Below, one piece after another: positions 1 through 56,686 of a stretch of DNA of 56,686 bases. The stretch comes from a virus: positions 1 through 56,686 of IMG/VR virus record IMGVR_UViG_3300021964_000082, one strand, 5' to 3'. The notes beneath the pieces are model-generated. The model saw only the letters and a program-made list of their open reading frames with translations, did no database searches and was not told where the DNA came from. Every line of letters begins with the position of its first letter. Within the stretch, counting starts at the first letter, position 1. Made by a program: the position numbers and the translations under genes.

Positions 1-191
1 TAATGATAGTCTGCTGATACTATTGCGGATGGAACCCATCCAAGTATAAGCATGAACACACCATAAGCCGGGTGTACTAATACTTCTCTATAGGAAACAG
101 TAGAAGATAGTACATAGATAAGTAAGCCAAGTAGTGTATATGTAAGTAACATAGTACTAATGGCTATAAGCATTGTCTTAGTAGCTTTCAT
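1..191 (-). CDS. Small membrane protein, truncated by the window edge
   Basis: Reading leftward from the ATG complement at 189-191, the frame stays open to base 1 (63 codons visible, C-terminus missing). The peptide starts MKATKTMLIAISTMLLTY and has two hydrophobic stretches (about residues 7-30 and 45-59) separated by a short polar loop, so it is probably an inner-membrane protein with two transmembrane helices. The first could instead be an uncleaved signal anchor. I do not recognise a family. It lies on the leftward arm behind a second leftward gene (400-699). The terminator-like hairpin between them suggests separate expression. Confidence 0.55.
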   Translation of the reverse strand, partial: MKATKTMLIAISTMLLTYTLLGLLIYVLSSTVSYREVLVHPAYGVFMLILGWVPSAIVSADYH

Positions 192-399
192 AGCTATATT
201 TATATATTTAAGTGAGATAAAAAGATTTGAGTGTTACAAAGTGGGTAAAAGTGGTGATTTAGACCATACACACACAATGCAACACACAAATAAATAAAAA
301 GTAGTGTGTAAATAAGATTACAAACAAAAGATAGCAAGAGTAGCTATGAAAAATGTTTAAAAGGCCATGCACCGCTTTCACGATGCAGGCCTGTACTAC
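192..399. other. Gene-free spacer between two leftward genes
   Basis: No convincing reading frame is seen on either strand. The stretch holds an A/C-rich run at about 269-300 (minus strand rich in TG) and, at its right end, the terminator hairpin listed separately. The leader of the leftward gene at 1-191 must start here. I could not place a clear TAnnTTTG box for it. Confidence 0.4.
357..391 (-). terminator. Rho-independent-like terminator of the 400-699 gene
   Basis: On the minus strand AGGCCTGCA (391-383) pairs with TGCATGGCCT (370-361) with one bulged base, around a 12-nt loop, and is followed by TTTTAAA. It begins 9 nt after the stop codon of the leftward gene. The U-run is short, so it may be weak. 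Confidence 0.5.
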
Positions 400-699
400 T
401 TACGCAGGCTCAACAGTCTGCAGAGGTGTACCGTCTTGAGCCATAGCCTCAACCTTGTTACCCTCACGGTCTGTCCATACCAATGGAACTACTTTCCATT
501 CACCTGGTATTTCAAAGGCAACACCTTTGTTAGGCTCTAAATCAAGGCCTTTAAGGTGATTTGCTACAGCCTCATACTGTAGGTAGATTGGTGTACCTGT
601 AGATGATACACCAAAAGTGTTAGCATTGTTCATAGCAATGCACATGTTTCCGTCTGTACCGTCATTCTTGACAGTACGTCTAACAAATGTAAATTTCAT
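400..699 (-). CDS. Small soluble protein of unknown function, 99 aa
   Basis: Leftward gene, start ATG at 699, ending just before a terminator hairpin. No signal peptide or membrane segment is visible. The second half (FEIPGEWKVVPLVW, then a charged turn and EAMAQDGTPL) reads as short beta strands, which could be a small OB-like or beta-barrel fold, but I do not recognise a family. Its codons (GAC, AAC, GAG, CGT) and higher GC differ from the AGA/AAT-rich genes to the right, which suggests strong expression or a different origin. It is the gene nearest the divergent region, so it is probably among the first genes of the leftward arm. An abundant early nucleic-acid-binding protein is one possibility, a guess from position only. 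Confidence 0.7.
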   Translation of the reverse strand: MKFTFVRRTVKNDGTDGNMCIAMNNANTFGVSSTGTPIYLQYEAVANHLKGLDLEPNKGVAFEIPGEWKVVPLVWTDREGNKVEAMAQDGTPLQTVEPA

Positions 700-958
700 A
701 AGCGTGTTTTTAAAGATTATACGTTAATGTTAATGATACAACAGGGGGTAGACCCCTGCCAAGAAATAGTTGGGGAGCAGTATAGCAGCACATCTCAAGA
801 ATGCTATACACGGAAAATTTGCAGGTCCGGTGGGGCACTGCTGAAAAACAATCCTCCTTGTTAGAGAAGCAGAATCTATTTTTTGGGGATATAAAAATTT
901 CTTAACCCCCTTTTATTTTTGTATCTTGTTTATATAGGATCTTATAATACACACTGCT
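700..958. other. Divergent intergenic region with several hairpins
   Basis: About 260 bp between the leftward and rightward arms, with no supported ORF. Inverted repeats are CAGGGG/CCCCTG (742-758), GTATAGCA/TGCTATAC (780-787 with 802-809, 14-nt loop), GCAG/CTGC (821-824 with 838-841, around a G-rich loop) and AACAA/TTGTT (847-862). The core (about 740-865) is visibly more GC-rich than the flanks. It must hold the promoters of both arms. It could also be a structured RNA or replication-associated region. Confidence 0.6.
914..937 (+). promoter_or_regulatory. Predicted promoter, first rightward operon
   Basis: TATTTTTG (914-921) fits the Bacteroidota minus-7 box TAnnTTTG. From 918 the sequence also matches the recurring phage element TTTGTATmTTrTnTATrTA. 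It lies 41 nt upstream of the ATG at 959. No clear TTTG minus-33 box is at the expected distance. Confidence 0.45.
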
Positions 959-1273
959 ATGGATCATAATGAAGATAACTTTGATGATATGGATGGAGCA
1001 TTGTTTGATGGTCTCTCTGAAATAGAACAAATGGAGCGTGAAGAAGAGTTAATTGCTTTGGCTTTTAATAACTCTTATAGTATCATTACTAAGGAAGTCA
1101 CCTTTGATGAGTTGCTTATTCGTAATGATTCAACCGTAGAGGGCGTGACTACCGTGGCTCATGATATTGAAGATGGTCCTACTAAGGCGGATCTTGAGAA
1201 TATAATTATATTTTTCCAAGAAAGAGAGGAATACGAGAAGTGTGCAGTGTTGCACAAGATGCTTCATGCATAA
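959..1273 (+). CDS. Acidic small protein with UVR-like C-terminal helices, 104 aa
   Basis: First gene of the rightward arm. The N-terminal 35 residues are strongly acidic (DNFDDMDGALFDGLSE). The C-terminal segment LENIIIFFQEREEYEKCAVL resembles the helical hairpin of UvrB/UvrC (UVR) motifs, a short protein-interaction element. This is a resemblance by eye only. The stop TAA at 1271-1273 overlaps the next start (TAATG), indicating translational coupling with the predicted beta-barrel gene. Function unknown. Confidence 0.7.
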   Translation: MDHNEDNFDDMDGALFDGLSEIEQMEREEELIALAFNNSYSIITKEVTFDELLIRNDSTVEGVTTVAHDIEDGPTKADLENIIIFFQEREEYEKCAVLHKMLHA

Positions 1274-1722
1274 TGTTCTTGTACACTAGACTATACAAAT
1301 TATTACTGATATTGCTTATTGCAATGTGCAATAAAGGGTATGCTCAGGAGTGCACCCCATATCAATCACCTAAGAATTATATACTGGATGATAACAAATC
1401 TGCAGCTGTAGGATATGTAGCTTGTCTTCATGCAAGAGGTGTTGTAGCCGAGGTAGGGTATGATAATATATTTGTAGGTGTATTGGCTATGGGGAAAGGA
1501 CATCATGGTGCAACCTACTCTTTTTTGCAGTATGAATTTGCAATTCGCGAAGTGAGAATCTATGGTGGTCCTGTGTATAAGTTAAATCACAATCCTGGTT
1601 TAGTGATAGGTAGAGCTGGTATTGATACTAGAATGTATAAGAGACTTTGGTTAACCGCTAGCGTACTTCAAATAAATCGTAATCTAAATTACTTGCATGT
1701 CGGAGTAAAAGCCGTATTGTAA
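1273..1722 (+). CDS. Secreted protein, predicted small outer-membrane beta-barrel
   Basis: I place the start at ATG 1273, overlapping the upstream stop as TAATG, rather than the in-frame ATG at 1240, because the product then begins with a textbook signal peptide: MFLYTRLYKLLLILLIAMC followed by NKGYAQ and a likely signal peptidase I cut after AQ. The mature part (about 125 aa) alternates hydrophobic and polar residues in repeated strands (VAEVGYDNIFVGVLAMG, then YSFLQYEFAIREVRIYGG, then LWLTASVLQIN) with Gly/Tyr turns, typical of outer-membrane barrels, though it ends in Val-Leu rather than Phe. It is three genes upstream of the amidase. Possible roles, inferred, are outer-membrane disruption at lysis or superinfection exclusion. 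Confidence 0.65.
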   Translation: MFLYTRLYKLLLILLIAMCNKGYAQECTPYQSPKNYILDDNKSAAVGYVACLHARGVVAEVGYDNIFVGVLAMGKGHHGATYSFLQYEFAIREVRIYGGPVYKLNHNPGLVIGRAGIDTRMYKRLWLTASVLQINRNLNYLHVGVKAVL

Positions 1723-1740
1723 AAATAACCCTTTAAACTT

Positions 1741-1770
1741 CTTGTATTTAAACTTGAATTGTTATATTTG
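1741..1770 (+). promoter_or_regulatory. Predicted promoter upstream of 1797
   Basis: CTTG at 1741-1744, an 18-nt spacer and TATATTTG at 1763-1770 reproduce the Bacteroidota TTTG / TAnnTTTG promoter layout. Initiation just downstream would give a leader of about 20 nt for the gene at 1797. Confidence 0.5.
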
Positions 1771-1796
1771 TTACTGAACATATAAAATCAACAATT

Positions 1797-2090
1797 ATGT
1801 CAGAACAAGAACAACCCAAGGAACTCTCTAAAGAAGAGTTGAAACAACGTAGAGAAGAAATTACTTCTTTTTACAAAGAGAACATCAAGCATCTTAAGGT
1901 TCAGAAAGAGTATGAAGAACTTCTAAGAGATATTGAAAAAGCACGTGCTGAACGTGTTCAGTCACAAATGTTCTTGGCTCAAGCTTATGGTGCTGGTCAA
2001 GAAGAAGCTGAAGAAGGAATGGATGAAGCTCGTCAAGAGTTTCAAGCTGCTATGTCTGAAGAATCTCGTAGAACTTTAAAGCGTAGTTAA
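1797..2090 (+). CDS. Charged coiled-coil protein, 97 aa
   Basis: Almost entirely helical and highly charged. Residues 8-50 (LSKEELKQRREEITSFYKEN and onward) and 42-60 form predicted coiled coils, with an acidic Glu-rich second half. No cysteines, signal peptide or membrane segment. Starts in an AATTATG context without a Shine-Dalgarno. The stop at 2088-2090 directly abuts the amidase start at 2091, so the two are co-translated. It may be a small virion or assembly protein or an endolysin partner. I cannot name the family. Confidence 0.75.
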   Translation: MSEQEQPKELSKEELKQRREEITSFYKENIKHLKVQKEYEELLRDIEKARAERVQSQMFLAQAYGAGQEEAEEGMDEARQEFQAAMSEESRRTLKRS

Positions 2091-3008
2091 ATGGAATTAC
2101 TAAAAGAAGGATCAAAAGGTTCTAGTGTAAAAGAACTACAAAGAGCTCTTAAGATTTCTGTTGATGGTATTTTTGGTCCTGGTACTAAAAAAGCTGTTAT
2201 TAGATTTCAATTAGGATCTGGATTGTCAGCTGATGGTATTGTAGGTAAGGACACATGGGCTTTACTACGTACTAGAGGACCAGAGACTGAAGCAATAGAT
2301 GAAGACACTGATACTATGGAGCAATATTTTACAACTCCATATAATCAAACTATTCATAGACACTTCTTACCAAAGGGTGAGTACATTGAAGGACCAATCA
2401 AGAATGATTATGTCTTTTTACATCATACAGCAGGATGGCACAATCCATATAAAACAATTGATCACTGGGGTAGAGATAGCAGGGGACGTGTTGCCACTGA
2501 ATTTGTACTAGGGGGTCAGAAAGTAACTGATGGTAATGCAGACTATGATGGTGTTATGGTACAAGCATTTCCTGAAGGAGGATATGGTTGGCACCTTGGT
2601 AAAACAGGTAGTGGTTTTATGAACCGCCATTCTTTAGGTATTGAGATTAATAACTTTGGTTATTTAACTAAAGATTTAAAAACATATGCTGGTCAAACAG
2701 CACATGAATCTCAAGTATGTACTTTGAAAGAACCATTTAAAGGTTATACCCATTGGCATAACTATTCTACAAGACAAATAGAAGAATTGGAGAAATGGTT
2801 AAGATATATAGCTGAAAGAGATAATATAGATATCCGTATTGGATTAGTACAATGGATTAAGAAATACGGACCAACAAAAGCATTTGAATTCCAAGAGGAT
2901 GCTTACTATGGTAAAGTAAAAGGCCTTTTAACACATACTAATGTTAGAAGAGATAAGTTTGACTGTTACCCGCATCCTGACTTGATAGATATGCTGTTAA
3001 GTTTATAA
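2091..3008 (+). CDS. Endolysin: PG-binding domain plus N-acetylmuramoyl-L-alanine amidase
   Basis: Peptidoglycan hydrolase for host lysis, expected to cut the amide bond between N-acetylmuramic acid and L-alanine. Residues 3-58 are a peptidoglycan_binding_1 domain (GSSVKELQRAL, VDGIFGPGTKKAVIRFQ, ADGIVGKDTW). Residues about 104-290 fit the amidase_2/PGRP zinc amidase fold: the HHTAG motif with H111/H112, then H168 in GWHLG, H180, and GIEINN (E185) as the central strand. The 305-aa length is normal for this two-domain type. No signal peptide or SAR domain is visible, so it needs a holin or other export route, which I did not identify. It sits between a coiled-coil gene and a winged-helix-like gene. 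Confidence 0.9.
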   Translation: MELLKEGSKGSSVKELQRALKISVDGIFGPGTKKAVIRFQLGSGLSADGIVGKDTWALLRTRGPETEAIDEDTDTMEQYFTTPYNQTIHRHFLPKGEYIEGPIKNDYVFLHHTAGWHNPYKTIDHWGRDSRGRVATEFVLGGQKVTDGNADYDGVMVQAFPEGGYGWHLGKTGSGFMNRHSLGIEINNFGYLTKDLKTYAGQTAHESQVCTLKEPFKGYTHWHNYSTRQIEELEKWLRYIAERDNIDIRIGLVQWIKKYGPTKAFEFQEDAYYGKVKGLLTHTNVRRDKFDCYPHPDLIDMLLSL

Positions 3009-3009
3009 T

Positions 3010-3381
3010 ATGGCAATAGTAAATAAAGTAGATCAAAAAGCAAAAGTAGATCTGGATACAACAATCCAGTATCAAATTGTTACATACTGCTTCTTCAATA
3101 ATTTGCAAATAAGCAATTCAGATTTAAAATGTTTAGCTGAGCTTGCAAAGATAGGAGAGGTTGAGCTGACTTTTTTCTGCCTTCACGTGACTGATCTGGG
3201 GATTTTTAAAAGTCCTCAGTCAGCACGTAATGCAATTACAAAGGCAAGTAAAAAAGATCTTGTTATCAAAGATGGCAAGAATAGAAAGAAGATATTTTTA
3301 AATAAAAAGATGAATGTACAGACATCTGGAACTGTTCTGTTAGACTATAAAATTTTAGGCGTTGAATCCGAAGAGTCATAA
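3010..3381 (+). CDS. Predicted winged-helix-like protein, 123 aa
   Basis: Residues about 18-95 read as helices followed by a turn and hairpin: a helix with LKCLAELAKIG, a helix in SPQSARNAITKASKKDLV, then the strand pair VIKDGKNRKKIFLNK. This order resembles a winged helix-turn-helix in which KNRKKIF would be the wing. A DNA-binding role is therefore inferred, not shown. The gene overlaps the IHF-like gene by 20 nt, suggesting joint expression of two DNA-binding proteins next to the packaging genes. Confidence 0.65.
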   Translation: MAIVNKVDQKAKVDLDTTIQYQIVTYCFFNNLQISNSDLKCLAELAKIGEVELTFFCLHVTDLGIFKSPQSARNAITKASKKDLVIKDGKNRKKIFLNKKMNVQTSGTVLLDYKILGVESEES

Positions 3382-3721
3382 AGATTTTAAAGAAGGTATA
3401 GCAGAAAAAGTGGGTGTACATCCAGAAGTAGTGGATGAATTTATAACTTTTTATTATGCAAAGCTTAGAAAGAACCTTTCTAATTTAACTTATCCAAGTA
3501 TAAATGTTACCGGTTTGGGAACATTTCATATTAGAAAAGGTAAACTAAACAATGCAATTAAAAAGAATAAAAGTCTTTTGGGTAACTTAATTAAAAATAC
3601 TTATGACGGTTATGAAAAGCATATATCTCTAACAGAAAAAATAGAAATGTTAGATAATGCTAAAAGAATGATAGAAGAAGTAGATCAAGAAAGAAAGGAA
3701 TTTAAAAAGAAAAATAAATGA
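3362..3721 (+). CDS. IHF/HU-like DNA-binding protein, 119 aa
   Basis: The start is TTG at 3362, since no ATG lies early in the frame. The N-terminal helix pair (KDFKEGIAEKVGVHPEVVDE) matches the helical half of IHF/HU subunits, and INVTGLGTFHIRKGKLNNAI matches the strand region before the DNA-clasping arm. The characteristic glycine turn GLGTFHIRKGK is clear, but the canonical RNPRTG arm tip is replaced by NNAIKKNKSLLG. The tail (residues 85-119) is extra and highly charged. crAss-like phages commonly encode such IHF subunits near the structural genes. A role in bending or condensing phage DNA during packaging or replication is likely. Confidence 0.8.
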   Translation: MNPKSHKDFKEGIAEKVGVHPEVVDEFITFYYAKLRKNLSNLTYPSINVTGLGTFHIRKGKLNNAIKKNKSLLGNLIKNTYDGYEKHISLTEKIEMLDNAKRMIEEVDQERKEFKKKNK

Positions 3722-4020
3722 ATTTAAAACAGTTAATAGACGCATTTAAAAACCTTGACAAGATAGGAGAGGGTGTCTATAGATCTATTTTTACTAAAAA
3801 AGAAGTGGAACTTGTTGCAGAAGAAAGAATGAAAATATGCAATAGTTGTCAACTACTTGATAATCAAGGAGATAAATGTTTTGCTCCTGGAACACAACCT
3901 TGTTGTAGTGATTGCGGTTGCAGTCTTCACTTTAAAACAAGATCCTTATCATCAGAATGTCCTCAAGGTAAGTGGTCTGCATTAATGACAGAAGAACAAG
4001 AAGAAAAATTAAATTTATAA
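3718..4020 (+). CDS. Cys-rich zinc-ribbon protein, 100 aa
   Basis: Overlaps the previous stop (ATGA). Residues 41-81 contain eight cysteines (41, 44, 54, 62, 63, 66, 68, 81), including CNSC and CSDCGC, a pattern for one or two bound zinc ions. The motif set CNSC...CFAPG...CSDCGC...CPQGKW is familiar from Bacteroidota phage genomes but has no assigned function that I know. The N-terminal 35 residues are a helical, charged extension. No membrane segment. Inferred to be a small nucleic-acid- or protein-binding factor. Confidence 0.75.
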   Translation: MNLKQLIDAFKNLDKIGEGVYRSIFTKKEVELVAEERMKICNSCQLLDNQGDKCFAPGTQPCCSDCGCSLHFKTRSLSSECPQGKWSALMTEEQEEKLNL

Positions 4021-4022
4021 TT

Positions 4023-4223
4023 ATGACAGTATCAGAAATAGTAAAAGATCTTTTAAAATATAAAATGATCACAGAAGAAGCAGCAACTATATTGCTTAGA
4101 GCAGAGGTTGATGCTATTGCATATAGAGTAACAAACAGTGATGTTAGTAGTACGTATGATTTTGAAAGTCTTAAAAAGATTGGTATTTGGACTACTACTA
4201 CTACAAATGATAAACTAAAATAA
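4023..4223 (+). CDS. Small hypothetical protein, 66 aa
   Basis: An earlier in-frame ATG (3972) would overlap the zinc-ribbon gene by about 50 nt. I prefer ATG 4023, which follows the upstream stop by two bases in the usual TTATG context. The product MTVSEIVKDLLKYKMITEEA... is a helical bundle candidate (residues 1-40), followed by a Ser/Thr-rich end with five consecutive threonines. No family recognised. It continues the tight operon. Confidence 0.65.
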   Translation: MTVSEIVKDLLKYKMITEEAATILLRAEVDAIAYRVTNSDVSSTYDFESLKKIGIWTTTTTNDKLK

Positions 4224-4224
4224 T

Positions 4225-5043
4225 ATGGCTATAGTATTTAAAGAGGAAGGTCACATATATGAAAGTGTAGATCAGGATAAGATAAACTGGACTAGTGTAA
4301 CTTCTTTTATAGGTATGTTTAAACCTAAGTTTGATGCTAAAGCACAAGCAAAGAAGTCAGCTAAAAATAAAAGATCCAAATGGTATGGTATGACTGATAA
4401 AGAAATACTAGCAGCCTGGAACAAAGAAACAGAAAGAGCAATAGGATTAGGTAATTGGTATCATAACCAAAGAGAAGCAGATATGCTTGACTTTAAGACC
4501 ATTGAAAGACATGGTGTAGAGCTACCTATTATAAAACCTCTAGTTGACGAAGATAATGGTGCTAAAATTGCTCCAGATCAAAAGCTAAAAGATGGAGTAT
4601 ATCCAGAACATTTAGTTTATTTAAAATCTGTGGGATTGTGTGGACAAGCGGATTTAGTAGAAGTTGTAAATGGTTATATTAATATTACAGATTACAAAAC
4701 AAATAAAGAAATTAAAGAAAAAGGATTTACTAATTGGGAGGGTATAACATCTAAAATGTACAATCCCGTTAGTCATCTTGATGATTGTAATCTTAATCAT
4801 TATAACCTACAACTCAGTATTTATGCGTATATTATTAAAAAGCACAACCCTAAACTAAAGATAGGGGATTTGATTATTCAGCATGTTAAATTCAAACAAA
4901 TTGGTACAGATAAAAATGGATATCCAATTAATGAACATGTAAATGGAGAACCTGTAATTGAAGAAATAAAAATGTATAACCTACCATATTTAAAGGATGA
5001 AGTAAATAGTCTTATAATGTGGTTTAAAGACAATAAGAAATGA
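4225..5043 (+). CDS. PD-(D/E)XK superfamily nuclease, 272 aa
   Basis: Residues 133-160 carry the signature of RecB/Cas4-type PD-(D/E)XK nucleases: GLCGQADLVEV with D143, a connecting strand, then ITDYKTNKE with D156-x-K158. The upstream GNWYHNQREADML (His in a helix, about residues 77-89) fits the conserved helix before the core, and NLNHYNLQLSIYAYII fits the QxxxY motif often following it. Expected to cut DNA in a metal-dependent way. Similar genes are usual in crAss-like phages and serve in recombination or DNA processing. The location just upstream of terminase genes is compatible with a role in preparing DNA for packaging. Confidence 0.85.
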   Translation: MAIVFKEEGHIYESVDQDKINWTSVTSFIGMFKPKFDAKAQAKKSAKNKRSKWYGMTDKEILAAWNKETERAIGLGNWYHNQREADMLDFKTIERHGVELPIIKPLVDEDNGAKIAPDQKLKDGVYPEHLVYLKSVGLCGQADLVEVVNGYINITDYKTNKEIKEKGFTNWEGITSKMYNPVSHLDDCNLNHYNLQLSIYAYIIKKHNPKLKIGDLIIQHVKFKQIGTDKNGYPINEHVNGEPVIEEIKMYNLPYLKDEVNSLIMWFKDNKK

Positions 5044-5306
5044 CAGAAAGCCAAGAATTTGTAAAGGTTGTTTTTGTACAAAAACCAACTGTATCTTCAA
5101 CTGGAGAAGTAAATATTTCATATGAAAAAAAATATGTAGATATTACATTAGATCTTTCTTTGGTTAGTGCTTATTCTCATTATGTAAATTCAACTAATGG
5201 TGATGTAGACACTAATGTAACAGAAATTTATTTACAAGGAGCTGCTCAATCTATTTATATAAAAAAGGCATATCATCTTTTTGATGATATAATTCAAGCA
5301 TTATGA
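5040..5306 (+). CDS. Hypothetical protein, 88 aa
   Basis: ATGA overlap with the nuclease gene and ATGA overlap with the following gene, so all three are likely translated together. The sequence is beta-rich in the first half (VKVVFVQKPTVSS, then YVDITLDLSLVSAYSHYV) with a helical end. No cysteines, signal or membrane segment. I do not recognise a family. Confidence 0.7.
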   Translation: MTESQEFVKVVFVQKPTVSSTGEVNISYEKKYVDITLDLSLVSAYSHYVNSTNGDVDTNVTEIYLQGAAQSIYIKKAYHLFDDIIQAL

Positions 5307-5821
5307 TAGTAAAATTATTTGATATTCAAAATGGTAAAGTAATACCAACAGAACATTGCTATACTTTAAAGTTTCTAAAAGATTTAATGGAAGAATATCC
5401 TGATACGTATATGAGTATCTATCAATATTTATTTTATATGTCTTGTCCAAATCCAGATTTAAATCCATTTTTCAATTTACCAGAACATGAAAAAGAAGAT
5501 ATAATAGTTGAGGAAGTTAGTTTAGAAGAATCAACTGAAGATTCTAAAATTAGATATTCATTGGATATGTGTAGAAAACTTTATGAAACACCAACTTATA
5601 GAGCTTATGTGGGTATTAAATCTATGCTTGATAGACTAGCTAGATACATGGAAACTACACAGATTGAACACGGACGTGATGGAAATATTAATTCTCTTGT
5701 AAATGCTGCAGCCAAATTTGAGCAAATTAGAAATTCTTACAAAGGAGCCTTTAGTGATATGAAGGAAGAACAAGAAAGTCAAGTGCGTGGTGGTGCAGGT
5801 TTAGCTTATGATCAAATGTAA
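5303..5821 (+). CDS. Hypothetical protein, candidate small terminase subunit, 172 aa
   Basis: Residues 95-165 are long helices (YRAYVGIKSMLDRLARYME, then NSLVNAAAKFEQIRNSYKGA), ending in a charged tail. The N-terminal half is mixed and acidic. Its place two genes before TerL and the helical C-terminal oligomerisation-like segment make it a reasonable TerS candidate, but no DNA-binding helix-turn-helix is obvious, so this rests mainly on position. The stop overlaps the next start as TAATG. Confidence 0.6.
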   Translation: MIVKLFDIQNGKVIPTEHCYTLKFLKDLMEEYPDTYMSIYQYLFYMSCPNPDLNPFFNLPEHEKEDIIVEEVSLEESTEDSKIRYSLDMCRKLYETPTYRAYVGIKSMLDRLARYMETTQIEHGRDGNINSLVNAAAKFEQIRNSYKGAFSDMKEEQESQVRGGAGLAYDQM

Positions 5822-5946
5822 TGACAAATAAAAAAGAAAACTGGGTATTCTGTTATTGGGATGAGCCCGTAAATGTAAAACCAAATAAAACAAAAGATGA
5901 AAACAAGAATAGTTCCCGTAGGAAAAAAGGTTCTAATAAAACCTAA
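5821..5946 (+). CDS. Very small basic protein, 41 aa, overlapping the GroES-like gene
   Basis: ATG 5821 overlaps the upstream stop (TAATG), the same coupling seen elsewhere in this operon, and the frame runs 41 codons to TAA 5944-5946. The peptide has an aromatic N-terminus (ENWVFCYWDEPV) and a Lys/Arg/Asn-rich tail. It overlaps the GroES-like gene by 50 nt in another frame, which is unusually long for this genome, so it could be only a coupling ORF that carries ribosomes to ATG 5897. Confidence 0.45.
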   Translation: MTNKKENWVFCYWDEPVNVKPNKTKDENKNSSRRKKGSNKT

Positions 5947-6178
5947 AGAAGCACAAAGAACAGTACCTGGTACTAATATTATTATTCCAGATACAGCATT
6001 AGAAAAGATATATCAAGGTTATGTTGTAGCCGTAGGTGTTGAGGTTCAGGAAATTAACTCTGGAGATTTAATTCAATATGCTGATTATTGTGTTCCAACA
6101 GAAATGAAACATGAAGGAGAAAGACATTTACTAATTAATGCAGGAGATGTTTTTGCTGTAATACAGTCTATTGAGTAG
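5897..6178 (+). CDS. GroES-like co-chaperonin, 93 aa
   Basis: The length and pattern match the 10-kDa chaperonin: an initial strand VPVGKKVLIKPKEA, a mobile-loop region with VPGTNIIIPD (residues 23-32; the usual Ile-Val-Leu tripeptide is Ile-Ile-Ile), the strand GYVVAVG, then SGDLIQYADYCV and INAGDVFAVI at the C-terminus. It should cap the host GroEL, as T4 gp31 does, and help fold the capsid protein. It lies between the putative TerS and TerL; its TAG stop overlaps the GTG start of TerL. Confidence 0.85.
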   Translation: MKTRIVPVGKKVLIKPKEAQRTVPGTNIIIPDTALEKIYQGYVVAVGVEVQEINSGDLIQYADYCVPTEMKHEGERHLLINAGDVFAVIQSIE

Positions 6179-8367
6179 TGTTTATATCTGTACCTACATA
6201 TCAAAATGGAACATGGTCTAATACAGACTTTGAGACAAGACAAGATTTTTTAGATTTTGTCTTGTCTATATTTAAAGAACCTGGTCTTTATAATTTTAAT
6301 GAATTAGCATTTGAGTTTAATGCTGAAGCAAGAAGATTTAATAAAGATGGTTTTTATTGTGCTGCTCCATTTAGATCAAAAGACTTTATTGATTATTGGA
6401 ATGATCAAAAAGATAAATGTCGTGTAGGTGTTATTTATAAAGACAAAGATCTTACATGGTATTTAACCAGAGATTATTACATGTGGTTAAACTTCTTACC
6501 CATCTATGATAAAGAAGAAAAGAAGTATGGCTTTGCCAAAGTCAGAGATGCTCAGTATCATATGGCTCTTTATGAGTTATTAGCAGAACTAAATTATAAG
6601 CATTCTGCTATACTAAAGAAACGTCAGATTGCATCTTCTTACTTTCATATGGGTAAAATCATTAATACTTATTGGTTTGAAGAAGGTAGTACATGTAAGA
6701 TTGGTGCGTCACTAAAAGACTACATTAATGACAAAGGGTCTTGGAAGTTTCTTGATGAATATAAAACTTTCCTTAATGAGCATACTGCTTGGTATAGACC
6801 CAGTAATCCAGAAAAGGTATTACTATGGCAACAGCAAATTGAAGTTAAGGTTGGTAATAGGAAAACATCTAGAGGTCTTAAATCTAAAATACAAGGTGCG
6901 TCCTTTGAGAAAAACGCTACAACAGGTGTAGGGGGTCCAACAACTTATTTCTTTCATGAGGAGGCAGGTATTGCACCTAAAATGATGCAGACTTATGAGT
7001 ACTTACGTCCTGCAATGTCTTCTGGTATGGTTACAACCGGTATGTTTATAGCTGCTGGTTCTGTGGGTGATTTGGATCAGTGTGAACCATTAAAAGAAAT
7101 GATCTTAAATCCTACATCAAATGATATATATGCTGTAGAAACTAACCTAATGGATAAAGATGGTACAATAGGTTTAGCCGGCCTATTTATACCTGAGCAA
7201 TGGTCTATGCCACCTCATATTGATAAATATGGTAATTCATTAATAGAAGAAGCTTTAGAAGCTATTAGATTAGAAAGAAAGAGGTGGAAAGCAGATCTTA
7301 ATCCAGAACAGTATCAATTACGTATTTCTCAGAAACCAACTGATATTGCTGAAGCATTTGCTTACAGAAAAGAGTCTGTATTCCCTCAAGGTATTCTATC
7401 TAAACAAATGAAGAAGATAGAAGAAAAAGAATATGCCTATGAGCACATAGAACTTGAAAGAGTTCAAGATGGAATTATGGCCAAAAGATCTAATAAACTT
7501 CCTATTTCAGATTTTCCTGTAAATAAAAAGGCTCAAGATAAGACAGGTTGTTTGGTTGTTTGGGAAAGACCTATAGCTAACCCAGAGTTTGGTGCTTATT
7601 ATGCTTCTATTGACCCCGTATCAGAAGGTAAAACAACTACATCAGACTCTTTGTGTAGTATTTTTGTTTATAAAAACTCAGTTGAGATTACTAGGGAAAC
7701 TGCAAATGGACTAGAGCATTTTGTAGAGCCAGCTAAAATTGTAGCTGCATGGTGTGGTAGATATGATGATATTAATAAAACACATCAGCAATTAGAATTA
7801 ATTATAGAATGGTATAATGCTTGGACTCTTGTTGAGAATAACATCTCTCTTTTTATACAGCATATGATTGCTAAAAAGAAACAAAAATATCTTGTACCCA
7901 AACAACAAATTTTATTCTTAAAAGACTTAGGTAGTAATAGAACAGTGTATCAAGAATACGGTTGGAAAAACACAGGTACTCTTTTTAAAAGTCATTTGAT
8001 TTCATATGCAATTGAATTTTTAAGAGAAGAGATTGATGTAGAAACTGATCAGGATGGTAATGTATTATCAACTACATTAGGTATAGAAAGAATACCTGAT
8101 CCAATGTTATTAAAAGAAATGTTAGCTTATTATCCTGGTCTTAACGTGGATAGATTGGTTGCTTTCTCTGCTTTGGTGGCTTTTGCTAAAATACAAGAGT
8201 CTAACCGGGGATATTTGAAAAGAAAGGAGTCTGAAACGGATATTTCCTTGGATAATTCAAAAAATTTGTATAAATTAAAGTATAGTCCGTTTAAAAATTT
8301 AGGACGGGGTAAAACTAGTATTGGTGGTAAAAAAATTAAAAGATCTGCCTACAAAAATTTTAGATAA
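6178..8367 (+). CDS. terL: Terminase large subunit (TerL), 729 aa
   Basis: DNA-packaging motor ATPase and headful nuclease. The start is GTG 6178, overlapping the GroES-like stop. The ATPase P-loop is degenerate: KKRQIASSY at residues 147-155 occupies the Walker A position without the GKT/S signature. Walker B with catalytic glutamate is TYFFHEEAG (residues 256-264; E261/E262). The C-terminal RNase-H-like nuclease begins with YYASIDPVSEGK (D479 as first metal ligand), with later acidic motifs around residues 540-660. Its length fits crAss-like and related Bacteroidota phages. The Lys/Arg-rich C-terminal tail (about 700-729) could contact the portal. Portal follows after two bases. Confidence 0.9.
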   Translation: MFISVPTYQNGTWSNTDFETRQDFLDFVLSIFKEPGLYNFNELAFEFNAEARRFNKDGFYCAAPFRSKDFIDYWNDQKDKCRVGVIYKDKDLTWYLTRDYYMWLNFLPIYDKEEKKYGFAKVRDAQYHMALYELLAELNYKHSAILKKRQIASSYFHMGKIINTYWFEEGSTCKIGASLKDYINDKGSWKFLDEYKTFLNEHTAWYRPSNPEKVLLWQQQIEVKVGNRKTSRGLKSKIQGASFEKNATTGVGGPTTYFFHEEAGIAPKMMQTYEYLRPAMSSGMVTTGMFIAAGSVGDLDQCEPLKEMILNPTSNDIYAVETNLMDKDGTIGLAGLFIPEQWSMPPHIDKYGNSLIEEALEAIRLERKRWKADLNPEQYQLRISQKPTDIAEAFAYRKESVFPQGILSKQMKKIEEKEYAYEHIELERVQDGIMAKRSNKLPISDFPVNKKAQDKTGCLVVWERPIANPEFGAYYASIDPVSEGKTTTSDSLCSIFVYKNSVEITRETANGLEHFVEPAKIVAAWCGRYDDINKTHQQLELIIEWYNAWTLVENNISLFIQHMIAKKKQKYLVPKQQILFLKDLGSNRTVYQEYGWKNTGTLFKSHLISYAIEFLREEIDVETDQDGNVLSTTLGIERIPDPMLLKEMLAYYPGLNVDRLVAFSALVAFAKIQESNRGYLKRKESETDISLDNSKNLYKLKYSPFKNLGRGKTSIGGKKIKRSAYKNFR

Positions 8368-8369
8368 GT

Positions 8370-11129
8370 ATGAAGGTATTTAATGCAATGCAATTGAAGA
8401 ATGGTGCTAAAGCTGAAAGCGGGTATCCTACTACTTCTAGTCTAACACAACCAATACAATTTTTGTCTTCAAAGAAAAAGGATGAAAACTGGGCAGCTTG
8501 GAATTTAGATTGGCTTGAATTGCAAGGTATGCAGTTCTTAAGACAAAATGCAAGAAAGCTTCTTAAGAATTATAAATTAGCAAAAGGTATTATTGATAAA
8601 ACAGACTACATTGTTGAAGAGGACAATGATTACTCTGACCTTGTTAATGTTCTTACAAAGGAAGATGAGTCGGCTCTAGAATTAAAGTTTTATCCAATTA
8701 TTCCAAACGTAGTAAATGTTCTTTGTGGTGAATTTTCTAAAAGATTTAGTAAAGTTCAATTTAGAGCAGTTGATGATTTGTCTTATAATGAAATGCTTGA
8801 ACAAAAAAGAGCACTAGTTGAAGAAAATCTATTGGCAGATGCAGAAAAAAAATTAATAGCAAAAATGCTAGAGATGGGTGCAGATATAAATGCACCTGAA
8901 GTAAAGGAACAATTAGCTCCTCAAAACCTCAAAACTCTTCCTGAGATAGAAGACTTTTTTAGTAAAGACTACAGAAGCTTAGTAGAAGAATGGGCGTCTC
9001 ATCAATTAAATGTTGATGAAGAACGTTTTAAAATGCAAGAATTAGAAGAGCGTGCATTTAGAGACATGCTTATTACAGATAGAGAATTCTGGCATTTTAG
9101 AATGATGGAAGATGATTATGAAGTAGAACTTTGGAATCCTGTTCTTACATTCTATCAAAAATCACCAGATACAAGATATATATCTCAATCTAATTACGCA
9201 GGTAAAATGGATCTTATGACCGTAGCTGACGTAATTGACAAGTATGGATATCTAATGAATCAAAAACAATTAGAGTCTTTACAAGAAATCTATCCTGCTA
9301 AATCAGGTAGATATCAAGTATCTGGTTATCAAAATGACGGTGCATATTATGATCCTACAAAATCACATGAATGGAACACTAATGCACCAAGCTTAGGTTA
9401 TAGACAATTTGTAAGCAATTGGAATAATGCTCCTGAATATGGGGGTGACATTATCAGTTCTATTCTTAATGAGGGTGATGATTTACCAAATTGGGGGGAA
9501 GGGTCCTTAATGAGAGTTACCACAGTCTACTGGAAAACTCAACGTAAAGTTGGACACCTTACTAAAATCACAGAAGAAGGGGAGATAATTCAGGAGATTA
9601 TTGATGAAACCTTTAAGGTTACAGAAAAACCAATTTATGATACAACTTTATACAAAAATAAAACTAAAGAAAATCTAGTTCAAGGAGAACACATAGATTG
9701 GATTTGGATTAATGAAGTATGGGGTGGTATTAAAATTGGACCAAACTTACCAGCATTTTGGAAGTCAGATGCAAGTAATAATATTAATCCTATTTACTTA
9801 GGTATTAATAGAAAGAAACCAGGTAAGATTCCATTCCAATTTAAAGGTGATACAAGTTTATATGGTTGTAAACTACCAGTTGAAGGACGTGTATTTTCTG
9901 ACCGCAACACTAGATCAACATCTTTAGTTGATCTTATGAAAGCGTATCAAGTTGGATACAACATGGTTAATAATCAGATTGCAGATATTCTAGTAGATGA
10001 ACTAGGTACTGTAATTATGTTTGATCAAAATGCATTACCAAGACACTCTATGGGAGAAGATTGGGGTAAGGGTAATTATGCTAAAGCTTATGTAGCAATG
10101 AAGGATTTCCAAATGCTTCCTCTTGATACATCTATTACTAATACAGAGAATGCAACAAACTTTAATCATTATCAGACTCTAAATATGGAGCAGACTAATA
10201 GGTTAATGTCACGTATTCAATTAGCTAATTATTTTAAACAACAAGCGTTTGATGCAATTGGTGTAAATCCACAGCGTTTAGGTGCTCCTATGGGTAATGA
10301 AACAGCTACTGGAGTTACTCAAGCATTAAATCAATCTTATGCACAAACAGAGATTTACTTTACTCAGCATGCGGATCATTTAATGCCTAGAGTTCATCAA
10401 ATGCGTACAGATCTAGCACAATATTATTATAGCACAAGTCCAAGTGTGAGACTTTCTTACATGACAACGGAAGCAGAAAAAGTAAATTTTGTAATAAATG
10501 GAACTGATCTCTTATTAAGAGACTTTAATGTATTTGCTACAACTAAAACAAATCATAGAGGTATACTAGATCAATTGAAACAATTAGCTATTAGCAATAA
10601 TACTTCTGGTGCAAGTATTTATGATTTAGGTAATATTATTAAAGCAGATTCTATTGCTGAGGTTTCTGATATCTTAAAGGATGCAGAAACTAAACAAATG
10701 CAAATGAGAGACCAAGAAATGCAACAGCAAAGAGAAATGCAAGAACAACAGCTTCAAGCTAAAGCTCAAGAAGAGCAGCTTAAACGTGATTATGAAAGCA
10801 TGGAAGCGGATAAAGAACGTCAAAAAGATCTTGAAGTAGCACAAATTAGAGCAGCTGGTTATGGTTCTATGGCTGATATAAATCAAAATCAAATTTCAGA
10901 CTATCAGGATGAAATGGAAAATATCAGAAAAGATAGAAAAGATAGAGAACAGATGAATATGCAAAAAGAACAAGCGCGTATTCAAAACTCTAATATGCAA
11001 TCTAAATTACAAATAGATAGAGAAAAATTAGCAACTCAAAGAGAAGTTGCTGATAAGAAACTTCAGGTAGCTAGAGAAAACAAAAACAAGTATGATGTTT
11101 CTTCATCTGAAAGAAAGAAAAAATCTTAA
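8370..11129 (+). CDS. Portal protein, 919 aa
   Basis: Dodecameric ring through which DNA passes, at one capsid vertex. Identified by its size, its position directly after TerL and its pattern: an N-terminal helical region with DWLELQGMQFLRQNARKLLK, the central mixed domain with IPFQFKGDTSLYGCKLPVEG (about residues 488-507) and the stem-type helices with NQIADILVDELG, then MGNETATGVTQALNQSYAQT. Residues from about 760 to 919 are a long Gln/Glu/Lys/Arg-rich coiled coil (QEMQQQREMQEQQLQAKAQE), likely a barrel or core-contacting extension. At more than 900 aa it is long for portals, as is usual in crAss-like phages. Confidence 0.85.
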   Translation: MKVFNAMQLKNGAKAESGYPTTSSLTQPIQFLSSKKKDENWAAWNLDWLELQGMQFLRQNARKLLKNYKLAKGIIDKTDYIVEEDNDYSDLVNVLTKEDESALELKFYPIIPNVVNVLCGEFSKRFSKVQFRAVDDLSYNEMLEQKRALVEENLLADAEKKLIAKMLEMGADINAPEVKEQLAPQNLKTLPEIEDFFSKDYRSLVEEWASHQLNVDEERFKMQELEERAFRDMLITDREFWHFRMMEDDYEVELWNPVLTFYQKSPDTRYISQSNYAGKMDLMTVADVIDKYGYLMNQKQLESLQEIYPAKSGRYQVSGYQNDGAYYDPTKSHEWNTNAPSLGYRQFVSNWNNAPEYGGDIISSILNEGDDLPNWGEGSLMRVTTVYWKTQRKVGHLTKITEEGEIIQEIIDETFKVTEKPIYDTTLYKNKTKENLVQGEHIDWIWINEVWGGIKIGPNLPAFWKSDASNNINPIYLGINRKKPGKIPFQFKGDTSLYGCKLPVEGRVFSDRNTRSTSLVDLMKAYQVGYNMVNNQIADILVDELGTVIMFDQNALPRHSMGEDWGKGNYAKAYVAMKDFQMLPLDTSITNTENATNFNHYQTLNMEQTNRLMSRIQLANYFKQQAFDAIGVNPQRLGAPMGNETATGVTQALNQSYAQTEIYFTQHADHLMPRVHQMRTDLAQYYYSTSPSVRLSYMTTEAEKVNFVINGTDLLLRDFNVFATTKTNHRGILDQLKQLAISNNTSGASIYDLGNIIKADSIAEVSDILKDAETKQMQMRDQEMQQQREMQEQQLQAKAQEEQLKRDYESMEADKERQKDLEVAQIRAAGYGSMADINQNQISDYQDEMENIRKDRKDREQMNMQKEQARIQNSNMQSKLQIDREKLATQREVADKKLQVARENKNKYDVSSSERKKKS

Positions 11130-11230
11130 AATAAACTTTCTTAATATATTTAAAAACAGAAAAAACATAGATAGCTATATACTGCACAAAATCAAATAAC
11201 AGCTTTGCATTTTGTAAGTTTATTTCTAAA

Positions 11231-11254
11231 AATGTTTGTATATTGTATATGTAA
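11231..11254 (+). promoter_or_regulatory. Predicted promoter upstream of the scaffold-like gene
   Basis: AATGTTTG (11231-11238, one mismatch to TAnnTTTG) runs into TTTGTATATTGTATATGTAA (11235-11254), a close copy of the recurring phage element, 50 nt before the start at 11285. A 7-bp inverted repeat ACAAAAT/ATTTTGT lies just upstream (11186-11215). Together with the 155-nt gap after the portal gene this marks a new transcription start for scaffold and capsid. Confidence 0.5.
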
Positions 11255-11284
11255 GAATTAGTAATTACAAAAACCAACAATATT

Positions 11285-12574
11285 ATGGCAACAGAAACTA
11301 AAACAGTTGAGAGTAAAGTTACTCAAGAAAATATTGATTTAGATTCTCTTTTTGATGGTGCAGCTGGTGCAGATAGCGTAACAGTTCCAGAAGAAAGTCA
11401 ACCTAAATCAATTTTTACAAAACCAAGTGAAGAAGCTGATTTTTCTTTTGCAGACCCAGAAGCGGAAGTAGAAGAGAATACAGAAACAAAAGAAGTTGAA
11501 ACAGAAGCAAATGCTGAAGAGACAACAGAAACCAAATCAGAAGTTAAAGAAAGTGCAGACGAAGTATTTGCAGCACTTGATGAAGCGGAAGATGAGGATG
11601 AACAAGAGGAGAAAAAAGAAACAAGAGGAAGAAAAAAGATTTCTGGAATAAGTGATGTGTTTAACAAACTTATAAAAGATGACAAGATTGTTCCTTTTGA
11701 TGATGATAAGCCGTTAGAAGAATATTCGGCTAAAGACTGGGAAGAATTAATTGAAGCTAACTTGGAAGAAAGGGCAAGTCAAGTTAGAAGAGAAACTCCC
11801 AAACAGTTCTTTGAAAGTTTGCCACAAGAACTCCAGATTGCTGCAAGATATGTTGCAGATGGAGGTAGAGACCTAAAAGGTTTGTTTTCAACACTAGCTC
11901 ATTCTGAAGAGAAAAAGAGTTTAGATGTTAAAAATGAAAACGATCAAGAGGTTATTATTAGAGACTACCTTCAAGCTACAGGATATGGAACAGCAGAGGA
12001 GATTGCAGAGGAAATTGAAATTTGGAAAGATTTAGGAAAGCTTGAACAACAAGCTTCTAAGTTTAAACCAAAGTTGGATAAGATGCAGGAAAAAGTGATT
12101 GCTCAAAAATTGCAAGAACAAGAAATGCGTAAGAAACAACAACAACAAGCATCTCAGCAATACATGGAGAACGTATATAATACTCTTAAGGAAGGTTCCT
12201 TGGGTGATATTAAAGTTGATAGAAAGACGCAGTCTATGCTATACAATGGTTTAGTACAACCCAATTATCCTTCAGTAAGTGGTAGAAATACAAACTTGTT
12301 AGGTCATTTGCTTGAAAAGTATCAGTTTGTTGAACCAAACTATACACTGATTTCAGAAGCACTGTGGTTGTTATCTGATCCTGATGGTTATAAAAATAAA
12401 ATCATGGAGAAAGGTGCTCAACAAAGTGTAGAGAAAACAGTAAGAAAGCTTAAGACTGAACAAGCTAATGCTGGTGGATCCTCTCTTGGAGTAGAACAAC
12501 GTGAAGAAGATACTAAATCACGTTCTACAAAAAGAAAGATTCCAAGAAGCAATAACATATTTAAAAGGTTTTAA
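11285..12574 (+). CDS. Predicted capsid scaffolding protein, 429 aa
   Basis: Placed between portal and major capsid, where phages encode scaffold or prohead core proteins. Residues about 50-115 are extremely Glu/Asp/Thr-rich and disordered (FADPEAEVEENTETKEVETE). Residues 150-300 are helical with coiled-coil character, including a Gln run (KKQQQQASQQ), and the C-terminus is a basic tail (STKRKIPRSNNIFKRF), like the capsid-binding ends of known scaffolds. I see no protease active-site motif, so any prohead protease must lie elsewhere. The scaffold call rests on position and composition. Confidence 0.65.
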   Translation: MATETKTVESKVTQENIDLDSLFDGAAGADSVTVPEESQPKSIFTKPSEEADFSFADPEAEVEENTETKEVETEANAEETTETKSEVKESADEVFAALDEAEDEDEQEEKKETRGRKKISGISDVFNKLIKDDKIVPFDDDKPLEEYSAKDWEELIEANLEERASQVRRETPKQFFESLPQELQIAARYVADGGRDLKGLFSTLAHSEEKKSLDVKNENDQEVIIRDYLQATGYGTAEEIAEEIEIWKDLGKLEQQASKFKPKLDKMQEKVIAQKLQEQEMRKKQQQQASQQYMENVYNTLKEGSLGDIKVDRKTQSMLYNGLVQPNYPSVSGRNTNLLGHLLEKYQFVEPNYTLISEALWLLSDPDGYKNKIMEKGAQQSVEKTVRKLKTEQANAGGSSLGVEQREEDTKSRSTKRKIPRSNNIFKRF

Positions 12575-12619
12575 TAATAAACACAAATAATAAACAATTA
12601 ATTTAAATAACAATCAATT

Positions 12620-14236
12620 ATGGCAACTCCTGTTTTAAACAATGGAATTTTCCTAAGAGATACTGCCTACAAAGCAAGTTCTCATGTTGATTCTTATCAC
12701 CTTACCCAGATGCTTGGTTCTGCCGAGCCTATGGATATGGGACCAGTTGATTTGTGGGCAATGACTCAAAAAGTTGAAATGCCTCTTTATCAAATGGCTT
12801 CTTTTGGTGGAAAGAATACAATCTCTGTAGACAACGCACGTGGTGAGTACAAATGGCAAACTCCTATCGCTCAAGATTTACCTTTTGTTGTAGCTGACAT
12901 TGAGCCAGCAAATGACGCAAAAGGTGTTGATGGTACTACCTTCAAAATCAAACTCTCTAAGAGAGCATTTGGTCACGGTGATATCATTACTTATGACAAG
13001 TACAACGGTTTGGAAATGTACATCACTGCTGATGACATTATTCCTGCTGGTGACGGATTTATCTACACTGTTCAGTTGGTAAACAACAACAGTGCTGTTT
13101 CTTTGGACAACTCTTACTTAAATGCAGGTACTAAGTACTTTAGAAAAGGTTCTGCACGTGGTGAATACGGAGAAAGATTCTCTGACATTGAAACTGGTTC
13201 TGGATTCCGTGAGTTCTACAACTTTGTTGGTGGAGCTGAAGCACACGTACATTACTCTGTATCTAGCCGTGCTGATCTTATGATCAAAGGTGGTTTGAAT
13301 GCTGATGGTACTGTACCTGTAACGGAAATCTGGAGAAACTATGATGAAAGCGGTAATCCTTCAGTATCTTCTATTGAAGAATTAGTAGCTAGCATGGGTA
13401 AGTCTGGTGCGCGTCAAGCATTTGAAGAAGGTAGATTGAGCAGAACTTTCGTTACTAATATGGAAGCAGCTCACCTTAGCAAAATTGCTAATGACATTGA
13501 AACTTACCTAATGTGGGGTAAAGGTGGTAGAATTAAGCAAGACGGACCGGATGATATCAGATTATCTGTAGGTCTTTGGTCTCAGTTGGATAACTCTTTC
13601 AAGAGAGTATACAACAAGTCTGCTTTCTCTCTAGACATGTTTAAGTCTGAACTATACAACTTCTACCAAGGTAAAGTTGAGTTCAAAGGACCAGACCCAC
13701 AGCGTCAATTAGTTGTACAAACTGGTATCGGTGGTATGCAGCTAATTAACAAAGCTATTGCTGATGAAGTTTACGGTTCAGGTCTTGTACAGAATGCATC
13801 TGAAATTGGTGCTGTAACTGGACAAGGTATGGATCTAGACTTTGGTTTTGCTTACACAAGCTTTACTATTCCTTTCTTGGCAAATGTTAAGTTTGTATTG
13901 AACCCAGCATTTGATAACCTTCACACTAATGATGTTGAGAATCCATTGATTGATGGACGTCCATTGAGCTCTTATAGCTTCATCATCTTTGATGTGACTG
14001 AGAATGGTAACGATAACATTCACTTATTGAAATTGTCTTGGGATAACCAATTGAAGTGGTTCTACCAAAATGGTACTATGGACTACATGGGACGTACTCA
14101 AGGCTTTGCTTCTTCTGGTAACTTTAATGGTTATAGAGTTTACATGACTCAAACCATGCCAGCTGTATGGGTGAAAGATCCAACCAAAGTATTGAAAATT
14201 GTTATGAGAAACCCTGTAACTGGAGGTTCATTCTAA
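12620..14236 (+). CDS. Major capsid protein (HK97-like, crAss-type), 538 aa
   Basis: Main shell protein. Identified from position after portal and scaffold, length near the crAss-like range, an independent terminator after the gene, and sequence character: an N-terminal arm (FLRDTAYKASSHVDSYHLTQ), an E-loop/spine region, repeated Gly/aromatic strands, and a C-terminal strand set (YRVYMTQTMPAVWVKDPTKV). Codon use is visibly shifted: roughly half of its Arg codons are CGT and many Asn/Asp codons end in C, whereas neighbours use AGA/AAT/GAT, as expected for the most abundant phage protein. Starts in an AATTATGG context with an A-rich leader and no Shine-Dalgarno. Confidence 0.85.
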   Translation: MATPVLNNGIFLRDTAYKASSHVDSYHLTQMLGSAEPMDMGPVDLWAMTQKVEMPLYQMASFGGKNTISVDNARGEYKWQTPIAQDLPFVVADIEPANDAKGVDGTTFKIKLSKRAFGHGDIITYDKYNGLEMYITADDIIPAGDGFIYTVQLVNNNSAVSLDNSYLNAGTKYFRKGSARGEYGERFSDIETGSGFREFYNFVGGAEAHVHYSVSSRADLMIKGGLNADGTVPVTEIWRNYDESGNPSVSSIEELVASMGKSGARQAFEEGRLSRTFVTNMEAAHLSKIANDIETYLMWGKGGRIKQDGPDDIRLSVGLWSQLDNSFKRVYNKSAFSLDMFKSELYNFYQGKVEFKGPDPQRQLVVQTGIGGMQLINKAIADEVYGSGLVQNASEIGAVTGQGMDLDFGFAYTSFTIPFLANVKFVLNPAFDNLHTNDVENPLIDGRPLSSYSFIIFDVTENGNDNIHLLKLSWDNQLKWFYQNGTMDYMGRTQGFASSGNFNGYRVYMTQTMPAVWVKDPTKVLKIVMRNPVTGGSF

Positions 14237-14256
14237 TAACATAATTTTATAACCAG

Positions 14257-14292
14257 AAAGGGGAGGTGGGTAAAACCTCCTCCCTTTTTTTA
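14257..14292 (+). terminator. Rho-independent terminator after the major capsid gene
   Basis: AAAGGGGAGGT pairs with ACCTCCTCCCTTT (2-nt bulge) across a GGGTAA-type loop, followed by a run of Ts. It lies 20 nt after the capsid stop codon. Confidence 0.85.
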
Positions 14293-14306
14293 AAAAAAAG
14301 TATACC

Positions 14307-14465
14307 ATGGCACTTGATAAATTAAAACAAAAAAACCGTGATGAGGTTCTTGATAAAGCATCAAGATCAGAACATGGGCAAGCTAGATTTGCTCATCTTA
14401 ATGTATTAGTTGATTACATTAATAAACTTGAAAAAAGAATAGAAGCTCTTGAACAAGCTCCTTGA
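14307..14465 (+). CDS. Small coiled-coil protein, 52 aa
   Basis: ATG 14307 to TGA 14463-14465. The peptide begins MALDKLKQKNRDEVLDKA and ends with a heptad-like helix (VDYINKLEKRIEALEQ) that should form a short coiled coil. It sits after the capsid terminator and before a hairpin-rich spacer, so it depends on terminator read-through or a promoter I could not see. Possibly a minor virion or capsid-associated peptide. Confidence 0.65.
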   Translation: MALDKLKQKNRDEVLDKASRSEHGQARFAHLNVLVDYINKLEKRIEALEQAP

Positions 14466-14599
14466 TAGTGATTAAGTTGTTATTTCTCAAATAACTTTTG
14501 CTGGGAAACCAGCATTAGAAATATTAATAATAAATATAGACAAATGTCTATTTTTGAGTAAACAACTAAATATTATTAATTTTAAAAACCAATTGAAAA
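14466..14599 (+). promoter_or_regulatory. Spacer with two hairpins and a TAnnTTTG box
   Basis: GTTATTT/AAATAAC (14479-14495, 3-nt loop) is followed by GCTGG-GAAA-CCAGC (14500-14513), a 5-bp stem closed by a GNRA tetraloop. TATTTTTG at 14549-14556 fits the minus-7 box and lies 51 nt before the start at 14600, the spacing seen for several other promoters here. The hairpins could end transcripts of the 52-aa gene or protect a 3' end. Confidence 0.4.
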
Positions 14600-15616
14600 A
14601 TGAGTGATTACACTATTGTAGAAAAGTATCAGCAAAGTAAAAATCAAACTATTGCTATACGACCCTTCTTTGATCCTAGTAAACAAAATATGGGATTAGA
14701 GCAGTATGGAATGGCACTTCATGAAGGAGTATGGCATGAAGAATCTTTAGCCTGTTTGGAATTAAACGGTGTTAAAAGGTATGTAACAGGTTTAAATGAA
14801 TTTGCACCTGATGTAAAAAGACTAGCACCTGGGGATCGTGAAGTAAAAGTTAAAGAAATTAGACAGGTTGTTACACAACTTGAAGCTGAACTTGCAGCAA
14901 ATGTTTTAGATCCAGAAGACAAAGACTTTTGGAATAAAGTAACTTTATTAAAACCAGATAATGATAAATTTTGGTCTCGCATTAGTTTAAGATGTGGAAA
15001 TGATCCTCTTTATCTAGATCCATCAAAGGATCCTTATGATTTAATTAAAATTTATGCTATTAATGCTGGAGGTTTTTCTATTGTAGCCAAGTCACTTAAA
15101 GATGCAAAGAAAGCTGTAAACCCTCCTAAATTTTACTTAGATCAGTTAGAAGAAACCATCAGTGAAAGAACTCAGTACACTAAACTTAGAAATAAAGCTT
15201 TAGTAGAGTTGCAAAAATTATATGATACTGATACAACAAAGTTGATGTATGTTGCTAAAAGTGTAGATGTAGAAAGTACACAGTATACAAAGTCAACACC
15301 AAATGATATCATGTATGAAAATATGGATATGTTCATTAATGGAGAGGGAACAGAATCTAATAAGAAAAGAGCAGCTGAAAGCTTTTTAGATGCTGCAAAA
15401 GATTCTATGGAAAATCTGAAAATCAGAGCATTAGTTAAAGATGCTTTATTTTACAGATTCCTTGTACCAAAATCTTCAGGTTGGATTGAGACTGTAGATA
15501 GTTCAGAAAAATTAGGTAAAAGACCTGGTGAAGTTATTGACTATCTAAAGGAACCGTCTAATGAAGATACTTTAATGAGTTTAATGTCCAAAGTAGAAAC
15601 ATACTGGAATACATAA
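14600..15616 (+). CDS. Structural-region protein of unknown function, 338 aa
   Basis: A soluble mixed alpha/beta protein with no signal, membrane segment or catalytic motif I recognise. Residues 60-110 contain a charged helix (VKVKEIRQVVTQLEAELAAN). The centre has IYAINAGGFSIVAKSLKDAK, and the second half is helical (residues 195-300). Genes of this size and place, between capsid and connector, are usual in crAss-like phages and encode head or connector components. It begins a three-gene unit with tight spacing to the following ring-protein-like gene. Confidence 0.65.
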   Translation: MSDYTIVEKYQQSKNQTIAIRPFFDPSKQNMGLEQYGMALHEGVWHEESLACLELNGVKRYVTGLNEFAPDVKRLAPGDREVKVKEIRQVVTQLEAELAANVLDPEDKDFWNKVTLLKPDNDKFWSRISLRCGNDPLYLDPSKDPYDLIKIYAINAGGFSIVAKSLKDAKKAVNPPKFYLDQLEETISERTQYTKLRNKALVELQKLYDTDTTKLMYVAKSVDVESTQYTKSTPNDIMYENMDMFINGEGTESNKKRAAESFLDAAKDSMENLKIRALVKDALFYRFLVPKSSGWIETVDSSEKLGKRPGEVIDYLKEPSNEDTLMSLMSKVETYWNT

Positions 15617-15627
15617 CACATTAAGAA

Positions 15628-16329
15628 ATGAATAATCAAACTCTACAAATTAAATTAAGACAAAGGCTAAATAAACTATCTAGCAATGATTTTGACAATA
15701 TAGAATGTTGGCAAATTGTAGAGGCATTTAATAAAGCGCAAGTTGAATGGGTAAGACGTCAACTTCATGGTAATAATATGTATCGTGAAGGAGATGAGAT
15801 GTCTAAAAGAAGAATAGATGATTTAAATATTCTTTTAGAAGAATCCAATTTACCTGGTTTTTTAGATGACAATTATTTTCAGTCTACTGCTATTCCTACT
15901 GATTACATGGAATATAAAAGGATATCAGCATTTGCAACAAGTGAGTGCTGTCCTGATCCAAGATCAATGACTGTTTATTTATCTGAAGAAGCTAATGTTG
16001 ATTTAATTATGAGAGACCCTCTTAAAAGACCTGATTATGATTGGGGAGAGACATTCTGTACATGGTTAGGTAACAACGTTAGAGTTTATAGAAGAGAGTT
16101 TGATATTACAGATGTTATTTTAACTTACTATAGACAACCCGTTAATATAGAAATAGCGGGTTGTCAAAATCCTTATGATGGAACACAAACAACAGTTGAT
16201 GTAGAATGTGAATTTAAAGATGATATAGCAGAAGTATTACTAGATGAAACAGCTTCTTTAATTGCTGGTGATATAGAAAACTTTAATCAGTATACAACAA
16301 ATCAACAAACAGCTGAAAGAAATAATTAA
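15628..16329 (+). CDS. Head-tail connector / ring protein, 233 aa
   Basis: The N-terminal helices (LRQRLNKLSSNDFDNIECWQ, then VEAFNKAQVEWVRRQL) followed by a beta domain (MTVYLSEEANVDLIM, VRVYRREFDITDVILTYYRQ) and a C-terminal helix (DIAEVLLDETASLIAGDIEN) match the adaptor/ring-protein layout of podoviral tails and, as I remember it, crAss-like ring proteins that dock onto the portal. The stop overlaps the next gene (TAATG). I do not assign a ring number. Confidence 0.7.
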   Translation: MNNQTLQIKLRQRLNKLSSNDFDNIECWQIVEAFNKAQVEWVRRQLHGNNMYREGDEMSKRRIDDLNILLEESNLPGFLDDNYFQSTAIPTDYMEYKRISAFATSECCPDPRSMTVYLSEEANVDLIMRDPLKRPDYDWGETFCTWLGNNVRVYRREFDITDVILTYYRQPVNIEIAGCQNPYDGTQTTVDVECEFKDDIAEVLLDETASLIAGDIENFNQYTTNQQTAERNN

Positions 16330-16805
16330 TGGAAAATAAAAGAACTTTAAGAAAAGAGGTTTCTAAAGGATTATCTAGATCTGCAACTAAAAAGTCAATG
16401 ATGGATAGATCACCTGAAATGAAAAAGGTTGATGCAATGACTGGTGATTTAGTTGTAGAGATTATGAATGCAAGAACAAGTTTTCATAAACTTCATTTAC
16501 AAGTAACCGGAGATGGTTCCTATGCACAACATAAAGCACTAAACGAGTTATATGATGCACTACCTGATTTGATAGATACTATTGCTGAAGGATATCAAGG
16601 AGCTTGTGAGGTTCTCTTAGCATACCCTGATAAAGCACCAGCAACATTAATAGATGTAGATGGTGCAGTAGAATATATGAGGATATTGGCAATGCAAATA
16701 GATGAATTGCAAAAAGTAATGCCTCATAGTGAAGTTGTAAACAATCTTGATCTAATTAAAGATGAAATAAACTCTGCTAAATATAAACTATTATTTCTTA
16801 GCTAG
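16329..16805 (+). CDS. Dps/ferritin-like helical protein, 158 aa
   Basis: After a basic N-terminus (residues 1-30) the protein is a four-helix candidate. FHKLHLQV (H53, H56), SYAQHKALNELYDALPDLID (Y65, H68, D80, D83) and IAEGYQG (E87) follow the spacing of Dps-type ferritin-like proteins (FHxLH ... D..D...E). A phage family of this kind (I recall DUF5856) has the same SYAxHKALNxxYD pattern. Whether it binds iron or is only a structural helical bundle is open. Overlaps the ring-protein-like gene by one base and ends with TAG just before the next promoter. Confidence 0.65.
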   Translation: MENKRTLRKEVSKGLSRSATKKSMMDRSPEMKKVDAMTGDLVVEIMNARTSFHKLHLQVTGDGSYAQHKALNELYDALPDLIDTIAEGYQGACEVLLAYPDKAPATLIDVDGAVEYMRILAMQIDELQKVMPHSEVVNNLDLIKDEINSAKYKLLFLS

Positions 16806-16824
16806 TTGGAATATTAAAAAGAAT

Positions 16825-16854
16825 ATTGTATATTATATATGTGTGAAACACACA
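16825..16854 (+). promoter_or_regulatory. Predicted promoter plus 5'-leader hairpin
   Basis: ATTGTATATTATATATGTGT (16825-16844) is a copy of the recurring element, 62 nt upstream of the start at 16887. TGTGTG-AAA-CACACA (16840-16854) is a perfect 6-bp hairpin at its downstream edge, so it could lie at or near the mRNA 5' end, where such hairpins protect transcripts. Confidence 0.5.
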
Positions 16855-16886
16855 ACTTTTATTTGTTAAACTTAAATTTATAAAAA

Positions 16887-18113
16887 ATGGCTTATTTTAA
16901 TCATGCTTTTTACAAAAGCTTTTTAGCAGTATCAGCTGATGCTGTTGATGGAACTAAGACTGCAGATTTAGCTGCAGGTCAATTAGCCTTGGTAGATGGA
17001 AGTGACTGGACTGCTCATGCGGTTGGTGCTTTTCCTGTACCTGGAATGGCTTATTTAGTACAAGGTTCTCTTCACTCAAGTGACACTATTGGTAATAATA
17101 AACACCACGGTGGTTATGCAGAATCTGTAAAATCAAAAGGAATTAACCCAAGATACTTGACAAGAGTATGGGAGTCTAGCTGTGTTGAGGCTACTCCTTC
17201 TGTTGCTTCTATTAAGGTTGGTCCTAAATGTCACCCATGTGGTAGCAATTTAATGCTTCGTTTGGATGTTAAAGGTGCTCCTGCTTTACGTTATTTAAAT
17301 CACAATGCTTATGCAATTGGTGATTCTATTGGAGATGCAGCTGATGGTGATGTACCAGGATTGTGTTGTGTAGATGGTCAAGAATACCTTGATCCTGCAG
17401 TAGCACTTGCTAAAATGGGCAAAATGCTATTAGCAGATCCTATTGTTGCTCCTTTCATTAAGGAACCAACTGCAGGTGGTATTGAAGTATCTGTTGCAGG
17501 TGTTGCAACTGTTTACAGCATTGCTGATGTATTAGATGGTACTTATGTTGCTTCAACTGATCCAGTTACTGATGAAGTATCTGCTAAGATTTCATTTGAA
17601 GGTGCTTATGTGGATACTAAATTCGGTGACTGTACTTTTGATACACGTGATTACTACGGTAAAGAACCAATTCAATTGTATGCTTCATTGTTAAATGAAA
17701 CTGGTGATCCTTGTAATGATTGTGGTGAAGCTGAAAGAACAGCTGGTACTACTAAGCAAACTCAAGGTGAGAGTGTATTGAGACAACTTTTATTGACTGA
17801 ATCTTACGGTCAAGCTCCTTTCCACCAAGGTAATGCTGATGCATTCCGTATGCGTGAGATTGAAGGATCTGAAGAAGTTATCTCTGCTGTAGATCGTAGT
17901 GCTTTATACAAAGCTTACTATGTACAACACAGCATTCCACGTTTGAACAATGCTACAAGCGTATTTGATAATGATCAGTATGTTTATGAGATCTTTGTTA
18001 AATGTGATGATGATGCTGCACAAGGTCAAGTTGAAGTTTTATTGGATGCTCTAGTAGCAGCTGCTAATTCTTCTGGTAATCCAATTGTCAGAGAAGAATC
18101 AATTGATCAATAA
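16887..18113 (+). CDS. Abundant virion structural protein, 408 aa
   Basis: Own promoter and leader hairpin in front and own terminator behind, with capsid-like codon use (about half of Arg codons CGT), all pointing to high expression. The protein is Ala/Gly/Asp-rich and beta-structured, starts MAYFNHAFYKSFLAVSADAV, and has Cys pairs (VGPKCHPCGSN near residues 112-122, GLCCVDG, CNDCGEAE) that could bind metal or form disulfides. No enzyme motif. Candidates are an auxiliary capsid/decoration or head-fibre protein or a main tail component. I cannot choose from sequence alone. Confidence 0.7.
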   Translation: MAYFNHAFYKSFLAVSADAVDGTKTADLAAGQLALVDGSDWTAHAVGAFPVPGMAYLVQGSLHSSDTIGNNKHHGGYAESVKSKGINPRYLTRVWESSCVEATPSVASIKVGPKCHPCGSNLMLRLDVKGAPALRYLNHNAYAIGDSIGDAADGDVPGLCCVDGQEYLDPAVALAKMGKMLLADPIVAPFIKEPTAGGIEVSVAGVATVYSIADVLDGTYVASTDPVTDEVSAKISFEGAYVDTKFGDCTFDTRDYYGKEPIQLYASLLNETGDPCNDCGEAERTAGTTKQTQGESVLRQLLLTESYGQAPFHQGNADAFRMREIEGSEEVISAVDRSALYKAYYVQHSIPRLNNATSVFDNDQYVYEIFVKCDDDAAQGQVEVLLDALVAAANSSGNPIVREESIDQ

Positions 18114-18135
18114 GAAATATTGACTATGAATATAG

Positions 18136-18166
18136 AAGGTGAGGGAGCAATCTCTCACCTTTTTTA
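18136..18166 (+). terminator. Rho-independent terminator
   Basis: AAGGTGAG (18136-18143) pairs with CTCACCTT (18154-18161), with further partial pairing in the GGAGCAATCT loop, followed by a T-run. It lies 23 nt after the stop of the abundant structural gene. Confidence 0.85.
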
Positions 18167-18186
18167 TTTTACATTCTAATCTTTTT

Positions 18187-18222
18187 TTTGTATATTATCT
18201 ATGTAGCAGATTGTATATACAA
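18187..18222 (+). promoter_or_regulatory. Predicted promoter with adjacent palindrome
   Basis: TTTGTATATTATCTATGTAG (18187-18206) is the best match to the recurring element, 47 nt before ATG 18234. The perfect 12-bp palindrome TTGTATATACAA (18211-18222) lies just downstream, where it could be an operator or a small leader hairpin. Confidence 0.55.
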
Positions 18223-18233
18223 TAATATAAATT

Positions 18234-18785
18234 ATGGCCGATAAGCATATATTAAGTCTAGAAGTTCCCACAGTAGCAAATTGTGAGATACTAAATATAA
18301 AAGATACAAGTCAGTATTCTTCTAAATTAGATATTGATTGTGGAGAGCTATTGGTTACTCCTCCAGGATATAATGCGCCCGTTCTTTTAAAGGTGGATCC
18401 TAGTTTTGATATTAATCTGAACGGTTGTCTTCTTGGTACACAAACACAGAATTGTGGTACTATGAGAACTTCTTTAATGGATGGTATTTATGTTATAAAA
18501 TACAGTGTAGCACCAGTTGACAAAGTTTATGTAGAGTATAATCATTTAAGAATTACAAATATACTTACACTATACTATGAGACTTTATGTCACATTGATA
18601 TAAAAGATTGTGAACCTCATAGTGAAAGAAAAGATCTTATTGATGAAATGAAATATATAAGAACAGTAATTGATGGAGCGGTTGCAAAAGTAGAATATTG
18701 CAATAGTCCAAAAGAAGGTATGGCTTTGTATGATTATGCAAAGAAAAGACTTCAGAAAATTTCATGTAAAACTGTAGGGTGTTAA
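18234..18785 (+). CDS. Structural-region protein, 183 aa
   Basis: Begins in an AATTATGG context right after the palindrome. The first two thirds are beta-rich (HILSLEVPTVANCEILNIKD, then LLKVDPSFDINLNGC). Residues 120-180 are helical (ERKDLIDEMKYIRTVIDGAV) and end in KTVGC. Seven or more cysteines are scattered. It is followed by a small Cys protein and fibre-like genes, so a fibre attachment or baseplate role is plausible. No family recognised. Confidence 0.65.
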   Translation: MADKHILSLEVPTVANCEILNIKDTSQYSSKLDIDCGELLVTPPGYNAPVLLKVDPSFDINLNGCLLGTQTQNCGTMRTSLMDGIYVIKYSVAPVDKVYVEYNHLRITNILTLYYETLCHIDIKDCEPHSERKDLIDEMKYIRTVIDGAVAKVEYCNSPKEGMALYDYAKKRLQKISCKTVGC

Positions 18786-18805
18786 ACAATTAATAAACCA
18801 ATATT

Positions 18806-18937
18806 ATGAATTGTAAAAAATGTAATAAAACATTTAGTTGTGGTTGTCAGAAAACAAAAGCATCAGATGGAGCAACTGTGCATAAAGCATGTAAATCTGA
18901 ATATGAGGCAACTTTAAAAGTAGAGAATGCAAAATAA
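18806..18937 (+). CDS. Tiny Cys-rich zinc-binding-like protein, 43 aa
   Basis: ATG 18806 to TAA 18935-18937, the stop overlapping the next start (TAATG). The peptide opens MNCKKCNKTFSCGCQKTKAS and has a fifth cysteine near the centre (HKACKSE), i.e. CxxC...CxC...C, a small zinc-ribbon-like arrangement. Similar CKC/CGC openings occur at the start of the 187-aa adhesin-like protein (29756). Too short for a confident function. Confidence 0.65.
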   Translation: MNCKKCNKTFSCGCQKTKASDGATVHKACKSEYEATLKVENAK

Positions 18938-19443
18938 TGGATACTGCTTTAATTAAACAGATAGAAACGGAAAGAAAATTTGCTACTGCTGTATATAAAA
19001 ACTTTATGTCTTTAAGATATGGTATGGATCCGTGCTGTCTTGTAGACATGGAAGCAGCAGCAATTGATAAAAGTTTGTGTGATTGGGAAGATTTAAAGTC
19101 AAAATTTGAAATGGTTGATAAGACAAAAAATATACAAACATGTTCTACATCTTCTAACTCAGGTGCGCTTACATGGACAACGGCTGATATTGAAGGATTA
19201 ATTAAAAGAATAGAAATTCTTGAAACTACATCTTTGGAAGATGAAAAAGATTTGAACTATGTTCATGATCAACCTACTCCATCATTTACATGGACAATAA
19301 ATCACAATCTTAATAAGAAACCTTCAGTAAGATTAGAAGATCTTACAGGTGCAGATATTATAGGTGAGATTAATTACACAAATGATAATACAGTAACAAT
19401 ACAATTTGCAATTCCTGTTGCTGGAACTGCTTACTTAAATTAA
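18937..19443 (+). CDS. Fibre/baseplate-associated protein with C-terminal beta domain, 168 aa
   Basis: Residues 1-60 are helical with cysteines (GMDPCCLVDMEA). A coiled segment, DIEGLIKRIEILETTSLEDE (residues 86-105), leads to a C-terminal beta-sandwich-like domain (FTWTINHNLNKKPSVRLEDL, then NTVTIQFAIPVAGTAYLN). The pattern HNLNKKPSVRxxDxTGxxIIGEI is the common small domain closing many phage fibre and tail proteins. It precedes two long fibre genes, so it probably helps to attach or tip a fibre. Confidence 0.7.
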   Translation: MDTALIKQIETERKFATAVYKNFMSLRYGMDPCCLVDMEAAAIDKSLCDWEDLKSKFEMVDKTKNIQTCSTSSNSGALTWTTADIEGLIKRIEILETTSLEDEKDLNYVHDQPTPSFTWTINHNLNKKPSVRLEDLTGADIIGEINYTNDNTVTIQFAIPVAGTAYLN

Positions 19444-19481
19444 TAGCAACAAAAATTAAGCAATAAACAAAAAAAACAATT

Positions 19482-21419
19482 ATGGCTCTTAAGTATTTGT
19501 CTCATTTAGAGACGTTAAACATTGACATGCAAGGGTACGAGTTACAGAATGCTGTAATACACACTCTTACCACTGCAACAAGACCTGCAAGTCCTACAGC
19601 AGGTCAGATTATTTACAACTCATCAACGGGTTCATTAGAAGTATTTGATGGATCAGCATGGGTTTCTGCTTCAGGTGATATTACTGCAGTAACTGTATCA
19701 AGTGGTGCTGGTCTTACTGGTAGTGCTTCTGGTACTTCAGGTGCAGTATCTGGTACTATTGCTCTTGATTATGCTGGATCAGACAACTTTATTTTAGCTG
19801 CTGGTGCGGGTTCAGGTGATGTTACAACTGCTATGCACATTGCAGTATCTGATGCATCAGATAACGTTAACTATTATGATGTACTTGCTTTACCATTTAC
19901 AGATAACACTGGTACTGTAACTAGCGTTGCTGCTTCTGGTTCTGGTGGTGTAACTATTTCTGGTAGCCCTATTACTACTTCAGGTACTATTGCAATTGGT
20001 CTTTCTAATGTTCCTAACAGTTCATTGGCTAATGACTCAGTTGAAATTATTGCTGGTAAAGGTTTGCAGGATGGCGGTTCTGTAGCATTGGGTGCTAGTG
20101 TAACATTAAATGTTGATTACCTAGGTACAGATAACGTTGTTGTTGCTGCTACAGACTCAAGAGGTGTCCCTGTACAACCAGATTGGTCTTTGCTTGTTTC
20201 TAATAATGACTCAGGAAATGCAGAACGTTTTCTAATTGGTGATTTACCATTTAGCACTACTAGTGGTACAGTAACTTCTGTAGCTGTTGGTGGTAATGAT
20301 GGTATTACTGTTTCAGGTTCTCCGATTACAAGTTCAGGTACTATTTCTTTAGGATTAGCTGATCTTAGCATTGCAAATGCTAAACTTGCAAATTCTCAAG
20401 TAACATTTGGTTCTACAACTGTAGGCTTGGGTGGTACTTCAACTTCTATTGCTGGTTTAACTGAATTAGATTTTGTTGCCGGTGATAGAGTTATTGGTGC
20501 TTCTATTGGTGCAAATAATTTAACTCTTGGTGCTGCAACTTCTACAGTTGTTATTCCTGGTGATTTGCGTGTTGATGGAACAACCACTCAAGTTAACTCT
20601 AATGAAGTTAATATTGGTGATGCAATTATTACATTGAATGCTGATGAAACTGGTGCTCCTTCTCAAAACGCAGGTTTTGAAGTAGAAAGAGGTACTTCTA
20701 CAAATGTAAGTTTAGTTTGGGATGAAGCTGCTGATAGATGGGACTTTGGTGCTGCTTATGATGTACGTGCTAATGCATTTATTGGAAACTTAGAAGGTAC
20801 TGCTGATGATGCTAGTAAATGGACTACAGCTAGAACTATTACTCTTGGTGGTGATGCTTCTGGTTCTGTATCTATTGATGGTTCTGCTAACGTAACTCTT
20901 ACTGTAAGTGTTGATGGTGTTGCTGCAAACTCAGTTGCTCTTGGTACAGACACTACTGGTAACTACGTTGCTACTGCATCTGGTTCTAATGGTATTTCTG
21001 TAACTGGTTCAGGTTCTGAAACTGCAGCTATTACTATTTCTGGTGATAATGCTACTACTAGTGCAAAAGGTGTTGTTGAATTAGCAACTTCTAATGAAGC
21101 AATTACCGGTACTGATACTTCACGTGCTGTTACTCCTAAAGCTGCTAGTGACTTAGTTGCTGACAGACAAGCTGCAGTAAGAGTAAATGATGTTATACCT
21201 GCTGGTACTCCGATACATGGTGTTGCTCATGGCTTTGGTTCTACATTTGGTCTAAGCGTAGGTGCCGCTGCTCCTATTATTGTAAGTTACTTTGATACTG
21301 TAACTGGAGAGCAATTGATGATTGACACTGTTCAAGTAAGTATTGATCAAATAGAAGCAAGATTGGCTGGACCTCATGCTAATGACATCTTTGTTTCTAT
21401 AATGTATGCAGGAGCATAA
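19482..21419 (+). CDS. Repeat-rich tail/head fibre protein, 645 aa
   Basis: Low-complexity Gly/Ser/Thr/Ala/Val sequence with recurring segments such as SGxITSSGTISLGL (residues 155-175 and 275-300), GDITAVTVSSGAGLTGSASG and TNVSLVWDEAADRWDFG, typical of trimeric beta-helical fibres of marine and environmental phages. The N-terminus MALKYLSHLETLNIDMQGYE resembles that of the next fibre (MAIKFLSAID), suggesting a shared attachment point. There is no C-terminal chaperone; the end (DTVQVSIDQIEARLAGPHAN) is a compact domain. Receptor binding or surface decoration is inferred. Confidence 0.8.
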   Translation: MALKYLSHLETLNIDMQGYELQNAVIHTLTTATRPASPTAGQIIYNSSTGSLEVFDGSAWVSASGDITAVTVSSGAGLTGSASGTSGAVSGTIALDYAGSDNFILAAGAGSGDVTTAMHIAVSDASDNVNYYDVLALPFTDNTGTVTSVAASGSGGVTISGSPITTSGTIAIGLSNVPNSSLANDSVEIIAGKGLQDGGSVALGASVTLNVDYLGTDNVVVAATDSRGVPVQPDWSLLVSNNDSGNAERFLIGDLPFSTTSGTVTSVAVGGNDGITVSGSPITSSGTISLGLADLSIANAKLANSQVTFGSTTVGLGGTSTSIAGLTELDFVAGDRVIGASIGANNLTLGAATSTVVIPGDLRVDGTTTQVNSNEVNIGDAIITLNADETGAPSQNAGFEVERGTSTNVSLVWDEAADRWDFGAAYDVRANAFIGNLEGTADDASKWTTARTITLGGDASGSVSIDGSANVTLTVSVDGVAANSVALGTDTTGNYVATASGSNGISVTGSGSETAAITISGDNATTSAKGVVELATSNEAITGTDTSRAVTPKAASDLVADRQAAVRVNDVIPAGTPIHGVAHGFGSTFGLSVGAAAPIIVSYFDTVTGEQLMIDTVQVSIDQIEARLAGPHANDIFVSIMYAGA

Positions 21420-21433
21420 TTTTAGAATAATTA

Positions 21434-21458
21434 TTAGATTTGTATAAATCTGAATATT
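21434..21458 (+). promoter_or_regulatory. TAnnTTTG box within a hairpin before the long fibre gene
   Basis: TAGATTTG (21435-21442) overlaps a perfect AGATTT-GTAT-AAATCT hairpin (21436-21451) and continues as TTTGTATAAATCTGAATA, a diverged copy of the recurring element, 25 nt before ATG 21464. It may be a promoter, an operator or a fortuitous hairpin. Confidence 0.35.
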
Positions 21459-21463
21459 AAGAC

Positions 21464-24400
21464 ATGGCTATTAAATTTTTATCTGCTATAGACCACGGAG
21501 CATATCAGCTGCCAACAGCTGATGGCTCCAATGGTCAAGTATTGACAACTGACGGTAATGGAAATGTAACATTTCAAAGTGTTGCAGCTTCTTCTAATTA
21601 TTATTTAAATGGAGCATCTTTTAATACAGGTAATGGTGTTTTAACCTTAACTGTATCCGGTGCTGCTGATCAGACTGTTGATCTTGATGGTAGATATGCT
21701 TTATCTAGCCATGTTCATGATTATGATAACTATGGTTCTTGGAATTTAAAAACAAATTCTGTTCAAAGAACAACTGTACAGTCTGGGGGAGACTTAAACC
21801 TGGTAGCAGGTTCTAATGTTTCCCTCAGCTACAGTGCTGGAGGTACGGTAACAATTTCCTCCACAGACACAAATACAGACACTAATGATATAGACTACAT
21901 TAATGCTGCTTCATTTGATACTGGTAATGGTATTTTATCATTAACTGGTGTTGGTAGTGCGGGAGCATCTGTAGACTTAGACGGAAGATATTTACCTCTT
22001 TCTGGAGGTCTTATGTCTGGTCTTATTACATTTCAGACTGCAAGTACTAGCAATGGTTTTTACTGGAATGTAAACTCTGATCAAGCTGGTATTAACTTTA
22101 AGAATACTGGTGATGGAGATACAAACTCATATTTAAACTTCTTTACCAAAGATAATGGCAATGAATACTTTAAATTTAGTCATACACATTATCAGTCAGG
22201 AGGTAAGGATTTTATGGATATTAAAGATGGATCTGCAAGATTCAATGGTGATATTCGTGTAAATGCTACACAGAACGGAGATTTTGATGAAGGTACTAAT
22301 TATTTATCAGGTGGTGATTTAGTATGGCATACTGGAGATTTTACTTCTACAAATGTATCTAACTGGAACACAGCATATTCTTGGGGAAATCACGCAAGTG
22401 CTGGTTATATTACAGATGGTAATACTGGTTGGAATAATACTTATGGTTTTATAACTGCGTCTTCTACAGATACACTAACTAATAAGTCTGGTAATATATC
22501 TCAGTGGACTAATGATGCTGGATACACAACAACAAGTGGTACTATAACAGGTGTTAGTACTGGTACGGGATTAGATGGTACTGCTTCAAGTGGTAGTGTT
22601 ACAATTTCACTTGATTTATCTGAACTTACAGATATGACTGCAGCAGTTGATACAGGGGTGGATGAATTAATTCTTCTTGACAATGGTGCAGAACGCAGAA
22701 AAAGATTTGCTGAAATATTTGGTTCAGCTGCATATCAGAATACTTCTGCATTTGATCCAGCTGGTAGTGCAGCTAGTGCTTTAGCTGATGCAATAAATCA
22801 TACAGATGACAGAATTGACAATGAAGTATTGCCTACGTTTAGTGGATATCTTACAACTTCTGGCAAGGCTGCGGATTCAAATTTACTTGATGGTCTTGAT
22901 AGTAGTGCATTTTTAAGAAGTAATGCTAGTGATACATTTACAGGTGCTCTTACAATTAATGGATACATTAAAGGCAATGGTCAAGAATTAATTCTTAGTG
23001 CTGGTGAAAGTCATTCTTATGCTACGGGTCAGACTGGAGAGTATATTTATTTAAATGCAGAACAAGGTCTTGAAATTAATTCTGAAATAGGTAACTGGTC
23101 TGGCGGATGGGCTGCTAGAAAAACAGCATATCTAAGAGGTGATCAACTTACATTAGATGGTGAAACACTTTCTAAGACTAACATCCAAAACTTTAAGACT
23201 GCATACGGATGGGGTAACCATGCAAGTGCAGGATATTTAACATCTATTCCATCAACTTATGCAACTGACGCAGAACTTGGTGTAATAGAACAAGAGCTTA
23301 ATGATAGAATTGATAACGAAGTTTTACCAACATTTGCTTCATATCAACCCGTTGGGAATTATTTTACAGATGGTGATACAGTAATAAATATGACCAATAA
23401 TGATGGTTTTGTTTATGATGATAACATTAATAAAATGTATGTTAAACTTGACGGTACTAACCGTGAGATTTATCATACAGGAATTTTTACTGATAATTCT
23501 GCCAACTGGAATACTGCTTATGGATGGGGTAATCATGCATCAGCTGGATATATTACATCTCTTTCGGGATATGCTACAACAAGTTATGTAGATACTGCAG
23601 TATCAAATCTTGTTGATTCTGCTCCTGGAACATTAGATACACTTAATGAACTTGCCGCTGCTCTCGGTGATGATCCCAACTTTGCAACAACAATTTCCAA
23701 TCAAATTGGTACTAAACTTGATGCAACTCATGATATGACATTAACCTTAAATGGTGATGTTTCAGGTGCTGCTACATTTACAGATATGGGTAATGCAACT
23801 CTTACAGTAGCAGTTGCAAATGATTCACATACACATGATGGTCGTTACTATACAGAGGCAGAAGTAAATAGCCTTCTTGCTGGTAAACTTAGCACAAGTG
23901 GTAAAGCTGCTGATTCAAACTTATTGGATGGTCTTGACTTAGGTGGGACAAGAGCAAATGTTGCAAATAAAGTTGTAAGAACAGATACAAATGGATATGC
24001 AAACTTTGGTTGGATTAACACAACATCTGGAAACACAACAAGTACGCTTACAGATATATATGTAAACACTAATGATGGATACATAAGAAAGACAACACCT
24101 GCTCATTTTAGAAGTCAGATTACTGATTCTCATTATGATGCAGCAGGATCTGCAGCAGAAGTAAATAATAGAATTGACACAGAAGTATTTGATGCTATTG
24201 CAACTGTAGATGGTAATATTCCTACAAACAACAACCAGCTAACCAATGGTGCAGGGTATATTACTGGAGTTCCTTCTTCATTTAGCACAAATACAATTAA
24301 CATTGGTGCTAAAGTTACACTAACTGAATCTTCAGATAGATCTGATCTTTTATATATAAATAGTAGTACAAGTTCTTGGGGTGGTCTTCAAATAGGCAAT

Positions 24401-26587
24401 ACATCAAACGAGTTTATATTCTCTTTAATGGGAGATGGAACTACAGGTGGTATTTATGATGATCAAAATTCTGATTGGATCATTCAATGGACTGAAAATG
24501 CAGGTGTAAGATTATATCATAATGCAGGTCAAAAATTAACAACTACTTCTACGGGTATTACTATTTCAGGTGAAATTGTAACTACAGGTGGCAACTCTAC
24601 AAACTGGAATACAGCATACGGGTGGGGCAACCACGCATCTGCTGGTTATTTAACTAGTGAAACTTATACTGCTCATGAAAATACTTCTAACCTTAGTGGT
24701 GCTTATGGTGGTAATAACAATGGTGTAGTAATAGAAGATATTACTGTTGACGCTAATGGTCATGTTACTGCAGTAGGTACTAGAGATTTAGATGGTAGAT
24801 TTGATGCAGCGGGTAGTGCAGCTACAGCAGAAGCTAATGCTATTGCTTATGCAGATTCGCGCATTGAAGATGAAGTGCTTCCTGCTATCCCAACAAACAA
24901 TAATCAATTAACCAATGGTGCCGGTTATGTAACTTCAAGCGGTAATACTATCATAGGTACAGATAGTGATATTAACACAAGTGGTTATACAATTATTGAT
25001 AATTTGTATATGACTGATGGTGTTATAACATCACATGGCTCAAGAAGCTTAACTAACATATATGCAGAAGATACAAGAGCTGCTGAAAAAGCACCAAATG
25101 ATTATCTTGATAACTCTTTATCTGTAGAGTTTACAGATGAATTTGCTAGTCTTGGATCTTGGTACAGTGGTATGACAGTAAAAGGTTGGAGTGATAATTA
25201 TGCTGCTTGGCAATTAATTAGTAGTTCTAATACATCTACCAATAATGAATTGTACTTTAGAACTGGTGTTGGTACTTCTTGGAATAGTTTATATAGAGTA
25301 TGGCATAGTGGAAACTTAGATGCATTTGTTGGTGCTAGTGTATCAAATGATACTATCACATTTACAAAAGCCAATGGTGGAACAGTGGCTGTTTCAACAA
25401 GTGATGCAAATACCAACTATTTCCTTAATGGTATTAGTAGAAGTGGTAATACACTAACATTTAGTGTTTCTGGAACAACTAATAGAAGTTATACATTTGG
25501 ATCTGCAGCATGGGCTGCAACAAGTGCCTTTGATGCCGCAGGTGCTGCTGCTGCAGTTGATGCTCGCATTGATGAAGAAGTGTTACCAGCTATTCCTACT
25601 AACAATAACCAACTTACAAACGGAGCTGGATACATTACCGATTTACCAAATGCAGGAATTGGTGCAGGAACTTATGGTTCTACATCAAACTCAACTAAGA
25701 TAGACACTATTACCGTAGATGCTAAAGGTAGAGTTACTGCCGTAGCAACTGGTGCAGGTGGAGATATAACAGCTGTAAGACTTGTTGCTGATGGAGGCTC
25801 TTATGTGCAAGATACAAGTGGTACTGCGGTTCTAACAATTGCAGGTGGTAGTGGTATAACTACTTCTGCAAGCGGAACAACAATTACTGTAACTAATGAC
25901 GAGGCTGGTGCTGCTGATGCAGTTGATGCTCGTATTGATAATGAAGTTCTTCCTGCAATACCAACAAACAATAACCAACTTACCAATGGTGCTGGATATA
26001 TAACATCTTATGTGAACACCACATACTCAGCTGATGGTAACTATGGTATGACTTTATCTGGTACTGCATTTAGACTTGAAAATGACCGTAGAAGAAACAG
26101 CAGTACTACTGATATTTATACAGGTAATACTCATGATTTTACATTCTATGATGCAAGTGTAGGTATTAGATGGTATACTGCTGGTGCTGAAGATATGCGT
26201 TTGCAAGATAACGGTACACTTCATGTAGATGGTGATGTTATTGCTTATTCTAGTACAATATCTGATCAAACCTTTAAAGATGATGTTGTTACTATAGATA
26301 ATGCTATAGATAAGGTTAAAAAACTTAGAGGTGTTGAGTACACTTGGAATAGCGGATATAGAAAAGGCAAAAGAGATATTGGTCTTATTGCACAAGAAGT
26401 TGAAGAAGTATTACCGGAAATTGTACATGAGCATGAAATGCCTCTTATGGAAGATGCAGAAGCCGGTAAAACATATAAGACTGTTGACTATGAAAAAATG
26501 GTTGGCGTACTTATAGAAGCAATGAAAGAACAACAATCTCAAATAGATTCCTTAAAAGCTGAAGTAGAACTATTAAAGGGTAACTAA
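21464..26587 (+). CDS. Giant tail fibre with C-terminal S74 intramolecular chaperone, 1707 aa
   Basis: Receptor-binding fibre candidate. The body is built of short repeats: NWNTAYGWGNHASAGYIT (four copies), IPTNNNQLTNGAGYIT (four copies), AADSNLLDGLDSSAF and DGRYxxxGSA variants, features of trimeric beta-helical shafts. Residues about 1600-1707 are an intramolecular chaperone of auto-processing (peptidase S74) type: SDQTFKDD at 1600, then KVKKLRGVEYTWN, DIGLIAQEVEEVLPEIV and a terminal coiled coil (EAMKEQQSQIDSLKAEVELL). In this family the chaperone trimerises the shaft and is cut off before the Ser of the SD motif, here S1600 by inference. The next gene starts two bases after the stop. Confidence 0.88.
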   Translation: MAIKFLSAIDHGAYQLPTADGSNGQVLTTDGNGNVTFQSVAASSNYYLNGASFNTGNGVLTLTVSGAADQTVDLDGRYALSSHVHDYDNYGSWNLKTNSVQRTTVQSGGDLNLVAGSNVSLSYSAGGTVTISSTDTNTDTNDIDYINAASFDTGNGILSLTGVGSAGASVDLDGRYLPLSGGLMSGLITFQTASTSNGFYWNVNSDQAGINFKNTGDGDTNSYLNFFTKDNGNEYFKFSHTHYQSGGKDFMDIKDGSARFNGDIRVNATQNGDFDEGTNYLSGGDLVWHTGDFTSTNVSNWNTAYSWGNHASAGYITDGNTGWNNTYGFITASSTDTLTNKSGNISQWTNDAGYTTTSGTITGVSTGTGLDGTASSGSVTISLDLSELTDMTAAVDTGVDELILLDNGAERRKRFAEIFGSAAYQNTSAFDPAGSAASALADAINHTDDRIDNEVLPTFSGYLTTSGKAADSNLLDGLDSSAFLRSNASDTFTGALTINGYIKGNGQELILSAGESHSYATGQTGEYIYLNAEQGLEINSEIGNWSGGWAARKTAYLRGDQLTLDGETLSKTNIQNFKTAYGWGNHASAGYLTSIPSTYATDAELGVIEQELNDRIDNEVLPTFASYQPVGNYFTDGDTVINMTNNDGFVYDDNINKMYVKLDGTNREIYHTGIFTDNSANWNTAYGWGNHASAGYITSLSGYATTSYVDTAVSNLVDSAPGTLDTLNELAAALGDDPNFATTISNQIGTKLDATHDMTLTLNGDVSGAATFTDMGNATLTVAVANDSHTHDGRYYTEAEVNSLLAGKLSTSGKAADSNLLDGLDLGGTRANVANKVVRTDTNGYANFGWINTTSGNTTSTLTDIYVNTNDGYIRKTTPAHFRSQITDSHYDAAGSAAEVNNRIDTEVFDAIATVDGNIPTNNNQLTNGAGYITGVPSSFSTNTINIGAKVTLTESSDRSDLLYINSSTSSWGGLQIGNTSNEFIFSLMGDGTTGGIYDDQNSDWIIQWTENAGVRLYHNAGQKLTTTSTGITISGEIVTTGGNSTNWNTAYGWGNHASAGYLTSETYTAHENTSNLSGAYGGNNNGVVIEDITVDANGHVTAVGTRDLDGRFDAAGSAATAEANAIAYADSRIEDEVLPAIPTNNNQLTNGAGYVTSSGNTIIGTDSDINTSGYTIIDNLYMTDGVITSHGSRSLTNIYAEDTRAAEKAPNDYLDNSLSVEFTDEFASLGSWYSGMTVKGWSDNYAAWQLISSSNTSTNNELYFRTGVGTSWNSLYRVWHSGNLDAFVGASVSNDTITFTKANGGTVAVSTSDANTNYFLNGISRSGNTLTFSVSGTTNRSYTFGSAAWAATSAFDAAGAAAAVDARIDEEVLPAIPTNNNQLTNGAGYITDLPNAGIGAGTYGSTSNSTKIDTITVDAKGRVTAVATGAGGDITAVRLVADGGSYVQDTSGTAVLTIAGGSGITTSASGTTITVTNDEAGAADAVDARIDNEVLPAIPTNNNQLTNGAGYITSYVNTTYSADGNYGMTLSGTAFRLENDRRRNSSTTDIYTGNTHDFTFYDASVGIRWYTAGAEDMRLQDNGTLHVDGDVIAYSSTISDQTFKDDVVTIDNAIDKVKKLRGVEYTWNSGYRKGKRDIGLIAQEVEEVLPEIVHEHEMPLMEDAEAGKTYKTVDYEKMVGVLIEAMKEQQSQIDSLKAEVELLKGN
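22361..24654 (+). repeat. Four copies of an 18-codon fibre repeat
   Basis: Copies encoding NWNTAYxWGNHASAGYxT lie at 22361-22414, 23189-23242 (first residues NFKTAY), 23505-23558 and 24601-24654. Protein identity is high while third positions differ (for example GGT/GGA/GGC and CAT/CAC), so this is an old, selected coding repeat rather than a recent tandem duplication. Confidence 0.8.
24218..26005 (+). repeat. Four copies of a second 16-codon fibre repeat
   Basis: Copies encoding IPTNNNQLTNGAGYIT occur at 24218-24265, 24887-24934 (ending YVT), 25592-25639 and 25958-26005. They alternate with DARIDxEVLPA segments, giving a higher-order period of roughly 35-45 codons in the distal part of the fibre. 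Confidence 0.75.
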
Positions 26588-26588
26588 T

Positions 26589-27062
26589 ATGCCACTTCAA
26601 GGATCAGGTCAAATAAACATAAGTCAGATTAATGCAGAACTTGGATTATCAAATTCAAATTCAAGTTTAGCCGGTTTATCTGGTGCTGCAAATAACACAG
26701 ATCCTTGTAACTTATCTAACTTACCTGGATCAAATGGTGCTCCTCATGCAATGTCAGAGTTTTATGCTTATGATCATAACTGTACATCAGGACCATCATT
26801 ATTACAATGTAATATTGCAGGACCTTTTGGTTCACCTGATGAGGCTTGTGCAGTAGGTTTTGAATTTTGTGAAATAGAGCCTCTTACTGTTTTTACAGAT
26901 GGAGAAAGTTGTTGTCCTGAATTTAATAATGCATATTACACAGATTCTAATGGAAATGGATTTGTAGAACCCGGTTGGTATTATGCATGTGAATGTTCAA
27001 GTCCATATGCATTCTTAATAGAAGATTCTGGTTTTATACTTGAAACTGTACCTTGCGGCTAA
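26589..27062 (+). CDS. Small fibre/tail accessory protein, 157 aa
   Basis: Begins MPLQGSGQINISQINAELGL, an N-terminal pattern I know from many small phage tail or fibre-associated proteins (MPLxGSGxISISQINxEL). Residues 20-60 are Ser/Asn-rich, and the C-terminal 90 residues contain ten or so cysteines (ESCCPEF, YACECSS) and aromatic residues, suggesting a disulfide- or metal-stabilised tip domain. It follows the giant fibre gene by one base between stop and start, so they are co-expressed. A fibre cap or chaperone-like partner is possible. Confidence 0.7.
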   Translation: MPLQGSGQINISQINAELGLSNSNSSLAGLSGAANNTDPCNLSNLPGSNGAPHAMSEFYAYDHNCTSGPSLLQCNIAGPFGSPDEACAVGFEFCEIEPLTVFTDGESCCPEFNNAYYTDSNGNGFVEPGWYYACECSSPYAFLIEDSGFILETVPCG

Positions 27063-27079
27063 TAATATTTTTTTATATA

Positions 27080-27126
27080 TTTGATATCAAAGACAAAACA
27101 TATATATTTGTATAAATTAATTAATT
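27080..27126 (+). promoter_or_regulatory. Predicted host-type promoter with a 12-bp palindrome
   Basis: TTTG (27080-27083), a 19-nt spacer and TATATTTG (27103-27110) fit the Bacteroidota minus-33/minus-7 promoter exactly, followed by the recurring TTTGTATAAATTAATT. The minus-33 TTTG is also the left half of the perfect palindrome TTTGATATCAAA (27080-27091), a possible repressor or activator site. The gene starts at 27134. Confidence 0.6.
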
Positions 27127-27133
27127 AAACGTC

Positions 27134-27427
27134 ATGGCAAAAAAATCAACAAAAAAAGCATCAGCTGAAAAAAAGATTACTGCTGAAGAATTAGAACAAT
27201 TGCAAGGTTTACAACAAGCTATTGGAAATGCTGTAAACAATCTTGCTAACATTGAAATTGCAAAATATGAATTATTGCAAGATCATGGTAAAATGAAAGC
27301 AGCAATGCAAGAATTTAGTTTGTCTCTACAAGAAAAATATGGAGAGGTAAATATTTCTCTTGCTGATGGTACAATTTCTGAAGTTGAAAAAACTGAAGAG
27401 CCAAAGCTAAAAGCTGTTACTGAATAA
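27134..27427 (+). CDS. Coiled-coil structural protein, 97 aa
   Basis: Lys/Ala-rich start (MAKKSTKKASAEKK), then an uninterrupted helix from about residue 15 to 75 with heptad-like spacing (EELEQLQGLQQAIGNAVNNL, IEIAKYELLQDHGKMKAAMQ), ending in an acidic tail. Small coiled-coil proteins of this type are common in fibre regions of Bacteroidota phages. A linker or fibre-assembly role is inferred from position only. Confidence 0.7.
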   Translation: MAKKSTKKASAEKKITAEELEQLQGLQQAIGNAVNNLANIEIAKYELLQDHGKMKAAMQEFSLSLQEKYGEVNISLADGTISEVEKTEEPKLKAVTE

Positions 27428-27448
27428 TCTTTAGTACAAGCTTTTCAT

Positions 27449-27556
27449 AAATCCTATTTTGTAACTTAATAGTAATTAAACTTCTTGTTTGATTACAAAA
27501 ACTTTTGTATATTATAGTGTATACTAGTAAGTTTTATTAGTTATAAAATAGGATTT
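27449..27556 (+). promoter_or_regulatory. 18-bp inverted repeat bracketing a promoter and ending at a start codon
   Basis: AAATCCTATTTTGTAACT (27449-27466) pairs with AGTTATAAAATAGGATTT (27539-27556): 17 Watson-Crick pairs and one G-U. The right arm ends two bases before ATG 27559. The 72-nt loop holds TTTGTATATTATAGTGTATA (27504-27523), a copy of the recurring promoter element. A transcript started there would lack the left arm. A transcript reading through from 27134 would contain both arms and could bury the translation start. Confidence 0.6.
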
Positions 27557-27558
27557 TT

Positions 27559-29745
27559 ATGTTACCAATAAATAATGGGGATACATCACCCTGCTCTCAC
27601 ATATCATCAAATTGCGTTTTATGGCAAGGTCCAGATATTCCTTGTATTGGATTATGTCATGGTGATACTGTAAGTGATGTAATTGCAAAGCTTGCAGAAC
27701 AACTATGTGATTTAATAGATGGTGCTACTTCTTCTGAACCTAATCTTTCTGGTTTAGATTTATTATGTGTTCTTCCTGAAGGACAGACAGCCCCAGATAC
27801 AGTTGCTGATACAATGCAACTTATAATTGATCATGTATGTAATATACAAGGTGGTGTTGAATATTCTTTACCTATTATATCTTTACCTGCTTGCTTGCGT
27901 TATACTCCTGAAGGTAGAACTGATCAAGTAAATCAACTTCCTTTAGATGAATATGCAGAGTTATTAGCTACAAAAATTTGTGATATATTATCTAGCATAG
28001 AACTTATTAATGCTACAATATTAAATCATGAAACAAGAATTGTAGCACTAGAAGACTGTGTACTACCATGTACAGACTCTGTTGATGAAGTAGATGTTGT
28101 ATCTTCTTGTATTATACCAGGAACGGTTGCTCATTCAGCACTAACATTAGCTTTAGAAACAAGATTTTGTTCTTTGGAAGATGCGGTTGGACAGCCGGCT
28201 TTAATAGCAAATGCAATAAATGTAGCAGGATGTATAACAGGATCTACAACAACTTTAAGCGGAACTAGCACATATGGTTCATTATCAGGTTGGGTAAATA
28301 ACCCAAATACATTAGCCCAATCAGTACAAAATGCTTGGGTTGTTTTATGTGATATGTATTCTGCAATAGAAGATATTCAAACTAATTGTTGTCCTGGAGC
28401 TTGTGACTCAGTTGTATTTGCATATACGGCAGAAGTTCAAAGATCAAGTACTTCAGGAATTCCTACATCATTAAATATTTTATTTAATGGTACTAATATA
28501 CCATCTGGTAATTTTGAAGATTGTGGTGGTAGTACAACAATAACTGTTACTGATTCAAATGGTACTGTAGTAACACAACAAGTTAGTGTGGTTGCTTTAG
28601 CTGGATCTACAACTCCAACAAATATATCTTTATCAGGTCTTGATGTTTATGATGACTTAACAGTAGATGTTGATTTCTGTATTTCAGATGAAAGCAATAC
28701 GTGTAGTGAAACAGATTCAAAAATAATTTCATTAAATACACCTTGTCCAACTGATATACAAGCATCTGAAATTACTGAAGAAGGTTTAACAGTAACCTTT
28801 ACTAACTATTTAGGTACTACAGCTAGTTATATTATTCAAATAATTAATACTGCAACAGGATTAGCAGAAGCTACAGCTACTGTTACATCTCCCCCTGTAT
28901 CTGTGACACAAGCAATAACAGGCTTACAAGCAAACACAGCCTACCAAATTAAAGTAACAACTCAGATAAATGGTAATCAATCAGTTTGTTCAACAGTTGC
29001 TTTTTCAACAATAGAAGATACAGTTAGTTGTGATGAAGGTATAGATCTAGTAGTTATTATGGATTATACAGGTAGTATGAGTAATGATATTACTGATGCT
29101 AAGACTGGAGCTGCTGGTCTTGTTACAACCTTGGCTACAGCGTCAGGAACAAATGATTATAGAATGGCTCTTGTACTTGCGGATGAATATGCAAATTCTG
29201 GACAACCATATTATGCAACAAATACAGAATATACAACACTACCTAGTGCGCAAAAATATGCAAATACTACAGGTACGCCAAATTCTGATATATACATAAC
29301 AGCAATGGAAGTGTTCGGTACTAATAACGGAACAACATTTACAACTCAATTAAATAAAATTGATAATACAATGCCGTTAGGATATGGTCTAGACTCACCT
29401 GAGCCTTTAGATAGAGCTTTAGATTTAGTAATAAATGATGATTTTGTTGGTGCATTTAGAAATAATGTTGCTAAATATGCGGTAATTATCACAGATGCTT
29501 TACCAAGTGGTTTAGATGATATCTATAATGATTCTGGTGAAAATGATGATGTATTTATTAGTACTTTAGAAACAACTTGTATTGCAGAGGGTATTAAAGT
29601 AATTGTGTTAGGAACAGGTGCAGGAAATCAAGTATGGCAAGATCTTGCAACTAACACTGGTGGTTCTTATGATACTTCATTTGATGCATCTTCTATTTCT
29701 TCTGCAATAGTTAACTTATGTGGTGGTTCTACTCCAGCTCCTTAA
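27559..29745 (+). CDS. Virion adhesin candidate with FN3 and VWA domains, 728 aa
   Basis: Residues 1-60 are Cys-rich (SPCSHISSNCVLWQGPDIPC) and familiar from environmental Bacteroidota phages. Then come helical repeats of about 100 residues containing GDTVSDVIAKLAEQLCDLID-type helices. An Ig/FN3-like region (about 290-490) is clearest at GLQANTAYQIKVTTQING. Residues about 493-728 form a von Willebrand factor A domain: LVVIMDYTGSMS with the MIDAS ligands D502-x-T-G-S506-x-S508, a later LGYGLDSPEP loop, and YAVIITDALPSG. VWA domains with intact MIDAS bind partners through a metal ion, so host-surface or glycan attachment is a good guess. Upstream control by the inverted repeat is listed separately. 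Confidence 0.8.
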   Translation: MLPINNGDTSPCSHISSNCVLWQGPDIPCIGLCHGDTVSDVIAKLAEQLCDLIDGATSSEPNLSGLDLLCVLPEGQTAPDTVADTMQLIIDHVCNIQGGVEYSLPIISLPACLRYTPEGRTDQVNQLPLDEYAELLATKICDILSSIELINATILNHETRIVALEDCVLPCTDSVDEVDVVSSCIIPGTVAHSALTLALETRFCSLEDAVGQPALIANAINVAGCITGSTTTLSGTSTYGSLSGWVNNPNTLAQSVQNAWVVLCDMYSAIEDIQTNCCPGACDSVVFAYTAEVQRSSTSGIPTSLNILFNGTNIPSGNFEDCGGSTTITVTDSNGTVVTQQVSVVALAGSTTPTNISLSGLDVYDDLTVDVDFCISDESNTCSETDSKIISLNTPCPTDIQASEITEEGLTVTFTNYLGTTASYIIQIINTATGLAEATATVTSPPVSVTQAITGLQANTAYQIKVTTQINGNQSVCSTVAFSTIEDTVSCDEGIDLVVIMDYTGSMSNDITDAKTGAAGLVTTLATASGTNDYRMALVLADEYANSGQPYYATNTEYTTLPSAQKYANTTGTPNSDIYITAMEVFGTNNGTTFTTQLNKIDNTMPLGYGLDSPEPLDRALDLVINDDFVGAFRNNVAKYAVIITDALPSGLDDIYNDSGENDDVFISTLETTCIAEGIKVIVLGTGAGNQVWQDLATNTGGSYDTSFDASSISSAIVNLCGGSTPAP

Positions 29746-29755
29746 AAAATAAATT

Positions 29756-30319
29756 ATGGCTTGTAAATGTAATAAATGTAATTCAAATCCTTGCGGATGT
29801 AAAGATCATGGTTTAACTACACCTTGTGCTTATACAGAGTGCGGGGTTGGTAATGAACGTTGTGATGATATTCAATGTACAGAGTGTGTTTCATATTGTG
29901 GATCTACATTTAGAATTGAAACTTCTTCTGGTATACTAAAAGTTGAATCAGGAGAAAGATTAGATCAAATCTTACAAAAGTTTGCTTTAATGATTGCAAA
30001 TGGTATTGATGTGTGTACTGCCGATAATGTACATCATGCTCCGTATAATCTTTATGCAGATAAAATTACAAGTACAACTGTAGATATAGTATGGGATGGT
30101 ATTTCATCATTAAGTGAAAGCTTTAGTGTTTACTATGATACAGTAGATGCACCATCTGGATGGACTCAAGCTAATACTAATGCATTAGCTACTGCAGTTA
30201 ATACATATACTGTAGAAGAGTTAGATCCAGAAACAGAATATAAAATAAAAGTAGTATCAACATTTGGATCTAATACATGTGATTCAGTTGAAATTTTAGT
30301 TACTACTTTAGAAGCATAA
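29756..30319 (+). CDS. Cys-rich plus FN3 surface protein, 187 aa
   Basis: The N-terminal 50 residues are packed with cysteines (MACKCNKCNSNPCGCKDHGL, then ECGVGNERCDD and CTECVSYC), probably metal- or disulfide-bound. A short helix region (SGERLDQILQKFALMIANGI) follows, then one fibronectin-III-like domain (about residues 95-187: APYNLYADKITSTTVDIVWD to ELDPETEYKIKVVSTF). The order Cys-rich / helix / FN3 repeats that of the preceding 728-aa protein without its VWA part, so the two may occupy the same type of site on the virion. The operon ends at a strong terminator. Confidence 0.75.
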   Translation: MACKCNKCNSNPCGCKDHGLTTPCAYTECGVGNERCDDIQCTECVSYCGSTFRIETSSGILKVESGERLDQILQKFALMIANGIDVCTADNVHHAPYNLYADKITSTTVDIVWDGISSLSESFSVYYDTVDAPSGWTQANTNALATAVNTYTVEELDPETEYKIKVVSTFGSNTCDSVEILVTTLEA

Positions 30320-30363
30320 CAACAAGAAGTGGTGGTTTGTTGGTTTTCTACTACTAACGTTGG

Positions 30364-30393
30364 AGAAGGTCCCTACGGGGGCCTTCTTTTTTA
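30364..30393 (+). terminator. Strong Rho-independent terminator
   Basis: AGAAGGTCCC pairs with GGGGCCTTCT around a TACG loop (30364-30387), followed by a T-run. It closes the adhesin operon. Confidence 0.88.
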
Positions 30394-30408
30394 TTTAAAA
30401 AATTTTAT

Positions 30409-30416
30409 TAAATTTG
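30409..30416 (+). promoter_or_regulatory. Minus-7-like box before the phosphoesterase gene
   Basis: TAAATTTG fits TAnnTTTG and lies 22 nt upstream of ATG 30438, directly after the terminator. No clear TTTG minus-33 box is present. Confidence 0.4.
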
Positions 30417-30437
30417 GTAAACCTTTAATTTTTTATT

Positions 30438-31664
30438 ATGGCTAATCTTAAACAAAGAGTGGCAGAATCTTTAAAATGGAAAAAGAACCCGTCATATTGT
30501 TCTGCAAAACTTGGTATATCTGAAAAAGAGTACTTAAACATCAAACAACAAATTCTTGGAGAAAGAAAAAAAGAAAGAAAGAAACGCAAGTTTTTTAATA
30601 TTGCATCAAAGAGTGCAGAAATAGCAGAAGCCATTGATCTTGACAAAGGAGAAGGTAAAATATCTGGAACATTTGATCATGAACCAAAATCAGCAGAAGA
30701 AATTATAGATTTATTAAAAATTGACACTTCTGTTTGGAAACTCTCTCAATATTGGAATAAGCAAATGGGAGATCATTGGAGAGTGTCTGCTTTAGTTAGT
30801 AGAATTAAAAATTCTGAAGAACAATATCTAAAAGATCTTATAGATAATTGGACACCCAAAAAATTTAAAGTACAAAAAGCTGATACAAAACTTCTTAAAA
30901 AAGATAAACAAGAAGTTTGTGGTATAATGTCATTACAAGATATTCATTTTGGTAAAGAAGGAAATGAAACAATTGACAAAGACTTTGAAGATACATTAAA
31001 AAACTTATTACCTAGAGCTAGTTCTGCTCATTATATAGAGACATTGTATTTTGTTGTAGGAGGTGATTTAATCAACATGGATACCTTTAATGGTACCACA
31101 ACAAGCGGAACCGTATTAGATAACTGTAGCACAGCTACAGAAGCTTATATGCAAGCCTTTGATGCCATGCACTGGGGTATAAACTACATTAAGCAATTCT
31201 GTAACAAACTTGTTGTAGTATATATTCCAGGTAATCATGATAGATTATCATCATTTCATTTAGCTCATGCTTTATCTAAGTCTATAGAAGACAATAACAT
31301 TAGTTGGGATATTGAATACGCAGAAAGAAAAGTACATGTTTGGGGTCAAAACTTTAATGCTTTTGAACATGGTGACGTTCCTGCTAAAAATACACCATTA
31401 GTATACGCAACAGAATATCCTTTGCTTTGGGGTACAACAAGAAATAGAACTCTCTTTACTGGTCATTTTCACGGTAACAAAAAAGTTGAATATATAACTA
31501 CATCTGAAAACACTGGGTTTATTCACAAGACATTACCAAGTCTTTGTAAAACTGATTATTACCATTATCACAACAAGTATGTTGGTAATAGAAGATCTGG
31601 TAAAATAGAACTACAAGATTCTGAAATGGGTAATATATGTGAATTAACTTATCAAGCAAGATAA
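30438..31664 (+). CDS. Calcineurin-like metallophosphoesterase, 408 aa
   Basis: All core motifs of the superfamily are present in order: D168-x-H170 (SLQDIHFG), GGD210 (VVGGDLINMDTF), GNHD at 265-268 (YIPGNHDRL), the histidine in FEHGD and GHFH at 342-345. Two metal ions are expected. Residues 1-150 are an added N-terminal region with a basic helix stretch (GERKKERKKRKFF), perhaps for nucleic-acid binding. Relatives include SbcD/Mre11-type nucleases and phosphatases; the substrate cannot be told. It is bracketed by terminators with its own promoter, yet sits amid virion genes, so it may be a virion protein or a separately regulated DNA/RNA-processing enzyme. Confidence 0.88.
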   Translation: MANLKQRVAESLKWKKNPSYCSAKLGISEKEYLNIKQQILGERKKERKKRKFFNIASKSAEIAEAIDLDKGEGKISGTFDHEPKSAEEIIDLLKIDTSVWKLSQYWNKQMGDHWRVSALVSRIKNSEEQYLKDLIDNWTPKKFKVQKADTKLLKKDKQEVCGIMSLQDIHFGKEGNETIDKDFEDTLKNLLPRASSAHYIETLYFVVGGDLINMDTFNGTTTSGTVLDNCSTATEAYMQAFDAMHWGINYIKQFCNKLVVVYIPGNHDRLSSFHLAHALSKSIEDNNISWDIEYAERKVHVWGQNFNAFEHGDVPAKNTPLVYATEYPLLWGTTRNRTLFTGHFHGNKKVEYITTSENTGFIHKTLPSLCKTDYYHYHNKYVGNRRSGKIELQDSEMGNICELTYQAR

Positions 31665-31666
31665 AG

Positions 31667-31703
31667 AACAGCAACTTAAACTTTTATAAGTGCTGTTTTT
31701 TTT
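31667..31703 (+). terminator. Rho-independent terminator after the phosphoesterase gene
   Basis: AACAGC and ACTTA pair with TAAGT and GCTGTT (one bulge) around an AACTTTTA loop, then eight Ts. The T-run is shared with the TTTG of the next promoter element (31701). Confidence 0.85.
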
Positions 31704-31720
31704 GTAAATTAATAATGTAA
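31701..31720 (+). promoter_or_regulatory. Predicted promoter overlapping the terminator T-run
   Basis: TTTGTAAATTAATAATGTAA is a copy of the recurring element and ends 3 nt before ATG 31724, so the transcript would have almost no leader if the element is a minus-7 box. Confidence 0.45.
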
Positions 31721-31723
31721 ACT

Positions 31724-32290
31724 ATGATTAGTAATTTCAAAAAGCCTGATCTAAAAGCTCCTAGATATAGGAGAAAAACATTAGGCTTACTGAATAAAGA
31801 AACATTTAAGGAATTTAAAGACAAGAGACCATTATACTCACATATAGATAATAATAAACTAAAAGAGATTATAAAACTATATAACAAAGCATTATGGGAA
31901 GGAGTCATAAAACATAGAGACGGTGTAGAGTTACCAGACTCATTAGGTTATTTGTTTATAGGAACATGCCCTCCAGCAAAGAATGTAAACATAGATTATT
32001 CTAAATCCAATGAATATGGTAAAGTACTAAGAAATAAAAATTGGGATACGGACGGTAATATAGGTAAGATTTTTTATACAAACTGGTCAACTAAATACAG
32101 ATTTAAAAGTAGAGAGCTTTGGTCATTTGTAGCATGTAGAGATTTTAAAAGAACTGTTGCCAAAGAATATCCTCAAAACTGGACAAAATATATTAAGATG
32201 CAGAACAAAATGAAAGTTTCTCATCTATATGATCCTAACTTAGAAAACACAAACAAAACACTAAAGGACTATGATGAATTTGAAACATAA
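31724..32290 (+). CDS. Conserved-looking hypothetical protein near the ring genes, 188 aa
   Basis: A basic, Tyr/Trp/Lys-rich soluble protein (YRRKTLGLLNKETFKEFKDK, then LGYLFIGTCPPAKNVNID and REDW-like LWSFVACRDFKR segments). No catalytic motif is evident. It leads the unit that encodes two ring/connector proteins and the muzzle, with the stop five bases before the next start, and is probably co-produced with them. It could be a tail-assembly protein. Function unassigned. Confidence 0.65.
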   Translation: MISNFKKPDLKAPRYRRKTLGLLNKETFKEFKDKRPLYSHIDNNKLKEIIKLYNKALWEGVIKHRDGVELPDSLGYLFIGTCPPAKNVNIDYSKSNEYGKVLRNKNWDTDGNIGKIFYTNWSTKYRFKSRELWSFVACRDFKRTVAKEYPQNWTKYIKMQNKMKVSHLYDPNLENTNKTLKDYDEFET

Positions 32291-32295
32291 ACATC

Positions 32296-32967
32296 ATGAC
32301 AACAATAGGATCAGTAATATCAAGAATCAGGGGTCAAGTAAAAGCAGAGGTTCAAGATGCTTTTGTAACTGATAGATACGTATATAGTTTGATTCAGAAG
32401 TTTGCTCAACTCCTTATTAGGAGACAAGATAATGCAAACAAACTGATGAAGTTTAATGCTATATGGAAGACACTACCTTTCATAGAGCTTATTGAAGTGG
32501 ACAAAGTAGAAGCTGAGTGTACCGGAATAAAATCAGGTTGTACTATTAAAAGATCTAAAAATAAACTTCCAAATATGATGGAAGGTTACTGGGGTCCACT
32601 AATCAGAACAGTAAGCTCAATAGATGGCTCTAGAGAGCTTAAAGCAACTCATCCGGGTACTTACACATCACTTACTAAAACAACATCATTTAGATACAAT
32701 AATCAAAAGTACTTCTGGTACTTGAATGGTTATTTATATTTTCCTGATTTGGAATGGGATGCAGTAAAATTAGAAGGTGTATTTGATGATGATATATCTG
32801 ATTGGTTGTGTGAAAGCAAAGACCAATGTACACCAAGACACGAGCAAGATATTAATATTCCTGAATCTTTATTTGCTGAAATAGAACAACAAGTATTAGG
32901 TATTATGCTTAACACTGTGAGAATACCACCAGAAGATTCTGATAATAAAATAAATGTACATAGATAA
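32296..32967 (+). CDS. Ring/connector protein of the tail, 223 aa
   Basis: The N-terminal helices (ISRIRGQVKAEVQDAFVTDR, then YSLIQKFAQLLIRRQDNANK) are followed by a beta core (SRELKATHPGTYTSLTKTTS, FWYLNGYLYFPDLEWDAVKL) and a C-terminal helix (PESLFAEIEQQVLGIMLNTV). This layout and place before the muzzle gene match crAss-like ring proteins stacked between portal and muzzle. The stop overlaps the next start (TAATG). Ring number not assigned. Confidence 0.7.
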   Translation: MTTIGSVISRIRGQVKAEVQDAFVTDRYVYSLIQKFAQLLIRRQDNANKLMKFNAIWKTLPFIELIEVDKVEAECTGIKSGCTIKRSKNKLPNMMEGYWGPLIRTVSSIDGSRELKATHPGTYTSLTKTTSFRYNNQKYFWYLNGYLYFPDLEWDAVKLEGVFDDDISDWLCESKDQCTPRHEQDINIPESLFAEIEQQVLGIMLNTVRIPPEDSDNKINVHR

Positions 32968-33848
32968 TGGCTGTTTCACATAAATATAGAACGTTTGATA
33001 GTTTAATGGAAGATGTTTCCATTGATTTTTCTAGTTATGCTTTAGATGGTATGATTGATCCAGCTCAGCTTATTAAAGTAGCCACTAGAGTAAACTATGA
33101 TTTAGGATTGAGAATACACAGAACCAAACAAGTGGTTCTAGATATAGAACATAACAAAGCTAGACTGCCACATGATTTTGCATACTTAAATTATGCATTT
33201 ATTTGTGGAGATTACACAATAGAACAAAAAATGCCTTCAGGTACACATGTAGAAGATGTATCTGTAGATTATGTTCCAGATCCTGGAATGACAGGTCCTT
33301 GTGATGATCCAAAGTGTAATGATGTATGTGTTCTTACTAATTGTGGTGGAGATGTGGAATACAAACTTGTACATAAAACTGGATCTTCTGAATACAGAAG
33401 TTACACAGCTTTTGCTCCTTTACGCATATCTACGGTAAATGATCAAACCTGTGACTGTCCAAATATTAATGTTAGATCATCTATGATTGCAGAAATCAAA
33501 GATGGATTTATAAAAACCAACTTTAAAACTGGTAAAGTATATATAAATTATCAAGGTGCAATGGAAGACAATGATGGTAATTTACTTGTACTTGATCATC
33601 CTTATTGTAATGAATATTATGAGTATGCTCTAAAACAAAGAATTTTAGAGAACATGATATTTGCTGGAGAAAATGTTGCAAATCAACTTGGACTAATAGA
33701 GCAAAGATTAAGAGCATCTAGAAATAATGCTTTATCCTTTGTAAATACTCCAGACTTTGAAGAATTAAGAAAGATGTGGGAAGTGAATAGAAGAGCACAA
33801 TATCACAACTATTACAATATGTTTAAAAGTAGATCTACATTAAGATAA
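32967..33848 (+). CDS. Second ring/connector protein, 293 aa
   Basis: Starts with a helical segment (TFDSLMEDVSIDFSSYALDG, then DPAQLIKVATRVNYDLGLRI) and a beta-rich centre with Cys clusters (CDDPKCNDVCVLTNCG, DQTCDCPN). The C-terminal half is helical (YCNEYYEYALKQRILENMIF, RRAQYHNYYNMF). The order resembles the preceding ring protein and the 233-aa connector, suggesting a family of stacked tail rings. Directly precedes the muzzle gene (4-nt gap). Confidence 0.7.
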   Translation: MAVSHKYRTFDSLMEDVSIDFSSYALDGMIDPAQLIKVATRVNYDLGLRIHRTKQVVLDIEHNKARLPHDFAYLNYAFICGDYTIEQKMPSGTHVEDVSVDYVPDPGMTGPCDDPKCNDVCVLTNCGGDVEYKLVHKTGSSEYRSYTAFAPLRISTVNDQTCDCPNINVRSSMIAEIKDGFIKTNFKTGKVYINYQGAMEDNDGNLLVLDHPYCNEYYEYALKQRILENMIFAGENVANQLGLIEQRLRASRNNALSFVNTPDFEELRKMWEVNRRAQYHNYYNMFKSRSTLR

Positions 33849-33852
33849 TAAA

Positions 33853-36800
33853 ATGGCAAAGAAAAGAAGATCTCAATCATCAGCCCGTGGAAACACTCAA
33901 CCTACAATGCAAAATACATCTTCAACAGATGTAAGAACATTTTTAAAAGGTTTGGTAAAAGATACTAATGCTTCTTTTCAAGCAAAAGATACATGGTCAC
34001 ATGCGCGTAATGCTATAAACAATTCTGTAGATGGTGATCTTGCCGTTATTGGAAATGAACCAGGAAATATACTTTGTGCACAAGCTCCCTATTCTATTAT
34101 AGGAGCAATACACACTTATGCTGATCAATGGGTTATTTATTCCACTGATGATATAAATTCAGAAATAGGATTATTTGATGATAGCAAATGTGAATATACA
34201 ACTCTTGTAAATGATCCTTGTTTAGGATTTAACAAACTACATCTTATTACAGGTGCGGCAAAAGAAAATTTTGATTGTACTTGGCAAGTATATTGGGATG
34301 ATGGAAACAATCCATCAAGAACAATGAATATCAATGATATTCCTTGGAAAAAAATAGTTGTATCTAATCCTGGAGATGATTGTTTAATATACGAAGACAC
34401 AGATGAATTAGATTGTGAAGAAATTAGACTTGCTCCTTTGCTAGATACTCCATGTGTAGAAATCACAAAATCTGTTAGTGGTGGACAATTAAGAAATGGA
34501 TCTTATCAAGCGTTTATTGCCTATGTTGTAAATGAACAAAGAGTAACTGATTATATTGGGGTTTCTAATATTCAATCTTTATTTGATCATTCAGGTACAT
34601 CAGGTTCTATAACTTTATCAATTACTAATCTTGATAAAGATTTTGAATTTTATGAATTGGTTATTTTATCAAATAATCAAGAGCAACAGGTTGCTAAAAA
34701 AATAGGAATTTATAGTACAGAGCAATCAAGGATTGAAATTGATTATATAGATCAATCTTTGGTTACTGTTCCTTTGCAAATGATACCATTAAGAACACCA
34801 GCTTATGAGAAATCAGAAGCCATGTATGTTGTTAATGATTACTTAATTAGACAAGGTCCTATTGAACAATTTGATTTTAATTACCAACCATTGGCAAATC
34901 AAATTAAATCAAAATGGGTTGTTGCTGAGTATGATGCTAATTATTATTACAACGGTGGTAATAAAACTGGATTTATGCGTGATGAGCAATATGCTTTTTT
35001 TATACGTTGGATATATAATACAGGTGAAAGATCAAGCTCATATCATATACCAGGAAGAGCACCTAAGAGAAATGGTTTAAATCAATTTGGTCAAGTTCTA
35101 GATGAGTTGGGAGCTAATTTTACTGATAATGCACTTACACCGGATGAACAAAATTTCCAAGTGTATAATACAGCAACCAAAGATCCTGGCACATTCAATA
35201 TACCAACTGGAGATGGTGGAACTATTATAGCTAAAGGTGATATGGCTTATTGGCAATCTACAGAAAAATATCCAGCAACAAAACCTGAAATTTGGGATGA
35301 TCTTTGTGGTAAATACATTAGGCATCATAAAATGCCAACAGAGGAAATTACATCTGATTTAGAATTGTATAATTCAACAGAACAAAAAATCAGAATACTT
35401 GGTGTAGAATTTTATAATATAAAACCACCAGTTGATAATGATGGTAATGTGCTTGCAAATATTGTAGGATATGAAATTTTAAGAGGTTCTAGAGAAGGTC
35501 ATAGATCTATTCTTGCAAAAGGTATATTTAGAAATATGAGAGAGTATACCATCCCAGAAGGTGGACAAACTCTTGGTAATGATAAAGGTTTATACCCTAA
35601 CTATCCTTATAATGATTTAAGACCTGATATTTATTTCCATGATGGTGAAGCTAATGATCAACATAGAACCGATGGTTGTGATACATTTACAGAATCTAAA
35701 AATAACTATTCACCATTAGAAGGTTATAAAAAAGATTATTTTACATTTCACTCTCCAGAGTTAATGTTTAGAAGACCTTTTTTGAATGCATATGAAACTA
35801 GAATATATGGTGAACTAGCTGGTGAGTCAATTGGTCATTTTATTAAATCTGAAAATCATCCACAAAATAAATTACTTAGAAATGGTGCTGCAGTATTAGC
35901 TGGTATTGTTGGTGTTGGTTATGCAATAAAACAAGTACAAGGTGTACCACAAAAAGTATATAAAGGTATTGGTTATAATAATCCATTATTTGATCCGTGG
36001 GCTGGACCAGCCGGTGCTTCTTTATCATCTTTAGGTGGAGCAGTATATATTGCTAATGGTACATTAATAGCTGGTGGAGCTGCTATTGGTGGTTTGGTAG
36101 ATGCACTTATTGACGGACTAATAGATACAGCAACAGATATTGGTGATATATATACAGGTGGTGTGTTAAGTGGTGTTCTAGATACTTTAGAAAATGCAGC
36201 AAGCCCTCTTAAAATTGCAACAAGACCGGGTGCATTTGGTGGAGGAGCTGATAATGTTATAACAAAAGAAAGTTCTGATGCTAATTTGCCGTCTTTGATT
36301 AGAGTTGCTCTTGGTGCTGTTATAGCTCAAAAAAATATTGCTATTGGTGCACAAGAGGTTATAGATTTAATGTATAATTTGACAAAAGTAGAAGACTTTG
36401 CTTTTAAACATAACTCACATGGTTTTTATAATGATTTTATAAAAAGATTATCATCTCAATTATACAGAACAAAAAATCTTAATTCCAACTATATAAGTAG
36501 TGGTTTTCAAGAATTTGAAAATCATAAAATTAATAACTTATTTAGACCTATGACTGTAGCTATTGCTACAGAAGAAGAATTAGATAATCCCATAACTTTA
36601 GATAATTCAAGATATGTTATTGGTGGTGATGCTACTAGTGATTTTTTAAATAGATATTTAGAAAATCCAGATGAAGAAAGAACAACAAATATATCTTGTT
36701 TATATGGCGCATTAAAATTTGAATTTGAAAATCAATATGGTCAACTTGATGGTATTAAACAAATTCAAATGAGAGGTTGTATAGAGTTAGTTGATATACA

Positions 36801-38886
36801 AAACAGTACGCAAACATTTGAAACTAAAGCTTTATTTGCTGGTGATACTTATGTCAATAGGTATACTGAAAAGACAATAATGCCAATATTTGCTGATTTT
36901 TTAAATGGACAACCTGATGAATTTACATATGATTACTTGCAACGCGTAAATATCCCATATCCAAGATTTTGGATGGATACAAGAAAGTTTGATACAACTG
37001 CATTGGCCACTGAAATCATAACACTTGGTCTTGCAAATACAGAAAACACAGCTTTACCAAATGATTTATTTTATCTAGATAGAGGAGCTTCAAGCTGCGG
37101 GGATAGACTAAAGGATATGTTTAATGGCAATGATCCTAATCCGGCATTTGCAATGAGATATGCTTATATGTATACTCATTGTAATGGTGTACAAGATTTT
37201 TATGTAGAATCAGAATATAATACAGCTCAAAGAGATTGGGATGATGTGGATTCTAAAAGACATTATGATTATATAGAATTTGCAGAAGTTGATAGTTTAT
37301 TCCATGCCGATATTATTAAGGATGGTAACTTTTATAAGTATGATCTGTCACTAAGTGTATCTAAATTTGCAACACAAGTTACTTCTTTTGGTAATATTCA
37401 ACCAAGAGATTATGATCCTTTGATTGCAGAGAATTGTTATATAGAGTATCCAAAGAGATTATTATATTCATTAAGAGCTCAAGAAGAAGCTAAAAAAGAT
37501 TTCTGGAGGGTCTTCCTACCTAATAATTATAAAGACTTTAAAAATAAAGTAACTGTAATAAAACCAATTAATAAAAGCGGTGCATTGGTGCTTTTCCCTT
37601 ATCAGTCACCACAAATGTTCCAAGGGTTGGATCAATTACAAACTGATCTTGGTACTAAGCTTACAGTTGGTGATGGTGGTTTATTTAATCAACCATTCCA
37701 AAACATTGTTAACTCTGACTTATCTAATGAGTATGGTTCATCAGAAAGCGCAAGAGCTATAATAAACACACCTTCTGGATTATTCTTTATATCTCAAGCT
37801 CAAGGTAAGATATTCCATTATACAGGTAAACTAGAGAATATAGCTAATAAAGGAATGAAACAGTGGTTTAATAAGTATTTACCATCTGTTCTTATACGTC
37901 AATATCCTGAGCTTGAACAAAGCAAGCTTTCTGATAATCCTGTTATTGGTATAGGTTGTCAAGCAATCTATGATCCTAACTTTGATATTGTTTACTTTAC
38001 TAAAAAAGACTTTAGAGTAAAAGAAGAAATCAAAGATAAAGTAATATTTGATTCTGATAGATTTTTATACAAACATACTGAAGTTCATAGAGGTGTTGAA
38101 ATAGAAATTGGTGATCCTTTGTATTTTGAAAACGCTTCTTGGACAGTATCATATGATCCTAAAATACAGGCGTGGATTTCATTCCATGATTGGCATCCTG
38201 AATTAATGCTACCAAGTATTAATCACTTTTTTACCACTAAATCAAATAATGATCCAGCTGCTAGAAATATAGGTAGTATTTGGAGACATAATGGAAGATG
38301 TGATTTATATGCTAATTATTATGGTGTTGATTATCCTTGGGAAATAGAAATTACAGAAAACACTGGGGCTAATGTAATGACTTTAAGAAGCATTGAATAT
38401 CAACTTGAATCTTATGTATACAAGGGTAATTTAATAAACGGATGCGCTGATGATAGATGGCATGATCTTGATTATAATTTTGATGAGTCTATAATTTATA
38501 ATTCTGAACAAGTGTCTGGATTATTAAGATTAGAACTTCATCCAAAAGAAGATCCATATGCAATGATTCAATATCCTATTGTAAGTCCAAATGATATAAG
38601 AATATTATACTCTAAAGAAGAACAAAAATATAGATTTAATCAGTTCTATGATATTACAGATGATAGAGGTGAATTTAGTTCTATTCAACGTAATATTTTT
38701 ATTACTCAATTGAATGGTTATATTAGAGACTTAAATAGTGCTAATTTGAATTATAATAAAGAAGAAATTCAACATAAGAAATTTAGACATTATTATAATA
38801 AAGTTTTGTTTAGAAAAAATGTTTCTGGTGATAGAAAAATGCTAATGAAACTTGCAGCCACCAAGTTAAATTTATCCTTTAGATAA
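33853..38886 (+). CDS. crAss-type muzzle / tail stabilization protein, 1677 aa
   Basis: Distal tail nozzle protein that closes the DNA/cargo channel. The opening is diagnostic to me: FLKGLVKDTNASFQA, then NNSVDGDLAVIGNEPGN, QWVIYSTDDINSEIGLFDD, LVNDPCLGFNKLHLITGAAK and VYWDDGNNPSRTMNINDIPW follow the pattern of crAss-like stabilization proteins. The body is beta-rich with many Tyr/Asp pairs and includes FKHNSHGFYNDF (about residue 858). Residues about 678-776 are an unusually Gly/Ala/Ile-rich hydrophobic stretch that could contact membrane. The next gene starts within the stop (TAATG), coupling muzzle to cargo synthesis. Confidence 0.85.
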   Translation: MAKKRRSQSSARGNTQPTMQNTSSTDVRTFLKGLVKDTNASFQAKDTWSHARNAINNSVDGDLAVIGNEPGNILCAQAPYSIIGAIHTYADQWVIYSTDDINSEIGLFDDSKCEYTTLVNDPCLGFNKLHLITGAAKENFDCTWQVYWDDGNNPSRTMNINDIPWKKIVVSNPGDDCLIYEDTDELDCEEIRLAPLLDTPCVEITKSVSGGQLRNGSYQAFIAYVVNEQRVTDYIGVSNIQSLFDHSGTSGSITLSITNLDKDFEFYELVILSNNQEQQVAKKIGIYSTEQSRIEIDYIDQSLVTVPLQMIPLRTPAYEKSEAMYVVNDYLIRQGPIEQFDFNYQPLANQIKSKWVVAEYDANYYYNGGNKTGFMRDEQYAFFIRWIYNTGERSSSYHIPGRAPKRNGLNQFGQVLDELGANFTDNALTPDEQNFQVYNTATKDPGTFNIPTGDGGTIIAKGDMAYWQSTEKYPATKPEIWDDLCGKYIRHHKMPTEEITSDLELYNSTEQKIRILGVEFYNIKPPVDNDGNVLANIVGYEILRGSREGHRSILAKGIFRNMREYTIPEGGQTLGNDKGLYPNYPYNDLRPDIYFHDGEANDQHRTDGCDTFTESKNNYSPLEGYKKDYFTFHSPELMFRRPFLNAYETRIYGELAGESIGHFIKSENHPQNKLLRNGAAVLAGIVGVGYAIKQVQGVPQKVYKGIGYNNPLFDPWAGPAGASLSSLGGAVYIANGTLIAGGAAIGGLVDALIDGLIDTATDIGDIYTGGVLSGVLDTLENAASPLKIATRPGAFGGGADNVITKESSDANLPSLIRVALGAVIAQKNIAIGAQEVIDLMYNLTKVEDFAFKHNSHGFYNDFIKRLSSQLYRTKNLNSNYISSGFQEFENHKINNLFRPMTVAIATEEELDNPITLDNSRYVIGGDATSDFLNRYLENPDEERTTNISCLYGALKFEFENQYGQLDGIKQIQMRGCIELVDIQNSTQTFETKALFAGDTYVNRYTEKTIMPIFADFLNGQPDEFTYDYLQRVNIPYPRFWMDTRKFDTTALATEIITLGLANTENTALPNDLFYLDRGASSCGDRLKDMFNGNDPNPAFAMRYAYMYTHCNGVQDFYVESEYNTAQRDWDDVDSKRHYDYIEFAEVDSLFHADIIKDGNFYKYDLSLSVSKFATQVTSFGNIQPRDYDPLIAENCYIEYPKRLLYSLRAQEEAKKDFWRVFLPNNYKDFKNKVTVIKPINKSGALVLFPYQSPQMFQGLDQLQTDLGTKLTVGDGGLFNQPFQNIVNSDLSNEYGSSESARAIINTPSGLFFISQAQGKIFHYTGKLENIANKGMKQWFNKYLPSVLIRQYPELEQSKLSDNPVIGIGCQAIYDPNFDIVYFTKKDFRVKEEIKDKVIFDSDRFLYKHTEVHRGVEIEIGDPLYFENASWTVSYDPKIQAWISFHDWHPELMLPSINHFFTTKSNNDPAARNIGSIWRHNGRCDLYANYYGVDYPWEIEITENTGANVMTLRSIEYQLESYVYKGNLINGCADDRWHDLDYNFDESIIYNSEQVSGLLRLELHPKEDPYAMIQYPIVSPNDIRILYSKEEQKYRFNQFYDITDDRGEFSSIQRNIFITQLNGYIRDLNSANLNYNKEEIQHKKFRHYYNKVLFRKNVSGDRKMLMKLAATKLNLSFR

Positions 38887-41800
38887 TGAAAAAGAAGTTT
38901 GAACATAAAGAAAGTAAAGGGTTACCTGGTGGACCTAATGAAATGTTTACTTATGTAACAAGTGTATTTGATATATATCAAGCACCATCTAATATAGAAG
39001 GAGAAGGTATGTTTGCTGGAAAACCTTTTAAGAAAGGTGATCTTATAGGATTAGCACATAGCAATGGTCAACCAACATCTCAACTTGGTAGAATGCATAA
39101 TCATGATGAGAACTCTCCAACCATGATTAGCAAGAAAAGTGGTAATGATAGATTTGTATTTGCAGCTAAAGACTTACAACCAGGAGATGAACTTACTACT
39201 AACTATAGAATGCAACCTGAGTTAGAGCAACCAGAGGATTTTCAATATGGTGGTAGCGTTATGGCACCACCTAGAAAAGGTGTTAGAAAGAATTCTGATG
39301 GCAGTGAGTCAACACATCTTATGGCTACTGAGACTTTAGATGGGAAGAACTGGTTTTCATTTCCAACATTATTTCAAGATCCAGACGGTACTTGGATTGA
39401 TATGTCCAATAAACCTTGGCAAGAAGCATATGAAGAAGCCAAGAAAAGAGGTGAAGTTATAGACTTTGGTACAGATAAAGAAGCAGCAATTAAGTTTGGA
39501 GAAGGTTCTTGGAAACTACCATCTTATCAAGATAAAGGTGAAGTTGTACTAGATCCTAGAAGAACTATTGAACAAGACAATACACGTGTAAAACAGGTTA
39601 TTGTACCTCAAGAATTTAGACAACCATCTAGACCTGCTCAACCTCAAGCAACCATAAGTCAATATAATCCACCATCAACTTTTGAATATTTATTGAATAA
39701 AGCAGCTAATCCAATGACCACATTAGGATATGCTGTTAGAGGTCAAGATATACCTGATAGAGTGTCTGATAAAGATAACGTCTATGACATGGCTGCTGAT
39801 ATTATTAATCCAGCGGCATGGTTAGATTATGGTATTAAAGCTGTAGATGATTTATCTGAAGGTGATTTTGTAGGTGCTGGTTTAAACACACTTGGTGCTA
39901 TTCCGGCTGTTCCTGCAACTGTTGCTAATGCAAAAAATGTAACTAAAGTAGTTAATAAAATACCAGGTAGAGTTAATCCTAGATACTTTAAACCTAACGA
40001 AGATTTATGGTATAGACAGGTGGGTAAATCAGCTATAGATGATATTGCAGAATCTAAAGTAATTAGAGAACGTGGTGAAGATATATTAAAGTCTCAAGAA
40101 ATATATGATGATAGAGTTTTAAGAATGCAAGGAATTGATCCTAGTACTGGAAAACCTTTTGATAATTATCAAACTGCTTTTGAACAAAGAATTCTGGCAG
40201 CTAGACGTCCTAAATCACCTTATTTTCAAAAAGGTGAATTGTATTGGGGATGGAATAGAAAACCAGGAAAAGGTAAGCCTGGTAGAGGAGGAGATGCAGA
40301 TAGTGAATATCTCATAGAAAGTATGTTAGCTGATGATGCTTTTCATCCGGCTCATGTAAAGGGAATGTATCCTGATAATCCTGATAAATGGGTTGGTGAT
40401 ATTGGTATATTAAAGCCAAGACCAGAGTTTAGAGATCCTGCGAATTTTAACCTTTATCAGAGAAACTGGTGGTCTGGTTATAAACCAGTTAAACAAAATG
40501 GTGGTCAACTACCTAAAGCACAAGAAGGCAATGGTGAAGTACCATTAAACCGTGGTGAAATATTTAACATTCCCAGAACTGTTAGATATGAAAATGGTAA
40601 GATGGTTCTTCAAGATAAACCTATTTGGGATGGTATGCTTGATGAAGTTACTATTACTCCTACTACTGCATCTGAATATGCTTGGCAAGAAAACAGAGCT
40701 AATCAATCTACAGGTGGCTTAGAACCTGTGTATCCTATATTTGATTTAATGAGCTCAGGTTTAAGAGCACCTCTTACTAAAGGTGCTAAGGCTGTGCAGG
40801 GTGCTTTAACTTCTGAAAACACTTTAAGGGCTTTAGCAAGATCACCCTATGTTCCTAAAGTTACAAAGCCAGGTTTAATAAAAAATTATAAATCTAAATT
40901 TCCAAATGTAGATTTGCGTGGTACAGGTACTGGTAATTACAGCAAACTTGGTGTTAATGAATTAGGATTAGGTGTAGATGATTTTGGACCTCTTACTAAT
41001 TATGAGCGTAGTGCTATTTCTCAAGTAAATCAAACTCAACCAGCTGATGAAGTCTTTAATACATTTGTTCAAAGATATGCAGACTTCAATACTGATGATG
41101 CTTTATCAAATCAGCTGGCAGATTTTTCAAGACGTAACCCCAGAACTAAGTTTGAAATAAATCTTGGTAGAGATGTTACACCTTCTAAAAGAATGCAAGA
41201 AATATTTGATGATCCTGAATTAAATGTTCATAATGTTTTTAGCCATAAATCTTCAGGTCCTATGAATCCTATAAATGAATGGGGGAACGAGGGCAGGCTT
41301 TTTTATGATTCATCAGCTCGTAATGCTGCTGGGGAGTTTGAAAAAAATTTAAGAAGCTATGGTGAACAAGGTTTTTATGCTGCTAATGTTCCTATGGGAA
41401 AACCTGTAAAACAGGCGTTAACTTATAATAAAGACGGTAGAGTATTTGATTATGTAACAGAAACATTACCTGTTTCAGATTTTGTAGTAAATAAAGGTTT
41501 AATGAATCCTGATGTCATAGGGAATTTTTCTCGCTATAGAGGAGCTGGTGATATGGCAAATCAACATAACTTTTTATTAGGTATTACTAATAGTCCATCT
41601 GTTATTGTATCTGGTAATAAAGGTTTTGCTGGACTAAAAGGGGGTAATAAACTTAGAGAAAAAATAGGAGGATTAATTACTCCTGAAGGGGGTAAGGCCG
41701 TTCCTTCTTACAATAACCAAGTTGTTCCTTTATTAAAGCAGGAGTTTAATTTGTCTAAACCATTTGAAGGAACGTTTATAAAATCACCTAGTGTTTTAGA

Positions 41801-43973
41801 AACTTATTATAACAGTGCAGGTCAAGCGTCACCATATACTAATTTTCCTGGTATATTAGATATTGATGATCTGTTTACAACTGGAAAATCAAACTTAGCA
41901 AAAGGAGGACAGTTACCTAAAGCACAAGATGGTAATGGTGAAGCACCATTAAGCCGTGATGAAATATTTAATATTCCTAGGACAATGGGATATGAAAATG
42001 GTAAGATGGTTCTTCAAGATAAACCTATTTGGGATGGTATGCTTGATGAAGTTACTGTTACACCTTATACGCAAAGTCATATTTTATCTGATTATATGAT
42101 GAATAATAAAGCTACAGGTGGACTACAACCAGTTTATCCTATTTTTGATATAATGACTTTAGGTTTAAAAGCTCCTGCAACAGCTGGCGTTAAAGCTATA
42201 CAAGCAGGTATTAAAAATGCTCCTCTTAAGAAAACTGTTGATATAGGAAATAAGTATGTAAGCCCTTTTAGTTATAAGAGACTTTATCAATTTAATCCTC
42301 TTGCTAATCAGCGTCCTCCATTTACCACAGTAGCTAGAACTCAAATGCCTGGGCAAACAGGAAAACTAGTTATGGGTCAATACTATGATGACTTAGCAAA
42401 TCAAGGAAAAAAGTTAAACTGGAGGCAAAACTTAGATAGGAATTCTTCCAGAAGATTTGGATGGGGGAGAGGGTTTTCATCTGATCCTAATGACATAATG
42501 AACTATAGTCATCCTTCATTTACTGCTTACAGAGGCTATGACTCTAATGTAATAAATCCTGAATTACTAATTCAAAGATTTCCTACTAGTTATTTAGATG
42601 AGTTTATGGTTGGTAATTTAAGTTCTAATGCACAAAAGGCTTATGGTTCTGGTAAAAGGTTTGAAGAATTTATATTACCTATAGACGATGTTTTAAGTGC
42701 AAAATCAAAACCATTATCACGTGAAGCATATAATGAAATAAAAAATATACGTAATGCTGAAAATACACCACACTGGTGGAAAGGTTTTCAAGAAGTTAAA
42801 GCTTTAGGAGGATCACTACCTAAAGCACAGAAAGGAAATGGTGAAATACATACTGTAGCATCAGGTGAAACTTTCTTTGGTATAGCTAATAAATATAAAT
42901 TAGATAAACAAGATCTTATAGATGCTAACCCTGGTCTTAATATAGAAAGCATAAAGGCTGGTCAAACAATTAATCTACCGGTTATAGAAAAAATGGAAGC
43001 TGTTAACATATCGGCAGCAGATTCTAAGAGAGAACCTACTTCTTGGACTGATTACATTAATCCTTACAATTGGGGTGTTACTGATAGAGATGATGATGGT
43101 ACTTTTAACCAAGCTTTTAGAGCAGCTCGCAATGCAAGTGAGGATGAGTTTATGTGGTATGGTACAAGATATAATACAAATCTAAAACCAACGCCAGATA
43201 AATTAGAAGTTGAAGAAGTTTCTAATGAGGTTGAAGCAGTTAAAGAAACAGGACCCTTTGAGAATTACTCAGTTACTCCTGAGTTACTTTATAAGCAAGC
43301 ATTTGTAGAATCAACTTTAGATCCTAAAGCTAAAAATGATTTGGGCTATATGGGCTTAGGTCAAATAGGTGATAAATTAATTGCAGATTATAAAAAAGCA
43401 AATAAAATTGATGCTGTAGATCCTTATGATGCAAAGCAAAATCATGATGTTCAAGACTGGTCTATGAATGAATTATACAATGCCACTTTTATAGATAAAC
43501 CAGGTAGTACAAATGAAAATAGATTGCTTAAAGCTTTAGCATCATATAACTGGGGTAGAGGTAAGGTCAAAGACTTATTAGAAGAACAAAAAGCCAAAGG
43601 TGTTGACATATACACAGACACTAGCTGGACTAGTGAGTTACCAAAAGAAACAAGAGAATACATAGATATGATTCTCTATGATGGAGCAACAGAAAAAAGA
43701 CCATTAGTTCAAGAAAACTTTAAGAATGCACTTGTAGATAGTACTTATAAAGACATAAGAGATTTATACATATATAAATCAGGAGGAGAAAAAAATCAAT
43801 TTCAAATCTATAAAGATTATGTAGAAGGTGTATATGATGGAACTGAAATGGAAAAAGCTGCAGAAAAGATATATGATAAGCTAAATAGAGTTTATTATAA
43901 AGAAGCTAAAAAACAAGGAATGAGAGTGCCTAACTATATAATGACTAATGTAATCAAACAGATTGATAATTAG
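38886..43973 (+). CDS. Multi-domain virion cargo protein: SET-like, LysM and lytic transglycosylase, 1695 aa
   Basis: Residues 35-108 form a compact SET-like domain (NIEGEGMFAGK, NHDENSP at 72-78, AAKDLQPGDELTTNYR at 93-108), implying S-adenosylmethionine-dependent methylation. Residues 130-220 are a small domain common in phage internal proteins (NSDGSESTHL...FGTDKEAA). Linkers NGGQLPKAQEGNGE (538-551), KGGQLPKAQDGNGE (1006-1019) and LGGSLPKAQKGNGE (1307-1320) separate modules; two are followed by a duplicated block. Residues 1320-1362 are LysM (ASGETFFGIANKYKL). Residues 1457-1600 are a lytic transglycosylase with the putative catalytic E1475 (FVESTLDPKAKND, MGLGQI). Encoded directly after the muzzle gene, so probably packaged and ejected to open the cell wall and perhaps modify host proteins. 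Confidence 0.8.
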   Translation: MKKKFEHKESKGLPGGPNEMFTYVTSVFDIYQAPSNIEGEGMFAGKPFKKGDLIGLAHSNGQPTSQLGRMHNHDENSPTMISKKSGNDRFVFAAKDLQPGDELTTNYRMQPELEQPEDFQYGGSVMAPPRKGVRKNSDGSESTHLMATETLDGKNWFSFPTLFQDPDGTWIDMSNKPWQEAYEEAKKRGEVIDFGTDKEAAIKFGEGSWKLPSYQDKGEVVLDPRRTIEQDNTRVKQVIVPQEFRQPSRPAQPQATISQYNPPSTFEYLLNKAANPMTTLGYAVRGQDIPDRVSDKDNVYDMAADIINPAAWLDYGIKAVDDLSEGDFVGAGLNTLGAIPAVPATVANAKNVTKVVNKIPGRVNPRYFKPNEDLWYRQVGKSAIDDIAESKVIRERGEDILKSQEIYDDRVLRMQGIDPSTGKPFDNYQTAFEQRILAARRPKSPYFQKGELYWGWNRKPGKGKPGRGGDADSEYLIESMLADDAFHPAHVKGMYPDNPDKWVGDIGILKPRPEFRDPANFNLYQRNWWSGYKPVKQNGGQLPKAQEGNGEVPLNRGEIFNIPRTVRYENGKMVLQDKPIWDGMLDEVTITPTTASEYAWQENRANQSTGGLEPVYPIFDLMSSGLRAPLTKGAKAVQGALTSENTLRALARSPYVPKVTKPGLIKNYKSKFPNVDLRGTGTGNYSKLGVNELGLGVDDFGPLTNYERSAISQVNQTQPADEVFNTFVQRYADFNTDDALSNQLADFSRRNPRTKFEINLGRDVTPSKRMQEIFDDPELNVHNVFSHKSSGPMNPINEWGNEGRLFYDSSARNAAGEFEKNLRSYGEQGFYAANVPMGKPVKQALTYNKDGRVFDYVTETLPVSDFVVNKGLMNPDVIGNFSRYRGAGDMANQHNFLLGITNSPSVIVSGNKGFAGLKGGNKLREKIGGLITPEGGKAVPSYNNQVVPLLKQEFNLSKPFEGTFIKSPSVLETYYNSAGQASPYTNFPGILDIDDLFTTGKSNLAKGGQLPKAQDGNGEAPLSRDEIFNIPRTMGYENGKMVLQDKPIWDGMLDEVTVTPYTQSHILSDYMMNNKATGGLQPVYPIFDIMTLGLKAPATAGVKAIQAGIKNAPLKKTVDIGNKYVSPFSYKRLYQFNPLANQRPPFTTVARTQMPGQTGKLVMGQYYDDLANQGKKLNWRQNLDRNSSRRFGWGRGFSSDPNDIMNYSHPSFTAYRGYDSNVINPELLIQRFPTSYLDEFMVGNLSSNAQKAYGSGKRFEEFILPIDDVLSAKSKPLSREAYNEIKNIRNAENTPHWWKGFQEVKALGGSLPKAQKGNGEIHTVASGETFFGIANKYKLDKQDLIDANPGLNIESIKAGQTINLPVIEKMEAVNISAADSKREPTSWTDYINPYNWGVTDRDDDGTFNQAFRAARNASEDEFMWYGTRYNTNLKPTPDKLEVEEVSNEVEAVKETGPFENYSVTPELLYKQAFVESTLDPKAKNDLGYMGLGQIGDKLIADYKKANKIDAVDPYDAKQNHDVQDWSMNELYNATFIDKPGSTNENRLLKALASYNWGRGKVKDLLEEQKAKGVDIYTDTSWTSELPKETREYIDMILYDGATEKRPLVQENFKNALVDSTYKDIRDLYIYKSGGEKNQFQIYKDYVEGVYDGTEMEKAAEKIYDKLNRVYYKEAKKQGMRVPNYIMTNVIKQIDN
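40497..42200 (+). repeat. Intragenic direct repeat: linker plus conserved block, two copies
   Basis: Copy 1 (40497-40800) and copy 2 (41901-42200) encode GGQLPKAQxGNGE, EIFNIPRT, a YENGKMVLQDKPIWDGMLDE block and TGGLxPVYPIFDxM. The 68 bases 40585-40652 and 41989-42056 are identical, while the flanks differ at many third positions. This indicates recent duplication or gene conversion acting on the core. Confidence 0.85.
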
Positions 43974-43989
43974 GGATTCTGCTTAATAA

Positions 43990-44009
43990 TTTGTATATTA
44001 ATATTGTAT
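43990..44009 (+). promoter_or_regulatory. Predicted promoter inside the cargo cassette
   Basis: TTTGTATATTAATATTGTAT matches the recurring element and ends one base before ATG 44011. If it is a promoter the mRNA would be nearly leaderless. Confidence 0.45.
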
Positions 44010-44010
44010 T

Positions 44011-47000
44011 ATGGAGGAAAATATATTAAATAATATAGATATGACACAAGGTGTTACACCAGAGGGTGCTCAGGTGAATAATGCACCTATGGCTGATCTA
44101 ACAGATATTATTAAAACTCGTTTCCAGAATGGAGAGCCAGCATTAGATATTCTTGTTGATTTAATAATGCAAGGAATAGAACCTAACCAAATGGGTATGG
44201 CCTTTGAAGAAATTGGTTTTGATCCTGCTTCATATACACAATTATTACAGGATGCAGAAATTAAGTTGCAAGGAATGCAGCAACAAGCTCAAGCACAACA
44301 GCAAATGCAACAACAGCAAATGCCTGAGCAAGGTAATCAACAACTTCCTCCTGTATCTGAAGAAGAATTATTAGCAGAATCAGAAAAGGCTGCTAAAGAA
44401 ATTGAAAGTAAAGACATTCAACCAATGCAATATGGTGGTGGTACAAACAGAGGGTTAGGTCCATTTTTAGGATCTAAAGATCCCGTAGCACGTCCTTTGT
44501 ATTTACCACCTTTACCTGCTCAAGGGAATCTATTAGGTGCTGCCTATATGTTAGATGATGCAGCTGGTCAACTCTTTAGTAATAAAGATAGAGATGGTGA
44601 TGGTTTAATGGATGGTACTTTTAAAGATTGGTCTGCAAAAAGAGCTAGGTATAAAGATAAGCAACTTCAGAATAGAACTTATGAAATTGATTATGGTGAT
44701 TTAAATCCAGATGATTATTCAGCTACTTATCAAAATTTAGCAGATTTAACAGAGACAAAATTTTCAAAGTTTTTTAAAGGTAAAAAAGAAAGAGAAAGAA
44801 TAAACCAAGTACAGAATACAGGTTTGCAAACAAAAGAAGAGTTTGCTGAAAATGTTTTTAAAAATAGTTTAATAAACTTTAATCCAGAGACTGGAGAATA
44901 TGCTGCTGCATTTGCAACAAGACCTGAAGACTATGCAATGCTTGGAAAAAAACAGAAAGAAGAATTTGGTTTACTTGGTTCTAAAAAAGAAAGAAATACT
45001 TTAGAAAGATTTACTGAGAACTTATCAAATCAAGATGATATTGATTTGCAAATGATTAAAGAGGCCAGAAAATATGGTCCGGGTAGAGGTTTGAATAAAA
45101 ATAGAAGTTCTTATGATGAAAGTCTTATGACTCCTACTGAAATAGAACAATCTAGAAATGCCTATAGAGATATCATGTTAGGTAAACAATCAATGAATTC
45201 TGAGCAACCTTTTATTGATTTTAATCAAACTCAGGACTTTAGTGCTACCCCAAAACGCTCTATAGTGCAAATCCCCGAAGATCAAAATTCTTCCAATTCC
45301 CTTGATAGAGAAACAGCTTTTAAACAATGGGCTTTACAAGATCCTGTAACAAGAATGACAACAGCAGGAAGAAAAGAGTTTGATAGATTAAATCCAATGA
45401 GATATGGAGGAGGTTTAAGAAAAGCACAATATGGAATAAATGATTATGATCCTAACAACCCTTATGGTTTACCTGATTTTTCTCAGATGGGTCAGACATC
45501 TTATATTAATCCTGATACAGGAATGCCCTATGAATCTTTTATGCCTAATCCAATTCAATTAGATGAAATAGAAGGTCTGCAATCAAAAGGACTTGAACCA
45601 TTTGTAGTAGATACACCACAAATGGATTTATCTCCAATGAGTGTTCCTAGTCAATCTGCTGTAGATTTAACATCAAAAAGTTTGAATCAAGTTCCTACTG
45701 CGCAGCCTGATCTAAATCTAGCTCCAATAGATTTTCCTGAAGCAACTAAAATAGAAGGGTTAAAATCAAAAGCTTTAACTGAAATACCTACTGAGATGCC
45801 AGAAATGAAACTGGCTCCAATTGATTTAACACCACCAACACAAACTTCAACAGATGAAAATGTTGAAAGACCAACTGTAAAAAGAAAAAGAAGAATTGGT
45901 AATGCTATAAAACAAGCTGAGACTTTTATAAAAGAAGATCCAGCTATGCGTGCTTATGGTGATGTTTCTGATTTTGCAGTGAAGGGTGCTAATCTAGCAA
46001 ATGAAATTTTTCAGCAAAAAGAATTTAATGATTACAAAAATAAGTTAAGAAACTTAACTAACGCTGATAAAGTATACTTAGCATCTGAAGATCCTGTAAA
46101 TAAAAGAGGCACATTTGATGTTAATCTTGGATTAGCTGAACCAGATAATCTTGTTGATTATTATGCTCAGGCAATGTACGGTAGAGAAATGTATAAAAAA
46201 GGTGGAGAGTTTGAACCACATATGATGTATGATCCTGAAACCGGTAAAGGTTATAAAGCTAAAGTACCAGCTGATCATGAAAGAATGGCTAAAATGGGAT
46301 ACTTGCATAAAAATGAAATGCAAGATGGTGGGGAAGAAAGAAACTATGCTAAAGAACTTAAGGACGCATATAAAGATGGTAGTTTTTTAAAATACTTAGA
46401 GCATAATATAGATCAGTCTCTTGATGGTATGACCTATGATTTTCCATATACAGACAAACAACAAATGATAATAGATGAAGTTGATAAGGCTCAAGAAGAT
46501 TTATGGAGATATGAAGATAGACTAGTGCGTGACTGGAATGGTGATCCAAGTAGATTTACTGATGAAGAAAACGCAGAGCTAAAACGTTTAAAAGAAATTT
46601 TAGATGCTAAAAAAAATTCAAATGAATATAAGAGTCTTGAATCTGCAATGGAATTTAGAGATGTAAATACTGATCCGCTGAGACATAGTTATTCATCAGC
46701 TCTTACTAGTCAAAAGATAGCAGATAAAGTAGCAGGCTATATTCCTTTTTCAGACTATCTTCCTCATGATGAAATTATAGGTGCAATTGGTGCAAATATT
46801 TTAGGTGCGGGTCATGAGGCTACTGTATTTGATAGAGATGAGAGACCTTTCATGACAAAACTTCAAGAGTCTGGAATGGATATGTATAATAACTTTTTAG
46901 GTTCTTTAGTTGGTGCAACTACAAATACTCCAGAAGAAGCAGCAGCTTTAACTGAAGAATTGATTAAAAGAGGTTACACATCTTCAGGAAGAATACCAGA

Positions 47001-47085
47001 GAAACAAGAAGGTGGAGAACTAGAAGTAGATAATGACACTCTTGCTGCTTTGATAGCCGCTGGAGCTGATATAGAAATGTTATAA
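44011..47085 (+). CDS. Virion cargo protein with GG linkers, 1024 aa
   Basis: No enzyme recognised. Residues 88-112 are a Gln-rich run. GG linkers occur at 141-144 (QYGGG), 463-475 (MRYGGGLRKAQYG), 731-732, 773-774 and 1001-1002, related to the LPKAQ linkers of the preceding protein. Residues 191-201 (NKDRDGDGLMD) form an EF-hand-like calcium loop. Residues about 518-610 hold three imperfect copies of a Pro-rich unit (IEGLxSKxL...P...L(A/S)P). The C-terminal 24 residues after the last GG are acidic. Encoded between the transglycosylase protein and a crAss-type cargo protein, so an ejected internal protein is likely. Confidence 0.7.
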   Translation: MEENILNNIDMTQGVTPEGAQVNNAPMADLTDIIKTRFQNGEPALDILVDLIMQGIEPNQMGMAFEEIGFDPASYTQLLQDAEIKLQGMQQQAQAQQQMQQQQMPEQGNQQLPPVSEEELLAESEKAAKEIESKDIQPMQYGGGTNRGLGPFLGSKDPVARPLYLPPLPAQGNLLGAAYMLDDAAGQLFSNKDRDGDGLMDGTFKDWSAKRARYKDKQLQNRTYEIDYGDLNPDDYSATYQNLADLTETKFSKFFKGKKERERINQVQNTGLQTKEEFAENVFKNSLINFNPETGEYAAAFATRPEDYAMLGKKQKEEFGLLGSKKERNTLERFTENLSNQDDIDLQMIKEARKYGPGRGLNKNRSSYDESLMTPTEIEQSRNAYRDIMLGKQSMNSEQPFIDFNQTQDFSATPKRSIVQIPEDQNSSNSLDRETAFKQWALQDPVTRMTTAGRKEFDRLNPMRYGGGLRKAQYGINDYDPNNPYGLPDFSQMGQTSYINPDTGMPYESFMPNPIQLDEIEGLQSKGLEPFVVDTPQMDLSPMSVPSQSAVDLTSKSLNQVPTAQPDLNLAPIDFPEATKIEGLKSKALTEIPTEMPEMKLAPIDLTPPTQTSTDENVERPTVKRKRRIGNAIKQAETFIKEDPAMRAYGDVSDFAVKGANLANEIFQQKEFNDYKNKLRNLTNADKVYLASEDPVNKRGTFDVNLGLAEPDNLVDYYAQAMYGREMYKKGGEFEPHMMYDPETGKGYKAKVPADHERMAKMGYLHKNEMQDGGEERNYAKELKDAYKDGSFLKYLEHNIDQSLDGMTYDFPYTDKQQMIIDEVDKAQEDLWRYEDRLVRDWNGDPSRFTDEENAELKRLKEILDAKKNSNEYKSLESAMEFRDVNTDPLRHSYSSALTSQKIADKVAGYIPFSDYLPHDEIIGAIGANILGAGHEATVFDRDERPFMTKLQESGMDMYNNFLGSLVGATTNTPEEAAALTEELIKRGYTSSGRIPEKQEGGELEVDNDTLAALIAAGADIEML
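45562..45840 (+). repeat. Three imperfect Pro-rich coding repeats
   Basis: Three units of roughly 30 codons follow the scheme IEGLxSKxLxxxPxxxPxMxLxP(I/M). The first and third begin with IEGL(Q/K)SK, the second with LTSKSL. The DNA has diverged, so they look old and maintained at protein level, perhaps as an extended flexible spacer. Confidence 0.55.
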
Positions 47086-47087
47086 TT

Positions 47088-49613
47088 ATGGCAAAGATTA
47101 GATTAAAAAAATTACCTGATGGTTTTGAAATCAAAGATGGTAAGATTATAAAGAAGATGCAACACGGTGGTATGATGACTGGAGATCAGTCTGATTATGG
47201 TCTTGTTACATCTCCATATAATTTTGGTAATGATCAATTTAATAATACTGATGATAATAATGTAAGATATTCTTTATCTTCAGTACCAAGAGAGATGGCT
47301 AATCTTGAAGCCGAAGGTGGAGAAACTGTATTAACAGATTTAAATAATGATGGAAAGTTTGGTTTATATAATATAAATGGACCAAGACACAGTAAAGGTG
47401 GTGTACCAATGTACTTACCAGAACAATCATTTGTATTTTCTGATACACCTAAAATGAAATTTAATAGACAAGAGCTTGCAGAGTTTGGTATTGAGTCAAG
47501 AAAGAAAATGACTCCAGCTAAGGTTTCTAAAAAATATCAGCTTAATGAATTTATTGGTGCTATGGCGGATCCATTTGCTGATGATATAACTGTAAAAAGT
47601 GCAGAGTTGATGTTAGATAAAAATCTTATGAGTTTATCTAAACTTGCATTTGGTCAGGAACAAAAGAAAAAATTTGCTGATGGTGTTCCGTTAGCATCTC
47701 ATCCATATCTTATGGCAATGGGAATTAATCCTATTGAGTTTACACAACAAGTGGAAAACATTACAGCACAACAAGCTGCTCAAAGAATGTTTGATGGAAT
47801 GAATCCTGAACAACAAGCTCAGGTTATGGCTTTAAGACAAATGCTAGAGCAGTCTGGACAAATGCCACAACAACCTATGGCTGCATATGGTAGAGAATTA
47901 CCAAAAGCACAATTTGGTAATATTGGTAATTATGGTCTTTCAATATCATCTGGTAGAACACCAAGTTATTCAAGTATAGTACCTATGCCATCTGTTACTG
48001 GATTACTCCCCGGTGATCTTGATAGTGATGGTGATGGTGTAATAAATAAATATGATCCTGCACCATTAGATCCTACTGTTGGTGGATTACTTGCAAATAA
48101 CTCAATACCTGTTGCACCAGCCTCTGTACCGCCTCCTGCACCGGCTCCTGCACCGGCTAGTTCTCCAAGATCAAACAGTGGTTCAGGTTCACGCACAAGA
48201 TCTGGATCAGATGCAAACAACGTAGCATTTGATCCTGCTTTAGTTGAGTATTACAAAAAATTAGGCATTGATATTAATACATTAGGTATTAATGCACTTA
48301 AGTATAAAGACATACAATCATATGTGCCAGGAACTGGTTATTATGGGGGTGCTAAGAAAAATCAAGCTGGTTTCTTTGAAAGTTGGAAAGGCGTATATCC
48401 AGATTTGGATAAAATGCAAGAGTCAATTAAAAAGCAAGTAACAGATGCTGATGGTGGTAACCCAGAAGTTAAGAAATTTCAAAAATGGCTTAATGATGTA
48501 TATATTCCAGAAGAAGTTGAATTAATAAAAAAGAAAACAATTGATGCTGGTGGTACTTGGGGTGATAATGCATCTGAAGAATTAAAGACACGTTTGCTTG
48601 GTGATTATGGTTTTGATCCTAATCAAAAAGGAAAAGCTTATGATGGAGATTTTGGTACCTTTACTTCTTCAAGAAGACCTATAGGTTTTGAAGCAACTCC
48701 TCCACCTGAAACTAAAGACGGTTGTCCTTGTGAAGATGGATCTTATTCTAAAGAATGTTGTCCTACTCCTAAAGATCCTGAATATAAATACACACCACCT
48801 CAGTTTGATTTCTTTACTCAAGATATGCTAAAGATGGGTGCTTTAGCAATGAGAGATAGAGATATGTTCTTGCCCTGGCAACCTGCTGTAGAAATACCAA
48901 AAGTTGATTATGTTCTTGAAGAACCTACTAGACAACTTGCAGATGTAAATGAGCAGTTTAATATTATGGGCCAATCACTTGGTGCATTTGCTGGACCTCA
49001 GTCTTTAAATGCTAGAATGTCTAAAGCTGCTGGTGATAGTCTTAGAGCTAATGCAAATACCTTTGCTCAAGTACATGGTAGAAATATTGGTACCGTAAAT
49101 AAGGGTAAAGCCTTGAATGCTCAGTTTGAAGCTGTAGCTAAGAATGAACAAAGAGATAGAAGTGTTAAGTTATTTGATGATACTCAATTAACTCTTCAAG
49201 GTTATATGGATGAGAAAAACTTGGATAGGGAAACTTTAGCTGATCTTACAGCTAATGCATATACAAATGCAGCAAATGCTTATAACTTAAGTTCTTTGTA
49301 TCCTCAGTATAACATAGATCCAGTAACGGGTGGTGCTATATACTTTACTAATCCTAGAATGTTGGAAGCATCTAGATCACAAACTGCTATGATGACTCCA
49401 GAAGAATATATAAACTTAGCAAAACAGTTGGAAGCTGCAGGTATGGAAGTTAGTGGAGATAAGATGATGGATAGAATATTAAATCAGAATACAAGCAGTG
49501 ATCCAATGACTGATTTAAGAAATCAATATACAGGAACAGGTTATACAGCTAAAAAAGGAACTGAAATAAAACCCTATGCATTACCATTTTATACAGGAAA
49601 GACGGGGTATTAA
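47088..49613 (+). CDS. crAss-type capsid cargo protein, 841 aa
   Basis: The segment NLEAEGGETVLTDLNNDGKF, then NGPRHSKGGVPMYLPEQSFV and FSDTPKM (about residues 70-125), is a pattern I know from crAss-like virion cargo proteins. A QHGG linker lies at 25-28 and YGRELPKAQFG at 267-277. Two calcium-type loops are visible: D84-N86-D88-G89 and D310-D312-D314-G315-D316-G317...D323. Residues 343-376 are a Pro/Ala run followed by a Ser/Gly/Arg run, i.e. a flexible hinge. The C-terminal 270 residues are helical (SMSKAAGDSLRANA-type). Likely packaged inside the head and ejected through the muzzle. No enzymatic motif. Confidence 0.75.
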   Translation: MAKIRLKKLPDGFEIKDGKIIKKMQHGGMMTGDQSDYGLVTSPYNFGNDQFNNTDDNNVRYSLSSVPREMANLEAEGGETVLTDLNNDGKFGLYNINGPRHSKGGVPMYLPEQSFVFSDTPKMKFNRQELAEFGIESRKKMTPAKVSKKYQLNEFIGAMADPFADDITVKSAELMLDKNLMSLSKLAFGQEQKKKFADGVPLASHPYLMAMGINPIEFTQQVENITAQQAAQRMFDGMNPEQQAQVMALRQMLEQSGQMPQQPMAAYGRELPKAQFGNIGNYGLSISSGRTPSYSSIVPMPSVTGLLPGDLDSDGDGVINKYDPAPLDPTVGGLLANNSIPVAPASVPPPAPAPAPASSPRSNSGSGSRTRSGSDANNVAFDPALVEYYKKLGIDINTLGINALKYKDIQSYVPGTGYYGGAKKNQAGFFESWKGVYPDLDKMQESIKKQVTDADGGNPEVKKFQKWLNDVYIPEEVELIKKKTIDAGGTWGDNASEELKTRLLGDYGFDPNQKGKAYDGDFGTFTSSRRPIGFEATPPPETKDGCPCEDGSYSKECCPTPKDPEYKYTPPQFDFFTQDMLKMGALAMRDRDMFLPWQPAVEIPKVDYVLEEPTRQLADVNEQFNIMGQSLGAFAGPQSLNARMSKAAGDSLRANANTFAQVHGRNIGTVNKGKALNAQFEAVAKNEQRDRSVKLFDDTQLTLQGYMDEKNLDRETLADLTANAYTNAANAYNLSSLYPQYNIDPVTGGAIYFTNPRMLEASRSQTAMMTPEEYINLAKQLEAAGMEVSGDKMMDRILNQNTSSDPMTDLRNQYTGTGYTAKKGTEIKPYALPFYTGKTGY

Positions 49614-49672
49614 ACCTAATAAGTGTATAGAAAAAGTTTTTAAAACTTAATAAATTTTAGTAATTTAGAGAT

Positions 49673-52600
49673 ATGGCAACATACGTACCAGGATATAAAA
49701 GATATGAAAGAGATTTTGAACCGTTTCAGCCGGATTTCAAATTCTTGGACAATGTGTTATCCATAAGACAAGATAGATACAATACCAACTACAAGCAAAT
49801 GAATGACTTGTATGGCAAAATTGTATATGCTGAATTATCAAGAGATGATACAAAAGAAATAAGAGATCAATACACCAAACAGTTAATACCCAAAGTACAA
49901 CAAGCTTCAGGTATGGATTTATCTATTCAAGCTAATGTTGATGCTGCTCAATCTTTATTTACCCCATTTTATGAAGATGATCTTATAGTAAGGGATTTGG
50001 TTAATACTTCATCTTATAAAGGTGCAATGAGAATTGCAAACTCCTACAAAGATTCTGACGATGATGAAACTAGGAGAAAATATTGGAGTACTGGAATAGA
50101 AGCACTTCAATATCAAATGGAAGACTTTATTACTGCAGATAGAGATGCAGCTGTTAATATGGCTCCTCCAACATATGTACCTAATGCAGATTTATATAAT
50201 GTTGCAAATGAATATCTTAAAGAGCAGGGTTATGAGATGAAATGGGTTACGGGGGTAGGTGGTAATTCTAAGTTTATAATTACTGGAGAAAACGGAGAAA
50301 GACTCATACCAACAGCATATGCAGATTTACAAAATGCAATGCAGAATGATCCTCGTATTATTGATGCATATAGAACTGATGCATATGTACAATCTAGAAG
50401 GTTTGCCGCTCAAGGTATGGAAGCAGGTAAATACAATTCTATACAAGAAGGTAGAAACGCTTGGGCTCAAAATACAATTCAAGAACTAAGAGATAGAGCA
50501 GCTAAAGCAAGTCCAATGCTTCAAAAGCAATATGAAGACGCATTGGCTTCAAAAGAAAGTTGGGAAAAATATGCTTCTAATAAAGGTATAACATTATCTG
50601 ATCAAGAAGTTGAATCAATGCAACTTGCTAATACAGAATATGAAGAAGCTTTATTAGCTGTAAAAAATAATCAATCACAATTAGAAAGAGTTTCAACAAC
50701 TGATGAAAATACAGATTATGTAAATCTTGTATCATCATTGTTAATGAGTTATAACATAAGTTCAGATTTATATTCAGCTGCTAAAAACTACAGTATATCT
50801 CATGGTGGTGTAAAAAGTGTTACAGCTAACCCTTACACTAAAATGAAGATTCAACATAGTTATAATAAGGCTTTAGCTAGATACAAAGATCAACTTGAAA
50901 GAAAAAGAACTGTAGATGAAAATAATGCAGCAAGGCAATATTTAATTGATATAGGTGCAGAAACACCTAGCTTAACATCTACAAGAGTTGATGAGAATAG
51001 ACTTAATAATGCAATTGATGCGGACACGGAAGCGGTTCTTTCAAAATATGATGCATTGAGTCAGAAAAAACTTCAATGGCTTAAACAGTATCAATTTGAA
51101 ACAGCTGAAGGACTTTCAAACAGTAAGTCTTTCGTATCAATTACCAATAGCAATGGTGAGGTTATAAAAGGTAAGGTTGAAGAGGTATACAGAAAATTAA
51201 AAGAATCTGGAGATTTAAAAGCTATTGATACAGCGTATGAGTCATCAACAAAAGATTATGAAAATCTAATAGGCCCTGATTCAAAAAGACCAGATTTTAA
51301 TCCTTTGGTTTTAGGTAGTGGTCTTGCAGATATAAGAAAAGAGTCAGCACTTCTTCTAAAAGAAAAAGAAGTACGTGGTAATGTGTATAAGGATTTATAC
51401 CAAATGATCTTGGCTGGTGCTGGTACTGATGAAGATAATACTAATCAAGCTTTAGGAGAAACATTTAAAACTTATGAAAAGCAAGGTGTTCCTTCTGTAT
51501 TAAATTCTGATGGAACATTTAAAACAAAAGCAGAATTTATTAACGAATTTCAGAGCTTCAATCAGTCAGGTAGAATAAAAGATAAAGATGGTAAAGCATT
51601 ACCTGAAATGTCATATCAAGAAGCTACACCTATTTCATCTGAAGAAGTTCAAAAACGAAATGAAAACATTGCAAGAATGGGTGGTTGGTTAATGCTTAGT
51701 GAAGACCCTAATAGTAGTTTATATGCTGGTAGTTTTGCAAATGGTGGATCTGGAAATGGAAATGGATATGCCATGGCCGAAGAGATATATAATAAATATA
51801 AAGATGGATTCAATATGGCTTTGAGTGGTTCATTGAACAGTGAAGTTGATATATACCCTCAATATTCTGCAGATGCTTACTTTAGAGGTATAGATCCAGA
51901 TGAAATGACTTCTTCAAACTTATTTATAGATAGAAGTTATAGTTCTACTTGGAGTGCTTCTACTATGTTAGATGATGCACAAACAAGAAATCTTTATGGT
52001 AATTTTGTAAAACAATGGAATGGTACTGCACCTGAGTTTAGAGTATCAATATCATCAGCTGTAACAGAAGATGAAGGACTCAGTGATGCAAATAATAAAA
52101 TAGCCACACAAGTTTTTGAAAATATAATTAGTAAATCTCAGTCAGTGCTTGTAGATAAAGCAGCTGATGGAAAAGTTAGTCAAGCAAATCAAAATTTCCA
52201 ATATCGTTTGACATATGAACAAACCAAAATGATTAATGGTAAAGAATATGCTGCATATACAATTGATGGTATACCAAGAGATGATTTAAATAGTTTTATT
52301 GCTGGTAGTAAAGCAAAAGACGATAGTGATAATTTTATTGATTTAGATAATATAGATGATTATACTAAAGTTAGTTTCTTAGTACCTAAAGAAAGTGATA
52401 TAAGCCCATATAAATCTGATAATTATAATTTTTCTTGGGTTGATCAAGAAATTAATTTATCTGAAGATGGTATGTTTGAATATTTAGATCAATCAAGATA
52501 TGGCGGTTCATTAAAAGTTTATGAAGATAATGGTGGTTACATGTATGGTTATACACAAGCATATAGAGATAAAGATGGAGTTCTAAAATATAGAACTGTT

Positions 52601-52723
52601 GACTTTATGCCAGCAATAGACACAAGGACCAATGAACCTATAAGCAAAGCTAACATAGATGCTTGGGTTGCAAACCAGATGGCTCTATTGGATTATACAG
52701 CAAAACAAAATTATATTGAGTAA
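49673..52723 (+). CDS. Virion cargo protein, 1016 aa, helical
   Basis: Mostly helical and charged, beginning MATYVPGYKRYERDFEPFQP. Repeated long helices (LSIRQDRYNTNYKQMNDLYG, QQASGMDLSIQANVDAAQSL, KSFVSITNSNGEV segments between them) and no Cys-rich or signal sequence. No LPKAQ linker is present, unlike the previous three proteins. Size, order and composition match a crAss-like internal cargo protein. The last 90 residues are beta/Tyr-rich (YGGSLKVYEDNGGYMYGYTQ). Enzymatic function not visible. Confidence 0.7.
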   Translation: MATYVPGYKRYERDFEPFQPDFKFLDNVLSIRQDRYNTNYKQMNDLYGKIVYAELSRDDTKEIRDQYTKQLIPKVQQASGMDLSIQANVDAAQSLFTPFYEDDLIVRDLVNTSSYKGAMRIANSYKDSDDDETRRKYWSTGIEALQYQMEDFITADRDAAVNMAPPTYVPNADLYNVANEYLKEQGYEMKWVTGVGGNSKFIITGENGERLIPTAYADLQNAMQNDPRIIDAYRTDAYVQSRRFAAQGMEAGKYNSIQEGRNAWAQNTIQELRDRAAKASPMLQKQYEDALASKESWEKYASNKGITLSDQEVESMQLANTEYEEALLAVKNNQSQLERVSTTDENTDYVNLVSSLLMSYNISSDLYSAAKNYSISHGGVKSVTANPYTKMKIQHSYNKALARYKDQLERKRTVDENNAARQYLIDIGAETPSLTSTRVDENRLNNAIDADTEAVLSKYDALSQKKLQWLKQYQFETAEGLSNSKSFVSITNSNGEVIKGKVEEVYRKLKESGDLKAIDTAYESSTKDYENLIGPDSKRPDFNPLVLGSGLADIRKESALLLKEKEVRGNVYKDLYQMILAGAGTDEDNTNQALGETFKTYEKQGVPSVLNSDGTFKTKAEFINEFQSFNQSGRIKDKDGKALPEMSYQEATPISSEEVQKRNENIARMGGWLMLSEDPNSSLYAGSFANGGSGNGNGYAMAEEIYNKYKDGFNMALSGSLNSEVDIYPQYSADAYFRGIDPDEMTSSNLFIDRSYSSTWSASTMLDDAQTRNLYGNFVKQWNGTAPEFRVSISSAVTEDEGLSDANNKIATQVFENIISKSQSVLVDKAADGKVSQANQNFQYRLTYEQTKMINGKEYAAYTIDGIPRDDLNSFIAGSKAKDDSDNFIDLDNIDDYTKVSFLVPKESDISPYKSDNYNFSWVDQEINLSEDGMFEYLDQSRYGGSLKVYEDNGGYMYGYTQAYRDKDGVLKYRTVDFMPAIDTRTNEPISKANIDAWVANQMALLDYTAKQNYIE

Positions 52724-52727
52724 ATGA

Positions 52728-52747
52728 TGTATATTCCGTACATTATT
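52728..52747 (+). promoter_or_regulatory. Weak copy of the recurring promoter element
   Basis: GATGTATATTCCGTACATTA shares the GTATATT core and lies 51 nt before the GTG at 52779, matching the spacing of other copies. The resemblance is partial. Confidence 0.3.
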
Positions 52748-52778
52748 ATATTTAAAACCTCTAAGTAAAATATACACT

Positions 52779-55700
52779 GTGGAAAATAGATTTACAGATA
52801 ACAATAAAGATTTAAGGTTAGAACCTATTATTGATGAAACTCCGAACATTGTTCCGGAGTTTATAATGGATAATAGTGATTTAGCAGAGTTTGAAAAAAT
52901 TGATAGGTTTGAGCTTGATAATCTAATTGATACATATAATGCTGCTAGTTCTGGTTTTAAGAAAAATCCTTCTCCATACGGTGGTGATGTTCAGAAATAT
53001 ACAAAGTCACCAAACAGTGTAACATTGGGTAATTTAGATTTAAGTGATCCTGATGTATTTGATTACTTAATGGCAGAGCCTAGAGTTATGAATCCAGATT
53101 TGAAAAAAGATTTGGATTTAAAAGAACCAATGATGATGAATAAATATGCTGTCAATTATGATAGATACTTTATGCATCCTAAATTTAATGAACTAGGTTT
53201 TAATCCCATGTATGACATGGAGAAGTACTACAATGAAAACTCCACAGCATGGGATGATTTTGGTAGAACATGGGATGCAACATGGGGTAGTGTTAAAGCA
53301 GGTTATCTTAGTGCTCCTAGATCTGTAGGTGATTTATTTAGTGGAGATCCTTACTTTGATACACCTGATTTTCAATCTGCATCTGAGTTTGAGCAATCAA
53401 CAAGAATAGCTCAATCAACAAGAGGTGGTGTTACAGGATTTGCAAATAATACATTTAATCAACTAGGTTATTCTATTGGTATGTTAGGAGAAATCTTAAC
53501 AGAAGAATTAGTTATTTTAGGTGCTTCAGCTGGATTATCAGCAACAGGAGCAGGTTTACCAGCTGGTGCTGCTTTAGCCTGGTTGGGTACATTAAGAAAT
53601 GGTTTAAGAGCTACTAAACTATTAAATACAATTAGAAAATTTAAACCATCTTTATCTGTTCTTACTTCTGTAAAGAGAGCAGATATTGCAAAAGATTTTT
53701 ATAATACAACTAAAGCAGGTGGTAAGTGGTTTGCTAATAGACTTACACCAAACTCAATAACAGCAATAAATAAAGTAAGAGCAGCTAACAGAACAGAAAA
53801 TAAATTATCTCTAATGGCTGCAGGTGCAAAAACATTTGGTGGTTTTTATAGAGATTTGAGAGCATTAAACTTTGCAGTATCTGAAGGTAAGCTTGAAGCA
53901 GGTTTACGCTACAATGAACAAGTGAATATGTTAGCTGCAGATCAACTTGCATCAAATAATGGTGATCCAATTACTCCAGAACAATTAGCTGCAATTCATG
54001 ATAATGCATTAGGTTCTGCTGTAAAAACACTACACTGGAATGTTCCTGTAATATATCTAACAAACCAATTAGTATTTGGTAAAGCATTAAGAGGATTTAG
54101 TCCAAGATTAGCAAAAGTATTTAATCCTACTAAATCTGTATTTAATAGTGAATTGAAGAAGACAGCTGTTAAAACAGCAGAAGGTAAAATTGCCAAAGAA
54201 CTTTTAGAAGATAGTGTAAAAGCTAAAGTAAAAGAATCATTTGGTAAAAGATTTAAAAACATCATACCAAAAACCAGAGGAGAGTTATACTCTTCAGCAA
54301 TAGGGGCAACTCATAGAAGCTTAAGACTTTTTGCAGCTAACCTGGGGGAAGGTACTCAAGAACTTTATCAAGAAGCTATAAGTGCTGGTTTTGGTGAATA
54401 CTATAAAGACATGTACAATGATCCTACTTTAGCAGAAATGGATTCGTTGTTTTTGAGTCTTAACTATGCAGCAAAAGGAACCAAGTCAGAAGGTTTTAGT
54501 TTTGAAACATTTGCTTCAGGTTTTGCAGTTGGTGGTATAATGGGTGGTGTTAATACTTTTGCAATGGATTGGGTACCCACTCAATTAGGAAAGGTATATA
54601 GAAAAGCAGATTCAAAAAGCGCGGAAGAGTACCAAGATATGAAAGAAAAGCAGATGGCTGATATTAATGAGGCATCTACTTACCTACTATCAGATCAACA
54701 AGCTCAACAAGATATTTTACAAGATAGACATAGAGTTAATGCAACTATTCAAAATGAAGCTGCCCGCGAAATGGAAGCTCATGAATATAATGGTGATGAA
54801 GTTGGAGCAACTGATGCAAGAGATAATGCCTTGTTTCATCATTTAGATGTACTAACAGCTTATGGTGCCGAAGATGCTTTTGTAGAGAAGCTTAGAGATA
54901 TTAAAAATCTAGATGATCAAGATCTTATTGATTATCTAGAAGAAGAAAGCAAACTAGATAACAGAAAAGAAGCCAGAAAAGAAGCAGAAGAATTAGTATC
55001 ATCAGGCAAATATAGAGAGAACATTGATAAGACAATTAGAGACCTAGAAAGATATGTTGCTAAGAAGGAAGCTGTTAATGCAAAATATGTTAATCCTGTT
55101 AATCTAAGCAATTATGAAAAAGGTACTGCTGCTTATGCTAATGCTGAAAGACGTAAAAATCAATGGGAACATTTAAAACTATTGACACTATATACGTCTG
55201 ATGGTTTTGATAAAGCAAGAGAGAGATCTGCAATGCATGATCAAAGACTAAGAGCTAGCAAAGTATTAGATAATGTTTCTTCTAATGATATTCTTGCAAC
55301 AATTGACCCTAAAGGTTTAAAGAATGAGCTTGAGTTACTAAGATCTGAAATCAAAGCATTAGAAAATGCAGAAGATAAAAGTGATCTTCCATTCAAGAAA
55401 AAGAAACTTGAAATACTAACAAAGTATCAGGAAGTACTAAATGATCCTAAGAATCAAAGAAAGGATGGTTCAGTAAGAAGAAATGAAGCTGTTAGAAAAA
55501 AGATATCTAATGTTCTTTATGAATACTTTAATCATGTAGGTTCTTCTACAAATGATTTTGTAAATAAGGATGAGTTAAGAAACTATGTAAATGATTTGCT
55601 TGCTAGATATGAGCTAGATGCTAGAGCTGCTCAGTATAATAAGACTTTGAACTTTTTAGAAAACCCTAAAAATTTCACAGATCTTTTTGAGAGAGTTGCT

Positions 55701-56686
55701 GATATGAGAATTAGTGATTTTATGTACTCAAAGGAATCATTGGTAGAAGCTCAGAAGCAAAGAATTGAAAGAAAAGAAAGATCATACTTATTATCTGAAT
55801 TTAGTTCTTTGGGTGTATATCCTGATCCTGAAGAGGTAAAAGCATTCTTATCAACTGGAGATGTTTCTGCTTTAACAACATTTTACTCAGCTACAGAAAA
55901 AATTATAACTCTAGAGAGTGATACAAATAAATCTGCTAGAGCAATTAAAAACTTGCTTGATATATGGAACTTGCAACAACAAGCAAAAGAAGCAAGAAAG
56001 CAAGCAGAAGAAAAAGCAGACAAAGAATCTGTAGAAGCAAAAGAAGGATTAGAACAATTTAAACAAGATGTTTTTGATGGTCCAATCACTAAAAAGATTC
56101 TGGATCAAATGTTCTTATTAGAAAGGGGTCTTGATGATAGCCAGTATTTAAATATGAATGACTGGTTAACTAGTAAGGCTGGTTCTATGAAACTAAATGC
56201 CCTTGCTTCTTTAAAGCAGTTATGGTCTAATGCTTTGAGTGCTGAAGATCAGGGTTCTGTTTACAAAGAAGATGTAGGATTTTATAACTGGATAAAAGAA
56301 AACTTAAATAATCCAGATGTACAGGCAGTATTTAATGAGTTTGCTGTTACACCAGAAGATTTAATCATTGGTAATAAACCAGAGGGTAAGAGTGATGACT
56401 TTGTTAAAGCAGGTCCTAATATTAATATTAGACAATTTACTACTAGAGAAAAGGATACAGATGAAGATATAACTTATTTTAAAATAGTAGATAATAGAGG
56501 TAATGCTTTCCCTGCACGTTATATGCCAGGTGATACAATAAACTACTTTAATAAGTATGATGGTCAAGGTGGAGCCTTGGATGTATTTAACCAGCTGCTT
56601 CCTAAGTTTACAAAGCAATCATACAAGATAAGTGACAAGACTTCATTGTCTTTTAAAGATCTTGTTGAAGATGTAAATGGAAAGCT
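52779..56686 (+). CDS. Giant virion protein, N-terminal 1302 codons (cut by the window edge)
   Basis: From GTG 52779 the frame is open to the last base with no stop. Opening peptide VENRFTDNNKDLRLEPIID. The first 220 residues are acidic and Tyr-rich. Residues about 229-272 are hydrophobic (GEILTEELVILGASAGLSAT, then GAALAWLG), a possible membrane-inserting segment. A second Gly/Ala stretch (FASGFAVGGIMGGVNTFAMD) lies near residue 580. The remainder is long charged helices with coiled-coil character. Such proteins lie at the start of the giant-protein/RNA-polymerase cassette of crAss-like phages and are thought to be ejected. No polymerase motif is within the visible part. GTG is chosen because a promoter-like element lies 51 nt upstream; the next in-frame ATG is about 30 codons downstream. 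Confidence 0.75.
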   Translation, partial: MENRFTDNNKDLRLEPIIDETPNIVPEFIMDNSDLAEFEKIDRFELDNLIDTYNAASSGFKKNPSPYGGDVQKYTKSPNSVTLGNLDLSDPDVFDYLMAEPRVMNPDLKKDLDLKEPMMMNKYAVNYDRYFMHPKFNELGFNPMYDMEKYYNENSTAWDDFGRTWDATWGSVKAGYLSAPRSVGDLFSGDPYFDTPDFQSASEFEQSTRIAQSTRGGVTGFANNTFNQLGYSIGMLGEILTEELVILGASAGLSATGAGLPAGAALAWLGTLRNGLRATKLLNTIRKFKPSLSVLTSVKRADIAKDFYNTTKAGGKWFANRLTPNSITAINKVRAANRTENKLSLMAAGAKTFGGFYRDLRALNFAVSEGKLEAGLRYNEQVNMLAADQLASNNGDPITPEQLAAIHDNALGSAVKTLHWNVPVIYLTNQLVFGKALRGFSPRLAKVFNPTKSVFNSELKKTAVKTAEGKIAKELLEDSVKAKVKESFGKRFKNIIPKTRGELYSSAIGATHRSLRLFAANLGEGTQELYQEAISAGFGEYYKDMYNDPTLAEMDSLFLSLNYAAKGTKSEGFSFETFASGFAVGGIMGGVNTFAMDWVPTQLGKVYRKADSKSAEEYQDMKEKQMADINEASTYLLSDQQAQQDILQDRHRVNATIQNEAAREMEAHEYNGDEVGATDARDNALFHHLDVLTAYGAEDAFVEKLRDIKNLDDQDLIDYLEEESKLDNRKEARKEAEELVSSGKYRENIDKTIRDLERYVAKKEAVNAKYVNPVNLSNYEKGTAAYANAERRKNQWEHLKLLTLYTSDGFDKARERSAMHDQRLRASKVLDNVSSNDILATIDPKGLKNELELLRSEIKALENAEDKSDLPFKKKKLEILTKYQEVLNDPKNQRKDGSVRRNEAVRKKISNVLYEYFNHVGSSTNDFVNKDELRNYVNDLLARYELDARAAQYNKTLNFLENPKNFTDLFERVADMRISDFMYSKESLVEAQKQRIERKERSYLLSEFSSLGVYPDPEEVKAFLSTGDVSALTTFYSATEKIITLESDTNKSARAIKNLLDIWNLQQQAKEARKQAEEKADKESVEAKEGLEQFKQDVFDGPITKKILDQMFLLERGLDDSQYLNMNDWLTSKAGSMKLNALASLKQLWSNALSAEDQGSVYKEDVGFYNWIKENLNNPDVQAVFNEFAVTPEDLIIGNKPEGKSDDFVKAGPNINIRQFTTREKDTDEDITYFKIVDNRGNAFPARYMPGDTINYFNKYDGQGGALDVFNQLLPKFTKQSYKISDKTSLSFKDLVEDVNGK

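What the first reader, a model, noticed from the sequence alone, without database searches (positions are those of the whole stretch)
38886..49613. Recurring GG-x-LPKAQ-x-G linkers across three adjacent cargo proteins
A short motif recurs at module borders. In the 1695-aa protein it is at 538, 1006 and 1307 (with a related YGG at 121). In the 1024-aa protein it is at 141, 463 (GGGLRKAQYG), 731, 773 and 1001. In the 841-aa protein it is at 25 and 267 (YGRELPKAQFG). It is absent from the ring, muzzle and 1016-aa proteins. Its placement between SET, unknown, LysM and transglycosylase modules suggests a common processing or docking signal, for example a cut after GG, that releases individual domains. 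I know of no described function for it.
Basis: partly seen in the sequence, partly recalled or inferred. Interest (0 to 1): 0.85.

Follow-up and report, generated by a model that had tools for sequence, protein, structure and literature searches.

The report
Repeated joint motif in injected phage proteins
A strict ten-letter protein motif, GG-x-LPKAQ-x-G, sits at the joints between exchangeable modules of the large proteins that crAss-like phages of the environment probably carry in the virion and inject into their host; it looks more like a docking or hinge tag than a cutting site, and the structure of a gut relative gives a direct way to test this.

Summary
The motif is real and far beyond chance. 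The window has three exact copies (1695-aa protein), one near copy each in the 1024- and 841-aa proteins, and diverged copies; several listed positions share only a GG. The window is a crAss-like phage. In 20 syntenic relatives, PKAQ.G occurs 47 times in the three genes after the muzzle and once in ring, muzzle and the two following genes. Over 119 viral stretches carry the motif; cellular genomes show only chance numbers. Codon choice at the motif is ordinary, so selection acts on protein. Homology blocks end at the motif 2.4 times as often as at control sites, confirming module borders. The 841-aa protein contains the portal-bound domain of crAss001 cargo protein 1 (profile P 1e-6). Gut cargo-1 proteins carry the same kind of GG motif (35 seen, 2.2 expected), and in crAss001 both virion-ordered segments begin at one (chance about 0.003). 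The portal-bound segment is modelled through its GG, so a cut there before ejection is unlikely. Best reading: a cargo-specific linear motif in module joints acting as hinge and docking tag. Cleavage after ejection stays possible. No published description was found in the open library searched.

The parts
38886..43973 (+). Cargo gene A (1695 aa): SET, unknown modules, duplicated ~100-aa stretch, LysM, SLT transglycosylase
   Evidence: ORF and Pfam; syntenic position after the muzzle
40500..40529 (+). Motif copy GGQLPKAQEG (aa 539)
41904..41933 (+). Motif copy GGQLPKAQDG (aa 1007), start of the duplicated stretch
42807..42836 (+). Motif copy GGSLPKAQKG (aa 1308), 14 residues before the LysM domain
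39246..39281 (+). Diverged copy YGGSVMAPPRKG (aa 121)
   Evidence: same module preceded by GGEVPKAQDG in L242
39510..39539 (+). Diverged copy WKLPSYQDKG (aa 209)
   Evidence: L150, 94% identical, has WKLPKAQQGK there
44011..47085 (+). Cargo gene B (1024 aa)
   Evidence: ORF; between A and C in relatives
45406..45435 (+). Motif copy GGGLRKAQYG (aa 466)
47088..49613 (+). Cargo gene C (841 aa), homologue of crAss001 cargo protein 1 (gp45)
   Evidence: hhalign A2 vs A4 P 1.1e-6, probability 91%; A7 vs A4 P 1e-5
47103..47126 (+). N-terminal degenerate core LKKLPDGF; relatives have KKLPQARTGY and SLPKAKSGM here
   Evidence: alignment A1
47268..47855 (+). Folded domain (aa 61-256) related to the portal-bound domain of gp45
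   Evidence: AlphaFold model; hhalign
47886..47918 (+). Motif copy YGRELPKAQFG (aa 267) in a disordered stretch just after that domain
33853..38886 (+). Muzzle protein (1677 aa), no motif
   Evidence: relatives
49673..52723 (+). Conserved 1016-aa protein, no motif copy at PSSM 20; possibly the C2 counterpart (by eye only)

Best explanation
GG-x-LPKAQ-x-G is a short linear motif specific to the C1-type ejected cargo of crAss-like phages. It lies in joints between modules, mostly at the start of a module, in three neighbouring genes after the muzzle. The GG is a hinge needed mainly when another module precedes; LPKAQ-x-G is the recognised core. Most likely the core docks each module inside the virion (portal, tail barrel or a scaffold) during loading, and the joint lets modules be threaded in line through the narrow tail on ejection. 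Shown: conservation, gene specificity, module borders, protein-level selection, homology of the 841-aa protein with the portal-bound cargo domain. Inferred: that the window's proteins are packaged, that the motif binds a virion protein, and that it serves loading and ejection.
For: Over 119 stretches in viral contigs, in frame in long ORFs with one exception, against chance level in cellular genomes. Iterated profile: 352 sites against 9 in shuffled proteins. 47 PKAQ.G in cargo A/B/C against 1 in ring, muzzle and the two following genes. Zero hits on the opposite strand or with the reversed pattern in 50 records. Codon use as elsewhere in the same ORFs. Module borders. Motif 267 in a disordered joint next to a confident fold. 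Portal-bound domain homology and a marginal structural match to an 895-aa Cellulophaga phi4:1 structural protein, same length as gp40, which is annotated from virion MS/MS. Gut cargo-1 proteins are rich in the related GG motif while C2 and muzzle have none; both ordered gp45 segments begin at one (PMC10172136).
Against: The gut motif shares the GG and the hydrophobic residue but not PKAQ, and the portal domain of P0003 does not begin with an LPKAQ copy, so the transfer from crAss001 is partial. Coordinates of the crAss001 structure could not be read, so contact between motif and portal is not shown. The A and B proteins have no homologue of known virion location. Only two ordered segments were compared.
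Confidence: 0.5

Rival explanations
1. Processing site: a phage or host protease cuts at the motif, during head maturation or after ejection, and frees the modules as separate effectors.
For: Strict, short, repeated sequence at module borders with a median spacing of 349 aa. Precedents: prohead protease sites in SPN3US (PMC10052503) and processing of phage P1 DdrB, discussed for polyvalent proteins (PMC5512222). HExxH metallopeptidase modules occur in cargo proteins of 9 of 20 relatives.
Against: Cores 7-12 residues from the N-terminus would release almost nothing. The gp45 ordered segment runs through its GG in the virion. MCP, portal, ring and muzzle lack the motif. No prohead protease recognised among 46 conserved genes of a close relative. 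The window and 11 of 20 relatives have no HExxH in the stretches examined.
Confidence: 0.22
2. Flexible linker only: the motif is a passive hinge spread by module shuffling, and the letters have no partner.
For: Motif predicted disordered; modules shuffle at the motif; some copies are degenerate.
Against: Passive linkers do not keep LPKAQ with free synonymous codons across unrelated flanks. Free N-terminal copies are not linkers.
Confidence: 0.2
3. DNA-level element: a recombination or insertion site that is translated by accident.
For: Modules are exchanged at the motif.
Against: Synonymous codon use equals the background, 41 different versions of the 15-base core among 116 sites; only one reading frame and one strand.
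Confidence: 0.03
4. Plain descent: internal duplication in one protein family, with the motif as a remnant.
For: Copies 539 and 1007 head a duplicated stretch.
Against: 122 distinct instances have no conservation beyond about five residues on either side; three unrelated genes share it.
Confidence: 0.03

Closest known systems
Cargo protein 1 (C1, gp45) of Bacteroides phage crAss001 (PMC10172136; PDB 7qog, 7qoi, 7qoj, 7qol, 8ckb)
   Same: P0003 is homologous over the portal-bound domain; same place after the muzzle gene; repeated GG-x-hydrophobic motifs at segment borders, absent from C2 and muzzle
   Different: C1 lacks LPKAQ; in the window the motif is spread over three proteins that also carry SET, LysM and transglycosylase modules
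Polyvalent proteins of phages and conjugative elements (PMC5512222)
   Same: Very large multidomain proteins mixing unrelated activities, encoded with late phage genes and presumed injected
   Different: No hit to a polyvalent-specific domain in P0001; I found no mention of a recurrent sequence motif at domain joints in the passages I read
Prohead protease sites and capsid targeting sequences of T4-like and giant phages (PMC10052503)
   Same: Short motif near the N-terminus or at a border in packaged, ejected proteins
   Different: No copy in capsid proteins, no recognised protease, many internal copies, much longer and stricter motif
Leptolyngbya phage Lbo-JY46
   Same: Closest reference phage by portal (34.5% identity); one LPKAQIG core at the N-terminus of a protein in the cargo region
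   Different: A single core without GG; no repeated module joints

Membership tests
Crassvirus cargo protein 1 (P0003) | Homology to the portal-bound domain (gp45 425-552) | tested here: met
   hhalign A2 vs A4: P 1.1e-6, probability 91%, 66 columns; single gp45 sequence alone only P 0.064
Crassvirus cargo protein 1 (P0003) | Gene in the cargo block downstream of the muzzle | tested here: met
   in the window two further cargo genes lie between
Crassvirus cargo protein 1 (P0003) | Presence in the virion | not testable with these tools
   No proteomics of this phage; the structurally similar phi4:1 protein is annotated from MS/MS
Prohead protease substrate | Motif also in capsid or portal proteins | tested here: not met
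Prohead protease substrate | A phage prohead protease gene | tested here: inconclusive
   None among 46 conserved genes of G038 at E 0.001; the lists are limited to 25 families and the window is partial
Polyvalent protein (P0001) | Several unrelated activities in one polypeptide among late genes | tested here: met
   SET, LysM, SLT; late gene block
Polyvalent protein (P0001) | Characteristic polyvalent domains | tested here: not met
   No such Pfam hit up to E 0.1
Double-glycine leader peptide | Single N-terminal leader cut after GG | tested here: not met
   Copies are mostly internal and multiple, and the conserved letters follow the GG
Sortase LPxTG signal | C-terminal LPxTG with a membrane tail | tested here: not met
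   Internal copies, LPKAQ, no C-terminal position

The most novel reading that the evidence does not exclude
The motif is an address tag: repeated copies bind repeated sites on the dodecameric portal or tail barrel, line up the modules of three cargo proteins in a fixed order and let the phage swap injected effectors at will, with the gut crassvirus GG motif as an older form of the same system.
Probability: 0.3. Interest if true: 0.85.

Novelty: new variant of a known kind. Interest (0 to 1): 0.72.

Why it matters
How crassviruses, the most abundant viruses of the human gut, load megadaltons of protein and thread them through a tail less than 50 A wide is open. A cargo-specific motif at module joints gives a sequence handle on which proteins are cargo and where their units begin, makes docking and ejection directly testable by mutation and on existing maps, and offers a way to list injected effectors in uncultured phages.

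Tried and rejected
DNA element: rejected by the codon test. Host origin: rejected, chance level in genome contigs. Close relatives of P0003 and P0001 in the phage records: none by tblastn. PDB fold search of the P0003 domain: no meaningful match, and hmmsearch of PDB chains none. AlphaFold of P0001 519-1695: pLDDT 33, uninformative except that confidence rises with the LysM just after motif 1308. C2 versus P0004 by hhalign: not significant, although the N-termini look alike by eye. A trend that copies inside proteins carry GG and N-terminal ones do not is partly due to how loci were chosen; with the selected copies removed it is 20 of 34 against 0 of 8, p = 0.004, sorted by hand. Papers naming the motif or a crassvirus cargo linker motif: none found.

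Full report
What is there. The window is the structural half of a crAss-like phage: terminase, portal, major capsid protein, a ring-type protein next to the muzzle (the relative G038 has a Crassvirales ring protein 2 hit, PF25702), and a 1677-aa muzzle at 33853-38886, with relatives in Leptolyngbya phage Lbo-JY46, csAssE-Sib, Cellulophaga phi4:1 and Flavobacterium phages. Three large genes follow: P0001 (1695 aa; SET, LysM, SLT), P0002 (1024 aa) and P0003 (841 aa). P0001 has three exact copies of GG-x-LPKAQ-x-G; P0002 has GGGLRKAQYG and P0003 YGRELPKAQFG. Two copies are diverged by homology: YGGSVMAPPRKG at 121 and WKLPSYQDKG at 209 of P0001.

More than chance. In 257 Gb of cellular genomes a slightly stricter form met 15 stretches, about what I calculate for random sequence (15). 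The 122 distinct instances share [FYK]-K-[YEDN]-GG-[SQE]-LPKAQ-x-G and no conservation beyond about five residues. A profile iterated over the fetched proteins finds 352 sites against 9 in shuffled proteins, in 155 ORFs, 100 of them with several. Variants include YGHDAPKAQ.G, SVFELPMAQ.G and NGGWLDKYQ.GG; the last was searched separately and gave 48 stretches, all in frame.

Which phages and which genes. Of 50 records searched, 35 carry the crAss-like portal family; the rest are fragments or unmatched. The pattern G-x-x-x-PKAQ-x-G is in 49 of the 50, never on the opposite strand, never in the reversed control. In 20 syntenic blocks the order is ring, muzzle, A, B, C, D, E. PKAQ.G occurs 39 times in A/B, 8 times in C, and once in ring, muzzle, D and E together, about 48,000 residues. 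The core was absent from 12 reference crAss-like genomes of gut, Cellulophaga and Flavobacterium; Lbo-JY46 has one, at the N-terminus of a protein in the cargo region: MKIRIIGLPKAQIG.

Protein, not DNA. At 116 sites the synonymous codons of the motif have nearly the same entropy as elsewhere in the same ORFs (leucine and lysine somewhat lower), with 41 different versions of the LPKAQ core.

Module borders. Motif sites and matched control sites were overwritten with random residues and the proteins compared all against all. Homology segments end within 25 aa of 41% of motif sites and 17% of control sites (p = 6e-12); segments begin there at 25% and 17% (p = 0.01); segments spanning the site are 3.6 times rarer per site. 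LysM begins 9-14 residues after a site in four proteins. The modules include SET, LysM, SLT, YkuD, amidase and metallopeptidases. The median distance between sites is 349 aa.

What the proteins are. AlphaFold of P0003 1-340 gives a confident domain at about 61-256 and disorder at 260-340, where motif 267 lies. Its family profile matches that of crAss001 cargo protein 1, gp45, within the portal-bound domain (P 1.1e-6, probability 91%). The best viral structure match is a Cellulophaga phi4:1 structural protein of 895 aa (probability 0.99, E about 1e-3), the length of gp40, which is annotated from virion mass spectrometry. P0003 is therefore most likely the C1 cargo protein of this phage.

The link to a solved virion. 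According to PMC10172136, two pieces of gp45 are assigned in the crAss001 virion: 214-245 on the tail barrel and 425-552 on the portal. GG motifs lie at 209 (SAYGGPL) and 427 (NAFGGWLNTQGG), at the start of each; MFAYGG at 562 follows the portal domain, as YGRELPKAQFG does in P0003. The chance of both starts lying within five residues of such a motif is about 0.003. Eight gut C1 proteins hold 35 such motifs against 2.2 in shuffles, the C2 proteins and the crAss001 muzzle none, and the GGs on both sides of the domain are invariant in the alignment. The link between the gut form and LPKAQ is by position and partial sequence (GGWL), not proven descent.

Mechanism. The evidence favours a linear motif that starts a module, with GG as hinge. 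N-terminal cores mostly lack the GG, which speaks against a cut after GG as its purpose. The gp45 model runs through its GG in the virion. Capsid, portal, ring and muzzle proteins lack the motif, and no prohead protease was recognised, though that search is not exhaustive. I therefore place docking with threading first (0.5), processing second (0.22), passive hinge third (0.2). Conservation, gene specificity and module borders are shown; packaging of these proteins, the binding partner and the timing are inferred.

Novelty. No paper in the open library names the motif or a crassvirus cargo linker motif; most subscription papers are not in it. The carriers are of a known kind, crassvirus cargo and polyvalent-like effectors; the strict repeated joint motif is a new feature of them.

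Noticed in passing
L145, L146, L147, L151, L154, L158, L161, L163, L164: Cargo proteins of 9 of 20 relatives contain HExxH modules of several kinds (some hit M91, SprT-like or DUF6782), which suggests injected or processing metallopeptidases; the window has none.
   Followed up: partly
L075:3195-3872, L075:5492-5962, L099:6693-7373, L099:8917-9387: Small proteins of 156-226 aa with N-terminal LPKAQ.G lie on contigs whose fetched genes did not look like the crAss-like cargo block; the motif may be used outside it.
   Followed up: no
L115:5620-6459 and L107:2796-3554: Small lysine-rich proteins with repeated KxQAGG / GGTLPKAQNGG units; in L115 the gene lies near genes resembling terminase and portal.
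   Followed up: no
L199-L245: Many cargo-type ORFs begin GAIAGGATPMKKINGGWLDKY..GG, a near N-terminal hydrophobic stretch followed by the GGWLDKY form of the motif.
   Followed up: partly
window 49673-52723: The N-terminus of the 1016-aa protein resembles crAss001 gp46 (C2) by eye; profile comparison did not confirm it.
   Followed up: partly
window 26054-26587: The 1707-aa tail protein ends in a sequence that looks like an S74 intramolecular chaperone (DQTFKDDV...RDIGLIAQEVEEVLPEIV), recognised by eye only.
   Followed up: no
window 8370-11129: The closest reference portal is that of a cyanophage (Leptolyngbya phage Lbo-JY46, 34.5%), which leaves the host phylum of this clade open.
   Followed up: no
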